Part shown: piece by piece, positions 1-64,000 of the stretch
How the letters are laid out: every line of letters begins with the position of its first letter
How positions within the stretch are numbered: position 1 is the stretch's first letter
DNA from: Prorocentrum cordatum
Lineage: Eukaryota > Sar > Dinophyceae > Prorocentrales > Prorocentraceae
Direction: 5' to 3'
Assembly (NCBI GenBank): GCA_963575745.1
Contig: CAUYUJ010015688.1
Coordinates: 207,501 to 271,500, forward strand
DNA: 64,000 nt
Notes under the pieces: generated by a model
The model's database searches: none
What the model saw: only the letters and a program-made list of their open reading frames with translations
Told to the model about the DNA's origin: nothing
Translations under genes and position numbers: made by a program

Positions 1-11
1 GTACGCAAACG

Positions 12-632
12 GACCTTGTCGCCACAGGCGCCAGGGGTCAGGGCCACCGCGGCTGGTACGTGCCAAGACATGGCGGTAACGATGCGCCAGTGGGGGGTGC
101 GCGGGCCACTGCAAGGAGGCTGAACCACTCCAAAGTGGGCGGCAGACGAATCCCCATAGGGCCAGCATCAGACACGGCCAGCTGAGGCAAATACTGTTAG
201 CGACTGCGCACGTGCGAGACCCAGAAAGACAACTGGGTGAATTGGATCCTGCGCGCCAGGAGACGTCGTGACCTGGTCTGTATCAACAGACCAAACGTCC
301 GCCCAGCGAGGCGGGGCCGCCAGACGGTCAGACCCGAGGAGGCGGCGCGCAACCAGGAAGGACAGAGTCAGAGAGGTGCAAGCACACTAAAACTCGAAGT
401 GGGTACCGTGGGAGGAAATCACCAACTACGCTGCCGGACCTTGTCGCCACAGGGCGCCAGGGGTCAGGGCCACAGCTCTGGCTAGGTACGAGCCACGACA
501 GGTCGGTAAGGATGCGCCAGTGGGGGGTGCGCTGACCACTGCAAGAAGGCTGAACCACTCCTGAATAGGACGGCAAACGTAACCCCAAAGGGCCAGCATC
601 AGACACGGCCGGCTGAGGCAAATACCGTAGGC
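12..632. repeat. Direct duplication of a ~195-bp unit, spacing ~425 bp
   Basis: The stretch starting ACCTTGTCGCCACAG at about 13 recurs at about 438 with small indels. Both copies run through ATGCGCCAGTGGGGGGTGCG, AGGCTGAACCACTCC and GGGCCAGCATCAGACACGGC. No convincing ORF spans either copy, and the 82-codon plus-strand ORF between them has no recognisable domain. Probably part of a larger repeat that begins outside the window. Confidence 0.75.
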
Positions 633-799
633 CAGATGCCCAGGGATTGCAGACGCAAGCGAGGGAACTGGCCAGGGGGCCCGTGCTGGGGCCGCCGCTC
701 AGAGGGAAGCGCTTTCTGCGCGGGATGGGGAGGACGGGGCAGGTGGGAACTGACATCGCCTTACCGGCGAAGGGAAGGAAGCGTCCTCCAGGACTATCC

Positions 800-1116
800 A
801 GCGGCAGGGGACGGCTGATGGCCGCATGAGCGATGCATGCCAGAGACTGCAGGTACATGCGGCAGATGGCCGCCCCGTCCTTCTTAGAAGGCGTCCTGAA
901 GGACTGTCCAGCGCCAGGGGGCGGCTGATGGCCGTATGAGCGATGCAAGTCATGCTGCAGGTACATACGGCTGATGGCCGCCCCGTCCTTCTGGTAGGGA
1001 CAAAGAGGGAGAGAGAGAGAGAGGGGCCAGAAGAGAGAGAGAGAGAGAGAACAACAAAGACAAAACAAATAAAGACAGAAAGAGAGATAGAGAAAGAGAG
1101 AGAGAGATAAACAGAA

Positions 1117-1151
<35 letters not shown>

Positions 1152-1530
1152 CGCCAGGGGGCGGCTGATGGCCGCAGGAGCAATGCACGTCGGAGACTGC
1201 AAGGACGCACGGCTGATGGCCGCCTCCTCCGTTCTACGGTTGGTGGCCGTCTCATCCTTTCCCAGTAGAGAAAGGGAGAGAGAGAGAGAGAGAGAGAGAA
1301 AAAAAAAAAAAGAGAGAGAGAGAGAGAGAGTGCCAGGGGACGGCTGGGTGGCCGCATGAGCGATGCACGACGGAGTCTGCGGGTACCTGCTGCTGATGGC
1401 CGTCTCATCCTTTCCCAGTGGAAATAGAAAGAGAGAGAGAGAGAGAGAGAGAGAGTGCCAGGGGACGGCTGATGGCCGCATGAGCGATGCACGTCGGAGA
1501 CTGCAGGTACATACGGCTGATGGCCGTCTC
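800..1530. repeat. Tandem units of (GA)n plus a CGGCTGATGGCCG-bearing segment
   Basis: Five or so degenerate units combine GCCAGGGG(A/G)CGGCTGATGGCCGC, then GAGCGATGCACGTCGGAGACTGC, with purine (GAGA)n tracts at about 1008-1160, 1270-1330 and 1425-1455. The long minus-strand ORFs across this stretch (runs of Ser-Leu) are simply the CT strand of the microsatellite and are not credible genes. Confidence 0.8.
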
Positions 1531-1914
1531 GTCGGATGCCAGGGGTGCCTCGTTCCCCTGGGATCCTTCCACGAGAGACGGCCGCGCCTGGAAGCATCTC
1601 CCAGGCTGCACGAATTGCGAGGGGCGTCTGCGAGCGCGGGCGCGCCCCCTGCGGCGCCGCCAACTGTCGCACCGATGCTGTTTCCAGGAGTGTCTGAAGT
1701 GGGATCTTCCTGACTATCGCCAGGGGGCTGCTGGTGCTGCTGCGGCGGATGCTGACGCAAGGGGGCTGTCGCCAGGGGGCTGGTGCTGCTGTCATCTACC
1801 TCCATCGGGGACGGCTGTCCTTCCAAACGCGCCGCTGTCCGATCCGAGGTGCGGGCTTCTGGTGGCTGCGGAGGCTCTGTCGGGAGGGCGCGCGCCTTCC
1901 CGCAGTGGCTCTTC

Positions 1915-2120
1915 CCCAGGGCGGTCGCGGGTAGCTGCTGTGGGGCGCTGCTGTGACCCAGGGTCTGAGCGGCTGCCACGGATGGACAGAAACGCGAAGA
2001 ACGCGCCCGTTCTTTTCTGGACTGACAGGCCCTGCGCCCCGAGAGCACCGGTGACCGCCAGGGTTGTCCGCGTGGACGTGGAGACCAGGACATCGGATGC
2101 AGACTTTCCACGAAAGTAAT
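1915..2120. repeat. Dispersed repeat, copy 1 (second copy ~6995-7070)
   Basis: GGGCGGTCGCGGGT followed by a GGGCGCTG(C/T)TGTGA block and GGCTGCC is seen at about 1918-1978 and again at about 6999-7062. Between and around the copies lie more CGGCTGATGGCCG palindromes. The plus and minus ORFs crossing 1487-2370 are shadows of each other with no recognisable domain. Confidence 0.55.
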
Positions 2121-2385
2121 TGGCTGGGCCAGGGAAAGGAATCCAGGAACGGCTGACGGCCGTCTGCACGTGCGCAGCAGGAGACCGAAGCCAATCCAGG
2201 AATGGCATAGCGACCAAGGCGAAGCATAGCACGCGAAGGCCAGCAACGGCTGACGGCCGTACATACGCGTGTAAACCTGAGAGAACACGGTTGATGGCCG
2301 TAGACACTAGGGAGACTGGGATCGCCAGGGACACGGCTGATGGCCGTCCGCACGTGTTCATTTCCCATTTACCTGATGCCGAGTG

Positions 2386-3880
2386 CTACCGCAGCCGCCC
2401 CCTCCTCCTTCCAACGTGCTGCCGCTGCCGTCGTCGTGCACTCCATCTTCTCTCACCGTGCCGCTGCCGCGGCCGCTGCACTCCCTGCCGCTGCCCTCGA
2501 GGAAGCTGCCACTGCGAACGCGTGCTCTTCTCGCACGCGCTATTCAGGGTGCCGTGCGTGATGGTGGCGGGCTCCAGCTTCACGTCTGCCGTCTCGCTCA
2601 GCAGCGCCACAGCCTGCTGCCACTGCCAGCGCCTGCTCTTCTCGCACGCGCTGCTTAGGGCGTCGTAGGTGATGATGTTGGGCTCCAGCTTCACGTCTGC
2701 CATCTCGCTCAGCAGCGCCGTTGCCTGCTGCCCCTGGCAACGCCTTCTCCTCTCGCGCTCGCTGTTGAGGGCGCCTTAGGTGATGATGCTGGGCTCCAGC
2801 CGCACGACCACTGCCACTGCCACTGCCAGCGCCCGCTCCTCTCGCAAGCGCTGTTGAGGGCGCCGTAGGTGAGGATGTTGGGCTCAAGCTGCATGACCAC
2901 CATCTCGCTCGGCGACGCCACCAACTGCTGCCGCTGGCAACGCGTAGGTGATGATGTTGGTCTCCAGCTTCACGAACGCCATCTGGCTCAGCTGCGCCAC
3001 GACCTGCTGCCACTGCCAACGCCTGTTCTTCTCGCGCTCGCTGTTCAGGGCGCCGTAGGTGATGATGCTGGGCTCCAGCTTCGCGACCCGGATCTCGCTC
3101 AGCAGCGCCGCGGCCTGCTGCCACTGCCAACGCCTGCTCTTCTCGCACGCGTTGTTCACAATGTGCGTGGGAGGAGCTGCTGGGCCCCAGCTTCGCGCCC
3201 CGGGTCTCGCTCCGCAGCGCCACGACGCGCTGCCACTGCCAACGCCTGCTCTTCTCGCACGCGCTGTTCACAGGGACGTATAGCTTCGCGACCGCGATCT
3301 CGCCCCGCAGCGCCGCGACCGGCTGCCACTGCCAACGCCTGCTCTTCTCGCATACGCTGTTTACAATGCCGTAGGCGATGGCGGCGGGCTCCAGCTTCGC
3401 CCCCAACATCTCGCTGGGCCGAGCCAGAGCTGCCTGCCACCCCCTTCTCGCAGGCGCTGATCACAATGCTGTGGCGGCTGTTGGCCTCCAGCTTCACGAC
3501 TGTCATCTCGCTCAGCAGCGCCGCGACCTGCTGCCAATGCCGACGCCTGCTCTTCTCGCACGTGCTGTTCGCGATGCCGTAGGTGATGATGTAGGGCTCC
3601 AACGTTTAACCGCGATCTCGCCCAGCAGCGCCACTGCTGGCTGCCACTGCCAACGCCTCCTCTGCTCGCCCGCGCTGTTCGCAGTGCCGTAGGTGCTGAT
3701 GTTGGGCTTCAGCTTCACGACCGCCATCCCGCTCAGCGGCGCCGTGGCCGTCAGCCACTGCCGCAGCCTTCTCGCCTCGCACACGCTGTTCGGACTGCTC
3801 TGACTGACGATGGTGGTTGGCTCCAGCTTCATTCTCCGCATCTCGCAGGTCAGCGCCATGGCCGTCTGCCGGCGCGCTTG
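2386..3880 (-). pseudogene. Decayed pentatricopeptide-repeat (PPR) array
   Basis: On the minus strand about 13 units of roughly 105-110 bp encode versions of a 35-residue PPR motif. Recognisable pieces are KLEPNIITY(D/G)AL, N(S/A)ACEKSRRWQWQ and A(V/A)ALLSE. PPR proteins are RNA-binding helical-repeat proteins, usually acting in organelle RNA processing, and dinoflagellate genomes carry very many. Here the reading frame changes repeatedly: pieces in different frames cover 2386-2703, 2709-2924, 2884-3159, 3156-3602 and 3606-4229, and single-base indels lie inside repeats. No ORF holds more than a few intact motifs, so I call it a pseudogene or an array of broken copies. Introns could explain some but not all frame changes. 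Function as RNA-binding protein is known for the family; inactivity is inference. Confidence 0.8.
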
Positions 3881-3964
3881 CCCTTCCCTCTCGCGCGCGC
3901 TGCCCAGGGCGCTGCGGCAGAGGAGCTCCTGCCACAGGCCCGGCCGCGCCCAGCCGCGGCGACG

Positions 3965-4560
3965 AGGCAAAAGGCCGGGGGGGGGGGGAGGGCGGGGGCA
4001 GGAGGGGGAAGAACACGGGAGGGAGCGAGCAAGGAAGCCAGGTACGGCAGATGGCCGTTTTGTCGGGGATGTCCATGCCAGGGGCGGCTGATGGCCGTTT
4101 TGTCCGGGCCGTAGAGCCAGGGGCGGCTGATGGCAGTTTTGTCGGCGGCTCCGCGGGGGCCTCTGACGGCGGCCTGCTCCTCGGCCCCGGATCATGGGCC
4201 CGTCTCGCGGCTGATTGCCGTCTGCTCACATAGGAGTGGGGCTGCCAGGGACACGGCAGATCGCCGCGTGCTCGCGTGCATTTCCCACTGCGTTGCCAAG
4301 GCCGGGGGAATCAGAGCACGGACAACAAGCGCTTCGACGGCGCGCGTGGCGACCCCGACGCATGCGTCGCCGGCCGCGCCCGCGGCGGCCGCCGCGGCCG
4401 CGGCGCCCGAGCGCGCGCGACGCGAGCGGCGCCCAAGGCGCAAGTGGCGCCCGCGGCGCCCGCGGCGCCAGCGGCGCCCGCCGCAGCCGCGGCGCCAGCC
4501 GTGCCGGCGGCGGACCCACGCCCACCACGCGAGCGGCGGGCAACTCCTGCTCGTCGGGGT
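3965..4560. other. G-rich and GCC-rich low-complexity DNA, no gene seen
   Basis: Contains a G run near 3977-3987, several CGGCTGATGGCCG palindromes (4048, 4087, 4126, 4208) and a GCGGCGCC-type trinucleotide stretch at about 4380-4510. All six frames are open by composition only, with Ala, Arg and Pro runs, so I do not call a coding region. Confidence 0.6.
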
Positions 4561-4632
4561 CTTCGGGCTCCGGCTCCTGCCCCGCATGCTGCTCGCGCGC
4601 GCTACTCTGCGGCAGCCCGCGCGCAACCCGCA

Positions 4633-5013
4633 TTAGTCAAACACTGCCTCTCTGTTCGCTGGCCGCGCTGTCCGTGCCGGCCGCTCTGCAGCTTGCCCTC
4701 GCCGGGCGATCCGCGCAGCGGTGGCGCTCTTGCATGTCGCCAGCGCAGCTCTGCCGTGGCGGTCGCGCCGCCGATGCAGCAGCACAAACGCAGGGATCTC
4801 GCCATCATGCAGGGGCACGTGCTCCGCCTGGCTGGCGTCGTCGTCGGGGAAGAGCACGCGCAGGCCACCGTGCCCCAGCGGCTCCGGCGCCGACGCCCAA
4901 GCGTCGCGGACAGAAACGTCGCTGATCTCATAGTTCTCGGTTAGGACAGCTTTACCCACCATGAAACGACCGCCAACGACGGACATCCAGGATCCACCCT
5001 CGGTCGTCGCCAA
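4633..5013 (-). CDS. Possible exon of an unknown protein
   Basis: A 126-codon minus-strand frame contains a stretch of normal-looking protein: WMSVVGGRF, VGKAVLTENYEISDVSVRDAW, GLRVLFPDDD and AEHVPLHDGEIPAFVLLHRRR. Its residue mix is balanced, unlike the Ala/Arg-rich shadows around it. The second half (after about residue 80) returns to low complexity. The upstream minus-strand frame 4941-5483 (starting MSDNVPAPAATHG) is Ala/Pro-rich and is in another frame, so an intron or frameshift would be needed to join them. I do not recognise the family. An exon of a host gene or part of a retroelement are both possible. Confidence 0.35.
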   Translation of the reverse strand: MATTEGGSWMSVVGGRFMVGKAVLTENYEISDVSVRDAWASAPEPLGHGGLRVLFPDDDASQAEHVPLHDGEIPAFVLLHRRRDRHGRAALATCKSATAARIARRGQAAERPARTARPANREAVFD

Positions 5014-5479
5014 GCAGAATTTAACGCGTCGATCCGCTCCAAGGTTGCAACATTGCCACCGCGATCCGCCCGGGCGATCGCCCGCCGCGAAGCCGGCCGC
5101 TCACGGCGAGCGACGCGGGCAGACGATGCGCGCGCTGCCGCCCGGCCCCCAGAATCGTCAGACCCATCCCGGCGTCCGTCGACAGAGTCGCCCGTGGCTT
5201 CGCACGGCGCGGTGCCTTCTGGGGCCGGGGCACCTGGCGAGGCCACGCGGGCCGGAGCGGGCGGCGGGGTTGGCCGCCAGGCAGGGGCCGGGTCGCCTCC
5301 GGCAGCTGGGGCAGAAAGGAACGCTGCATTGCGACATGCGGGGGCGAGCCCCTCTCGCTGGCGTTCGCCTCCACACCTGCGCCTGTCCACGCTCGCTGGC
5401 GCGCCCGCACCTGTCGCCGAGAGGCTATCGTCCGATGCGGGAGTGCCGTGGGTCGCAGCGGGCGCGGGCACGTTGTCAG

Positions 5480-6190
5480 ACACCGCTTCTGTCGGGGCAG
5501 ATGTCGCCTTCCCCGGCGAGGCCCGGGCTTCGAGAGGGAGGGGCAGCGGTTCGCCGTCCGCCCGCTGCTAGGGAAAAGAAACCGAATGGGCGCGAAGGGG
5601 TTTCTGTCGACAAACTGGCGGGTGGCCTCGTCGTCCTGTCTCTGCCAGGCAGGTCCGTTGCTCCCCCGCGAGGAGGCTTCGAAAGCACCAGGGGCGGCGG
5701 CAGGCGGAGTCGCAGCGAGGCGTCGCTGGGTCTCGCCCTCAACCAGGTGCGACGACATCCCCAGACTCTCCAGGTAGCGGGCTCCATATCTGCCGTCGGC
5801 CACGGGGGGGGCTCGGAGCGTCTGCGCCGACCGCGAAGACGCGCCCGTCTGCGGCCCGCGCGTACATCCTGGAGTCAGGCGAGCCCTCCAGTCGCGAATG
5901 CCCTGGGCCACGGTCAGTCGCACCTACGCCCGCGCACCCGACGCGAAAACTGTAGCAGCTGACGGCCGCTCCTGGATTTACGGCACCCTGGTTCTCTTCT
6001 ATGCGTGGTGGGTCTCCGTTTTCGGGCGCTCTCTCTGCGGCCTTCCGAACTGCCGCCGCGATGCCGTCGCTGGGGGTGGGCGCCGTTTCAGGCGCGCCTT
6101 CGGCCTCCACCAAAACTCCGACCCAGGGGCGCTGACGGGAGTGAGGAGCTGTAGGAGCGCCCGTTTCCGCCTGTGGCTCGCTCGAAGGAC
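5480..6190. other. No supported gene
   Basis: GC-rich DNA with overlapping Arg/Ala/Gly-rich frames on both strands and no recognisable domain. One CGGCTGATGGCCG-type palindrome lies near 5960. Confidence 0.5.
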
Positions 6191-6415
6191 TGCAGGAGCG
6201 CCCAGAATCGAATCGACAAGTCGAATCGGCGATCGAAATGAATCGGATCGGCGGAAATCGGCAGCCGAGTCGGAAAACGTCGAATCGTCGGAAATCGGCA
6301 GGCTAGTAGGCCTCCAATGAGAAATCGGAACCCAAATCGGAATCCCAAGTCGAATCGATTCGGAATCGGAATCCATCGAAATCGAATCGAATCGAATCGG
6401 AGGAATCGAAGCGAG
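6190..6415. repeat. GAATCG-rich microsatellite-like tract
   Basis: Degenerate repeats of AATCGAATCGG / GGAATCG fill the interval. Shorter patches of the same type occur at about 8665-8725 and 39010-39210. Ser/Asp/Arg-rich ORFs over it are composition artefacts. Confidence 0.8.
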
Positions 6416-6574
6416 CCCTGGGACTGCTGCATCTGAAAGCTGCTTGTTCCGACGTGACCTCCTGACTGCCTTCTGGCCTAACGTACCCAGCTTCTCCTTG
6501 TGAGTCCGACGTCGCAACCGCTCCGGGCTCGGTTTCTCTTCGAGTGGTCTGCTGGCCGCCGGGGGTGCCCGCGA

Positions 6575-7280
6575 AGGCGTGAGGGCTTGGGCACGGGGAA
6601 GCAAGGGTGCCTCGTTCGCCAACGGACACAGGGCTGCAAGGGTGCAAGGAAACCTCTTTCGGACAGTTAGAGTTGCGAGATTGGCTCGGGCACTGGGATG
6701 TAAGAGTGCCTTGGGCTCTCGCGGACCCTTCGTCGCCAGGGTTGCGGCTGATGGCCATCGACTCTTGTTGCCCCAGATGGATGCCAGGGTCGCGGCTGAT
6801 GGCCGTCTGAACGCACTGCATCTCCATGGGCCCACCCAGGCTGTGTACCTGCGCTCCATCGGGAGAGATTGCGCCTTCCCGCGGTGGCACCCTCCAGTCG
6901 ATGTCCGGACCCCTCACGGGCTCCAAAAGCACCCGCTTCCCGAGCTGCGTTCAGCCGCGGCGACGAGGAGGGCCCCCCGAAGGCCAGGCACCGACGCCCC
7001 CTGGGCGGTCGCGGGTCACAGCCATCGGGCGCTGTTGTGATCCGTGCTCTAACTGGCTGCCAGGGAAAAGGCAGGGGCTCGAGACATAACGGCTTCTTTC
7101 TGCCCTAACGGGGCCCATTTTACTGTCAGAGTTGTGAGGATCACGGCTGATGGCCGTCTGGTCGCTTTGTACCAGGGGGATGCCAGGAAGGGTACCTTGT
7201 TCGTCAAAGGACACAGGGCTGCAAGGGTGCAGGGGAGCCTCTTTCTGTCTGTCAGAGCTGTGAGGATGCTGCTGCTGACA
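6575..7280. repeat. Duplicated segment (~6590-6700 and ~7180-7275)
   Basis: GGACACAGGGCTGCAAGGGTGCA with similar flanks occurs at about 6626 and 7210; in the plus strand both copies read GHRAARVQG followed by similar residues. CGGCTGATGGCC palindromes lie between (6752, 6792) and after (7146). The duplication is clear; coding potential is not. Confidence 0.6.
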
Positions 7281-7299
7281 CCTGGGGGCAGTTACCAGG

Positions 7300-8030
7300 G
7301 GGCTGCTGCTGCTGCTGCTGTTGTTGTCGACGATATCCTGCACCTCGCCCGCCGCAGCGTCGGTGTTGCAACCCGCGTCCACGCGGCTCGGCGCGGCCAC
7401 CCAGCCTCCCGCTATGTTGGGCCGCGGGTGGAGGCGACACTCTGCTGGGGACCACGCGCCGCACGCCCAGCAGGTTGGCCCGAAGGTCGGTGCCCCGCAG
7501 TGTCCGCCGGCGAGGGGCTGGTCAACGGGCTGGGCGTGGGGCAGGCCGTCGGCGGGGGCGGCCGCAGCGGCCGAGGCGGCACCCGGCGCGGCGGCTGCCG
7601 CCGACGCGGAGCTGCCCGCGGCCGCCGCAGAGGGGCGGACCGCGGCAGCGGGGGGCGCGGCCGCGCGCGCGGCCAGCAGGGCCGCCCGGGCCCCAGCGGC
7701 GACGGCCGGCCACAGGCCGGCGACCGCCGCGGCCTCCGCGGCGCCCAGGGCCGCGCCGCAGGCGGCCGCGGCTGCGGCGGCCGGGCAGGCGGCAGCGGCC
7801 GCGCCCAGGGCCGCGCCAGCGGCGGGGCGGCGGCCGCAGCCGCAGCGGCGCGGGGGGCGTCGGCGGCGCCAGCGGCGGCCGCGGCGCCCGGGCCGCTGGC
7901 GGCAGCGGCAGCAGCCCGCCGCTGCCGCCGCCGCCGCGCCGAGGGCGGTTCCATCCGGCCGGCCCTGGAGGCGGCGGACCCAGGTCGCGCCGACCAACCT
8001 CGAGCCAGAGCGACTTGAGCCAGGGGGGGA
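7300..8030. repeat. GCC/GCG trinucleotide-rich low-complexity DNA
   Basis: A CTG run at about 7303-7325 leads into 700 bp of GCG/GCC-rich sequence. All frames on both strands stay open as Ala, Arg, Pro or Gly runs. I see no domain and call no gene. Confidence 0.6.
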
Positions 8031-8515
8031 CGGACTCTGGTGGGGATGTTTTTTCGGTCGCGGCCGCGAGCGAAGAGCGCAGGCGGCGAAAGCAAAGTCC
8101 GGGGCGGCGAACATGGCTAATTAGCTACAAGACGCGCCGCAAGCCGGCCGGCCCACTCACCAAGCCGCGGCGGGGCTGCGTGGGAGCCTGACACCTGGGG
8201 GCATCCAGGGAAGCTCGTGCACGAGCAGTCTGACAAAAGGTCGAGAAATTCGGTGCATGCCGTGAGGCATACCCCACAAAGACGAGGTGGACGTCTGGTG
8301 GGGATACGCGAAGCGTCAAGAATTGACCCTCCTCCCGAGATGTCCTCTCCCTAGATATTCAACTACGCCCTCCGACTTCCCCGGAGGTAAGGGACCAAAG
8401 CTCCCGTTTGACGGGATTCTAACAGGGCCCTATTGCGGCCGTGCAACTATGCTGATATCAGCCTGTATCACTCATATCATCGCCTTTACTGCAATGAGGC
8501 TCTTAACTCGGCCGC

Positions 8516-8572
8516 CTTCTCGCTCATCTTGGCGGTCATGATCTCCAAGAACTCGTTGAAATCTAGCTGGCC
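8516..8572 (-). CDS. Centrin/caltractin-like EF-hand exon
   Basis: A 57-nt minus-strand segment encodes GQLDFNEFLEIMTAKMSEK. This matches the end of an EF-hand loop (G-x-[IL]-D-F-x-E-F-L) followed by the M-T-A-K-M stretch typical of centrin/caltractin; calmodulin has a different sequence there. Centrins are calcium-binding proteins of basal bodies and contractile fibres. The base pair AG immediately precedes the first Gly codon on the minus strand, as expected of a 3' splice site. The codon phase is zero. After SEK the frame enters non-centrin sequence starting GCGGCC, which would fit one of the non-canonical GC donor sites known in dinoflagellates. I found no neighbouring centrin exons, so this may be one exon of an intron-rich gene or an isolated fragment. 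Family assignment comes from the motif; the splice sites are inferred. Confidence 0.55.
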
Positions 8573-8879
8573 CTCACACCGGGAAGCTGACGACCATTTG
8601 TGGAATCACGTTCAACTTCGAATACCCATGAAAAGCGATTGGCAGTATCAATCGTCATCGAACCAGGACATCGGGTCGGATCGGAACGTGCATCGGATCC
8701 AGAGTCGGAATCGAATCGGTTTGGAGGAGGAGGAGAAGCAGCAGCGGAGGACGACACGACCAGGAAGGAAGGCCTGCCCCTAGATCCTCTCCTGGGACTT
8801 CGGCCACCCCTGCTTTTCTTGGGCACCCTCCCTTTCTCCCCCTCGGCACTCACTCAATCGGGTTCGAGGGAGCGCTGAG

Positions 8880-10110
8880 CTATATAAAACTTGTCCAGGA
8901 CCTGTCCAGGTGGAAGAGGAGAGGAGGAAGATGAGACGGACTAGCGCGACAACGCCCGTTACCAGGGACGCCCCCCTTTCCCCTCCGCAGTAACGTCGCG
9001 ACTCGCAGTGGCCATGGCGACGTGTGGGAACGGCTAGGGGTAGCTAATTCCCAGACGGCGCCGGCGCGACTCGAGACGTTACCGATCCCCTCCCCCCGGT
9101 AACGGTCGTTGTTGCGGGAGGAAGGAGAGTGGAGAAGAGGAGAAGGGGGGGAAGGGCGGAGGAGGAGGAGGATGGGGAGGATGAGGAGGAGATGGACGAG
9201 GAAAGGAGAAGAACCCTGAGATCCGACGTTGCGAACAAATTGCAACATCGCGGAAAATCGCGACCGGTTCCCTAAACCCTAGAGGCCCTAGACCCCATCT
9301 TCCCGTATAATCTTCGAGCCGGATCGATATGTGATGGATCCAGCCCGAAACCAGGGGAAGCAAGGCGAATCTCAGGGAAGGAAGGACCAGGGCAGGGGGC
9401 ATCCGGAGAAGTACGCTGGCCCTGAGCAGGCGCCGCCCCCGGGCCGACACGAACGAGGACGGCGCCCTCTCAGAGTCGGGGGGGCGCTGGCGTAGGGCGG
9501 GCGCCTGGCCGGACTGGCTGCTGCTCTTGTCGAGGTCAGAAACCTGTGGATCACGCGGGCGGAGGGCCCTCGCCGGCCTTCGGAGGCAGCCTTCGGGAGC
9601 CTCCCGAGCAGCTCCAGGCGGAGGCCAGTGAGGCTTCCGGGACCCGGGAAACCTCTGGGGCCTTGCGGAAGAGGGCGGTGGGAGGAGGGAGGGCGGCGGG
9701 AAGGAGCAGGAGCGAGGAGGGGGAGGAGAAGGAGGACGACGACGCAGGGGGTGGGGTAGCAAGACAAGGGCAGGACAGTCGGACTCGAGCTGCCCGGCGG
9801 TGCCGCCAGGGCTCCCGTCAGGAGGAGGACGAGGTCGGTCGACGCAACACGACGGATCGTCTGAAGCCGCAGCGCTGTGAACGGCGAGGAATGAGGAAAA
9901 GGGGAGGAGGGACGAGTCAGAGAAAAGTGGTGAAGGATGATGATGAAGGGCGGTGAGGAAGGAGGATGATAAAGGACGATGATGGGGAAATGACGAACGT
10001 AAATGGGTGATGATATATGATGGTGATCCTGTTGCTGATTGTGATGATGGCGGTCTGGGCGCCTCCTGATCGCGGACTCCAGACCTGCTTCGCCGACGGA
10101 GCGCGCGAGG
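8880..10110. other. Purine-rich tracts, no supported gene
   Basis: AGGA/GGAG-rich DNA (about 9110-9205 and 9670-9740), then GATGATG-type repeats at about 9930-10050. The long minus-strand ORF 9372-10475 is mostly Pro/Ser from the pyrimidine strand of these tracts and has no recognisable domain. Confidence 0.5.
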
Positions 10111-10114
10111 GAGA

Positions 10115-11100
10115 TCAGTGCCCCAGCGCCGCCAGCGTCGCGCGGGCGCATCCCAGCATGACTATCGTGCTGATGCGCTCCCCGAACGCGCACGCCGTCG
10201 TGTCCCGGCGGCCGCTCTGCAAGGGGCGGCCGTGCAGCCGCGACGCGGCAGCGAACTCGACGATGACCGTCGCCGCATCCTCGCTGACGCGCCCGCCAGC
10301 CTCGACCGCCACGCTGTGGACAGCGTCGCCGTAGCGTTTCGCCTTGGCGCGATCCACTAGCCGCCGCCGCTGCGCTGGCGATCCGGCTGACCGTGGGCAA
10401 GGAACTGTAGAACGGGGTCCCGAAGTTGAAATCTACCCACCCCCGCTGAGCGGTCGCGAAGAAACCAACGAACAACGAAACCCATGACCACCTGGCATAT
10501 TGACCCGTCGGGCCTGATCTGATACAGCTCGGGAATCCGGCGCTCGATGTCCACGACCGCCCCTGCGGCGCGCAACTCGTCCTCGAAGCCGCGCACGGTT
10601 CCTGTGTGCTCGCAGGCGGGCGGCGCTACGGGAGCGTGCGAAAGCGTGGGCTGCGCGGCGGCCGAACGGCTCGCCGCAGTCGCGTTTGGTCTCGCTCGCG
10701 TTTTCCACCACACCAGCTCATTGCAGGCGGCGCGTGGCCATCTGCCATGACGCCGCGCTGGCTTGCATCCAGCTCTGGTGCGACATCGCTAGCCAGAAAG
10801 TACCGTTGCCCCTCCCCGCGTGGAACCAGCAGGTTCGCCCTCCGCTCGTCGTCGGCCACGAGGTTCAGCCACCAGCGCCGCACGCGGACCGCATCAATGC
10901 TTCGGAACAGGCGCCCAAGCAGCCGCATGCGCGCGCCCTCCAGATCATTCTGCACCAACGGCAGTGCGCGCCGAGCCGGAAGGCGCGCCAGCGCCTGGCA
11001 ACATGCCGGCGCTCGATGGCCGTGGGGGCCCTCCAACATCGCCAAATAGGCATTCGGCCTCATGGGCGTCCGCGCGGGGGAAATGGGCGAGTTCAGGCCC
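10115..11100 (-). CDS. Possible exons of an unknown protein
   Basis: Three minus-strand pieces look protein-like, with balanced composition. About 10750-11060 reads AYLAMLEGPHGHRAPACCQ, LPLVQNDLEGARMRLLGRLF and WWLNLVADDERRANLLVPRGEGQRYFLASDVAPELDASQ in part. 10357-10713 includes ELYQIRPDGSICQVVMGFV. 10115-10357 encodes an 80-residue piece starting MDRAKAKRYGDAVHSVAVE. They lie in different frames and would need introns or frameshifts to join. No known family is recognised; a retroelement-encoded protein or a host gene are both possible. Confidence 0.35.
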
Positions 11101-11139
11101 CGCTCGGCCGCCCCGCGCGCGGGCGGGAGCGACCCGCTG

Positions 11140-11262
11140 ATGGTGATGGCGGTGGTGCTGATGATGATGATGGCCATAATCACAATGATGACGATGCAGA
11201 CGATGAGAAGGAGAAGGAGGATGAACAGGATAATGGTGAGGATGATGATCAACGCGTCTAAA
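11140..11262. repeat. GATGATG / GAAGGAGG microsatellite
   Basis: Degenerate (GATGAT)n and (AAGGAGGATGA)n repeats; the Met/Ile/Arg-rich ORFs over it are artefacts. Confidence 0.75.
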
Positions 11263-11639
11263 GAGGTTAGGACCTCCCACCTCACACTGCCCTTTGGCCC
11301 TGCCGCGGCAACGCGCGGTCTCGTGCCTGAGGCGCCCTCGCACATGTACCAGAATGCCTAGAAACCGCCCGCTGCCCCGGCCGAAAGAGGCGGCAAAAAA
11401 CGCATCCGAGCATTCACGGCGAATCAGCCCGCAACAAAAACAAACAGGGCAGTGCAATGACAGGCGGGCTGGTGCGCAACCAAGCTGCAACGCGCCAGCG
11501 CAGCTGCATTGAACCATTGAACAGCACGCATGCCACGGCAAGGGCCTACAAGCCCACAGCCAGCAGACGGCGGCGTTCAGAGTCACGTCCTGCGACGCGC
11601 GAGCATGAAAGCCAAAGCCGAGCAACAGTCCCCACGGCA

Positions 11640-12780
11640 CGAGGCCACGCGCTGGACATCATTGCTCTGCGATGGCGCGGAGCCCGATTCAAAGTGTCGG
11701 TCGCGAGCCACCCACGCCAACGGCTCAGCCTCCCATGACCGAGGCTGGCAGCGCGCGCTGAGCGACGGGCGAGGCGGGCACGCCGAGCGAGAGGCCATGC
11801 CCCAAGGCACCGAGCCAAAACTGCGCACGCTAGGCGGGCGGCAACACACCTCGGCAACTATCCGTGGGCTCCCGGCCCGGCGAAGGAAACCGTTGCTATG
11901 CCAGTGCCGTCGGAGCCCGATCCCGTGTTTCGGCGAGCCTACGCACCTGGTTCGGCTTCCGCGCAACGCGCGAAGCCGCGCGTGGAACGACCCTTGCATA
12001 CTGACAGAAAGTAAAGCGAAACGCCTCGCAAATAGCAGAGCAACTCGTTCCGAAGGCACCTGCCCACGACTGGACTTGTTGCTTTGTCGTAGGCATCGGA
12101 GTCCGACCCCGTGCGTGAGCGGATGCCGGCGCGCCTGGCTCGGCCTCCGCCTGGAGCAGAAACGCCGACGCAGGCGCCGTCGAGTCGCGCAGAAAGCCCG
12201 CGGCATGCGCCGAGCCGAGAGCTCACTGAGCCCAGAGGCTAGCATTGCCCAAGCGGCATTGACGAGGGGGCCAGAACTGCCGCGAACGCGCCAAGGGGGC
12301 TACATTGAACAGGGGATATGCCACGGCACGGGCCTGCCATCAACGGGCAGACGGCGGCGCGCAGTGCGCGCGTCCGACGCGCGAATTTGACAGCCAAAGC
12401 TGGCCATGCACGCTGGAGAGCGTCAATCGACGCGCCCAGCCGGCAACGGAGCTCATGGCCCCACCGGCGCTGGCCACGCGCTGCTTTGCCGCGGGCATCG
12501 GAGTCCGATCCCGCGCGCCAGCAGATGCCTACAAACCTGGTTCGGCTTCCGCTCGTAGCGCTGCCGCCGGCGCGGGGCGCCGTCGAGGCGCGCAGACGGG
12601 CTGCAACGCGCGCCGGGCCACAAGAGGAAGCCATCACGAGGCCCCGAGCCATTAACAGCGCGACTCGTTCCACACGCTCCTGGCCCTTGGATGGGCTGGA
12701 ATCCTTGCCCGTGGCGTCGGAGCCCGATCCCACGCGTCGGCAAACCTACGCACATGGTCCGGATTCTGCTCATTGAGCGC
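11640..12780. repeat. Degenerate tandem repeat, units of ~200-400 bp
   Basis: A block like GCGTCGGAGCCCGATCCC followed by CCTACGCACCTGGTTCGG recurs at about 11680, 11905, 12090, 12490 and 12712, each preceded by a TGCTTTGC/TTGCTATGC-type segment. Flanking words such as GGCCACGCGCTG and TGCCACGGCA also repeat. No ORF is conserved between units. Confidence 0.65.
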
Positions 12781-13650
12781 CTCCGACGGGGGGCGCCGGG
12801 CGCGGCGCCGCGCGCGCCGAGAAGAACGCGGCGGAGACGAAGGTGCCTGCTAGCCCGGGCGTCAGCGGAGGCGCCGCAAGGGCTCGGGGCCCCGATCGGC
12901 CCCGGCCCTGCAGGCTGGAGGCCGCGCTTCAACCTTCCGAGGACCACCTTCTGCGTCGCTTTCTCGGGCGCCGTCGGACTCTGCGCGGCGAGCCCAGCCA
13001 CCCTAGCGCTCTGCGTCTAATGCCCGCGCTCGATGCAGAATTGGCGTGCCAGCCCTCCATGGGTCGTGCGAGTCGTGGGTGCCCGCGCCCCGCCGAGGGG
13101 GCAACTTTGGCGGCCGCGGCTACGGCGCCTGGACAAGGGCTTCAGCTTGCCCTCCGCTGCCGCTGCCGCTGCCGCTCGGACCTGCGTCGCCTGCCGCGCC
13201 TGGGTCTCCGCCATCTCCTTCGCCAGCGGGGGCGGGCGATGCGTCGGCCATGCTGGACGGCGACGCCGCGCCGGCCGTGAGAAGCGCCGCTGCCGACGAC
13301 GCTGCGCCCCGAGCTCCGCTCACCGCCTGCTGCGGGTGAGCCTGAGATGGGCTCGCCGCGGCCCGCGCGCCCGTGCCGCGTCGTCGTCGTCGGCGCCCAA
13401 CCGGGCGCCGCGGCGTCTGCGCGTTCGACGAAGGCAGTCGGGGAAACCGCAGTGGCTCCTCCAGCGCAGCTTGCGCGCTCGCCAGTCGCAGCGGACCTCC
13501 GGGAGGACTGGCCAGTCACGGCCGTCGGCGGTCGCGAGCTCGGCGTCGCCTTCCTGCGCGGCCGCCCCCGACCAGCGGAAGACCTTGTTCCCCACATTCT
13601 AAGTGGGGTTCTGATTTTCTCTACACCCGCGTCACACCCGCGTTTCCACC
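12780..13650. other. GC-rich DNA without a supported gene
   Basis: Ala/Arg/Pro-rich frames on both strands (for example 12843-13280 and 13033-13602 on the plus strand) overlap each other. None has a domain I can recognise. Confidence 0.4.
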
Positions 13651-13671
13651 TCACCTCCTCCTTCTCGCTCG

Positions 13672-13772
13672 TACACACACCACACCAACCACACCACATC
13701 GCACCACACCACACCACGCCACACCACACCACACCACACCACACCACACCACACTACACAACACCACCCGTG
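13672..13772. repeat. (CACAC)n-type microsatellite
   Basis: About 100 bp of ACCACACCACACC-type repeats directly before the ~89-bp satellite. Confidence 0.9.
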
Positions 13773-13789
13773 TGTGGCACTTTCTCGTC

Positions 13790-15925
13790 ACTACAGGGGG
13801 TGCGCAGGGGGTGGTCCCTGAGCTCGGCTGCGGGTGCGCAGGGGGGGGGGTCTCTGAGCGCGGCCGCTATCCGTGACGGTCGTCCAGGCACAGCAGGCGT
13901 GGCACTTTCTCGACACCATGGGGGATGCGCAGGGGGTGGTCCCTGAGCGCGGCCGCTATCCGTGACGGTCGTCCAGGCACAGCAGGCGTGGCACTTTCTC
14001 GACACCATAGGGGGTGCGCAGGGGGTGGTCCCTGAGCGCGGCCGCTATCCGTGACGGTCGTCCAGGCACAGCAGGCGTGGCATTTTCTCGACACCATAGG
14101 GGGTGCGCAGGGGGTGGTCCCTGAGCGCGGCCGCTATCCGTGACGGTCGTCCAGGCACAGCAGGCGTGGCACTTTCTCGACACCATGGGGGGGGTGCGCA
14201 GGGGGTGGTCCCTGAGCGCGGCCGCTATCCGTGACGGTCGTCCAGGCACAGCAGGCGTGGCACTCTCGACACCATGGGGGATGCGCAGGGGGTGGTCCCT
14301 GAGCGCGGCCGCTATCCGTGGGTCCAGGCAGCAGGCGTGGCACTTTCTCGACACCATAGGGGGTGCGCAGGGGGTGGTCCCTGAGCGCGGCCGCTATCCG
14401 TGACGGTCGTCCAGGCACAGCAGGCGTGGCACTTTCTCGACACCATGGGGGTGCGCAGGGGGTGGTCCCTGAGCGCGGCCGCTATCCGTGACGGTCGTCC
14501 AGGCACAGCAGGCGTGGCACTTTCTCGACACCATAGGGGTGCGCAGGGGGTGGTCCCTGAGCGCGGCCGCTATCCGTTCCAGGCACAGCAGGCGTGGCAC
14601 CTCGACACCATAGGGGGTGCGCAGGGGGTGGTCCCTGAGCGCGGCCGCTATCCGTGACGGTCGTCCAGGCACAGCAGGCATGGCATATTCTCGACACCAT
14701 AGGGGGTGCGCAGGGGGTGGTCTCTCACCGCGGCCGCTATCCGTGACGGTCGTCCAGGCACAGCAGGCATGGCATATTCTCGACACCATAGGGGGTGCGC
14801 AGGGGGTGGTCTCTCACCGCGGCCGCTATCCGTGACGGTCGTCCAGGGCACAGCAGGCGTGGCACTTTCTCGACACCATGGGGGTGCGCAGGGGTGGTCC
14901 CTGAGCGCGGCCGCTATCCGTGACGGTCGTCCAGGCACAGCAGGCGTGGCACTTTTCTTCGACACCATGGGGGATGCGCAGGGGGTGGTCCCTGAGCGCG
15001 GCCGCTATCCGTGACGGTCGTCCAGGCACAGCAGGCGTGGCACTTTCTCGACACCATAGGGGGTGCGCAGGGGGTGGTCCCTGAGCGCGGCCGCTATCCG
15101 CACAGCAGGCGTGGCGTCCGCAGGGGGTGGTCAGCGCGTATCGTTCTCCAGGCACAGCAGGCGTGGCACTTTCTCGACACATGGGGGATGCGCAGGGGGT
15201 GGTCCCTGAGCGCGGCCGCTATCCGTGATGGTCGTCCAGGGCAGCAGGCGTGTGGCACTTTCTCGACACCATAGGGGGTGCGCAGGGGGTGGTCCCTGAG
15301 CGCGGCCGCTATCCGTGCCGGTCGTCCAGGCATAGCAGGCGTGGCACTTTCTCGACACCATAGGGGGTGCGCAGGGGGTGGTCCCTGAGCGCGGCCGCTA
15401 TCCGTGTCGTCCAGGCATAGCAGGCGTGGCAGGGGGGTGCGTCCCTGAGCGCGGCCGCTATCCGTGACTGTCGTCCAGGCGCAGCAGGCATGGCATATTC
15501 TCGACACCGTAGGGGGTGCGCAGGGGGTGGTCTCTCACCGCGGCCGCTATCCGTGACGGTCGTCCAGGGCGCAGCAGGCATGGCATATTCTCGACACCGT
15601 AGGGGGTGCGCAGGGGGTGGTCTCTCACCGCGGCCGCTATCCGTGACGGTCGTCCAGGGCACAGCAGGCATGGCATATTCTCGACATCATAGGGGGTGCG
15701 CAGGGGGTGGTCTCTCACCGCGGCCGCTATCCGTGACGGTCGTCCAGGGCACAGCAGGCATGGCATATTTTCGATACCGTAGGGGGTGCGCAGGGGGTGG
15801 TCTCTCACCGCGGCCGCTATCCGTGACTGTCGTCCAGGGCACAGCAGGCATGGCATATTCTCGACACCGTAGGGGGTGCGCAGGGGGTGGTCTCTCACCG
15901 CGGCCGCTATCCGTGACGGCGGTGC
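13790..15925. repeat. ~89-bp satellite array, about 24 copies
   Basis: Each unit contains GGGGGTGCGCAGGGGGTGGT, then GCGGCCGCTATCCGTGACGG, TCGTCCAGGCACAGCAGGCG and TGGCA(C/T)(T)TTCTCGACACCAT. Two subtypes exist. Left and central units carry CCCTGAGCGCGGCC. Units at about 14700-14820 and from 15480 onward carry TCTCACCGCGGCC and GCATGGCATATTCTCG. Several units around 14320, 14570 and 15100-15450 are internally deleted. The GCGGCCGC core is nearly invariant. Short ORFs on both strands are repeats of the same unit, not genes. Confidence 0.95.
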
Positions 15926-16116
15926 TCAGGGCACATCGGTAAGCAAGTTTCCTATCTGGACTGGTTGCGTTCAGGGCACAGGGGAACGCAAGCGAGGTGA
16001 GTGTAACCGTCATCAAGAATTCGTAGCCACCTCGGCTCATGCAGGCTCCGACCGTTCGGATTTCCACTGAGGCGTGCTAGCGCCGGTAACTGTCCGTCAA
16101 AGGTGCAGCGCTTGCC

Positions 16117-17360
16117 ATGGCGCCCAAATGTGACATGTCGGCGCTGCCGCCTCCATGCGAGCAGCTCAAGAAGTCAATGCTAGAGCTGGGCGCCGAAGTG
16201 AGTGTAGAGGGTTTGCGCGAACATGTTGACAGGCATGGGGGCGGCTTGGTACGCAGCGCATTTAATGCTTACCAGCGACAGCTTCTCAACTGGTGGCCCG
16301 AGACGCTCCTCACCAGGTGCAATGAGCTGCCGCGTCAACGAGGCGCCGACGATGCCAGGAGGCTGTGCTTGGTGAGGTACCTGCTGGACCCTTCGTCCGG
16401 CGGGTTCCCCGCTGATCAGCCTGGGGAGTCGGAAGAGGCTGATGGGTCGCCGTTGGCGAAAGTTCGGCGGGTCGGCGACGCCGGCAACGGGGGCGTTGCC
16501 ACGCCCGCGCAGGACACGCCCATCAAGTCCACGCCCATGCAGGCCTTCACGCCTCAGCGTTCCCCAGCAGTTCTGCTTGCTACCTCTGTTCGTTCCACAG
16601 GCACCCCTCGCATTCAGCTGTCCCCTGAGCCGGCTCAGACGGACCGCCGTTGGGCAGAAGTACCCTGGTCGCAAGGCCTGCGAGAATCAGTTCAGCTCGA
16701 GAATCTCTCGACGAAAGCGGATGCGAAAGCAGTGAAATGGTACGAGGCATTCGCGGCCAAGCGAGCTTCTGATCCGGGGTACTTGCCGTCGAGGAGGGGC
16801 GGCGATGCCGACTTGTGGAAGGCGCTTAATAGATACGCTACCAACGATGCGCCCTACATAATGGATGTTCCTACCCTTCGTCTGTTCGCATTGCAGCCTG
16901 ACATGCTCGGCGTAGCTAGCGCCAAGTTCTACGGGGAGGTCAGCGACGTCGCCCCCTGGCGTTGGACCTTTCGAACCGCCGCGGAGCATCATGGCATCGA
17001 CTCTCTGCGTGATGTGGAAGGCCCAGCGCGCCCCTCGCGGCAGGCTGCCCTGGCAGAGCGGCTGGGGGCGGTGAAGTTCCTCTACCCAGTTGACCAGGAG
17101 GACCCGCGCCCCGACCCGGTCAGGGCCAAGCGCATCACACAGGTGCTCGCTGCTTGGACGGACTTCAGACGCATGAGCCTCGCCCACGCGGATTCGTTTT
17201 CGTTCGCAAAGGAGAGAATATTCGATTTCTTTGCCGGCGTTACAGACGACCTGTCGAACCTCTACCTGACGTCCGTGTGCATGCCCAACTTCGGCAATAC
17301 GTGCTACCTCAACGCCGTGGTGCAGGCCCTGATCCACTGCAAGCCTTGGAGGCGTCGGGA
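16117..17360 (+). CDS. Ubiquitin-specific protease, N-terminal exon with Cys box
   Basis: The plus-strand ORF starts at an ATG in GCCATGG context and carries about 390 residues of N-terminal region before MPNFGNTCYLNAVVQALIHC. That is the Cys box of the USP/UBP family (GNTCYLNAVLQ-type), with the catalytic Cys at about residue 396. USPs are cysteine proteases that remove ubiquitin from proteins. After KPWRR the ORF loses family resemblance and stops at 17421, so the exon probably ends around 17350-17360. The catalytic domain continues in the exon at 18289-18570 after a repeat-filled gap. The N-terminal 390 residues contain no domain I recognise. USP identity is firm from the Cys box and the downstream QQDA motif; the exon end is inferred. 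The His box was not found in the window. Confidence 0.8.
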
Positions 17361-17439
17361 TGTTTCAATCCGAACGAGCGCGTCGTTCCGCACAGTTGCT
17401 CTGACGCTACGAGTCCCATGAAACATCGCACTGCGTTTT

Positions 17440-18260
17440 GAGAAACGGCCCTGGGTTACCGCTGAGCTCTCAGGTCAAGTTTTCTGTTACCACGCCAGCG
17501 ACCTCAGTCGCTTGGTGGCGACATGTTTGGGAAAAGACATTCGGTCCCCTTGCCCCAGATTCACGGGACATTGTTGCGTCGAGAGCACGTTGTGCGTGCG
17601 TCTGCCAGGCTGGAGATTCTTCGCCGCGGCGATGCTGATATGATGCCGCTTGGTCAGTGCCTGAGGCGCTACGTCCTTTCGTATGCCCTGGCCTCAGACG
17701 ATCTCTGATCTCGATCCGCTCTGGCGCAGATCCACGGATCTGTCTACCGAGCGATCTGGCGTGCGCCTGGAGATTTTCCATCGAAAGGCTCCTCTGCTCG
17801 CAATGCCCAGAGGCTCTCTGTCAAAGGGCGAGTCGGCCGCTCCCTCTTGGCCAGACGCGAGCCAGGCAACTTGCATCCTTGCACATCTCTACGGGCGACA
17901 AGGACGGCGCTTGCCTAGATGCAGCGCCGGTCCATCCGTTGTTGACTTCCTCGTTTCCTGTCCCACTTTGGAGAATAGCTCTCGGTGACCTCTCGCCCCT
18001 TGCTCCTCTTCGAACGGCCCTCGGTGATCCCCTCGCCCCTAGATCCACTGGGAATGGCTCTCGGTCGGCCCCTCGCCTCCCCATTGGGAAACGGCCCTCG
18101 GTGACCGCCCTCGCTGCTTGCCCAGCTTTGCAGGCGGCTCTCGATGATCTCGTCGCCGGTTGATCGGCCGCCGGGATTGCTTTGGTTGGCAGAGGAGGAG
18201 GAGGAGGCCGATCTAAAGCGAAAGTCAGGAGGCATTCTGTCTAGGGAACGCAAAACAGCC
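17440..18260 (+). other. Probable USP intron with degenerate tandem repeats
   Basis: Between the two USP exons, units of about 65-70 bp repeat at about 17960-18155. They contain (G)GCTCTCGGTGA(C/T)C and CTCGCCCCT, with GGGAA(T/A)GGC between. No coding segment resembling the missing part of the USP domain was seen, so other small exons here cannot be excluded. Confidence 0.55.
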
Positions 18261-18288
18261 ATACATTCTACCAAATCGCACTTCTGAG

Positions 18289-18570
18289 GCGGACCCGGAC
18301 AGCACGTGCTTGGATACCGTGCCTCTGCTGGGGATACTTGTCAGCTACTTCCTCTACCTCAGTAAGTTCCCTGGGGGAACGCAGCAGGACGCCGCGGAGT
18401 GCTTGACCTTTCTCCTGGGGTGCCTGGACAACGCTCAGGACCTGCGCGACGAAGTGTTTGGCTCGGGGGCTGGCGTGGCCGTGGAGGACCAGATCCTGTG
18501 CCAGGTGTCCCCCGAAGCGCAAGTGGCGGCCCAGGCAGGCAAAGTCAATGTGGCCGGGATGCTCATGATC
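18289..18570 (+). CDS. Ubiquitin-specific protease, second visible exon (QQDA box)
   Basis: In plus frame, immediately after an AG dinucleotide, the segment encodes ADPDSTCLDTVPLLGIL, then FPGGTQQDAAECLTFLLGCL and VEDQILCQVSPEAQ. The G-x-QQDA-x-E-x-L-x-x-L-L motif follows the Cys box in the USP fold. It is usually 60-100 residues downstream, which fits removal of the intervening DNA as intron. The segment after about GMLMISL runs into a (TG)n and (TC)n tract, so the exon likely ends near 18560-18570. Same gene as the exon at 16117-17360, by family logic and orientation. Confidence 0.75.
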
Positions 18571-18604
18571 TCGTTGACAGGAGACTGTGCCATCGCGACG
18601 GCTT

Positions 18605-18641
18605 CTCGTGTGTGTTTGTGTGTGTGTGAGTCTCCATATCC

Positions 18642-18687
<46 letters not shown>

Positions 18688-18700
18688 GTCGCCCTCTCTC
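18605..18700. repeat. (TG)n and (CT)n microsatellite
   Basis: GTGTGTTTGTGTGTGTGTGAG followed by about 50 bp of TCTCTC, just after the USP exon. Confidence 0.9.
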
Positions 18701-18707
18701 TCTATGG

Positions 18708-19450
18708 GTGAAAGGGGCCGCAAAGCTCCCGCAGTGCTTTCACTCGCAGAAGCAAGCCTCGCATGACCACGCTGGTGCACTTGTCATCACGAGAATTTTC
18801 GCTGACGTTTCTTTCTTGTCATGTAGCTCTGGTAGATGCTCTGCTGCTGTGTCTAGCATTCGGTTTTGCAGTGGTCATTCAGTTCGGGCAGAGGCCAAAC
18901 GAGCTGGAGGGTACCAGTGCAGCGTATCGCAAAGCGGCGCCGAGACTCCGAAACGGGTGGCTTTTGATGAGCGGCGCCAAGACCCCGGAACGAGTTGCTC
19001 TTGCGAGGGTTGACTTGAACATATTTCACGAGTATGCAGACAGCAGCATATTGTAGGTAAATTGTACGCGAAGCGCTGGAGGTAAGCAGGGCTTGCTGTC
19101 GGATTTTGACTGGGGGAAAGACGAAATCTCCCCACAGGAAGCATATGCTTGGGCTAAGCGCTTGTCTCTTGTGAATGTGATTATGAACGACCAGGGTCCC
19201 TCATGGCATCACTTGCAGTACCTGAAGGGCTGCGCCCTCTGCTGCCGGCTTCCTGGGCTAAGCCATATCGTGGCTATGACGGGGCAATTTTGGGGCTTTC
19301 GTGGACCATCTTGTGGCCTCCCGGGGCCACCTTCTGGGGCTCTCTTGGGGCCGTCTTGGGCAATCTCGTGGGGTATGTGGGCCATATTGAAGCGATCTTG
19401 GTACATCCTGGGAGCAGAACATGGGACGGGCATTGAGTATTGAAAGCCAT
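18708..19450 (+). other. Possible further exon(s), unassigned
   Basis: Plus-strand frames here include RPNELEGTSAAYRKAAPRL at about 18890-18950 and FDWGKDEISPQEAYAWAKR with SLVNVIMNDQGPSWHHL at about 19100-19215. These read like protein, but I cannot match them to the rest of a USP domain. The second could be an exon of the same gene. From 19270 to 19440 the sequence is a G/T-rich repeat-like stretch (GGGGC-TCTTGGGG). Confidence 0.3.
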
Positions 19451-19459
19451 GCAGTTGCC

Positions 19460-19800
19460 GAGGAGGAGCGGAGGAGGAGGAGGAGGAGGACGAGAGGGAG
19501 GAGGAGGAGAAGGAGGAGGAGGAGGAGGAGGAGGAGGAGGATGAGGAGGAGGAAGAGGAGGAGAGAGGAGGAGGAGGAGGAGGAGGAGGAGGAAGAGGAG
19601 GAGGAGGAGGGGGAGGAGGAGGAGTTGAGAGGAGTGCGGAGGAGTTGTGCGGAGGAGGATGTGAGAGGAGTGCGGAGGGTTTGATACGATGATGGTTTCG
19701 ACCTGAAAATTTTAAGAATTGAGCAAGCATGTGCGGAGGACTTGGGAGGAGGAGGAGGAGGAGGAGGAGGAGGAGGAGGAGGAGGAGGAGGAGGGGTTGA
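19460..19800. repeat. (GGA)n polypurine microsatellite, two blocks
   Basis: Blocks at about 19465-19680 and 19745-19800, separated by a short unique piece. Right after the second block, 19805-19885 reads CGCTATCCG...GTGGCAGGCGTGACACTTTCTCG, a remnant of the ~89-bp satellite found at 13.8-15.9 kb. Confidence 0.9.
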
Positions 19801-20154
19801 GAGGAGCACGGCGGAGCGCTATCCGCCCCGGGGTCGGAAAACGTGGCAGGCGTGACACTTTCTCGGCGCATCAAGGGAGTGCGCAAGTGTTTGGTATACA
19901 AACACAAGAATATAAAAACAGTATGTGGGGTTCCTCGGTAGCATAATTGATGAGGCGGTCCTGGAGGCTGCGGTCTCACAAGGCGTCGTCTGCCGGGTGG
20001 AGACGCGCCCCCTCGCTAGCCCGCGACGGTTGCCACGGCGCTGACACCCTGCGAAGCGCTCCGCCCGCGCGTCCGCCAGGCTCGCGCGCGCTTTCGCCTC
20101 GTGGGAGGTGAGGTCGCCGATCGTCGCGCTCTCTATTGCGGCCCGCGGGCGGAT

Positions 20155-21944
20155 TCAACGCCCCCGCGGGGCGTCTGACGCCCCGGGCGCCGCGCCTTGC
20201 CCGCGCCAGCGCCGCCGCCGAACATCTGGCACTTGATGAAGAGCCTGATGGGAGGCAGGCCCCCTGGATGGCCTCGACGGCCGCGCGGAGCTCCGCCGCC
20301 CCTGGCCCCCGAGGAAAATGCCGCGGCGAAGACGGCTTCGGCGCCGCGCGCCGCGGCCGCGACTGCCCGGGCGCCTCGCGCAGAGACTAGACACGCGCCC
20401 TCGACGCCGCCGTCGGTAAAAATGGGGTCGCCCGCCAAGGGCGTGCCGACGAGGTCCGCCCTTCCCCCCGCCAAGCGCGGGCCGCGGGGCACTGCCGCGC
20501 CGGGCGCCGCGCCGCGCCGCGGGCTGCGCGGCCCCGCGGGCGCCAGGGCGACGGCGCGAGTGGTCGCCCCACGTCGAGCCGACGTGCCGCGGGCCATAGG
20601 CAACCGACGAATGCGCTCTTGGCCGCGTTGAGCTCCCGCGCCGTCTTCTCGCTCGCGCGCTCGCGGCGAAGAGTGCGCCTCGCGCTGGCCCGCGCACCTC
20701 CCCCTGCAAAAAGCTCGACTCGAGGCCTAAAAACTCGCCCGCCGCGCCCCACAACGTCCTTTCGCGAGCTGCCGCGACGTGATCCGGCAGAATGGGGGCG
20801 CCGAGCGCGCGCAGGTCCGGCCCCGACTGCTCGTCGTCAGTGAGCAAACCAGATCGGGCCGCTCGCCGCCCGAAGCGGTGGCGCGCGAGCGCGCGCGCCG
20901 CAGCAAGCCCTCGCCCCGCTGGCGCTTCGGGCCCGCCGGCGGCGACCAGTGCAGCGGCGCCCGCGAAAGCGCTGTCCGCGGCCCGCAGGCCCTGGCCGTC
21001 GGCGCGGAAGTACGCGGCCTCGACCCGCGCCGCAATCGGGAGAGCAACGCGGTCCAGCAATGGGTCGCTCGAGTGGCCCTTGCCGACCAGGAAGCCGAGG
21101 CCGGGGCCGTTCCCTGGTCCACGGCCGCGGTGGGCGGCGTCGACCTGCCCCGCCGACTTGGTCGGCTGCGGGGTGGGCTGGCCAACCGCGCCGAGGCCGC
21201 GTCGGGTGGCTGGGCGCAGCCCTGCGTTGGCGACCCGCGCCGCGGCTGGCCTCGTCTGGGGGCCGATCGCATGCGTCCGCTGCAACTGCGACGCGGCGAT
21301 CGAGCAGCGCTTCTCCCTTGCCGCGAGGGCCTGGCCGCCGAGGCAGCAGTCCGCCCCCGAGCTCTTCGCGGACTCGACGACGGGGCACGCCGCGCCGCCC
21401 ATGTGCTTGGCGACCACCGCGGGCAGCCCAGGCGAGCTGGCGGGGTGCTCGCATTCGCCTCTGAGACCTTGCATCCCAGGGCCTGCAGCTGGCCCGCCGC
21501 CGCCACCTTCTTGGTCGCCTGCGCCGCGCATGCTGCAACCTGTGACATGAGGCCTCGGCAGCCCACGCAATTATCGGCAAACGCGATGTCTCGCGTAACT
21601 CGGGGCTCCAGCGCCCTGAAGCGCCTCGCGCGCTCGTCTGCTAGCGTCACGGGCCCGCGCTTCAAATGCCGCCCCGCGCGCGAGCAGCCACCGACGAGGC
21701 CCGCGTCGAGAAGGCAAGCCTCCGACGCGCTGCCGTCACGCATTAAGTGGCACCCGCTAGGCCCCGTGGATATTTGGCCAAGGCTCTCCGAGCCTGGATG
21801 GTGGCCAAATCCACCGGCTCGTGCGCCCTCCAGAAGTTGGTCAGCGCTGCAAGCACGCCGCCCCCTCTGCAACGCGGAGCCTCTGGCAGAAGCGCCGGCC
21901 ATCATGCCGCCCCCTCGGCGGCGCGCCCGCGCCCCCCCAAGCAA
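20155..21944 (-). CDS. Candidate coding region, unknown, frame-broken
   Basis: Minus-strand frames hold protein-like stretches such as DIAFADNCVGCRGLMSQVAA (about 21590), CEHPASSPGLPAVVAKHMGG (about 21430) and DPLLDRVALPIAARVEAAYF (about 21040). They fall in two frames that switch near 21480. The remainder is Ala/Arg-rich, and the plus strand is also open over 20779-21981. No family is recognised. It may be a degraded gene or retroelement part; the minus strand is preferred because its cysteine- and hydrophobic-rich pieces look less like composition artefact. Confidence 0.3.
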
Positions 21945-22194
21945 ATCGCGAGAAAAGCTAGAACGAGAGCGTGAGTCCTGAGCACCGAGGGCTCATCGTC
22001 TGCATAAATTGAAAAGAGGTGCCACGCGCGCAAAGGATATCCCATCAGCCCTCCGGGCGTCAATGGTTTAGGGCGTTTCCTCTTCCACCCCTCCCTCTTC
22101 CCCTTCAGGGAAGGGTTTATCATTGTTCCTTATTATTATATACCCCCACCTACCTCGTATTCCGGCCGATAGCGACCCAATCCAGGACCTCCCA

Positions 22195-22485
22195 TCCAGA
22201 CTGTAAAAAAACAATACAAAGTTGTCGTTTTTCTTCTCAACATCGTCTTTCTTATCGTCGACGATGCGAAAAACGTGGCAGGAATGGGACGCGGCGCACA
22301 TCGCGCGCGGCAGTCAATCTGGGCCCGCCAACCCTGACTGTAAAAAATCAATGCAAAGTCTTCGTTGTTTCCTCTCAGCATGGCCTGCCGTATCGCAGGC
22401 GGTGCGAAATATGTGGCAGCAGTGGGACGCGGCGCACATCGCGCGCGGACGTCCATGCGGGCTGCGGGCCCTCCCATCCTGACTA
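22195..22485. repeat. ~125-bp tandem repeat, also at 23760-23960
   Basis: Units carry CGATGCGAAA(A/T)(C/A)(G/T)TGTGGCAG, then TGGGACGCGGCGCACATCGC and GCGGACGTC. Two units lie before the microsatellite (22260, 22400) and one to two after (23818, 23930). The CTA/ACT microsatellite therefore seems to have expanded inside this array. Confidence 0.75.
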
Positions 22486-22499
22486 GTGCTGCTAGTACC

Positions 22500-23722
<1,223 letters not shown>

Positions 23723-24199
23723 GCGCCAGCACCCAGTTGCGCCAACATTGTTTCTTATGTTGTGGGAGGGCGGAACGTGTCCGTTGTTTTTTTTCAGCAT
23801 GGCCAGTTTTGTCGTCAACGATGCGAAATGTGTGGCGGGAGTGGGACGCGGCGCGCATCCCGCGCGGACGTCAATGCGGTGTCGTGGGGTATCCTCCACT
23901 CGCACTTTAAAGCCCGCGCAACCCCCAGTTGTGCCATCACTGTTTCTTATGTTGTGGGAGGGCGGGTGGGAATGGGCATGCCATGCTTGACTCGCTCGAG
24001 CTGGCTAGCTTGACCCCTCCCCCATACCCCCTCCCCGCGGACTTGGAACGGGGGGGGGCGCGCGAGCGGTCAGAGCGTCCAAAACGGCCTCGGCGAGGAA
24101 GCCACAATCATTGATGTTACTTGGGTTTTGGCCTCATGTTGGCCTTCTGGGGGGGCAGCCCTAATTGAAGCTCCGCTCTTATTTGATAGATTTCCGCCC

Positions 24200-24470
24200 A
24201 AGATGGCGCACAAAAAAAAAACGCCCAGGAGGCCGCGAGAGGCCCCAAGCTGGCCCCAAGATGGCCCCAAGAGGCACCCAAAAGGCCCACAGGAGGCCCC
24301 CAAGAAAACCCTCAGCGGCCCCAGGAGCCCCACCCCCCCCCACCCCCGAGGCACCCAAGACCCCGAAGAGCACCCCAGGATCGCCAAGGGCCCCCAAAGA
24401 CGTCCCAAGAGGCCACCAACAATCGCCCAATAGATACCCAAATAGGCCCCGAGAGGCAACCAAGAGACCT
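24200..24470. repeat. CCAAGAGGC/CCAAGATGGC minisatellite
   Basis: Degenerate 10-14-bp units (GGCCCCAAGATGGCCCCAAG type). The same minisatellite fills much of 29480-30240 in the second copy of the TIR element. Confidence 0.8.
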
Positions 24471-24479
24471 CTGGCAATT

Positions 24480-24660
24480 GTGTTTGCCTTCATCATCCTC
24501 CTGTTATTCCTTCCTGCTCCTACTCTGTCTCTTCTTCCTCCGCTTCCTCCTCCTCCTCCTCCTCCTCGTCCTCCTCCTCCGTCTCCTCCTCATCCTATTC
24601 ATCATCCTGCTTCCCACTCCCTCATCCATCCATCCATCCACCTCGTCCTTCTCCTCCTCA
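24480..24660. repeat. CTCCTC / CATCCATC pyrimidine microsatellite
   Basis: CTTCCTCCTCCTCC-type tract followed by CCATCCATCCATCCA. Confidence 0.85.
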
Positions 24661-24759
24661 CTCCTTTGCACGGTTCGGCCGTCCTCCTTTTTGCTGCCGC
24701 ACTTCCCTGATCACCTCAACTCGCCTGGACATCGTTTCTGGATGGGCTGGTGGGGATAC

Positions 24760-25615
24760 TTTTTCGTCGCGGCCGCAGGCGAACGCGCCAACAGCGTGAG
24801 AGGTCGGGCGGGATACGCGCGAGCCTAATTGCCTAGAGCACGGGGGCCGACGGCCGAACCTGGACCTAAGCTGCCTAAGCTGCCTAAGCTGCCGGGCTGC
24901 GCGAGGTGGTGCCAAAAAGCGGGGCACAACCCGAAACCTTGCCGGCGGGCGATGCAATCTGCAACTAGGACCAGGATCAGGGGGCAGTGCCGATGCACGA
25001 ATTGAACCAAGGAGCTATGCGCAACCGAAATGGCGCGGCAAGGTCACAGACAGCGAAGCTGACAAGTGACCGCAAAGGGCGAGGACTAGACGCATGATAA
25101 ACCACACGAGACATCCATGCACACAGCCCCTGAAGGGGGCAGCTCGCTTGCAATACGCTCCAGGAGGTAATACAAACACCGATGGCCAGGAATACGGCTG
25201 GTGGGGATACGCGAAACGCCCAACATTCCTACGTACCTTGTGATGAAATCCGCGCGAAAAAAAACGCGTTTCTTCAATGCATTATCTGGAAAACTCAGGT
25301 GGGAACCGCTGTTGTTGTAAACCGGGGGCGAAGACGCAATTCTTAGACCCACGACTTCCTCGGAATCCGCCGACCCTGTCGGCGTGTGTGAGGGGCTTCT
25401 CCGTTCGACTCGTCGTCTCCGTCGTCTCCGTTCTCCCCCTCCCAAGGCTCTCCTCCTCAAGCGGGCTATCCAAAACGACATCGAACGACGTCGTAGTGGA
25501 GTCGAAGGGAAGCCCCTTCCCTTTGATCCCTTCCCCGCAGGGGAGGAGGGGGGGGGGTCCCGGCGCAAATACGACGCCCGCCGGGGCGCACTCTCCTCGA
25601 GCGGGCACGCACGGG
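24760..25615. other. Unique-looking DNA without a supported gene
   Basis: Contains a CTGCCTAAG triplication (24869-24893) and, at about 25197, a CTGGTGGGGATACGCGAA motif like the ends of the TIR element. ORFs here have no recognisable domain. Confidence 0.4.
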
Positions 25616-25765
25616 AGGCACTTCCTCCTCCTCCTGGTCCTCCTCCTCCTCCTTTTCCTCCTCCTCCTCCTCCTCCTCTCCTCCTTCTCCTGCTCCTCTC
25701 CTCCTCCTCCTCCTCCTCCTCCTCCTCCTCCTCCTCCTCCTCCTCCTCCTCCTCCTCCTCCTTTT
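25616..25765. repeat. (CTC)n microsatellite
   Basis: About 150 bp of CTCCTC ending a few bases before the 3' end of the LINE coding region; it might derive from the LINE tail region, but that is inference. Confidence 0.9.
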
Positions 25766-25807
25766 GCCGGCGCAAACTCATATGAGGACGCAGAGGTGAC
25801 GAGACGA

Positions 25808-27157
25808 TTAGGCGCCGCCCGGGGCCTGCTTGACAGGAGCCGCCGCTAGCGGTCGCGTGTGGCCATGCTTCCTCGCTGCTCTGTACGCGAGTGTGTCGGC
25901 AACGTCTAATTGCACTATTTTATCGGTGTCCATGGGTGAGGTGTTGGCGACGACCCACAGCCAACAAGCGGTCCGATGAGGGTTCGACCAGTGCGCAATG
26001 AGGCGGAGTCTGGTCGAGAACTGTTTGCGGCACGCCTTGCAAACCCAATCTTCGTTGGCATGCAGCCGTCGATCAGTGCGCATGCCATGCTTGACCCGAG
26101 CGCGCGTCAACATGGCTTGGCGCGTGGCAAAACAACATGTGCAACGCATGCAAGAATAAGGAGCAATCCCACTACTGCTCATGGTCTCACGGGACGCATC
26201 GCACACACACGCAAAGAAACGAATGTCATGAACGATGTCTCTCCACCGATGAACACTGTCAACCATGATGCCCCACCAAGGGCTCGAATCCACGGCAGGG
26301 TCGGGCAGGCAATGCCGGGCCGCAGCGGACACTCTGTAGCAGGATGACAAGTCAGCCCTCACTTGAATGGCCCAAGGCACCACTTGACGGGGCCCGTCCT
26401 GTCTGTCACGCCCTAGAGACAGCAAAGCAAGCAGCGCATGGCTATCGGAGCGGACAAGACGAGCAAGATAGAGGAGCCTCTTCTGCAACAGTATGCAATC
26501 CAAAGACACCATGCCAGCATGCCCCCGGGCATGAGTGTCCGAACCCGCAGCGCCGTCGAAGTTCAAGCGATCACATATGCAACGCACAACGCGCATGTAC
26601 ACAGCATAAGCGCGCAGCTCACGAACCTTCAGCACTCTGACATGCGCATTGTACAGAAGCTTCGATAATACCAAACTATCGCAGAACAGGGTGCGAAGCG
26701 GCACTCGGAGAGCCGGGTTTCCAAAAACCTTCCGGGCTATAGGTGCGTATGAAGATGGCGAACTGCTCGCCCTCTGGGTCACATATGGGGCGATTGACCC
26801 ATTCATCGCCGTCACAGAGCCAGGGTGCTTATACTCGGACACAACGCGCAGACAAGCGCCGCCTGGCAGGGGGGCCCCAAAACCGCTCTGAGCACGAAGT
26901 TTCATGTAGTGGTCGGAAGCACCCGCCCCAAGAAACTTCATAAAAGCTTCGGTCTTGCAACGGAACGGCGAGAAAATCTCCACGAGCACCCCTAACAACA
27001 CGCGGGTGGCCTCCCACAGCAGGCGGGGCGAGCGCGCAAACAACGCCGCGCACAAATCATCGACAAAGGCGACTTCGACAACATCTCCCTCTTGATGGCT
27101 CTCAGCAGCGCCGTCGGCCCAGGTTGGGCCCTCCCGGCGTTTCAGACGCAAGGTCAC
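25808..27157 (-). pseudogene. LINE ORF2, C-terminal part: RT motif C and Cys/His finger
   Basis: This 449-codon minus-strand ORF begins with the end of the reverse transcriptase. VAFVDDLC supplies the F/Y-x-DD catalytic pair (motif C). It continues through the RT thumb-like region, with FGNPALRVPLRTLFCDSLVL then LSKLLYNAHV. Near the end are two Cys/His clusters, YSCMRCTCCFATRQAM and WVCKACRKQFSTRLRLIAH, resembling C2H2-type nucleic-acid-binding fingers often found at LINE C termini. It stops at 25808 with ...KQAPGGA. Upstream RT motifs lie in other frames, so the protein is broken as it stands. Confidence 0.8.
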
Positions 27158-27188
27158 GCCGGCGCCTTGCTTTCGTGCCCCATAGCAA

Positions 27189-27539
27189 TTATAACAAGAA
27201 CGTAAGCACTGTCATGGACGATTCCGCCAAGTTTGCACCCTTGCCCCCCCGCCCCGTCACGGCGCGCACGAATGCGTCGCGCCCCGGGCATTGGAACCAG
27301 GACTTCGCGTGTAGTCCGCAAACGAGCGCCGCCACTTTGGGGTCGAGCCCCATTTGTTGAAACGCAGCGCCGCGCGATTCAATGCGCTCGCAAATCCACC
27401 CAACGACCTCCGGATAACAACCACGCTTGACAAGGTAGTCGGTCTTAGACGTTGTGTCGCTCCCAACGTCACTCGGCCACCCGAAAACGAGCTCGCGCAA
27501 GACTTCGTCAAACGCATTCGTGAGATCCACGTGCAACAC
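27189..27539 (-). pseudogene. LINE ORF2, RT motif A segment
   Basis: The minus-strand frame encodes LHVDLTNAFDEVLRELVFGW, the RT motif A with catalytic Asp (F/V-D-x-x-x-A-F-D). It then runs to TGRGGKGANL, a probable equivalent of motif B. The frame differs from both the upstream palm/finger segment and the downstream FVDD segment, so at least two indels have occurred. Confidence 0.75.
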
Positions 27540-29008
27540 AAACGCGCACGCAGAGATGCAAGCGCAGCAAAATCGAGACAGCTCAGCAAGAAATGGTTGG
27601 CAAAATCGGTGCTGTGGCCTGGTGCGGCGCCGTTTTGGGACTTCGGTAAGAAGGCGGCGTAAGGCCCATCGATTGCACTTTTTAATGTGCCAATCATTGC
27701 CTTGTCCATGTGATCAGAAATCAACGGCCTTCTGCTGTTGTCAGGCTCAGAGCTGCCACCCTTGCCTTTGAACAAATCAACCATGCGGCCGCCTTCCCAC
27801 TGCGCGGGCCATCTTTCCTCGTTCGCAACACGGTCGCATATGTCAAACAGCTTGACTGCCAGACTGGACCCGCCTGCCTTCAGAAGTTCGGCGCTGATGC
27901 GGCCAGGGCCGAGGGCCTTGTTATCCCTCAGTGTTCTGATTGACTCGTGCACGCACATTGGGCCCACAACAAAAGAAAACTCAGTCCGCGCGCCGGGGCG
28001 CGACGCTAGCTCGCTCTGGCTGTGCGCCAGACTGCCGCCGACAACCTCCATGAAGCGACGCTGCCAACGATTGCACCTTTCCTCTCTTGTCGCGGAGACA
28101 CTCCCATCATGCAACTTCACGGCCTGAGGGGGGCGCATTTTGTGACCTGCAAGAGCCTTGACGACTCCGCGCGTGCCTCTCAAATCACCCTTGTCAGCAA
28201 GCCACTGGGCCTTGAAAGCAAGATTTTCGAAGTGAAGGGCCCTGTCGCGGTCAATGACGCCACGAATCCCTTGCTGGACGACAACAATGCAACGGTGACA
28301 AACTGCTTCAGTGCAACGCAGCGACAACCATGTGCTCCGAACGTCAGCAAACCGAACAAGGGCAGCCCAACCAAAACCGCGCACGTCTTGGCTGCGTGGG
28401 CGACTGCAATGGTCCTGTCGGCGGCCCGGGGGAAGCGACTCAGGGCGCGCCGAAGCCCACGGCATGAAACACGCGTGCAAATGCCACTTCTTCCCCTGCT
28501 GTCTCGCCACGTGCATGACACGACGACGAGGCCCGGCGTGCTGAAGCAACTCCCACGCGCTGTCAGATATCCACCCTTTGGAGGGCGACTTTGGTGGAGA
28601 CCCGAAGATCCGGCGCGCTTGCGTCAGCAGGAACGCGTTGAATTCGGCAACGTGCTCATCGACAGAACAATTCTGGCCAGGCACGAAATTCCACACTGCA
28701 CGCTCGAACTGGTCGCGGAGATGCGCATTGTCCAAGGCGCGGGCAGCAAACGACATGCTGCTCTTCCCTCTCACACGACTCTTATCACCAACGGCGTCTT
28801 CCGCCGAATCCACACTCAGTGATGCGCTCACAGCCCGGTGGTCCTCCCATGTGCTTTTGGACAGGTCAACATCAGACAACACACGGCACGCATGAACACA
28901 CTTGTGCAAACACTCATCAAGACAAACATAATCAATGCGATGCGCTGAGCCACTGGAATGCCTCCACGTGTAACCAGTGTCAAACCAAGTGCTAGTAGCA
29001 TACAACAT
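27540..29008 (-). pseudogene. LINE ORF2, end of endonuclease and N-terminal RT
   Basis: The minus-strand ORF starting MLYATSTWFDTGYTW includes AHRIDYVCLDE and EDHRAVSASL, matching the C-terminal AP-endonuclease motifs (H-R-I-D-Y and S/E-D-H). After a linker, DNKALGPGRISAELLKAGG, DLFKGKGG and DNSRRPLISDHMDKAMIG match RT motifs 1-2 (nk-a-g-dgi...; LfKgKG; yRgi-l). The RT continues in another frame at 27539. Confidence 0.8.
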
Positions 29009-29345
29009 GTGATCACGAAAGAAAACCTAAGCAACATGCCGTTCTCATTCTCCTCCTCCGGTTCACACGGCCCTATGTGTGTACACTGAACAGATCCCAC
29101 CCGTGCGTTGGCATCAATCAGCACCACGACAGATTGACCTTTCCTACCGGCACCGCCGACGTGGCACGCAAGCGAGTCCCAAAACAAATGCTTTACTTCG
29201 TTCGGCGACTCGTTGTGTGGAGCATGGCACGAGAAAACATGAACAACCTCCTTGCGGCCTCTCCACCGCCCTATAGTCTGCGCGATGCGAGGGCCACGCG
29301 GCGCGAACGACTCAACGACGTAGGGGCCACCGCGTCGCACCCACA
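29000..29345 (-). pseudogene. LINE ORF2, central endonuclease segment
   Basis: The minus-strand frame encodes YGSQLWVRRGGPYVVE, VVHVFSCHAPHNESPNEVK and VVVLIDANARVGSVQ. The CHAPH and DANARVG stretches correspond to AP-endonuclease catalytic motifs (y-aP and gD-N). The preceding part of the domain is displaced to 30329-30529 by the inserted TIR element. Confidence 0.8.
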
Positions 29346-29357
29346 GTTGCGACCCGT

Positions 29358-30328
29358 AATCCCACCAGCCCTCTGGGCGTAGGTGGTCTAGAGCAGATCC
29401 TCTTCCACCCCTCCCTCTTCCCCCTTGGGGAGGGGTTTACCCCTCCCCCTACCCCCTCCCCTGGACCTGGACGGGGGGGGCCGCGGGTAGTTAGAGCGTC
29501 CCAGATGGCCCAAGACGGCTCCAAGAGCGCCTCAGAGAACCCAAGATGAGCTCCAAGATGGCTCAAGATAGCGCAAGATCGCTCGAGATGGCTCCTAAGA
29601 TGGTTCCAAGAAGCCCAAAGACGGCCCCAAGATAACTCCAAGTGGCCAAACAGCTCCCCAAGGAGGCCCCGAAGAGGCCAAAATCGTCCCAAAACCTAAG
29701 GAAAATCAATGATTTTTGCTTTCTCGCCTTTTCGCTTCCGATGGCCATCCGAGGCCTGGAGATGGTTCCAAGATGGCCCAAGAGGGCCCCAAGAGAGCCC
29801 CAAAAGAGCCCCAAGACGGCCCCAAGAGCGCCCAAGAGCACTCCAAGAGCGTTCCAAGAGGGGTCCAAGAGGCGATTTTAGGGGCTTCCGAGGGGGGGCG
29901 CTAATTGAACCCCCCCTCTTGTTTGATCGATCTCCTCCAAGATGGCCCCAAGAAGCGCCCAGGAAGCCCCAAGAGGTCCCAAGATGGCCCCAAAATGGCC
30001 CCAAGAGGCCCCCAAGAGGCCCCCCGGAGGCCCCCAAGAGACCCCCAAGAGGCCCCAAGAGCCCCCCCAGATGCACCCAAGATGCTCCAAGAGGCCTCGG
30101 CGAGAATGCCTAATCATTGATTCTACACAGGTTTTAGCCACATGGAGGCCTCTTGGGGGGGGGCACGGATTAAGATGACTCCAAGAGCGTCTGGGAGAGC
30201 CCAAAATGACCTCCAAGATGGCTCAAGATATCCCAAGATGTCTCATAATGGCTTCCTCTGTGTGCTGCCCACTTCTCTGATCGAGGCAATTCCTCTGGGC
30301 ATCGTTTCTGGATGGGCTGGTGGGGATT
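29358..30328. mobile_element. TIR-bearing repeat element, copy 2, inserted in the LINE
   Basis: The ends AATCCCACCAGCCC (29358-29371) and GGGCTGGTGGGGATT (30314-30328) are inverted repeats. The interior is largely a CCAAGATGGC/CCAAGAGGC minisatellite. The insertion falls between the LINE endonuclease pieces ...YDMFISSADEKGN and YGSQLWVRRGG. Same family as 22039-24757. No ORF with a domain is present. The target-site duplication could not be defined by eye. Confidence 0.7.
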
Positions 30329-30570
30329 CGCGAAGCGACAACAATTCCCCTTCTCATCCGCACTGGAAATGAACATATCATACGAAACACCTGTGTACTG
30401 CTGGTCACGCTGAATCCTCCCCTCTTGGATACCAACGACATGCATCCCAGCGTGCAGAAAGGCGCATTTCAGCAGCTGGAACCGCCCATTGGCGGATAGA
30501 TCTTGGCCAGACCACTGCCCGTCAAGCAATGAGCAAACGTTGGCTGAACAACAAACGAATTCAATAGGTT
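30329..30570 (-). pseudogene. LINE ORF2, N-terminal endonuclease
   Basis: The minus-strand frame contains MHVVGIQEGRIQRDQQYTGVS and YDMFISSADEKGN. The Q-E-G/E-x-R stretch is the first AP-endonuclease motif (l-l-Q-E-t-h type). The frame runs into the inserted element at 30328. The true ORF2 start was not determined. Confidence 0.75.
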
Positions 30571-30710
30571 GATCGGTTTGTGCCTTCTGGGGCCCACTGA
30601 AAGCCGGGGCCCCGGCAGGAGTCGGGGGGGAGGGGGTAGTCAGAGGCGAAGAAACATCTCTAGGTCCCAGGGCGGCTCCGCCAGTCTCCCCTGTTTGTCA
30701 GCACTTAAAA

Positions 30711-31882
30711 TCAAGAGCGCACGGTGTCTCTGCTGCAAGTGCACTCTCTGGCGATTTGCCGCTCACCCGGCGATGCCCGTTCGAAAGGGGCACCACACAA
30801 CTCCATGTCGTCATCCAGGCCGCCTGCTGCGACCTTCGACGGCGACAAGCTTGGGGACGAACTGGACCTCCCCATCTTCCTCGGTGGCGGCGCCGGTTCC
30901 GGAGCCGCCGCCTGCGCGGCAGCTGCCTTCTGGGCCTCGGCCGCCACGACGACGAGGTTCTGGTACAGCGTGTTCATGGCGGTTTTGGCATCCTCCACGA
31001 TGTGGTTCGGGACTACCGGCGACGACTGCATGTCAGACAACACGTCCTTCAAAGCCTCAGACATGCTCTACAGGCAATCCCGGCGACCGCCGCCCGACGA
31101 CGAGGTCACCTGCGCCTGGAGCCGCTTGTACTCGCTTTCCAGCCTGGTCACGTCGAGCCTTGCCGCGTCCGCTTCCTTCTGCGCCTCCGCGAGCACACTC
31201 TGCGCTTTGAGGCGCCGCCCCTGTGCCCGCTCCAGCGCCGCTGCACACGTCGACAAATGCGCAGACGGAGGTTTACTGAGCGTAATGGCACGCTTGGCCA
31301 TGGCAGTCTGCCCCTCCAAGTGCGTGCGCGTGGAGGCGAAGAGGCCGTTGTCGGGCAGTTCCCGCAACATGCCCTCCATGACTTGATGTCGCATGAGGTT
31401 GGCACGGGCGGAGCTGCTGTGTGTGCACTGCCCCCGCCACCCGTCGCAATAGCCGGGTTGGTGTCGACCGCGCCGATCCCCCCATGCCCTTTCTCCGCGG
31501 TCACCCCCATGCTGGTCGGAAGAGCCGGCCAGAAGTCCGAGAGGGTGATGGTGTGCGGCTGCGGCCGCACGTGCTGCTGTTGCTGCAACTGGTTATGCTG
31601 CTGCCCCTGCTGCTGCACAACTTGTTGCTGGTGACTGATCAGATGCTGCTGCGACTGCTGCTGCTGCAACTGCTGCTGCTGCAACTGCTGATGGGACACG
31701 TGCTGGTGCTGATTCTGGTGCTGCACTCCCTGCCCTCCGAGTGCGAACGATTTCGCGAAATCCTTCTTTACCCCGCACTTCCAGCACTTGCCCTCCTTGG
31801 ACTCATTCCACGAGCTGCAGAGCGCGCGCTGAACCCATGGCGAGCTCCACCCATCGTACGATGCGCGCTGCCAGACCGACAT
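30711..31882 (-). pseudogene. LINE ORF1-like protein: zinc-binding, Gln-rich, coiled coil
   Basis: The minus-strand reading begins MSVWQRASYDGWSSPWVQRAL. It has a Cys cluster ending KCWKCGVKK (a short zinc-knuckle-like site), then a Gln/His-rich tract of about 60 residues. Near 31395 the frame shifts to a coiled-coil-like region (LERAQGRRLKAQSVLAEAQK, LDVTRLESEYKRLQAQVT) that stops at 31068. The same frame resumes in 30711-31064 with MSEALKDVLSDMQ and AMNTLYQNLVVVAAEAQK. A nucleic-acid-binding ORF1 upstream of an EN/RT ORF2 is standard LINE layout. One frameshift and one stop suggest decay. Confidence 0.65.
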
Positions 31883-31974
31883 GACCGTGAACCACCACGA
31901 AAAATGTCAATCAAAGTACTGTAGCTGATCAACAACAATCATTTTAATTATGTTACTCTTGAATGTCTTATTAC

Positions 31975-34050
31975 GTATATCCGAAACTCTCGATACCCGC
32001 CGTCCTCGTTTTCGACCGTACTATTCTTTTGACCTGCCACGTACACTTAGCGCAACCCCTAAAACGGGGGAGAAGAGGACGGATGGGGGAGGGAGAACAT
32101 TGGAACACGAGAGAAATTAGCAGGACGCGGGGGCCAGGAGCAGAAACCACGTGGCAAAACCAAGCGGGCTGATCGGGCCGGTAAGCCCGACAATATGGGG
32201 AAGGTCGGGAAGGGGGGCCAAGGCGGCCAGGTCGAGCAGGCGGGATGTTGAAACGTGAGTTCTTCACGAATCGCGCGGAAGTCTCGAACGATAATGAGAT
32301 CCCGAAATAAATCGTTAAAGCAACCAAAACGAGAGCGCGATCCCTAAGCGTCGCGGGCAAGGATTTTGAATACATTGTAAACTCTCACGCGGACCCGCTA
32401 TTCTTGTATAGTTCATGACGAAGTCCTGTGCGAGAGCGCGATGTTGGAATGGATTGTGGGGGCGTATCAAGCGGGAACCACTGTTCTTGCAAACCGGGGG
32501 CCAACGCAGTTTGGTGATCCCACAGTGTTTCCCGCCGAAAAAACAAAAAACAAAAAAAAACACAAAAAACAAAAACAAGCATCGGCAGGAATACTACTTG
32601 AAAAATACAATGGTTACCGCGCACGGGGGATCAATAACACGTATTATTCAGAAGTAACAACCTAACACTCATTTTGATTATATTCGTTTTCACCTGCTCG
32701 CCTGCCATTCAACACGTATGTCCCGAACCCTCGAAAACCGCTCTCTTCGTCTTCGACCGTGCCCCCAGAGGTATCGATGTCTTACCTGCAGCGCGTATTT
32801 CGTGCAGCCCCCTAAGGCAGGGGACGGGAGGACGGATTTAAAAAAAGAGCAAAAGGGAAGGTGGAGGACGGGGCACGAGAGAAAATAGCAGGAGGGGGGT
32901 AGGGACATTGAAACATGGCAATACCAAGCGGGCAGATCGGGCGGGTAGACCGTAACGGGCGGGTCGAGAAGGCGGGCCCGGGCGGCCAGGTCGAGCAGGC
33001 GGGTTGTTGAAGCGTGCGTCCTTGCGTGAACCGCGAGGAAGTCTCGAGCGATAGCGCGATTCCCACATAATGAAAAATCGGCAGCGAGAGCGTGGTTCCT
33101 AATTGTCGAAGGCGCGGCGTCTGAATAGATTGTGAGGAAGTCCCACGCGAGAACGCGATTACTGTACAAATGGTGAGGAAGTCCCGCGCGAGCACGCGAT
33201 TGGGGAATCCATTGTGAGTAACTAGCAGGCGGTAGCCATTGCTTGTGTAAACCAGGGGGCCAACAACGCAGTTTGGTGACCCAGAAGTAAACGAATGCCG
33301 GGTGCGAATCCTGGAAGGAGCACTTCAATTGAAACAATAACAGGGTTACCGCAAGGGGGGATCAACAATCATTGTTCTTGATTTATGAGAACTCAACAGC
33401 AACATCTACAACAATAGCCACAACAGCAATCATGTTCAATATTCATCTCTCTTATCTGCTCGCGTGCCATTCAACAATATATCCCAAACCCTCGATACTC
33501 GCCCTCTTCGTCTTCGGTCGTGCCCCCTTAGGGGGTGCCTGTGTCTAACCTGCAACGTGTATTTCGTGCAGCCCTCTAAGGCAGGGGAAGAGAGGACGGA
33601 TGGAAGGAAGGGGTAAGGGGCAGGCGGGTTGCGGAAGCGTGTGTCCTGCATGGGTCGCGAAGGCGTCTCGAGCGATACCGCGATTCCAATGTAAATCGCG
33701 GGGTAATCCACAGTGAGAGTTTGACTCCTGAAAGTCGAAGGCGCGGCGTGCGAAGAAATTGCGAGGATGTCCCACGCGAAACCCCAATTCCTGGATCAAC
33801 ATAAAGAAGTCCCGGACGAGACCGCGACGAGTTTCGAATACAGTGTGAAGACATATCAGACGGGATCCGTTGTTGTTGTAAACCGGGGGCCAACAATGCA
33901 ATTGGTGACAAACTCAATTTCCCTTGTGAAGAACTGGGTGCAGACCCCCGACGAAGCACTTCAATTGAACAATACAATCGTTACCGAAGGGGGGATCAAA
34001 AACAAATATTCTTTAGACATGAAAACCCAACACCACCAACAACAGTAAGT
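31975..34050. repeat. Three tandem copies of a ~750-bp repeat
   Basis: The block TATCC(C/G)AAAC(C)CTCGATAC followed by TCTTCG(T)CTTCGACCGT starts copies at about 31978, 32712 and 33482 (spacing 734 and 770 bp). Each copy continues through a CTAA(A/G)(A/G)CGGGG...AGAGGACGGAT block and a GCGGG(A/T)TG(T)TGAA block. It ends with GCGATTCC...AAACCGGGGGCCAAC and ATACAATGGTTACCG. Short ORFs on both strands differ between copies, arguing against a gene. Confidence 0.8.
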
Positions 34051-34279
34051 TTACCCTCATGCGCGATATTTCCACACAAAGCATGCGACGAATATAATAA
34101 CAGTCCCTATCATTGGGGACTATTGTTCTGTAGCGGGGTCCGATATTTCCATTCCCAGATCTCCCGCCCAATGAGGTATTGCAAACACCTCCCCCGAGGA
34201 ATTTTAGGATATCCCGCCTCGAAAACGCATACCCGCGCCTTGCTGCGCCGATGCGAGACCGCCAGTGGAACCCCCGACA

Positions 34280-35040
34280 AGGGTCAAGCACGAGGACGTA
34301 TCAAACGACAGGATTGCCTTGGTGGGGATGGGGGCTGTCGGCGGCGAGGCAAGGACCTTGCCCTCAATAGAAAGGGAGGAAGTCTTGAGCAGGGCCGCTG
34401 TTGTTGTTGGGAGCGGCGCCAATTCTGAAGAGAGTAGGGCGCTAGTTCAGCGTAAAACAAAACGAAATCTCGAGCGGGAACGCTGGTTTTGTTGGGACGG
34501 TGGTTGTCGTCGGCGAGGAGGAACACCGCCTTGAGTAAGAAGGGAAGAAGTCTCGAGCGGGAGCCGTGGTTTTGTCGGGACGGGGGCTGTCGGCGGCGAG
34601 GAACAGCACCGTTCTGAGGAAGAAAAGGAAAACCTCGAGCGGGAGCGTTGTTCTTGCTGGGAGCGGCGCCAATTCAAAAGAGAGTATCCAATATAAAACG
34701 ATAGGACGTCGCGGGCGGTAGCGCTGGTTTTGTTGGGACGGCGGTTTTCGGCGGCGAGGAGGAGCACCGCCTTGAGTAAAAGAGGGAGAAAGTCTCGAGC
34801 GGGAGCGTGGTTGTTGCTGGGGGCGGCGCCGATGAAAGAAAGAATAGCGCGCCAGTCCAAGGTAAAATGGGAGGATGTCTCGAGCGGTAGCGTTGGTGTT
34901 GTTGGAACGGCGGCTTTCGGCGGCGAGCAAGAGCACCGGCCCTGAGTCAAAGAAAGAGGTCTCGAGCGGGAGCGTTGTTGTTGTTGTTGGGGGGCCGGTG
35001 TTGGCGCCCCCCCCAAACCGCTCGAGCGTGAACCTCATGT
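34280..35040. repeat. ~83-bp tandem repeat, 7-9 copies
   Basis: Units contain CTCGAGCGG(G/T)AGCGTTG and GTTGTTGGGACGGCGG, then TCGGCGGCGAGGA and GCACCGCC. Starts are near 34471, 34552, 34634, 34720, 34794, 34880 and 34960, with weaker copies to the left. Confidence 0.8.
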
Positions 35041-35117
35041 TCAATGAAAAAGTAGCCGGCGCCGGGGCGAGAGCGTCAAAGCGCTTGGGGTGGGTCCAAC
35101 AATAATAATTGTTAGGT

Positions 35118-35460
35118 AATCAACATCCAACAGCAACAGCAACAGCAACAGCAACACCACCACCACCAACAACAACAACAATCCGCACCGCAGAACCTCA
35201 CTTCAGCCACCCGCACAGGAACAATGAACGACCGTTCGGCCTCTCACTCCGATGATTGACATTATCACCACCATCATCATCAACATCATCCGCCTGTTCA
35301 GCCTCATCCTCATCGTCATCGTCGTCGTCGTCCTCTCTTCCTCCCTTTCTCTATCCTCCCGCATCCCTTCCTCTTCTCCTAACCGTCCTCCTCCTCCCTC
35401 CCTCCTCCTCCTCCTCCTCCTCCTCCTCCTCCTCCTCCTCCCTGGCCCAGGCCTGGCCCG
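35118..35460. repeat. CAACAG/CACCAC and CTC microsatellites
   Basis: (CAACAG)n then (CACCAC/CAACAA)n at 35118-35185; CATCATCATC and GTCGTC at 35265-35330; (CTC)n at 35395-35445. Confidence 0.85.
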
Positions 35461-36540
35461 TCGTCGGTGTTCAGCTGGCGTCCCCCGACTTGGGACAGCA
35501 GGGGACCTCTCAGCCCCCTCACTCCGATCTGAATGCGGGCTGCTCCGCGCACGCGGCTCGAAGCTCCGAGGAACATCCTGGAAACCTCGCGCGGCAACTC
35601 GAGGCTCATGTTAAGTCTGGTTCACGCCAGATTTGCGTCGGGCCATCGCCACGTGGACGTCGTCCGATATCTTAGTGGTGGGGGCTGGAGTGGGGGCGGA
35701 CATGTCGACTGGATGCTACAACTGATGCGTGCCGCGCGAAGCCTCCAAGAATTCGCCCGTAGCCGAAGAGGAGGCGACCCGGGCAGCGCGGAATGTATGG
35801 TGAGGCGTTCTCTTTTGGCTGCGAGCTGACAGCGCGGCCGATCGGGCTGCTCGTCGGCCGCTCACGCGCTCGAGCTCTTGTCTCGAGACTCACCGTCCTG
35901 GCGAGAGGCAGGCAAGTGCACGGGTGCCCAAAAGAAGTGTCGAAGCCTGACGAGAACAGAGGCACGAGGATTATATTCGAGGGGACGATGGTCTGCATGA
36001 GGATCATCGTAGGACAAGCTCGGGAGTAGGAAACAACTGCTGAATCAACATGATTCGTGCCTTCGGCGTGCTGCCCTGTACACACTCCGTGGCGCTCAGA
36101 GCAAACATCATAATGTTCAAAGCATGCGATGGTCTGACCGAGCCCGCGCTCGCCACTTTGACATGAGCAGTCGTGCTCGGCGCGGTAAGCCTGCTGCAAC
36201 GTAGAATAAGAGCCCACGCGATCACGGATGTCAGCTTACCAACCGCTGTGGGCTCCGATGACTGGCGACGTCGCGGATCGGCCGGCGAGCTCGATAACCG
36301 AACGCTCTCTAGACACTTCTAACGAGGCCTGGAGACGCAGCCCGAGCACACTTGAAGGCCAGAACCAATTCAGAATAACAACGCCTGAGCCTCCTTGCGC
36401 GCACCACATGCGTTCGGGAGCGTACCTGCTAGAAGTGTTCGCCCCGTCGTCGCCCGTGGGCGCCCAGTGCGCCGGCTGGGAGTTCAGGGCTTCCGCCACG
36501 TCGCCGCCAGTGGGCGCTTTGTGCGCTGTACCAGATGGTT
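35460..36540. other. No supported gene
   Basis: A minus-strand frame at 36004-36225 (HVKVASAGSVRPSHALNIMM region) and an overlapping 181-codon frame 35672-36217 are open, but neither shows a domain. Composition is less biased than elsewhere, so hidden exons are possible. Confidence 0.35.
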
Positions 36541-36790
36541 TGCACCACGTAGCTTGCACCACATGGCTTGCACCGCATAGCTTGCACCACGCGGCGCGCA
36601 CCTTCAGACAGGGCACCATGTAGCAACACCACTTATACTGCACCACACCGGTTGCACAACCTAGCTTGCACAACACAACTTGCATCACATACAGCTTGCA
36701 CCACGTACATTGCACCACATAGATTGCACCACACATATTGCACCACATAGAGTGCACAACTTAGCTTGCACCACATAGCGTACACCTGCG
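36540..36790. repeat. TTGCACCACATAG-type minisatellite
   Basis: Units of about 12-15 bp (GCTTGCACCACATAG and variants) repeat some 17 times. Confidence 0.85.
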
Positions 36791-36805
36791 GGGCGCAATC
36801 AATCA

Positions 36806-37387
36806 TTACTTGGGCTTCAGGCTAGGATAATTTGCACACATTTGCGTATAGTGTACAATTGCTTTCGTTTTCTTCAGGATACTTGTTGTCGCCGTCATCG
36901 CTGGCTTTGTCGCATTCCTGCTCTGAATGCTCCAAATCCACTTGTGCTCCACAAGCGAATCGGCCGCTGGCCTGATCATGACCGCTGCTGTCACACGCTC
37001 TGGCGAATCAACAAAATGCCTGGCCACACGCGCCGCTCAGCGGCTACGGGCCGGTCTTTGCAGAATATTGAGCCATAAAGGGACTCAGAAAAACGGACCG
37101 TGTCCCCAGTCCGCTGGAATCAGTCCCAAGACCTCTCCCCAAGCATCGTCCTGACCAGAATTTCCGACCGAGTCAAGCAGCAGGACAAAAGTTGAAGCCG
37201 CCCAAATGGAATTGGAGTAGATGGGGTCGGGGGGCCACACTGCCTCGCCGATGCATCGGAAATGCCACGACGTAAACGCAGAACGCGCCGCATTGCCAAT
37301 GCACCGCCGTTGCGGCGCGACCCTTTGACCCCATCCATTCCGACCCCGTGGGAGGCCAAGAAGGGCCCCACAGACATGGTGCATCAT
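36806..37387 (-). CDS. Candidate coding fragment, unknown
   Basis: Two minus-strand pieces in the same frame are separated by a stop and a short gap. 37085-37387 includes IYSNSIWAASTFVLLLDSVG and DAWGEVLGLIPADWGHGPFF. 36806-37027 includes ARHFVDSPERVTAAVMIRPA and DSLVEHKWIWSIQ. Composition is protein-like, but no family is recognised. A gene relic or two exons are possible. Confidence 0.3.
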
Positions 37388-37419
37388 TCGTACCAGCCCT
37401 TCAGGCCGACTCGAGCTGC

Positions 37420-37620
37420 AAGGAGCGAAAGGGGGGACGGTTACCGTGCGAAGAGAAGTAGAATACCAAAACTATTCCGCCATCGGGGGCACCTGTCCCA
37501 GGGCGGCTGGGAAGGTTAAGGGGGGACAGTTAGCATGCGAAGAAAGGTCGTACACCATCAACTATTCCGCCATGGGGGGCGCCCGTCCCAGGAATGTTAT
37601 ACTACGGCGGCATGTGGGGG
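37420..37620. repeat. Direct duplication, ~100-bp unit
   Basis: GGGGGGACGGTTACCGTGCG...CTATTCCGCCAT..GGGG...GTCCCAGG at about 37430-37502 is repeated at about 37520-37592. Confidence 0.7.
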
Positions 37621-38300
37621 GATAAACTTTCTAGCCGCCCTAAGACAGGCGTCCCCAATGGGCGAAACGGCCAATGTGAAACCGCTCTTCGTCCACTCAG
37701 CGCTGAGCATGGGGCGGCCGAAGAAGCAACGCGAGTTTTGGCGCGGTGGCGGAGCAGGCCCGCTGTCGGACGACGGCATAGGCCCGAGGGAAACCGAACG
37801 ACGCGGGAGCCGCCGAGAGAGGCTGCCAGCGGGGCGCGCCGGATGGCGAAGTCCTTCGGGGCCCCAAGGCCTGGCCCAAAACGCGTGATAACGCCGACAG
37901 CGCGCGCTGGTTCCTGTTGGGCCGCTGCGCTGGCGCGGCGGCGGGGTTTGCGCAGGCAGCTGGGTACTCTGAATGCTCCCGCATGGATGGCAAGCTCCGC
38001 CAGACGCAGATACCCACGGGACCGACGACGAAAATACGAGAGCGTGAACTCTTCTGCCAGGCGGCTCAAAACCCCACCACGCACCTGCCTACGGTGGCGG
38101 CCTCGATGACTCGATGGCAACCCGAACCGCCCCGACGGCTGCGCATGCCCGCATGGGTGCGCCACCTCGGCGCGGAGAGGGTGGAGCGTCTGTGGTGGTT
38201 GCCGAAAATCGCACTCTGCCGCCTCGAGCCGGCGGTGACGAGCCGGCCGGCGATGTCCGCCCGGTGTCCAGCGATGCCCCCCCTGAATGCCCCATTCCCA
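37620..38300. other. No supported gene
   Basis: Both strands are open over most of this stretch (plus 37594-38109, minus 37602-38369), and neither shows a domain. Ambiguous. Confidence 0.35.
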
Positions 38301-39800
38301 CATCTCCGACAATGTGTTTTTCTCAATCTGGGCGTTTTCTCTTCGACCTCGGCCCCTGGGACCTGTCATTGGGCCCCAGGACCATCACATTGATCCAGGA
38401 CGAAAACCACCCCTGGGGAAGGGGTCGGAACCCCTGGGGCCGCGCATGGAAAAAAACACGTCGTCGCATGTCTAGATTCCTGCCATGGGTCACTCGGATT
38501 TGCCCAGGGGCGCCGAAAAGGGAGGCCAGGAAGGGTACGGTGCGGGGGGGGGGGGGGGGCATGGACCGAGGCATATGCGCGGGCGAGGGGGGGGGGGCAG
38601 CGGATGTGTGCTGAAAGAAGCAGAGGGGGCTATGACATCTACGAGATGTCTTGGCCCCAACCAAGGCATCCCCCCAACCTTGCAGCCATCATGCTACCAC
38701 AATGAACGCTGAATGTGGAAGGAAGGGGCTTTTCTGGCCACGGCGAGCCTCGGCCACGAACTGGCTCCCACACCTGGATCCGAGGAAGGGCCCGAAAATC
38801 AGAGCCCTCCTGCGCCCCAGGTGGTCCCTGCTTCAGCGTCATGGCTGCAGTCCTCGAACCACCTGAGCCTCGCGCGCCGCGAAGCCCCCGACGGCTCCGA
38901 GGCGCCGATCTGGCGGGCTTCGGGGCTCCCCTGGGGATCGGTGGCGCCTCACGAGGAAAGCCACCGAGTGGGCCAGGTCGCCCGCCTCGCACGCGCGGCT
39001 GTCTGGAGATCTGGGCAGGAATCGGATCGAATGGAGATGTGCGTCGGGACCAGCTGCAGCTGGAGTCGAAATGCGAACAGAGTCGGCCGCGCCAGGATGC
39101 GCGACAGCGCCATGCAAGCATCCGGCCGCATCGAATCGTGGAGTACTGGAGTCGGATCGGATCGGGCCGGTCGTCATCGCCATCGAATCGATCGGATCGA
39201 GATGGGCTGAGATGGGCCATGTCTGGGCAGCCTTAGCTTTGCGAGCCGCGCAGCCCGAAACGCGACTGCCAGCGCGGCTCCCAGGGATAACAATACCTCT
39301 CTGGTCAAGGCCGCGAGGCGGCAGGCGCGGTCATCGTCGCGCCCCAACGGGCGACCTGCAAAAATTTCGCCCCAAACCCGTTCTCGCGAGATCCACCCCG
39401 GCCAACTCTCAGTTTTGCAGGCTGCGTCCAGCCACAGCTGCGAGGGCCGCCCCAAGCAAACCCCGACAAAAGGCAAGAACATGAAAATCCGGACGGCGCT
39501 GATATCCCCCCGCGCCGTGCGCGTGACAAATCAATCGCCGCTGGCCGTGGTGTGCGCCCCGAGAAGTCTCGTCCCGAGCAATTTGTTCCATGGCCCCGGC
39601 GCCCCGGGAATCCACTAACCCAGTCCGTGGCCCCAGAAGTCCCGACCGTTTCCCATGGTGTGTTTTCGTCCAAGACCCATGTTTGATGGTCCTGGGGCCC
39701 GATGACCAGCCCTACAAAGACCGAAGTCGAAAGAAAATGCCTGGAATAACAAAACAAAAAAACATCGTCGGATATCTGAGAGGGGGAAACCCCCGGAAGC
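38300..39800. repeat. Inverted repeat pair (~150-bp arms) spanning 1.5 kb
   Basis: The left arm at about 38305-38475 contains TTTTCTCTTCGACCTCGG, GGGCCCCAGGACCATCA, then CCAGGACGAAAACCACCCC and TGGGGCC. The right arm at about 39625-39790 carries the reverse complement (GGCCCCAGAAGTCCCGACC, GTTTTCGTCCAAGACCC, TGATGGTCCTGGGGCCC, CGAAGTCGAAAGAAAATGCC). The interior has GAATCG-rich tracts (39010-39210) and a G run at 38546-38560. It could be a foldback or MITE-like unit. Confidence 0.65.
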
Positions 39801-40029
39801 AAAAACAGCACAACAACCTTCCATGGATGGATGGCTTGCGCGCCACGAGAAGATCAGAACGCTACCCCCTTCGCACAAGCCGGGCGCACGGGGCCCCGAC
39901 TCCGAAGGGCTGCCACCTGCCCGCTGCAAGCTAAAACCCCCGGCCGTCCTCCTCTTGTTCGTCGGAGTCAGGCTCGTACTTCGGGTCTCCGCCAGCGCGG
40001 GCGGAGCAGAAGGGGTGGCAGCAGGCTCT

Positions 40030-40780
40030 TGTGATTGAATGTGTTGTGTTGTTATCATTTCTGCCACCGTATGAGTTGCAATGTCATGGTATGACCTGCT
40101 CCGTGGCACTATAGTACGACATGGTATGATATGTCAAACTACGACCTAATATGACATGTTACGTAGTTGTGTTGTCTACTCTGCTCGGTATACTATATGG
40201 TGACAAGCTCTGCGAATACATGTCGCGGTGTTTTGCTGCCGTAATATATAATATGTTATGTGATGTTGCCATGATGTGCTCTGGCATGGTAGGCCACGGT
40301 GTGTTATGTCATGATCGGTTATGTCATGATCTGCTGCTGGTGCTTCCTGTCGTCTTATGTTCCCCCATGATATGATATGGTATGTTATGTTGGTTGACGG
40401 CTCGGCATTGTATACTATGTTCTGATATGAAATGATATGATATGCTATGATACGATATGTAATGTGACATGATATGTTATGGCGAGTATGTATATAATGT
40501 GAGGTCGTGTTATGATATGATATGACTATTGATCATGAAACCATGTGTTCGGTCAAAGCGTGCTAAGTTATGTTCGGTTATGTTATGGTGTAGTATGTCG
40601 TCTTTGGCTATGTCATGATCGGCTCTGGTGTGTTGTGTTGCGGTGTTATATTATGCTATATTTTGTCATGGCCTTTATATGTCCTGTTATCTTATGTCCT
40701 GTCATGCTCTGTTCCGTTCTGCCGTTTCCTGATATGTCATCATTTCCTGTTCTGTCATGTTATGTTCGGTCGTGTTTGTC
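40030..40780. repeat. AT-richer ATGATATG/ATGTTATG-type degenerate repeat
   Basis: About 740 bp of (T)ATGATATGATATG, TATGTTATGT and GTCATG words, a sharp drop in GC relative to its surroundings. No gene. Confidence 0.8.
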
Positions 40781-41105
40781 GAAGGCGCGAGGCGGGACAC
40801 CCAACACTCTCGGGTATCATCGGGACAACTTTTGGCCGGGCGCGAAGCGGGATACCCAGGACTCTCGGGGATCATCAACACAACTTAGGGTCTGGCGGCC
40901 GCGGTATGCAAAGTGGGGTTAGCCGGGCGCGAGGCGGGACACCCGGGATTCTCGGGGATCATCGGAACAACTTGTGGTCTGGCGGCCGCGGTATGCAAGG
41001 TGGGGTTGACCGGGCGCGAAGCGGGACACCTGGGAGTCGGGGGTCATCGGGACAACTCGGGGTCTGGCGGCCGCGAAATGCAAGGTGGGGTTGGCCGGGC
41101 GTGAA
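40780..41105. repeat. ~88-bp tandem repeat, about 4 copies
   Basis: Units read GGGCGCGA(G/A)GCGGGACACC, (A/G)(G/C)TCTCGGGGATCATCGG, ACAACTT(G)TGGTCTGGCGG, CCGCGGTATGCAAGGTGGGG. Starts are near 40780, 40836, 40925 and 41012. Confidence 0.85.
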
Positions 41106-41426
41106 ATCTACCAACCCCATCCTGTCGGGTGGGAAAACACAGACATACGCAGTGTGTCTTGTTCTCCACGCCGAAGTAACCAGACAGACCAAACTTACGC
41201 AGCGCTTCCTTGCACCGAAGGCACCAAACGCTGCGTATTTTGTTGGTAGCGCAGCCCCTTCACGCGCCGAGTTCTCTTGGCTGCTATTTCGATATGTGTG
41301 CTAATGCGCTAATGCAGTATGTGGGTCGATGCGACAGGGCAACTTGCAATCAAATCGGCATGCATGTGTCGAATCACTTGCGCAGTCAATCGAATCCAAG
41401 ATCTCGCGACACAGCGGGCAATCACA

Positions 41427-42161
41427 CTAGAAAGCCAGGAACACATGTGTCTGTGCTCCGAGCGAGCAGCACAACGAATGAGGAGTCTTCACGTACGTGT
41501 TCACAGACGTGTGGTTAGCTTCGTCCTGTTTAATATCAATCGCACAGGCCAAAGTATCAGAAAGGTCCTCGCTCTCCCTGAACTGCTTCATCGGCTTCGG
41601 CGCCAATTCACGGAGCACAGATCCAGCACGGTCATCGGCACGGAGCTCCGTATGAGTACCACCAATGCTCAGAAGCCCGGCTGGTTTCGAAACGGGCGGC
41701 ATTATCGAATTCAAGTGGATAGCGTTTTGTGGTCGGAACAGTCTGGCACAACGTTCAAGATGCATGTCAAGCGCCGTTCCACTGCAAGCACCAACGGGCA
41801 GTGGGGGGATCGGACCATTGGAAACTTTCACATAAATCGTTTTACTTTCAAGGGCAATCGGCACATTCGCACGAACACCGCTAGGGAAAAGGCGGTATCG
41901 AGATGAAACAATCTTCTCAACCACTGCGTCGTTCTTTGCCTTTTGCACTATACGTCTGCCACGTTGCTCATGGCGGAACTCAGGAAGAGAATAGCTGGAT
42001 ATCAACCGGGGCACCTCAAAACCATGGTGCTTGGCTGCATTGACAAATAAATGCTCATCTATAGTAGCCACGGCCCTGCCAGAATGAACGTTTGATCCAG
42101 AGGGGAACGAAGCAAAAATCTGTCGCTCCAAAATTGGGGCAATCACCGAGACCCTGTCCAA
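41427..42161 (-). CDS. Hypothetical protein, 244 residues
   Basis: An uninterrupted minus-strand ORF starting MDRVSVIAPILERQIFASF with balanced composition (VATIDEHLFVNAAKHHGFEV, YRLFPSGVRANVPIALESK, PPVSKPAGLLSIGGTHTEL). It has no signal peptide, membrane segment or motif I recognise. GC content here is lower than in the flanks. It ends 0.3 kb from an ~88-bp tandem array and starts 20 bp from the ~129-bp satellite. A plus-strand ORF (41319-41906) overlaps and is less convincing. It could belong to an old element or be an exon. Confidence 0.4.
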   Translation of the reverse strand: MDRVSVIAPILERQIFASFPSGSNVHSGRAVATIDEHLFVNAAKHHGFEVPRLISSYSLPEFRHEQRGRRIVQKAKNDAVVEKIVSSRYRLFPSGVRANVPIALESKTIYVKVSNGPIPPLPVGACSGTALDMHLERCARLFRPQNAIHLNSIMPPVSKPAGLLSIGGTHTELRADDRAGSVLRELAPKPMKQFRESEDLSDTLACAIDIKQDEANHTSVNTYVKTPHSLCCSLGAQTHVFLAF

Positions 42162-42183
42162 TAATTTGAAGGAGTTTCTGTGG

Positions 42184-42618
42184 AACTACCGTCATCCTCA
42201 CCCCCGGCGCGGTGCCCAGAGGAGCCCAGAGCGGCCTCCGGCACCGTTTCCGGACAGATCCGGTGGATCCGGTGGATCCGACGAATCCCAAACCGGCGCC
42301 CTCGCTTGAGACATCCTCACAAAACCGGCCCCGGGGGAGGTGCCCAGAGGAGCCCAGAGCGGCCTCCGGCACCGTTTCCGGACAGATCCGGTGGATCCGG
42401 TGGATCCGCCGACGAATCCCAAACCGGCGCCCTCGCTTGAGACATCCTCACAAAACCGGCCCCGGGGGAGGTGCCCAGAGGAGCCCAGAGCGGCCTCCGG
42501 CACCGTTTCCGGACATATCCGGTGGATCCGGTGGATCCGCCGACGAATCCCAAACCGGCGCCCTCGCTTGAGACATCCTCACAAAACCGGCCCCCGGCGC
42601 GGTGCCCAGAGGAGCCCA
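42184..42618. repeat. ~129-bp satellite, left block (3.3 copies)
   Basis: Units read GAGGTGCCCAGAGGAGCCC, AGAGCGGCCTCCGGCACCG, TTTCCGGACAGATCCGGTGG, ATCCGGTGGATCCGCCGACG, AATCCCAAACCGGCGCCCTC, GCTTGAGACATCCTCACAAA, ACCGGCCCCGGG. The block stops within GAGCCCA, where the left inverted repeat of the 11.2-kb element starts. The array resumes on the other side of the element at 53864. ORFs across it are repeat-derived. Confidence 0.95.
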
Positions 42619-42619
42619 T

Positions 42620-42651
42620 TTGGATGGCCGACAGAGTTGTTGTAGCTTGTA
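42620..42651. repeat. Left terminal inverted repeat
   Basis: Starts TTGGATGGCCGACAGAGTTG and ends TAGCTTGTA. Thirty-one of 32 bases match the reverse complement of 53831-53862. An extra T (42619) lies between the satellite and the repeat. Confidence 0.92.
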
Positions 42652-43042
42652 CGATTTAAAACTTGCGATATCCCTAGTTATAAGCAACACGATCCCTAGT
42701 TATATGTCTGGACATGTTTGCAGTATCAATATAATACGTTATAGGTGTTGACATGTCCATAACATCTGCGGATAGAACAAATAAGACATAACCTAGGGAT
42801 ATGTATTCGACATAACATGCAACATATCCAAGAAATAAGTGATTCAATTAAGTCAACTAAGTTAACTAACCTAAGAAGGGCCAGCTGAACGGGCTAAAAA
42901 AAAAGACGAAGACAAACAAAAAAAAAAAAAATCGCGGCACAGAAAATTAAAAAGGAGAAGCGAACGGAGAGGCAGGCGGCGGAGGAAGACATGGAAGGAG
43001 GGGGGGAACGCGACGCATGTGGCGGCTTATCCGCTAGCGGTC

Positions 43043-43080
<38 letters not shown>

Positions 43081-43140
43081 ATGAGGAGGGGCGGATGAGC
43101 GGGTAATCCGCTACAGCGGCTGATCCGCTTTTTTATCCAA
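42652..43140. other. AT-rich subterminal region with palindromes and (T)36
   Basis: ATCCCTAGTTATA is repeated at about 42670 and 42691, followed by TGTTGACATGTCCA- and AACATA-rich sequence to about 42880. The 36-base T run at 43044-43079 (A run on the gene strand, downstream of A1) is flanked by GCGGCTTATCCGC (43022), GCGGGTAATCCGC (43099) and GCGGCTGATCCGC (43116). No gene. Confidence 0.75.
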
Positions 43141-43156
43141 ATGATTCTCTCCGAGC

Positions 43157-45139
43157 TCAGTGAATCACCGCCAGCGTGTTGTCGCTCTTGAGGAACCATC
43201 CAGTCGCCTTGCGCGCACCCTCGGGCACCAGGAGCTCCGACTGTCCCGCTCCAGTCCAGATAGAGTACCCACCGAGCGGCTCACGACGCACCAGCGCAAG
43301 CTTTCCCACGATAAGCGCTAGAACGCCACCTGCGGACAAGCACACTTGAACCTCGACCGCCGCGTTCTGAATGAAAACCACGCTGCCAACTCTGAGCAGC
43401 AAGCCCCGCCACCTCATCTGTTTGGACACGACGTAAACCTGGCCAAATTTGTCGGACAACGGCTGGCTCACCGCCACGGGCTCGCACAATTCGGTCATCC
43501 TGACTTTGCCCATCGCTGGGAACACCTTGACGAGAAGCTGTTGGACCGAGCTTTTCTCGAATGCTGCCGCGTTCGCGATGTGAGTCATTGATTGCTTCGC
43601 GATCTTGTTCTTCCTTTCGTACACAAAGCAATCAAGAAATATGTCGTCCTCTTGGTCTGACACAGCGTGCCACTGATAATGATGTTTTGGGACGATGGCG
43701 TCGAGGCGGCACGCGGCCTTATGCGCGTCAAGGAAACGGCCAACTGCACGCCGCATGATATCTTTCATAGCAACGGGCGTGGAATAGTGCTTTGCCTCGT
43801 TGATGCTGTCCAGAACGTCACAGAGACGGAGGTAGCTCTGGCGCTCCAACTGCACCTTGTGCGCGGGAACGTGTTCAACAACAAAGTATCTGATGAATGG
43901 GTATGCAGACAATAGTTCAGGGGCCCCCGCGCGAAAGACACCGCCTGATTTCCACGCCTTCTCCCGAGACCCGTTGAATATGTCAGCGAACTCGCTCCTG
44001 GTCAACCCTCCAGGGTTCCAATGCCAGTCGGCCTCGGCGAACGTCTTCAGCAAACGGAAGGAAAACCCAGGAGTACACTCAGCAACGCCATTAAAAAGCA
44101 AGCCAATCTCGATATTCGCGATGCCGCCTGCCAGGTACACGCGCATGCAATCGCGCAACAAGCAAGAATGTGGAAGCACGTGTGGGCGAAGACCCTTGTC
44201 GGCCAGAACGCCGTGTTCGTTCAAAGAAAATCCCATCGTTGTCTGTGCCGTTTTCAACGCACCCCCACGCCTGCACACGGCATCCAGAATATCGTGCGTG
44301 CGCCAGACGTCCTCGTCTGACACCGGGTCGAACTGCGAAGGATCAGAGCACGAAACGTCGACCAGGTACGTGCCAGTCTGATGATCGACCAGCGAATCAG
44401 TCACGCCATCTTTGTTCAGCTTCACTACGTTCTTGCATGATATGGAACAACACCTAATGCCGCCAAAGCCTTTCGCGTCGAAGAACGCTTTCGTCGCAAC
44501 TTCGTCACCGATCAACCGCTGAAATTTGAAATACATAATCCGCGATTGGCCACCGCGCGGCACGCTGGCGCCTGCCACGGCGACGCTGTCGGAGCCGAGC
44601 AGGAGCGAACGCAGGAGCGCCTTGGCCGCAGCTGGGAACCCCCCCTGCAGATCTTTAGCGATGGTGGCGCGCAGCACGCCAACGGGCAGCCATGCCTCTT
44701 CGCGTCGCAGATAGCGTCACATCTCAAGTGTGCCGATATACCAGCACGTGGTATTTCGCTTGTTGTTCAACCTCAAAGCATCGCCAGGCACCGCGTCATC
44801 TATGTAGAGCGCCAGGCGCCACGGCCTGTCGAAACTATTCGGTGACCTCGCCACTGCATTCTCGAACTCCTCTCTGAAACCCGCGCACTGGGCAAGACAC
44901 CTCGGGGGGAGAAGTTGATACTTGGCGATGGTCCAGTCAAAGGCGTCGCCGCCCTGCCTTTGCAGCGTCGGCTGAACAAAAAAGTCCGCAGTGAACGTAT
45001 CCACGCACTCCCGCGCATCTCGCCGAGACGCCGCTTCATCTCTCCCCAGCGCGGCAAGCGCCGCCACGCCGTCGCTATCGCTGAAGTTCCGCCTGCTCAA
45101 CATATCGAGGAGCCTCTGCCGTTTCGCGAGCGGCTCCAT
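43157..45139 (-). pseudogene. Gene A1: transposase-like protein with one in-frame TGA
   Basis: A single minus-strand frame runs from ATG at 45139 (MEPLAKRQRLLDML) to the stop at 43157, about 660 codons, interrupted only by TGA at 44719-44717. Reading on in frame gives EEAWLPVGVLRATI, which aligns with EELWLPLGILRATV in the A2 homologue at 57246-59291, so both halves belong to one protein. Shared features in order: FDWTIA; DDAVPGDALRL; C-x-D near YLVDVSCSDPSQFD; GFSLNEHGVLADKGLR; RDCMRVYLAGG; PKHHYQWH; DCFVYERKNK. D-x-MH-type and C-F-x-x-E-R-x-N-K stretches resemble acidic-residue motifs of CACTA/KDZ-like DDE transposases; this link is inference, not a secure family call. The TGA may be an inactivating mutation, an assembly error or recoding. 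The 3' end is followed by a palindrome cluster and a T run. Confidence 0.7.
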
Positions 45140-45479
45140 GGCCGACAGAGGCGATCGGGGAGGCAGCGGTGGAGGGGCGGGAGGCGGGACAGGGCGCCGA
45201 TCGCCCGATGCTGAAATGGCTGCGGAAAGAACGATGGGGCGGAGATGCTGAACTTACATCAGCACAAGCAGCAGGAGAAGGATGATGGGGGGAGCGAGGG
45301 GAAGGGATGGGTGAAAGGGGGTGAGGCGTAGGAGGAGGGAGAGGAGGAGGAGGGAGAGGAGTGGGAGGAGGCGTGAAATGGAAGCACGGGGAACGCAAGG
45401 AAGGAGGAGGAAGAGGAGGAGGAGGAGGAATGGAAGTACGGAGGATGAGAGGAAGGAATGGCCGACGAGCAGGAGGAAT

Positions 45480-45700
45480 GAACGACGAGCGGATGACCCG
45501 CTCAGCGGTTGAACCGCTGCTGAGCTTGAGAAGATGAAGAAAATGACTGGCGGATGACCCGCCGAGCGGTTGATCCGCTTTTTTTTTGATTGCTGGATTT
45601 TTCAGCGGTTGAGCCGCGGCTGAGCTTGAGAAGATGAAGAAAATAACTGGCGGATGATCCGCCGAGCGGTTGAACCGCTTGTTTTTGATCGATGGATTTT
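45480..45700. repeat. Palindrome cluster between A1 and B1
   Basis: GCGG-N5-CCGC motifs and variants (GCGGATGACCCGC, GCGGTTGAACCGC, GCGGTTGATCCGC, GCGGATGATCCGC) occur about eight times. They are embedded in two copies of a ~103-bp unit that contains CTGAGCTTGAGAAGATGAAG and GATGGATTTTTCA-type words. The cluster lies 5' of A1 and 3' of B1. A GGAGG-rich purine tract precedes it (45320-45440). Confidence 0.85.
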
Positions 45701-46255
45701 TCACGAGCAACCTGAACGCATGAAAACCGACCCCCGCCCCCCACATGAGGAACTTTAGACCAACTAGACCGCGGGCGCGGGCCCCCCCCCCTGCGGCAGC
45801 TGGCAATGGCCTCCCTTACAAGACGCCTACACCTACGCACATTCGCCATACTTGTTAAACGTTGACATCTAAAATCCATTGTTGTGGGGGCTGGGGTCGG
45901 TTTCCCACTGTTCACAACCGTCCATTGAAGTTGGTGCGAGTTAACCCCGAGCGGTGCTGCAAACTGAGCGCTACCCCGTGATCGCGGCGTGCCCCCTGAG
46001 ACTAGCAGGTGCAGTCGGGGCTCGCGCGGTCGGGCGCCATCCGCGGCACTACCCACGTCATGGCAAACTGCAGGGCTAACCGAGCGCTGGGCGATGTCAG
46101 CCCCTCGTCGGCAGGGCGGGCCTGAAGCCAAAGCTGGCTGGAAGCATGCACGATGCCTCCCGCGCGACTGCAGCGCCGACCTAACACATCGTCCCCGCAG
46201 AGACTCAGACGGGCAGTGAGAAGACGGGCGGTCACAGCAGACGCAGACGGAGAGA
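45700..46255. other. Spacer between A1 and B1
   Basis: About 550 bp with no gene I can support. It contains a C run near 45785 and CACTACCCACGTCATGGCAAA at about 46046. The same CACTACCCACGTCATGGCAA segment reappears at about 51340, 3' of gene E, suggesting a duplicated intergenic piece. Confidence 0.5.
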
Positions 46256-46257
46256 GC

Positions 46258-47703
46258 CTACACATCGTCCCCGCTCGGAACGTTGCTCTCCGCAGTGCTC
46301 AGCAGCTTGGAAAGGAGCGCGGCAGCTTCGATCGAAGTCTTCACAAGGTCATTCACTTCAGCCACCGTTGTCGTCACCTCACCCCCCATGCCGCGCTCGT
46401 CGTGGACCTTTCTGAACTCAGAGTAAAGCTTCTCAAGCTCCTTGAGCTTCTTCTTGGCTGGATCGATGCCGTACTTCGGCACGTGCTTCGACATCGGATC
46501 CTTGAGGTCGCGATCAAGAGAGATCCTGGGCCTCTCGATCTTGCACAAGACGCGGGTCGCCAGGGCAACGTTCTTCTTGGCATGTTTGGCTTTCTCTTGC
46601 TCGAGCTTCCTCTGTTTCGCCTGCAGGCCCTTGTCATTCTCAGACTTCGAGTCCGAATCCGAATCCGAGGTCGAGGACGCTGCGCGCTTCTTGGACTTCT
46701 TGTCCTTCTTGTCGCGCTTGTCCTTCTTATCGGCCTTCTTGGATTTCTTGGACTGCTTCTTGGATTTCTTCTGTTTCTTCGACTTATTCCCCTTCTTGCT
46801 GCTCGTCTTGCTCGAGCCGCTATCCGAATCATCTGATTCGCTCTTGCCTGGAGCTGGCTGCGTCGGCTGCGTCGGAGGCGGCGCCTTCGCCTTCGCTTTC
46901 AGCTCCTGCACCTCGGCGCGGGCGAGCTGCTCGATCGTTTTCGAGTAGCCACCCCTGCTGTCCACGCGGTAGCAAGTTCCGAGGATCTTGTGTTCCTCGG
47001 TGTCCTTGCACTCCTTCTCGATGCGTTTAACATCGAACCCGCGCTGGGCGTAAACTGACAACGGCAGATATTCCCCGCCCACTTGGGCAACCTCCTGCTC
47101 GATCCGAGTCGTCGTGAGAGTCTGGACGAACAGCTCCTCGAGCTGATCCTTACCAGCCTTCTCCTTTGCGTCTTGCCAGAACTTCGCTTGCAATGAGGAG
47201 TCAAGCCTCCTGAAGCTGGCAGGTGGCCACGATCCGAACAAGCGGGACAACTGCGTTCCGCGCGCGTTGCACTTTTCGCACTTCCACGAGCCCTGGCATT
47301 TCCCAATCAATGGTGCCCTCAAGACATCGACCTCTTGCTTGCACCTGTAGCACGTTGGGTTTGACGGCTCGCGCTTGACCTCAGGACCTTGCCAGACGAA
47401 GACCTCGCCTGGAGTCGGAGGCGGCTTGAGCACCGGAGAGGAAGCCTTGTCTGCCACCTCCTGAGTCGGAGTCGGCGCGCAGGCGGCGTCTTCGACGGCA
47501 AGCGGTTCGGACGAGGCAGCGGCCCCCGACGAGGCAACATCGTCGCCTTCGGACGCATTCTCGAAGTCTCCCAAGTCGGCCACCTCAGGAGCTGCGAGCG
47601 CCAACGTCGTCGCCGTCAGGCTATCGGCAGCCTCCGAGCCAGAGGCAACCGACCCAGGCGACTTGAACTTTGTCCACCACGCAACTGTTGCGTCATTCGC
47701 CAT
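46258..47703 (-). CDS. Gene B1: zinc-ribbon protein with charged C-terminal half
   Basis: An intact 481-codon ORF from ATG at 47703 (MANDATVAWWTKF). Residues 1-110 are acidic and Ala/Ser-rich. Cys118-x2-Cys121 and Cys142-x2-Cys145 (with Cys136) form a probable zinc ribbon. Then come FGSWPPASFRRLDSSLQAKF, GEYLPLSVYAQRGFDVKRIE and EHKILGTCYRVDS, which are shared with B2. A Lys/Ser/Asp-rich tract (about 270-345; KKSKKQSKKSKKADKK type) looks like a nuclear or nucleic-acid-binding tail. The C-terminal ~110 residues (LATRVLCKIERPRISLD onward) are again similar to B2. No known family was recognised. Next to a transposase-like gene in both modules, it is a candidate accessory or DNA-binding protein. 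Its function is unknown. Confidence 0.8.
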   Translation of the reverse strand: MANDATVAWWTKFKSPGSVASGSEAADSLTATTLALAAPEVADLGDFENASEGDDVASSGAAASSEPLAVEDAACAPTPTQEVADKASSPVLKPPPTPGEVFVWQGPEVKREPSNPTCYRCKQEVDVLRAPLIGKCQGSWKCEKCNARGTQLSRLFGSWPPASFRRLDSSLQAKFWQDAKEKAGKDQLEELFVQTLTTTRIEQEVAQVGGEYLPLSVYAQRGFDVKRIEKECKDTEEHKILGTCYRVDSRGGYSKTIEQLARAEVQELKAKAKAPPPTQPTQPAPGKSESDDSDSGSSKTSSKKGNKSKKQKKSKKQSKKSKKADKKDKRDKKDKKSKKRAASSTSDSDSDSKSENDKGLQAKQRKLEQEKAKHAKKNVALATRVLCKIERPRISLDRDLKDPMSKHVPKYGIDPAKKKLKELEKLYSEFRKVHDERGMGGEVTTTVAEVNDLVKTSIEAAALLSKLLSTAESNVPSGDDV

Positions 47704-48175
47704 CTCGACGGTGGCCGTCTTGCTCTTCGGGCGCCGCGGCAGGTGGTGGCATCAACGCCAACTGCAGCGACATCGGCGCCGCGAGAGACGAGATGGGGCA
47801 CGGGGGTGCAGAAGCCCGCGCGCGTTGCCCTGCAATCACAAAGGCTGCGGATGGAGGAGAGGAGGATGCCGTACGTGGAGAGAAAAAAAAAAAACTGGCC
47901 CAGAATACGATCTGTGCAAATGTTTTCCCCTGGAGGTACGCGAAGGCGCGGAGAGAGGAGAAGAACGGTTCCTATCGAGTCGCGTTTCGTGATAGCAGAA
48001 CGGCTTCTATCGAGACGAGGGGGGGGTTAAGATAAACGGAGTACCACGCTCAGTTTGCCCGAGGAAAAGGAGGATTTGTTTCGATTCCATTCGCACGCTC
48101 GGTTTGAGCTTCAGGGCGGGCGAGGGTCGATGTCCAGGATGGCGGGTGGCAAAATATCTGAAACCGCGGAGGAGG
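47704..48175. other. Upstream region of B1
   Basis: About 470 bp between the B1 start and the foldback. It includes GCGACATCGGCGCCGCGAGA and an A run at 47883-47894. Short ORFs have no domain. It may contain the B1 promoter, but no motif is recognisable. Confidence 0.4.
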
Positions 48176-48177
48176 GC

Positions 48178-48533
48178 GATGACGACCGATGACATCCGAT
48201 AAACCCGATAACATACCGATAACATCCGATAACATCCGATGACAACCGACATACAGATAACAGTTACCGGATGTTGCGCTAACATGCGATAACATCCGAT
48301 AGCGTTCGCCGATAACATCCGATAACAACGTTATCGGAGGCAATTTCGGCTCCGATAACCGTTATCGGACGTTATCGGACGTTATCGGACGCTATCGGCT
48401 GTTATTTTGATGTTATCGGCTGTGGTTTCGTTGCCGATAACAAAGCGTTATCGGCGTTACCGGTTGTTATCGGGCGATCCGATAACATCGTTATCGAAAC
48501 GCTCTCGGTCGTTATCGGTCACGTCGTTGAGTA
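48178..48533. repeat. GATAAC/GTTATC foldback, module 1
   Basis: The left half (about 48180-48335) is direct repeats of (AC)ATCCGATAACA/CCGATAACA. The right half (about 48345-48530) is GTTATCGGACGTTATCGG-type repeats, the reverse complement. The two halves can pair into a long hairpin centred near 48340. It lies upstream of B1 and 3' of gene C. A foldback of the same GATAAC core sits upstream of B2 in module 2. Confidence 0.9.
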
Positions 48534-48625
48534 GCGGATGATCCGCTGTGTGGCGGCTGATCCGCCGATGCCCTTCCCTTGGCGGATGATACGCCGATCA
48601 GCGAGTGAACCGCTCGTGACAATGA
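48534..48625. repeat. Palindrome cluster between foldback and gene C
   Basis: GCGGATGATCCGC (48536), GCGGCTGATCCGC (48554), GGCGGATGATACGCC and GCGAGTGAACCGCT lie within 90 bp. Confidence 0.85.
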
Positions 48626-48780
48626 TCCAAGATGATGAGCGCACCGACGAGGAAGGTGTGCTGGTGTTCCCAGCAAAGGTTCGGCGTCCAAGCCCGCGAA
48701 TGAGCACCCGACGGGGGCGTGCTAAGCGAGGCGCCGACGCGCGTGGCCAAAACCTCAGAGCTCCGCCAGCAACCTCTCGG

Positions 48781-49359
48781 CTAGCGCAGGGGGAGCACGC
48801 GCGTCGGCTGAACGTACGACTCGATCACCTCGACGCACTGCTGGATGCACGTGACCTCCTCGTTGAACGCCCGAGCCGCTTTGGCGCAGAGGTTCGCCGC
48901 GCTCTCCGCCGAGACCTCGGCGCGCTTCAGCGAGTCGACGCATGCCCTCACCTGCATCTCCGAGAGCGTGATGCGACCCGTGCCAGCACCCGTCGGCGGC
49001 GCGCTGCTGGCGGGCTCCGAGGTGGGCTGCCACGGCAAGCTCTTGCGCTGCTTCTTCTCCCATCTGACCTGGTCGTCTGCCCACTTCTTCTTGTCGACCT
49101 CCCAGGACTCGATCAAGTTGTAGTCGACGGCCGACTCAGCCTCGGAGCGCTCGAGCTCGTGGTAAGGCGACGTCACCAAGTGATGGGCGACCGGCTCCAC
49201 GGCATCCTCGTGCGAGTGGCACGTCTTGATGGTCGCCGAGCGCTTGCTGCACTGCGAGCCAAAGGGGCGCTTCCCACCCCGCAGAACCCACGTCGGGCAT
49301 GCATCGTCAGCGTGCGCGGCTGGCTGCACATCAGCGGAGGAGGACGCAGCGTCCGACAT
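48781..49359 (-). CDS. Gene C: hypothetical 192-residue protein
   Basis: An intact ORF from ATG at 49359 (MSDAASSSADVQPAAHADD) to TAG at 48781. Residues 1-50 are Ala/Ser-rich, with WVLRGGKRPFGSQCSKRSAT. Residues 60-110 are acidic and basic mixed (YHELERSEAESAVDYNLIES, KKKWADDQVRWEKKQRKSLP). The C-terminal third (ITLSEMQVRACVDSLKRAEV, NLCAKAARAFNEEVTCIQQC) is probably helical. No family recognised. Lies between palindrome clusters at 48534-48625 and 49465-49585, like the other genes of this element. Confidence 0.65.
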   Translation of the reverse strand: MSDAASSSADVQPAAHADDACPTWVLRGGKRPFGSQCSKRSATIKTCHSHEDAVEPVAHHLVTSPYHELERSEAESAVDYNLIESWEVDKKKWADDQVRWEKKQRKSLPWQPTSEPASSAPPTGAGTGRITLSEMQVRACVDSLKRAEVSAESAANLCAKAARAFNEEVTCIQQCVEVIESYVQPTRVLPLR

Positions 49360-49464
49360 GGATGCGGAAGCTGGCGGCGACGGGCGGCCCGCGCGCGGTT
49401 CGCGTTCGAGCCAAGACGCCTATACAGAAAAAAGCGGTGCGACGGCATGTGCGTGGCGAACACA

Positions 49465-49585
49465 CAGGCGGGTAAACCGCCATGGCGGGTGAGCCGCCGA
49501 GGAATCACAAGTATGACGCGCGCGCAGTGACACTCGTGCACACACAGGCGGGTGAACCGCCATGGCGGATGAGCCGCCGAGGGAG
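49465..49585. repeat. Palindrome cluster between C and D, duplicated
   Basis: CACACAGGCGGGTAAACCGC plus CATGGCGGGTGAGCCGCCGA is repeated about 82 bp later as CACACAGGCGGGTGAACCGC plus CATGGCGGATGAGCCGCCGA. Each is two GGCGG-N-CCGCC palindromes in tandem, i.e. the module-1 signature. Confidence 0.85.
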
Positions 49586-49618
49586 TACAAGCATTTTTTC
49601 CAAGAACAACAGTGCGCG

Positions 49619-50834
49619 TCACAGGAAGGACAACGGCCCGCGCCCGCTGGCGTCCTGTGGATTGGTCGCCCGCCGCTTAGGCCTGCGATGCGGCGACGGC
49701 GTCCGAGGCGCGGGGCGCTTGGACGTGGGCTGGAGGACGTTCTTGCCCGCGCGCGCGTCCTTGCCCTTGTCCGCGCCCTTGTGGCCGCCCTTGCTCTTGA
49801 CGGCCGTGCCCTTGCGAACGCCCTTGTCTCTGTCCGTGTCCTCGTTGGCGCCCTTGCCGTGCTTGCCAGCTGTGCCCTTGCTGGAGACAGCCTCCTTGCC
49901 CTTGCCCTTGGCCGCGGGGCGCGCGATCGGCACGGGGGCGAACGGCGTCATCTTGGGCGTCGGGCGCGCCTTGCTAGTCGGAAGCTCGACCGTCGGCGGC
50001 ACCATCCTCGGCTGGTGGGCCTTCGGGGGGGCGACCATCATGCGCGCGACCCCCTTGGACTTGCTCGCGCGAGCGGCCTCGTCCTCCTGGAAGGCCTGGG
50101 TGCCTCGTCCCATGCCGAACTTCGCAACGAAGCCTTCTTGCCGCAAGCTGCGGCGTCGGTCCTCGTCCTCGAGGCAAGCCTCCGTGCCTCGCTCCGTGCC
50201 GAACTTCGCCTGGAACTCTGCAAGCTGCACGCTGCGGCCGCCGCGGGAGCCCCACCGACCGCTGTTCTGCCTCCAGGCTTGGCCCCTCCACTCCTTGGAC
50301 CCTCCCTGCAACGGGCCAGGGGGGGCCCGTTGCTTGAATTTCTTGTGGCACTTGAACTCCAGGATCAGCGTCTTCTCGACGTTGATGACGGCGGGATCGT
50401 TCCAGTCCACGGCGAGCGGACTCACCGCCATGAGCAAGGCAATCCGTGCGAAGTCTGGATCCTGGTTCATGAACTGCTGGACGCGTCCTGCCGCGCCGTC
50501 GGGAAGGGCCAGGTCGCCCGCGTCGCCTGCCTGGTCACGCAGGACCTCGTCGACCGAGCGCTCCAGATCACCATGGTCGATGTCGACCTGATCTCGAGGG
50601 CGGACGGGGCTGTCGACCTCCACCTCCAGAGTCGCCGACGCAGCAGAGCTCGAAGCAGCAGCAGGCTCCTCCAGCGGGCTCTCGCGGACAGGCTCCGTGG
50701 CCAGGCTCCTCGAGCACCTTCCTGAGGCAACCGATCACGTGCGACCTTTCGGCGTCCATCTTCTCGAACGCATCGTCGGCCTCTTCGAAGAAGCTCTGGA
50801 GGTCTTCGTAGGCGGACTTCTTCGGCGCCGCCAT
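49619..50834 (-). CDS. Gene D: hypothetical basic protein, frame change near 50700
   Basis: The likely start is ATG at 50834 (MAAPKKSAYEDLQSFFEEAD, a helical stretch to VIGCLRKVLEEPG). Near 50700 the protein-like reading moves to another frame (EPVRESPLEEPAAASSSAAS, then EVDSPVRPRDQVDIDHGD) and stays open to the stop at 49619. A single-base indel or a small intron would join them, giving about 400 residues. The middle part contains two similar segments with FGTERGTEACLEDEDRRR and FGMGRGTQAFQEDEAARA, an internal repeat. The C-terminal ~110 residues are Lys/Gly-rich (KGKGKEAVSSKGTAGKHGKG, RRPKRRATN), suggesting nucleic-acid binding. No family recognised. Confidence 0.6.
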
Positions 50835-50879
50835 GGCGCCCTGCGAGCCCGTCGCGCGCGCGTGCGCCCCTGCGAGCGC

Positions 50880-51215
50880 AAACGGCCATGGCATCGAACG
50901 CGCATGAACCTCCCTTTTTGTCCGTTCTGGCCCAGAAACGCTCCCGCTCTGGCCCAGAACCGCCACCGTCCTGCCCCTGTGGCTTCGATTCTGAACCAGA
51001 GCGGGAGCGGTTCTGGACCAGAGCGGCAGTTCCCTTTACACAAGCAAACTTCTGCTCGTTCTCATCCCTCTGGTTCCTAGTCATGCCATCCCTCCATATT
51101 CCTGCTCAGACCTCCCTGCCCCTGCCAGCGCGCAAACGAAATCGACGAACGACGACCTGGCACAACGTGGTAAGTAGCGGATGATCCGCTGAAAGCGGTT
51201 GATCAGCTTTTTTGT
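50880..51215. repeat. Spacer between D and E with inverted repeats and signature palindromes
   Basis: At 50928-51030, CTGGCCCAGAACCGCCA, GAACCAGAGCGGGAGCGG and TTCTGGACCAGAGCGGCAG form repeated, partly inverted units. At 51178-51215, GCGGATGATCCGC and GCGGTTGATCAGC precede a T run. Confidence 0.7.
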
Positions 51216-51443
51216 TCAACGCCTTTTCTTGCAAAGCAGTGGCGCGCATAGAGGTGCAACGAGTTCACCGAAGAACGAACTTCATCACGACCGCAACGCG
51301 CGCCAGACGAAGAAACCCAACGCCGATGCCATCCGTAGCACTACCCACGTCATGGCAAAGTGCTCATACTGACGGCCATCCGTCGGCATGGCTGCGCTGA
51401 ATATGGCACGTCGTGCCGACAGCTACGCGCAGCCGTCACCCCC

Positions 51444-52886
51444 TCAGCCGACGCGCAGCCGATCCTCGATCCACTGCTTGGCGGCCTTCTTGGACGTCTC
51501 CTTCGTGAAGCCTGTGTTCGGGCCCCATTTGAACACCTTGGTCGAGCCAGGGCCCCTCCCGTAGTGCGCGACGCACTGACTGCGCGTGTTCTCCACGCTG
51601 ATTTTGGTCACCACCGCCGCCTTGCCAACAGGTGCCGACGCTGGCTTCTTCACGCATGTCTTGGCAGCGGGCTTCGCCTTGGCCTTCGCTTTGGCCTTGC
51701 TCTCCTTCTCCTGCTGCATGGCAACGTGCACCTGCATGGCCGCTGCTTCCACAGAGTCCATCTTCTTCGCTTTCTTCGCCGTCGAGGCCCCTCCTGCAGA
51801 GGCACCCGCCGAGTGGGCGTCCTCGAGGGCGAACTGACTGGGCTGAGGCTGCGGCGGCTGATGCTGCTGCTGCTGCTGCTGTTGCAGCTGTTCCTGGAGC
51901 TGCTTGACCTGCAATTGCAGGTTGTAGTTGTCCTGTTGCTGCTGCTGCAACTGCTGCTGCTGCTGCTGCTGCTGGAGGTCCGTTACCGCGAGCTGCCCTG
52001 CGGCCGACGTCGCAGCCGCCTGCGCGCCAGCGAGGCTGCGCGGCTGCTTCCCTGCGAACGTCAACACCGCACCGTTCGCGAGCCTCTCTTGCTGAGGCTG
52101 CTGCAGCGTCTGTCCCCGCATATTCTGCAGAGCCTGCAAAAGTGGCGCCGGCGACGCGGACCCTGCGCGCTGCCTCTCGCGCCACTTGAACGATTTAGCC
52201 ACCGCGGAGACATCGACGAAGGACACTCCGATGCTCGCAGGACCACCGCCGCCGTACGCAGAGGCCCACGCGGCGGGGAACGCAGCTCGGAACGCGTCGG
52301 GGTCAGCTGGGAGCGCGGCCATCTTCTCCAAGGGCTCTGCCTTGACCATGCCCTTCCACATCGTCTTGATGTGGTCAAATGTGTCTTTCAAGAAGTGGGG
52401 GCTCATGCTGCGGGCCGCTGGGGCCCCATCTACGCAGATCGTCGCGAGGGCCGCCACGTGCGCGAGGGTGCCTTCTGACGGGTTCTTGAGGCCCAGCTTC
52501 GAAGAGCGAAACGACAGAACAGAACGAGCCTTGTGCAAGACGTCCCCACTGGGGTCGCTGAACACGGCCCACACTTCACCACTCAAGAAATACGGGAAAT
52601 GCTCGAAGTCCTGCGACTTCCACGCCCCGCCACTGCTCGAGGCTGCCGTGGCCAAGGCGTTCTGCAACAGCTGTGCGTCGGCAGGCGCGAAGCTGTCTTG
52701 CTGCGCCAATCCCGCGAGACGAATGAGCAACTGGCCCTGCGGGCGCACCAGTCCGACGAGCTCGACCAGCCGAGCAGCCTGCGCACTCGACGCCTGCTTC
52801 CACGCGGCCTCGCCCTGGCCCCTCGCAGCGCGCAGTAAGGGGCCCGCCCCCTCGGCGCGCTGAAGGAGCTCCTGCTGGAGCGCCAT
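51444..52886 (-). CDS. Gene E: Gln-rich protein, 480 residues
   Basis: ORF from ATG at 52886 (MALQQELLQRAEGAG) to the stop at 51444. The ORF is open further upstream only through the G run, so this Met is preferred. Residues 1-260 look globular (FEHFPYFLSGEVWAVFSDPS, LSFRSSKLGLKNPSEGTLAH, VGVSF-like IGVSFVDVSAVAKSFKWRER). Residues about 290-350 are Gln-rich, interspersed with leucines, and likely coiled coil. A Lys/Ala-rich stretch follows (KAKAKAKAKPAAK). The tail contains RSQCVAHYGRGPGSTKVFKW and TKETSKKAAKQWIEDRL, which looks like a compact domain. I do not recognise the family. It is the gene closest to the right TIR and is preceded by the large palindrome array at 53040-53500. Confidence 0.7.
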   Translation of the reverse strand: MALQQELLQRAEGAGPLLRAARGQGEAAWKQASSAQAARLVELVGLVRPQGQLLIRLAGLAQQDSFAPADAQLLQNALATAASSSGGAWKSQDFEHFPYFLSGEVWAVFSDPSGDVLHKARSVLSFRSSKLGLKNPSEGTLAHVAALATICVDGAPAARSMSPHFLKDTFDHIKTMWKGMVKAEPLEKMAALPADPDAFRAAFPAAWASAYGGGGPASIGVSFVDVSAVAKSFKWRERQRAGSASPAPLLQALQNMRGQTLQQPQQERLANGAVLTFAGKQPRSLAGAQAAATSAAGQLAVTDLQQQQQQQQLQQQQQDNYNLQLQVKQLQEQLQQQQQQQHQPPQPQPSQFALEDAHSAGASAGGASTAKKAKKMDSVEAAAMQVHVAMQQEKESKAKAKAKAKPAAKTCVKKPASAPVGKAAVVTKISVENTRSQCVAHYGRGPGSTKVFKWGPNTGFTKETSKKAAKQWIEDRLRVG

Positions 52887-52981
52887 TCTCGCGCAGGCTC
52901 TCCAGACGCGCCGCCGCCCCGCGGCAGCCCGAGCCAAAAGGGGCTGCGATAAAAGGCTGCGATGAAAAGCTGAAAAGGCTG

Positions 52982-52982
<1 letters not shown>

Positions 52983-53022
<40 letters not shown>

Positions 53023-53032
53023 GGGGGGGGGG
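52983..53032. repeat. G run, (G)39 T (G)10
   Basis: Thirty-nine consecutive G, one T and ten more G just upstream of gene E. Such runs are hard to sequence, so the length is uncertain. Confidence 0.9.
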
Positions 53033-53039
53033 AGGAGGA

Positions 53040-53500
53040 GGCGAGTGATCCGCCGACATATGGTGGCGCAGAGCCGCCCGAGAACGCGGCTGATCCGCAA
53101 AATCGAAGGATGGGGGGGCGCGCGGTTGATCCGCAGGGAGGGGGTGGGGGGGGGAAATGCGGCTGGTCCGCAGAATGAGAGCATGCGGATGAGGGGGGAA
53201 GAAAGCGGTTGATCCGCCGCAGCATGCGAAGATAAGGAAGGCGGTGATCCGCCCAAGAGGGGCGAGGAGGAGGATAAGGAAGGTGGTAATCCGCCGAAGA
53301 GGGATGATGAGGAGGATCGAGAAGGCGGTCATCCGCCGAAGAGGGACGAGGAGGAGGATAAGGAAGGCGGTAATCCGCCGAAGAGGGATGAGGAGGAGGA
53401 TCGAGAAGGCGGTAATCCGCCGAGGAGGGATGATGAGGAGGAAGGCGGTAATCCGCCGAAAAAGGATGAGGAGGAGGATCAAGAAGGCGGTAATCCGCCG
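53040..53500. repeat. Large palindrome array upstream of gene E
   Basis: About 13 copies of the module-1 signature with changing centres (GCGGCTGATCCGC, GCGGTTGATCCGC, GGCGGTAATCCGCC, GGCGGTCATCCGCC). From about 53235 they become a regular ~60-66-bp tandem unit containing AAGAGGGATGAGGAGGAGGA and AAGGCGGTAATCCGCCG. A (GGA)n tract follows to 53552. Confidence 0.9.
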
Positions 53501-53559
53501 AAGAGGGAGGAGGAGGAGGAGGAGGAGGAGGAGGAGGAGGAGGAGGAGGAGGGAGAGCA

Positions 53560-53830
53560 GGAGTTTTTTTTTTGCGTAACCTGACAAACGCTCAACGAAC
53601 ATCAAGCAAGCGCGCCCAGAAAACACGCACAACGCAGGCAAACCGCAGGTGCAACCAGCAGACGACGCCAAGCAAAAAAAAGGCGCCGATGAAAAAACAA
53701 GCGTCCGAACAAACCTCTCGACTTATACACTTATTAAGTTGGCTAATAAGTGTATATATGTGTGTAGTTAAGTCTCTGTTAGCAACATGTTATGTGACAT
53801 ATTAGTACCTACGATGTTGACTATTTGTAC
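53560..53830. other. Right subterminal region of module 1
   Basis: A T run (53564-53572), A-rich sequence, and CTTATACACTTATTAAG...CTAATAAGTGTATA, an inverted repeat at about 53721-53757. No gene. Confidence 0.6.
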
Positions 53831-53862
53831 TACAAGCTACAACAACTCTGCCGGCCATCCAA
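53831..53862. repeat. Right terminal inverted repeat
   Basis: Begins TACAAGCTACAACAACTCTG and ends GCCATCCAA. Partner of 42620-42651 with one mismatch. A single G (53863) separates it from the satellite word CAGAGCGG. Confidence 0.92.
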
Positions 53863-53863
53863 G

Positions 53864-54386
53864 CAGAGCGGCCTCCGGCACCGTTTCCGGACAGATCCGG
53901 TGGATCCGGCGGATCCGCCGACGAATCCCAAACCGGCGCCCTCGCTTGAGACATCCTCACAAAACCGGCCCCGGGGGAGGTGCCCAGAGGAGCCCAGAGC
54001 GGCCTCCGGCACCGTTTCCGGACAGATCCGGTGGATCCGCCGACGAATCCCAAACCGGCGCCCTCGCTTGCGACATCCTCGCAAAACCGGCCCCAGGGGA
54101 GGCGCCCAGAGGCGCCCAGAGCGGCCTCCTCCGGCACCGTTTCCGGACAGATCCGGCGGATCCGCCGACGAATCCCAAACCGGCGCCCTCGCTTGATACA
54201 TCCTCACAAAACTGGCCCCGGGGGAGGTGCCCATGCTGCAGAGTAGCCCAGAGCGGCCTCCGACACCGTTTCCGGACAGATCCAGTGGATCCGGTGGATC
54301 CGGTGGATCCGCCGACGAATCCCAAACCAGCGCCCTCGCTTCAGACATCCTCACAAAACCGGCCCCGGAGGAAGGGGAGGTGCCCA
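53864..54386. repeat. ~129-bp satellite, right block (about 4 copies)
   Basis: Same unit and orientation as 42184-42618, with copies somewhat more diverged (deletions in the GGATCC region; a CCATGCTGCAGAGTAGCCC variant at about 54230). It ends at GTGCCCA, where unrelated sequence starting CTTAAAGGCTTCAAGATC begins. Confidence 0.95.
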
Positions 54387-54399
54387 CTTAAAGGCTTCA

Positions 54400-54560
54400 A
54401 GATCTTAAGCGTACTTGCGCCCTAGCTATATGTAGACTAAGTATATTAGTTGTACTTATGCTACTTACCTGAGTTAGATATAAGTTACTTATAAGTTACC
54501 ATAGCGTACACGCTGTAAGTTACTTAAGGGGTACATATAAGTTACTTATAAGTATTCCCA
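54400..54560. other. AT-rich left subterminal region of module 2
   Basis: TATAAGTTACTTATAAGT is repeated (about 54479 and 54535), with GTAAGTTACTTAAG between. The TAAGT/ACTTA words recur near the foldback at 62765-63160. Confidence 0.6.
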
Positions 54561-54612
54561 ACTGTTGCTTGAGGGGGAAGGGAGGAGGGGGAGGAGGGAG
54601 GAGGCGCGGCGC

Positions 54613-55362
54613 TCACGTCTTGCCCTTTGCCTTCGCGCGGCCCTTGCCCTTCGGCTTCGCCTTGGCCTTCGCCTCCGCCTCCTTCGCCGCCGCCTCCCTC
54701 TCCTTCTCCTTCTTCTCCTTTTTCTTTTTCTTTTTCTCCGCCTTCGCCTTCGCCTTCTCCTCCTTCTCCTTCAGCAGCTTGTCCCTCTCGTCCCTCAGCG
54801 CCGTCTCCCGCTTCAGCGCCGCGTCCCTCTCCTCGATCGCCTTCTTCAGCTCCACCTCCGCCTCATTCGTCGTCGCCGTCGTCGTCGACATCGTCGTCGT
54901 CGTCGTCGTCGCATCCCGCCTCGTCCAGCCATTGCGAGAGCTGGCGGGCCCGCTCCGTCTGCTGAGCGTTGACGGCCTGAGGCAGGGGAGAGCGATAACG
55001 ATCGCTGGGAGGAGGAGGATGAGGGGAGGAGGGGGAGGAGGAGGAGTGGAGGAGGAGGGGGAGGAGAGGAGAAAGGGGAGGAAGGGAGAGGAGGAGGGAG
55101 AAAGAGGGGGACGGAAGGGGGGGGAGGAGGGGGAGGGGGAAGGGGGGGAAGGGAGGAAAGGGGAGGAAGGGGAGGAGGAGGAGGAAGGGGAGGAAGGGGA
55201 GGAAGGCGAGGGAGGGGAGGAAGGGAAGGACGCGGAGGAGGAGGCGGGGGAGAGCGATAACGATCGCTGGGAGGAGGAGGTCTCCGCCTCCGCGAGCCGC
55301 GCCAGCAAGGTGCCGACCTGGCGGTCCAGCGCCCGCGCGCGAGCCCCCCGCGCCTCCTCCAT
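54613..55362 (-). CDS. Gene G: Lys-rich coiled-coil protein interrupted by a repeat tract
   Basis: A minus-strand ORF from ATG at 55362 (MEEARGARARALDRQVGTLL) to the stop at 54613, 249 codons. The N-terminal 30 residues (LLARLAEAET) and the C-terminal ~85 residues (EVELKKAIEERDAALKRETA, then Lys/Ala-rich) read as coiled coil. Between them about 85 Ser/Pro residues come from a GGA-type purine tract (55007-55250). The tract is bounded by two direct copies of AGAGCGATAACGATCGCTGG, the module-2 palindrome. In another frame the stretch after the tract reads AVNAQQTERARQLSQWLDEA followed by Asp repeats, which looks more like the original protein. The gene may therefore have been interrupted by tract insertion. 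No family recognised. Confidence 0.5.
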   Translation of the reverse strand: MEEARGARARALDRQVGTLLARLAEAETSSSQRSLSLSPASSSASFPSSPPSPSSPSSPSSSSSPSSPFLPSPPSPSPSSPPFRPPLSPSSSPFLPFLLSSPSSSTPPPPPPPLILLLPAIVIALPCLRPSTLSRRSGPASSRNGWTRRDATTTTTTMSTTTATTNEAEVELKKAIEERDAALKRETALRDERDKLLKEKEEKAKAKAEKKKKKKEKKEKEREAAAKEAEAKAKAKPKGKGRAKAKGKT

Positions 55363-55435
55363 CGCGGCGGCGCGCGGCGGCGCGCGGCGCGGCGGCGCGG
55401 CGGCGCCCCCGCGAGCTGGAGCAGCGCGCGGCGAT

Positions 55436-55765
55436 CAGCGATCGCTATTGCTGTCGCTATCCTCCTCGTCCTCCCAGCGATCGCTATCGCTCTCCTCCTC
55501 CACTTCCTACTGTCCCCTCCCAGCGATCGCTATCGCTCTCCCCCTCCACTTCCTACTGCCCCCCGTCCGCCCAAAACGACGTTAAATCTGCTAAAGCAGT
55601 TGGCGCCAAAAACGGCGTTAAAACAGTTAAAGCAGCTTGCTCGTCATCCTCCTCCTCCCCCTCCCGAGCGATCGCCATCGCTACACCTCCGCGATCCCCA
55701 TCGCCCCCCGCCTTCCCAAGCGATTGCCATCGCTTCACCTCCGCCCAGCGATCCCCATCGCTTTG
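55436..55765. repeat. Palindrome cluster between G and F
   Basis: AGCGAT-N4-ATCGCT motifs (centres CGCT, CGCC, TGCC, CCCC and others) occur about six times, several with the flank CTCCTCCACTTCCTACTG. A duplicated GGCG(C)AAAACGACGTTAAA-type word occurs at about 55570 and 55600. Confidence 0.9.
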
Positions 55766-55847
55766 TTTTTACCTCTGCGCGCGCGCGTGACGCGTCCGCC
55801 GCGCCCCTTCGCGCGCCGCGCCCGCGCGCGGCACTCCATGCCAGCGC

Positions 55848-56959
55848 TCACTGCGGGCGTGCTGCCGCTCCCGCCGCCGCAGAGGCGGCTGCCTCTGCCG
55901 CTCCTGCCGCCGCCGCGTGCTGCCGCGACGCCACGTCGTAGCGGCTGCCTGGCCGCCACGACCAGTCGACCCCGCCGTCGTCTGCGACCTCGAACTGCAC
56001 CTGCCCCGTCCAATCTTCCCACGCCTGGTCGTAGGAAGCCTTCGCTGCTGCCAGATAGCCGTCCAGGCCCAGCCCCCGCATTTCTGCCGCAAAGGCATGG
56101 TACTGGGCCGACGCCTCGACCCAATGCTGGAACGCCAGGACCAGGGACTGCATGCATCGCCTGTGGTGGACCTCGATGTCGGGCCACCACGGCGCCATCT
56201 CCCACTCGGCGCCCCCCCCGCCGCGGCGCAGCGCCTCAGGCGCAACAGGCGGCAGCCTGATCGCCGCCGCCTCGGCGTCCCACCCCTCGCCGCGCGCCCT
56301 CGGGAAGCGGTGCGCCGCGCTGCCCCCCTCGGCCTCGATATCGGCCCGCGGCCGCTTCCGAAGCCACACCTCCGATGCGGGGGGCGGCGGCGTCGCGGCG
56401 CCTCCTCAGCGGCGGCGGCGGCGCCCTCCTCGGCGTCGCCGCCCTCCTCAGTGACGGCGGCGCCCTCCCCAGTGACGGCGGCGGCGCCCTCCTCGGCGCC
56501 GCCGCCCTCCTCAGTGACGGCGGCGGCGCCCTCCTCAGTGACGGCGGCGGCGCCCTCCTCAGCGACGGCGGCGGCGGCGGCTGGGGCCGCCGAGAGCTCG
56601 CGAGCTCGCTGGAGGAGCCACCGACGAGACGCCGCGGCGTTCTCATCGAGCGAGGGCGCCGCGAACTCGTCGTCGCGGCGAGCGCGTTGCGGCCGCAGCG
56701 GCGCGGGCGCCACGGCACCCGACGACGCCACGGGCGGCTTCGCCACTGGCGGCGGCGCCACGGGCGGCCTCGCCACGCGCGGCGGCGGCGCCACGGGCGG
56801 CTTCGGCACGGGCGGCGGCGCCGTCATCCTCGATGGGCACGCCGCCAACTCCATGCGGTCGAGCCTCGACGGCACCACGGGCGGCGCCTCGAAGCGCGGC
56901 GCCGCCGCCTTCGTGACCAGGTGGCTCGGCGGCGGCCCACGCGGCTGACGCGGCCCCAT
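55848..56959 (-). CDS. Gene F: hypothetical protein, Pro/Ala-rich N terminus
   Basis: The likely start is ATG at 56959 (MGPRQPRGPPPSHLVTKAAA). The first ~110 residues are Pro/Ala-rich with VAPPP repeats, followed by an Ala/Glu repeat region (AAAVTEEG) of about 60 residues. Near 56370 the best reading moves by one frame to WLRKRPRADIEAEGGSAAH. It then gives a globular C-terminal part with APWWPDIEVHHRRCMQSLVL, AFQHWVEASAQYHAFAAEMR, YDQAWEDWTGQVQFEVADDG and WSWRPGSRYDVA, ending at 55848. Total about 370 residues if joined by a one-base change. The repeat region in front of the frame change is prone to indels. No family recognised. Bounded on both sides by the module-2 palindromes. Confidence 0.6.
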
Positions 56960-57024
56960 GGCTGCGCGCGCCCGCTGCCGCGCGGCTCGGGGAGGGGCGG
57001 GGGTGCAGCGGAGCGGGCGCCGCC

Positions 57025-57185
57025 GTCGCGAGCGATCGCAATCGCTTGCCCACCGCCCCCTGCCTTCCCAAGCGATCGCAATCGCCCCCTGCCTTCCCAA
57101 GCGAGCGCCATCGCTTCAGCCGAGCGATCCCCATCGCTCCCTGCCTCCCCCCCCCACACCCCCGCGATCCCCATCGCTCCCTGCG
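57025..57185. repeat. Palindrome cluster between F and A2
   Basis: GAGCGATCGCAATCGCTTGC, AAGCGATCGCAATCGC, AAGCGAGCGCCATCGCTT, GAGCGATCCCCATCGCTCC and GCGATCCCCATCGCTCC, separated by CCCCCTGCCTTCCC. A C run follows (57187-57202). Confidence 0.9.
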
Positions 57186-57245
57186 TCCCCCCCCCCCCCC
57201 CCGCCCGCGGCGCGGCGCTTTTCTCCTTTTCCTCGCGGCGCGGCG

Positions 57246-59291
57246 CTACGAGTGCAAGACTGCGTAGTCGCCTCTGCGCGTCACGCGCCACGCCCACACC
57301 GTGGGCTCCAGGCAGGCATCGGCCATCTTGATGATGAGGAACTCGTCGATCACGCGCCCAGTACTCCTGCCCTGCGAGCGCGCTGAAATTTCGATCCCGC
57401 GCGCGACGACGTGCAGTTCGCCAGAGATGGCAGCGCACGCGTCGAGGACGAACATCTCGCCACCGCGCGAGCGAACCACATCGCCCACGCTGTACGTTAG
57501 CCCGCCCCAGCGCAGCGAAACCGACACGGAGACGTCGACGTCCCCGACAAAGGAGCGCAACTCGTCGGAGTCGGCTGCAGCCCCCGTCAGCGCGTTGCCA
57601 GTCGGCCCCGTTTGTTCGAGTTGCCTCTCTTGGTGCAACACTGCGCTCGCGAGCGCCGTGCACTCAAAGCGCGAGGTGCAAAGCGCTGGTTCGGCGACTG
57701 CTTTTACCGTCTTGTTGTGGCGCTCCGTCACGAAGCAGTCGAGCTCCTTGGGCTCCTGGTGCGCGTTGTGGAGCACGTAGTGGTGCTTGGGCTTCACGTG
57801 GTGGACGCCGTAAGCCTGCTTGTGCAAGTCCAGATGGACTTCCGCCGATGCAACGAAGTCGTTGCGAGGGGCGGCTGTCCCACGCTTTACGTCCATGAAC
57901 GCGCGCGCCAGCAGGCCGCGCGCGCGGAGGGGCGCCAGTTCGCGCTCGAGAGACTCGATGCCGACGGCTTTCTCCTCGGCGAACGCCACCGCGAGGTGGA
58001 TGGGCGATGCCAGCTCGCTCGCGCCTGCCTGGAATGACTTCTTGCACGCGGTCGCGTGCCCAGGCGGGGACATATTGTGCGCAGCTCGCGAGCGCCCGCG
58101 CTGGAACTGCCAGCGCCGCGTGAACCTGTGGGCATCGGGAAAGGTGATGCTCGCCTTGCTATTGCACGCCGTCGTAAACGCAAACACCTCCCATCCAACG
58201 GTGCCGTTGCTCCACAGGTTGTGCATGCTGTCATATGCCATGTCGGACGGCTTCACGACTGCCCGCAATTCCTTATCCTCCAGCAGGCCGTTGGGATGGA
58301 AGTTGAAACCGCTGGCCTTGTCGAGCTTCTTGAAGTCACCTTTCGATACATGGCCATGTAACCCCGCGGTCGCCCACGCAGCGGCGAGGTCGTCCCACAG
58401 CTTCCACGCGTCGTCGGCTGACTGCGCGTCGAAGCGCGCGAACTCGTTGCAACGTATGTCGACGAAATAGCCGCCGTCGCCGCCGACGGAGGCATACTTC
58501 ATGATCACGTTCTTGCACTTCAAGCGCGGCCTCCAGCCGTTGGCGCCCCTCAAACATAGGATGCCTTTGTGAGCGTCCATGTCGGCGAGAATCTTGCCAG
58601 CCCGCGCCCGCGCCAGCGCCGAGGTGCCGTTGGCAAGCGTCACGGGCGCGCCAGAGCTCGCCAGCCTGCTGCGCCCGAAGGGCACCTCCCTAAGGAGGAG
58701 CCGAACAACGCATGAGATGCCGCCGTCCACGCCGTCGCTCACTGTTGCCCGCAGAATCCCCAGCGGCAGCCACAGCTCTTCGCTGTGCAGATGTGCAACG
58801 CCGAACTCTGTGAAGGTAAAGAAAAATACCCAGAATTTCCGATCGTGCCGCAGGGCCAATGCGTCGCCTGGCGCGACTTCGTCAGCATACAACACCAGAT
58901 TGAGCGGCGCGCCACGGGCGCTGCTCACCGCCTCCGCGAATCGCTCACTGTACGATGTGCTTTCGCGACACATGTATTTCAGGAGCTTGTCGGCTCGGGC
59001 GATCGTCCACTCGAAGGGCGCGCCGCCGCCGTCCACGGGCAGCTGGATGGTCGTCGAGGCGGCATTGAGCACGTCATCAAAGGTGTTGCGGATATTTTGT
59101 CGGGTTACGTGCTCGGCAACGTCAGGCTGATGCGAGATCTTCTTGGCGAGCTGTGCGAGGGCTCTGCCCGTGATCCCACTCGTGCGGAAGAGCTCGGATA
59201 GTTTGCGCCGCTTGGCCTTGCTGTCGTCGACGACGTCACCCATCGTTCGCGCGGCCCTCGCAGTTCCAGAGGCGCGGGCCGACGCGGCCAT
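57246..59291 (-). CDS. Gene A2: transposase-like protein, intact
   Basis: An uninterrupted minus-strand ORF ending at 57246. The first convincing ATG is 59291 (MAASARASGTARAARTMGDV), giving 681 residues; another Met at 59243 is possible, and the frame is open further up through a palindrome cluster. It aligns with A1 over its whole length: KRRKLSELFR; FEWTIARADKLL; YADEVAPGDALALRHD; EELWLPLGILRATV; YFVDIRCNEFARFDAQ; GFNFHPNGLLEDKELR; YDSMHNLWSNGTVGWE; VKPKHHYVLHNAHQE; DCFVTERHNKTVK. Basic-rich patches and the D..., D-S-M-H and C-F-x-x-E-R pattern fit a DDE-type transposase layout. DSMH/DPMH and C-F-x-x-E-R-like motifs are seen in CACTA and KDZ-type enzymes, but overall similarity to those is not demonstrated. 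Function is inferred; homology to A1 is directly visible. Confidence 0.75.
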   Translation of the reverse strand: MAASARASGTARAARTMGDVVDDSKAKRRKLSELFRTSGITGRALAQLAKKISHQPDVAEHVTRQNIRNTFDDVLNAASTTIQLPVDGGGAPFEWTIARADKLLKYMCRESTSYSERFAEAVSSARGAPLNLVLYADEVAPGDALALRHDRKFWVFFFTFTEFGVAHLHSEELWLPLGILRATVSDGVDGGISCVVRLLLREVPFGRSRLASSGAPVTLANGTSALARARAGKILADMDAHKGILCLRGANGWRPRLKCKNVIMKYASVGGDGGYFVDIRCNEFARFDAQSADDAWKLWDDLAAAWATAGLHGHVSKGDFKKLDKASGFNFHPNGLLEDKELRAVVKPSDMAYDSMHNLWSNGTVGWEVFAFTTACNSKASITFPDAHRFTRRWQFQRGRSRAAHNMSPPGHATACKKSFQAGASELASPIHLAVAFAEEKAVGIESLERELAPLRARGLLARAFMDVKRGTAAPRNDFVASAEVHLDLHKQAYGVHHVKPKHHYVLHNAHQEPKELDCFVTERHNKTVKAVAEPALCTSRFECTALASAVLHQERQLEQTGPTGNALTGAAADSDELRSFVGDVDVSVSVSLRWGGLTYSVGDVVRSRGGEMFVLDACAAISGELHVVARGIEISARSQGRSTGRVIDEFLIIKMADACLEPTVWAWRVTRRGDYAVLHS

Positions 59292-59389
59292 CGCGCGCCG
59301 AGCTCGGCGAGGCTCGGTGGGCTCGCCACCAACTCCCTGCGGTCGAGCCCGAGCCGACGCGGCTATTGTGTGCCCAGCCTCGCCCCGCC

Positions 59390-59635
59390 CGCCCAAGCGA
59401 TCGCTATCGCTTCATCGCTTCCCCCCTCCAGCGATCGCAATCGCTTCCCCCCTCCACCTCCGCCGGGCGATCGACGTCGCTTACCCCCTCCACCCCCGCC
59501 GTGCGATCGACATCGCTTTCATGCTCGCCCCAGCGATCGTCATCGCTTCCCCCCCCCCCCCCGCCGAGCGATCGACATCGCTGACCCCCTCCACCCCCGC
59601 CGAGCGATCGACATCGCTTACCATTTTCCCTTTTC
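59390..59635. repeat. Palindrome cluster between A2 and B2
   Basis: About seven motifs: AAGCGATCGCTATCGCTT, AGCGATCGCAATCGCT, GGCGATCGACGTCGCT, GTGCGATCGACATCGCTT, AGCGATCGTCATCGCTT and GAGCGATCGACATCGCTGA with a duplicate. They are spaced by CCCCCTCCACC(C)CCGCC. Confidence 0.9.
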
Positions 59636-59753
59636 TGTTCCAACCGCACCCGCCGACAAGCGCCTGTCCACCTGTCGGGGCGCGGCGCGCCGCAGCGCGG
59701 GCGCACCGCGGGCAATCGCGCCCTCAGGGGGCGACGTCCTGGCCATCGTCGGC

Positions 59754-62515
59754 TCAGCCAGGGAGAGCTGCCGTCGACTTGGCCATCGTGCTCACCACCT
59801 GGGCCTGCGCGGTCGCCTGCTGCGCGCAGGCGTGGACCTCCTCCGCGGTCCACGTGAACGTCGACGGGTAGGCCTTGTTCTTATTGATATTCTCTCCGAC
59901 CTTCTTCATCGTGCTCAGCTTCTCCAGCAGCCCAGTGGCCTGCGTCATGCTGGCCTCTGGGATATTGCTGACCCCTGGGGTGCCAGACTGCATCGCCATC
60001 TCCAGCTTGGACATGGGCATCACGATCTTGGCTAGGGAGCGCGTGACCAGGAGCCTGAGATCTTTCTCCTTCTTATCTGCGTCTGCCTTCTCCTTCTTCT
60101 CTGCCTTCTCGCGCGCCTTGCGCTCCTTCTCGGTCTCGGTCGGGGGCGCAGAAGGTCCTCGCTGTCCGTGCCCGCGCGGGGGCGGGGCGTCCGAGCTGCT
60201 GTCGCTGTCCGAGCCCGAGCTGCTGGTGCTCGGCGGCTTCACCTTCTTGGACTTCTTGGAAGCAGGGGCCGAATCGGACATCTCAGCGCCCTTGCGCTGG
60301 CCCGTGCCACTGCCCTTGTCAGCGTCCTTAGCCTTGCCCTTGGCCGTATCCTTGCCAGTGTCCTTATCTTTATGTTTGCCGCTGCCCTTGTCCGTATGCT
60401 TGCCGCCGTCCGCATTCTTATCTGCGTTCTTGCCGCTGGCCTTGTCCTTGTGCTTGCCGCCGTCTTTACCCGTGCTATCATCCTCATCCTTGCTCCGATT
60501 CTTGCCAGCGTCGTTATCCTTATCGGTACCTTTGATTTTCTCTTTGCCACTGCCTTTGTCCTTATGCTTGCCGCTGTCCTTGTCCTTGTCAGCGCCTTTG
60601 TCCTTATGCTTGCCGCTGTCCTTATCCTTATGCTTGCCGCCGTCATTCGCCGTGTCCTTGTGGTTGCCGCTGTCCTTATCCTTGTGCTTGCCGCCGTCCT
60701 TATCCTTGTCCTTAGCCTTGCGCTTGCCGCCGTCCTTTTCCTTGTCCGCATCATTGTCCTTCTCCTTGTCCTTATCCTTGCCCCTTTGCTTCTCCTTGTC
60801 TTTACCCTTGCGCGCGTCCTTATCCTGATCCTTCGCCTTGCCCTTGGCGTTGCCCTTCTTTGCGTCGCTGCCATCGTCGGAATCGCTACTCTTCACATGC
60901 GAACCGCCCCCCTCGCCCATGCTGTCATCGGTGCCGTACTGATCATCGTCATCGGCCTCATCGGAATGGGGCCCCTCCTCGTCGGGGCACGTGCTCGCCT
61001 CAGGCGCGTCCTCCACCTCATCATCGTCCTCATCCTGTTCGAAAGAATCATCCGTGTCACCCTGGTCGTCATGCTGAGAGGCCGCGGCAGCCTTCTTCTT
61101 CATCGTCTTGTTCTCATTCACATTCCCCTCGTCTGAAACTTCGGCCTCGACCCCTTCGGCTCTCGAGCGACTCGCGATCTGGGGCCCCCACTTCTCGAAC
61201 AGGTGAATGTCCACCTTGTAGCACATTCCCAAAATTGGGTGGGATAACGTGTCCGTGCACGTCTTGCGGATCCTCTTGTACGGGAACCCCTGCCTCTTGT
61301 ACCAGCCCAACGGGTAGTAGCCCCCCTTCGTCATGTGCTTGCTCTCTTTTCCTTGGTGCTCGTCAGCGTCTCCTTCAAGAACTTTTTGACTGCGAACGTA
61401 TTTGGGCAGTCCTTCACCGAGGCCCAGAAGCTCGTCCTCTCCTCGACGCTGAAGCTCTTGATGCCCGACGATACCTCCTTCCACTCGGGCGCTCTGGTGG
61501 CCTGCACCCCTCTCGTGCTGCACAGCGCGCATCTGAACACTTGTCCTTTTTTTGGTGACGCGGACGGGGCACGCCTTCATAGCGTCGCATGGTTGCTGGT
61601 ATCGGCCGCACAAGTAGGCTCTTTCTGCTTCCTCCAAACACAGCTGCTGCGCCCTCTTGCTTGGGCTGCTGTTCAGGGCGAACGCTCCGACTTTCCACTT
61701 GGCGCCCGGCGCGTCCTCGCCCCAGCCGTCATCCTCGGTTGCCGTGCCCGCCGCCTTCGCCTTCGGCGGCGACATTGCCTCCGTCGCCTTCGGCGGCGCG
61801 CCCTTCGCCTTCGGCGGCGCGCCCAGCTGCTTCGCACCCTTCGGCGGTGGCGGTGCCGCGCCCTTCGGCTTCGCGCTCGCCGACGCGGCGGCCTGCGGGG
61901 GGCCTCCGCTCGCCTTCGCGGAGCTCGCGCTCGCCGACGCCCTCTTCGGCGGCGGCGGTGCCGCGCCCTTCGACGTTGCGACTGTCGGCCGCATGAAGCT
62001 CGCGATGTCGGCGTATCCCGTCCCCTTGTTCCTGGCGGCCTCCTTTGCCTTGGCCGCGGCCTCGGCCTTCTCCCTGGCGGCTGCTTTCACCTCCTCCTTA
62101 GCGCGGGCCTTCTCCTTAGCCACGGCAGCGGCCTTCTCCTTAGCGCGGGCCTTCCCCGTCTTCATAGCTGGCTTCATAGCTGGCTTGGTGGCAGCGGCTG
62201 GCCTCTTGAGCGCGGCCCGTGATGCGCCTTCCTCCCCATCAGCCTCCTCATCTTCTGGCGGCGGCTGCAGCGCGGCTGGCGCCTCGGATGGCGGCGCCGC
62301 CGCCGATGGGCCACCATCGGATGGCGGCGCCGCCGCGGATGGACCACCATCGGATGGCGGCGCCGCCGCGGATGGACCACCGTCGGATCGCGGCGCCCCC
62401 TCGGCGCCCAAGCCCAACTCTTGGATGAGCGCCCCCTGGATCTCTCCCTCACCTGGGCCCGCGAGCTGCAACGTCTCCGCGTCGCTGACCTCGCCGAGAC
62501 GACGACGACGACGAC

Positions 62516-62556
<41 letters not shown>

Positions 62557-62626
62557 CGTCGCTGACTTCGCCGCCTGGGCCCGCGAGACGCAGCGTCTCC
62601 GCGTCGCTGGCCGCAGCGTCGGCCAT
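59754..62626 (-). CDS. Gene B2: zinc-ribbon protein with long Lys/Asp tracts, frame-broken
   Basis: The start is ATG at 62626 (MADAAASDAETLRLAGPGGE). A GAC/GTC repeat at about 62495-62565 separates it from a second copy of the same start (AETLQLAGPGEGE) in another frame. Then come Ala/Lys-rich residues, a YADIASFM segment and Pro/Lys repeats. The zinc-ribbon part, YLCGRYQQPCDAMKACP in one frame and VFRCALCSTRGVQATRAPEW in the next, is split at a run of seven T (61549-61555). A second change near 61330 returns to GGYYPLGWYKRQGFPYKRIR and HPILGMCYKVDI. Both stretches match B1. The C-terminal half is Asp/Glu-rich, then some 200 residues of GKHKDKDSGKHKDK-type repeats, then LLVTRSLAKIVMPMSKLEMA, also matching B1. 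Frame changes fall at homopolymers and could be sequencing errors. Function unknown. Confidence 0.7.
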
Positions 62627-62749
62627 CGCTTGGTGTTGCTTGGTTGCCTGGGCGTGGACACGCCCCGCGCGAGGGGCCCGCTAACGGGCTAACGGGCGCG
62701 CTTGATCCGCGCGAGGCTGACGCCAGTAAGCGCGGGGCCTCTATGCGTC

Positions 62750-62765
62750 AGCGATCATCATCGCT
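62750..62765. repeat. Single module-2 palindrome 5' of B2
   Basis: AGCGATCATCATCGCT, perfect 6-bp arms around CATC, between the B2 start and the foldback. Confidence 0.85.
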
Positions 62766-62775
62766 AAGTTACTTG

Positions 62776-63160
62776 CTCGCCTAAGTGGCATAACTGACTT
62801 AAGTAGCACCCCGTGTTATCCTTTTGTTATCCTTTTGTTATCCTTTGTTATCTTTTTGTTATCCTGGGATCGGGGTCATATATGATAACAAAAGGATAAC
62901 AAAATGATAACAAGGGTCAAATAGGATAACACAAGGATAACAAAATGATAGCAAACGGATAACATTGGTCAAATAGGATAACATGGTATTATTTTGTTAT
63001 CTTTTTGTTATCCTATTTGGCCTTGTTATCATTTTGTTATCCTTTTGTTATCCTATCGGCCCTGATCCCAGGATAACAAAAGGATAACAAAGGATATCAA
63101 CATGAAAACAAAAGGATAATACTGGGTGCTACTTAAGTCACTTACGGAACTTACCCTACA
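62776..63160. repeat. GATAAC/GTTATC foldback, module 2
   Basis: The left arm (about 62776-62880: TGACTTAAGTAGCACCC, then TTATCCTTTTGTTATCC repeats, then CCTGGGATCGGGGTCATA) matches the reverse complement of the right arm (about 63055-63160) almost base for base. The centre (62885-63050) is itself GGATAACAAAATGATAAC repeats facing TTGTTATCCTATTTGG repeats. The whole 385 bp can fold into one hairpin. Position upstream of gene B and the GATAAC core are as in module 1 (48178-48533). Confidence 0.92.
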
Positions 63161-63175
63161 CCTAGCAGCCCTTAC

Positions 63176-63382
63176 CCAAGCGATTGGCATCGCTATCCCA
63201 TCATTATTCTCGTCTTCTTCCAACGAGCGATCGCCATCGCTACTTCCCTAATGCTCAATAGCGATCGCCATCGCTACTTCCCCAAAGCATAAAAGCGATC
63301 GCCATCGCTACTTCCCCAAAGCCCAAACGCGATCGCCATCGCTACTTCCCCAAAGCCCAAAAGCGATCGCCATCGCTACACA
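63176..63382. repeat. Palindrome array beyond the foldback
   Basis: AAGCGATTGGCATCGCTA, then GAGCGATCGCCATCGCTACT and four further copies in a ~41-bp tandem unit (CTTCCCCAAAGCCCAAAAGC). The arms are constant; only 63176 and a few others change the centre. Confidence 0.93.
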
Positions 63383-64000
63383 TCCGCATCCCCCCCCTCA
63401 TCCCAGCTCCCCGCCCCGCCCACAGCAGGAACGATACCGACGTAATATACAAATAACGCATCCGCATCACCCCCGCGGGCGTACAAGAGGCGCCTCCAAG
63501 AGGCGCCTGTCGGGCGCCTCTTGGAGGTGTCTTGGTCGCCCCCCTCGTCGGAGGCCGCGGCCCTCGCGGGGGGCGCCGGGGGCCGAGCAGAGGCTTTCTG
63601 ACACTTCGCGACCCCCCCATCCCCGGACAAATCCAGAGAGGTGAGGGGGGGGGGGGGGTCACAGAGGGCTGGTGGGGTTCGTTCGTCGCCGCGGCTGGGT
63701 TCGCCTCGAAATCATCATCTGAATGCATCTAGCGGCGAGGGCGGGCAGCGGGCGGGCGTGGGGTTCCAGGCGAGGAAGGCGGACTTCAAAGACGCGCAGA
63801 TCAAGATTGCCGATCGCGTGCTTCCCCGCCCCGCCCGCCGAGGGAGTGGCGAGGGGGGCGCGGAAGGGGCAGATGGTGACGACGAGAGTTTCTCAGAGAT
63901 GGTCGAGACGACGCAAGCGACGACGAGGGCGAGGGTGGGGCCCCGACCGACGCCCCCCCTGTGGCAGCTGCGCGACGGCGGAAGAGGAGGCCGCCGCGAC
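63342..64000. other. Right edge of window, no firmly supported gene
   Basis: A minus-strand ORF starting MHSDDDFEANPAAATNEPHQ (63728-63342) is Pro/Arg-rich and includes CGCCTCTTGGAGG-type repeats at about 63490-63535 and a G run at 63645-63656. A GGCTGGTGGGG word at about 63669 resembles the ends of the TIR repeat family. From 63740 a plus-strand frame (GVGFQARKADFKDAQIKIAD and onward) is open to the window end and could be the start of another gene. Confidence 0.35.

Follow-up and report, generated by a model that had tools for sequence, protein, structure and literature searches.

Dinoflagellate genomes are huge and repeat-rich, and the familiar eukaryotic cut-and-paste elements carry one or two genes. 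The CMCT clade comprises EnSpm/CACTA, Mirage, Chapaev, Transib, Plavaka, ESTA and Lanisha, with 5'-CA..TG-3' termini in most cases and a target duplication of 2-5 bp (PMC12730594). The same source describes KDZ and other fungal TET-carrying transposons, in which an extra TET/JBP dioxygenase gene is found on diverse transposases, and gives target duplications of 8 bp for Zisupton and 7 bp for Kyakuja (PMC12730594).

We analysed a 64,000-nucleotide stretch (the window) of the 4.13-Gb assembly of Prorocentrum cordatum (PMC10666404). It contains what is very probably an old copy, no longer active, of an autonomous DNA transposon with five genes and terminal inverted repeats (TIRs), gene A being its likely DDE transposase. 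No prior description of such an element was found in the full-text literature, a scope that leaves out most subscription journals and bioRxiv.

Ends, genes and palindromes of the element

The element spans 42619-53863 (11,245 bp) and lies within a tandem satellite array that picks up in register outside both of its ends. As reported in an earlier note on this DNA, the stretches 42620-42651 and 53831-53862 are inverted copies of each other that agree at 31 of 32 bases; comparison with other copies extends the TIRs by one base on each side, which gives 33-bp ends and the limits stated above. The left outermost base is C elsewhere and T at 42619 in the window copy, and the right one is G at 53863. 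Where the note had left open an overlap of CA or of 3 bp, the duplication is CA, i.e. 2 bp, and an uninterrupted site, GAGCCCAGAGCGG, such as the note had proposed to look for, is present in the adjacent satellite unit near 42222. Matching 2-bp duplications flank 12 of the 13 independent insertion sites having both ends, with letters that vary by site; the sole site without one is that of contig C1547 (cc/cg). Shared 33-bp ends and a duplication of constant length and varying letters, two marks of a TIR DNA transposon, are both present. The subterminal zones have a G+C content of 45% and 42%, versus 60%, and have a few 8-mers in common, without any clear repeat array. The features are as follows (for genes B to E, dN/dS is given first against the window copy and then against one sister-family copy):

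42617-42618: left target site duplication (CA); duplication at 12 of 13 sites
42619-42651, plus strand: left TIR, 33 bp, from end comparison across copies
43157-45139, minus strand: gene A, a candidate DDE transposase with a 660-aa product in young copies; interrupted in the window copy by a TGA at 44717-44719
46258-47703, minus strand: gene B, 481 aa, open; dN/dS 0.30 and 0.46
48781-49359, minus strand: gene C, 192 aa, open; dN/dS 0.48 and 0.45
49619-50834, minus strand: gene D, with a 408-aa product in the majority of young copies; dN/dS 0.71 and 0.66
51444-52886, minus strand: gene E, 480 aa, open; dN/dS 0.42 and 0.64
53831-53863, minus strand: right TIR, 33 bp, from end comparison across copies
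53864-53865: right target site duplication (CA), from comparison of insertion sites

All five minus-strand genes previously noted were found, with two corrections: A carries an in-frame TGA, and a frame shift around 50,700 splits D into pieces at 50568-50834 and 49619-50734. We take the TGA to be a mutation, since A is open over 660 aa in all nine young copies. In the public gene model P0001 it is treated as part of an intron, but skipping it would delete a conserved PG..L..NKRK stretch. Among the nine young copies, D reaches its full 408 aa in seven, and all five frames are full length and open in six. The window copy is old and broken.

By eye, the product of B contains a CxxC...CxxC zinc-ribbon-like region followed by a long Lys/Ser-rich tail, that of C has a Cys-rich N-terminal part, and that of E a Gln-rich middle and a Lys-rich C-terminal part. 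In agreement with the note, which recognized no family among the non-transposase genes, B to E match no known family above the curated cut-offs of Pfam (all five proteins, E<=1). The weak rows that B and E gave below these cut-offs, led by Cwf15 (8.5e-4) and TFIIA (1.2e-3), sit on Lys- or Gln-rich stretches.

The non-coding segments carry palindromes:

43022-43128: three, of the form GCGG-nTnAn-CCGC, in the segment from the left end to A
45489-45678: seven, between A and B
48534-48565: two, between B and C
49468-49577: four, between C and D
51177-51189: one, between D and E
53086-53499: nine, upstream of E

The element holds 26 of them, all outside the ORFs, with every one of the six non-coding segments having one or more, and the remaining 52.8 kb of the window contain none, which bears out the idea that the element has its own intergenic punctuation. 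The palindromes differ by family: GCGGATGATCCGC versus AGCGATTGAATCGCT in a distant family.

Copies, co-occurrence and selection

A search of the 4.13-Gb genome with the end pattern (up to 3 mismatches) listed at least 47 places, against none for the reversed-pattern control; the matches are therefore not due to chance. At least 19 copies of the family (family 1) were found in this way, at 18 independent sites (contigs C14839 and C13206 share one insertion). The ends are paired, 11.2-13.7 kb apart, in 18 of the 19; the right end of the copy on C1436 was not detected by the end-pattern search. The earlier note had named ends occurring independently of the genes, or an interior produced by an assembly join, as grounds for abandoning a single element. 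All 37 end sites with up to 2 mismatches lie inside the 19 gene-bearing copies, and the interior, which recurs at the 18 independent sites, is no assembly join. The element moves as a unit. Among the matches listed genome-wide, there were neither solo ends (up to 2 mismatches) nor short gene-less derivatives with these ends. A link to introners (PMC11453091) was also considered; since the genome search turned up nothing short that carries these ends, there is no sign that the family drives introners.

Nine young copies at different sites are 99.35-99.86% identical, evidence that the family was recently active. The copy on contig C18962 has the TGA of the window copy, yet over the leftmost 1.5 kb it matches the young family at 99.2-99.4%; it is therefore a mosaic.

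Genes A, B, C and D are each present in 19 of 19 copies, and E in all 11 copies read; no copy among the 19 has A and the ends while lacking B, C and D. The complete set occurs in the 11 copies read, in one sister-family copy and in one distant-family copy, so that A to E are found together wherever all five were examined, as the note had asked. In the distant family (10.3 kb), A is 32% identical and the order E-D-C-B-A, the TIRs and the 2-bp duplications (at both sites examined) are retained, with termini CTGGC..GCCAG versus CTTGG..CCAAG in the family of the window copy; the match to D is weak (73 aa, E 4e-4). The genes and their order are common to families whose A proteins share only about 32-38% identity.

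Purifying selection acts on all five genes. Indeed, dN/dS against the sister-family copy, which carries a single stop in each of C and E, is 0.19 for A and takes the values listed above for B to E, and the 95% bootstrap interval of every gene stays under 1; with the window copy as reference, those of C and D extend to 1. Among young copies pN/pS ranges from 0.67 to 2.54 on few changes, i.e. polymorphism without constraint, a pattern that fits a relaxation of selection once copies have inserted.

Gene A and the nature of the element

Gene A encodes D114, D212, a C(2-3)C motif at 231/235, an H(3)H motif at 487/491 and E508. H(3)H is found in all seven aligned A proteins; C(2)C occurs in exact form in the family at 32% identity and in a fifth one, the motif reads C(3)C in family 1 and its near relatives, and A of a second element in the window is missing the first Cys. 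No Pfam match was obtained (E<=1; six A proteins at E<=10), hmmscan and hmmsearch revealed no homology to CMCT transposases, and comparison with PDB sequences gave nothing meaningful (best E 0.08, unrelated names). AlphaFold2 models built from 6 and 7 sequences are of low confidence (mean pLDDT 42.3 and 46.7). In the first, D114 and D212 lie two residues past the ends of predicted strands, a placement as in the RNase-H-like fold; confidence there is below 50 and we give it no weight. As the models are poor and neither Pfam nor PDB provides a match, the catalytic assignment rests on the motifs, which make a DDE transposase the most likely identity of A. The name of its UniRef cluster, 'RNA-dependent RNA polymerase', comes without domain support.

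We propose that A would cut at the 33-bp ends and insert the element into staggered breaks, generating the 2-bp duplications. B to E would be element-encoded partner proteins, probably DNA-binding, kept by selection alongside A, and the likeliest role of at least one of them would be to bind the boundary palindromes and organize transposition or expression.

The likeliest competing reading, though an unlikely one in our view, is a CACTA/EnSpm (CMCT-clade) transposon that has diverged but is ordinary apart from its extra open reading frames. B to E would then stand for the usual second, TnpA-like protein, split or multiplied, and a new superfamily would be unnecessary. Two-gene CACTA elements exist. 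The order D-D-C(2)C-H(3)H-E and the 2-bp duplication match features of the clade (PMC12730594); against this, the termini are C(T)..(A)G rather than 5'-CA..TG-3', A matches no Pfam transposase model, and five genes are conserved, not two. That a transposon with A as its single gene between the ends took up host genes as a block of cargo is improbable: large elements often bring accessory cargo with them, and B to E have no known family above curated cut-offs, but selection on all four partners, their retention in set and order between families with such dissimilar A proteins, and the lack, among the 19, of any copy reduced to A and the ends largely refute it. More doubtful still is an integrated virus or polinton-like element, which the size, inverted ends, several genes and the UniRef label of A might suggest: capsid, polymerase and ATPase are unmatched in Pfam among the five proteins, a pattern scan for A in viral contigs gave 64 matches of which none was confirmed, and polintons make longer duplications. 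An assembly or satellite artefact, suggested by the tandem array and the insertion shared by two contigs, is refuted by the 18 independent sites with differing contexts and site-specific duplications.

We favour the autonomous five-gene transposon and regard it as a new multi-gene variant of TIR DNA transposon, probably at the level of a superfamily. The earlier note spoke of a new class; its multi-gene character stands, and we prefer 'variant' because A has the known DDE motif layout of CMCT. A wider proposal, which we hold tentatively and judge just short of evenly balanced, is that of a new superfamily of multi-component eukaryotic cut-and-paste transposons, with four partners obligately tied to a CMCT-like transposase and all five proteins working as one machine, in loose analogy to bacterial Tn7, the partners co-evolving with the family-specific boundary palindromes; in P. 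cordatum it would include at least five families, with copies probably numbering in the hundreds, and it would reach other plankton.

With its recent copies, such an autonomous element of five genes offers a concrete mobile system for dinoflagellate genomes, and one in which it can be tested whether a eukaryotic transposon needs several of its own proteins. Five protein families lacking a Pfam assignment also gain a known genetic context. Its unusual traits are four uncharacterised proteins conserved deeply, palindromes that differ by family, and the lack of gene-less short derivatives among the matches listed.

Comparison with known systems

The element resembles the CMCT clade in the order of its acidic residues, its C(2)C and H(3)H motifs, its TIRs and a duplication within 2-5 bp; it differs in ending with CT..AG instead of CA..TG, in having no Pfam-level similarity, and in its four extra conserved genes and family-specific boundary palindromes. 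Plant-type CACTA elements have arrays of short subterminal repeats. With KDZ and the other TET-carrying transposons it shares additional gene content beside the transposase; here, however, four proteins of no known family stay with one transposase lineage, and the duplication is 2 bp as opposed to the 7-8 bp of KDZ. Polintons/Mavericks, long multi-gene protist elements, are alike in length, gene number and inverted ends, and unlike in their hallmark genes: Pfam detected no capsid, protein-primed polymerase or packaging ATPase among the five proteins. The likeness to bacterial Tn7, whose transposition machinery comprises five proteins, is one of description: five proteins on one element, in a bacterial system with 5-bp duplications. 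Finally, VANDAL and MuDR, which have two or three genes, long duplications and a MULE transposase, would be similar in that the partner proteins they encode work on DNA of the element itself.

Ends and copies of the element

The element, whose bounds were set by comparison with other copies, occupies 42619-53863 of the window (11,245 bp; the window is C14839:207501-271500, in an assembly of 4,128,499,153 bases and 21,875 contigs). The inverted ends claimed by the earlier note are present as stated; the comparison makes them 33 bp long, and they begin with C in other copies, versus T (base 42619) in the window copy and its twin on contig C13206. The target duplication at the window copy is CA (2 bp). 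Elsewhere the window holds a 1.2-kb (TAC)n array (22505-23722) and an 89-bp tandem repeat in about 23 copies (13832-15919).

The whole genome was searched for the end pattern, allowing up to three mismatches and using the reversed pattern as a control; all counts are lower bounds. The pattern occurred in at least 47 places, compared to none for the control. At two mismatches or fewer, at least 37 end sites were found, namely 18 pairs 11.2-13.7 kb apart and one single end (C1436), i.e. at least 19 copies of family 1, the element's own family, with genes present in each. The other 10 sites, all with three mismatches, were assigned to a sister family (family 2): eight of the ten contigs appear in the match lists of gene A (the candidate transposase) or B, and a ninth (C16632) in that of D, while C1580 is absent from the A, B and D lists among the matches listed. 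As to whether the ends occur independently of genes A-E, a check proposed earlier, this genome-wide search at up to three mismatches found neither a family-1 end lying away from the genes nor a short derivative of the family that lacks genes.

Target duplications were scored in the 14 of 19 copies for which both ends were in hand. The same two bases lie outside each end in 13 copies, with letters that change from one insertion to another (tg, ag, ca, ta, tc, cg, cc); the exception is C1547 (cc/cg). The copies on C14839 and C13206, with 99.96% identity between the elements and 98.8% and 90.4% between the flanks, represent one insertion, which leaves a matching duplication at 12 of 13 independent sites. 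Nine young copies are 99.35-99.86% identical to each other, and the window copy shares about 95% identity with them. The copy at C18962:111199-122403 is a mosaic, young-like over its left 1.5 kb and carrying the window copy's TGA in mid-A, a pattern suggestive of inter-copy recombination or gap repair.

Joint occurrence and selection of the five genes

Besides the window copy, ten copies were read (the nine young ones and C13206), nine of them over their whole length and C1436, whose right end was not found, to a point beyond gene E. Genes A-E lie head to tail on a single strand; one account (PMC11453091) describes tandem and unidirectional gene arrays as usual in dinoflagellates. In the window copy, A is broken by a TGA and D by a frame shift, and B, C and E are open. 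Among the nine young copies, A (660 aa) and C (193 aa) are intact in all, B is open in eight (TAA in C6669), E has a length of 481-483 aa in eight and D one of 408 aa in seven, all five genes being full length in six. Genome-wide gene searches detected A, B, C and D each in 19 of 19 family-1 copies; for E, co-occurrence refers to the copies read. After removal of 25 rows that repeated loci already counted, the 76 rows for A gave 51 places; the 90 for B gave 84. B lies upstream of A, on the same strand and within 6 kb, at 47 or more of the 51 A places, including all 19 of family 1. This figure is a minimum because C14269:226962, one of the four A places without a listed B, does carry B, showing that the B list is incomplete.

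In a comparison of one family 1 copy with one family 2 copy, dN/dS was 0.19 for A (95% bootstrap interval 0.14-0.25), 0.46 for B (0.35-0.61), 0.45 for C (0.29-0.71), 0.66 for D (0.49-0.84) and 0.64 for E (0.48-0.81). Between the window copy and one young copy, the values for A to E were 0.39, 0.30, 0.48, 0.71 and 0.42, with intervals for C and D that extend above 1. No constraint was seen in polymorphism among young copies (pN/pS 0.67-2.54, few changes). The dN/dS results therefore indicate that all five proteins matter in the long term. Taken as a whole, the analysis shows that the five genes move together and are selected together. In the best reading, A would cut the element out at its ends and insert it with a 2-bp stagger, and B-E would be partner proteins required for efficient or regulated movement.

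Boundary palindromes and related elements

The intergenic punctuation described in the earlier note was recovered as palindromes (GCGG-nTnAn-CCGC and close variants), 26 in the window element and none elsewhere in the window. All 26 fall outside the five ORFs and are spread over the six non-coding segments as 3, 7, 2, 4, 1 and 9. A young copy has 24, again with none in the ORFs (59.5% of the element) and all six segments occupied; shuffled sequences gave 0.09 on average and 2 at most (500 shuffles). Family 2 has 15, in all six segments. In family 4 the palindrome differs (AGCGAT..ATCGCT): its 11 matches occupy four of six segments, with none in the flanks or in the genes, whose bounds we set. 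This fixed position combined with a changing sequence suggests putative binding sites for an element-encoded dimeric protein, or gene-boundary signals.

Gene A matches proteins of Prorocentrum cordatum. In family 2, A is about 83% identical (genome search; 85% by tblastn in the one copy read); A-E keep the order and strand of family 1, and C and E each contain one stop. The family 4 element, with an A that is 32% identical, measures 10,335 bp. It is flanked by 2-bp duplications (tg and ct), its inverted ends read CTGGCGTAGCGACTT.., and its genes run E-D-C-B-A, with a weak match for D (73 aa, E 4e-4); C14269 carries two copies, which agree at 99.8-100% over the main pieces compared. A fifth family was recognized by a gene C 32-40% identical in 109 of 150 rows scored (out of 947 candidates), with a 220-aa open frame in most of the 109, which points to a large recent expansion. 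There, D and C share a strand, with D upstream, in 39 of 39 contigs picked as present in both the C and D lists (the D rows considered being those on C-list contigs), C is upstream of B in all six contigs common to the B and C lists, and A (38% identical) comes next after B in the single copy examined. Outside the P. cordatum assembly, ENA includes proteins related to A at 49-77%, to B at 26-64% and to E at 27-67%; the records of one A relative and one B relative both name one contig, 10,178 bases long, suggesting that A and B may be linked in another species.

The same satellite array contains a second, distantly related element, whose other end lies outside the window:

54387 to beyond 64000, second element
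57246-59396, minus strand, A relative within the second element, 29-31% identical
61203-61328, minus strand, short B-like match within the second element

By eye, it starts CTTAAAGGCTTCAAG following GGTGCCCA. Palindromes of the form AGCGAT..ATCGCT number 20 in it and are absent from the remainder of the window. GATAACA-type repeats (10-11 bp, both strands) form non-coding clusters at 48177-48500 and 62814-63119, common to both window elements. The flanks of one family 4 copy within C14269:213500-230000 match the satellite of the window at about 94% identity, so that this satellite family contains at least three such insertions; other copies of family 1 sit in different sequence.

Gene A and classification

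The UniRef name of gene A, RNA-dependent RNA polymerase, is without domain support. No sequence match was found in Pfam or PDB, and structure predictions were too weak for use. The aligned A proteins share, in order, D114, D212 (GDEVA), C(2)C or C(3)C at 231/235, D330-x-MH, H487-x3-H491 and E508 (DCFVxER); D212, C235, D330, H487, H491 and E508 do not vary among the seven aligned, and D114, the first shared acidic residue, is present in the six having that region.

The finding of the earlier note is real and its reading mostly right; its new class becomes a new TIR DNA transposon, probably set apart at the superfamily level. The chance that specialists would accept it as a new superfamily with several components is slightly less than even. 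A close comparison is with the CMCT clade, as characterized in PMC12730594 (D-D-C(2)C-H(3-4)H-E, 2-5 bp duplications, mostly CA..TG ends): the gene A motifs and the 2-bp duplication fit this clade, whereas the element ends in CT..AG instead of the CA..TG found in most cases.
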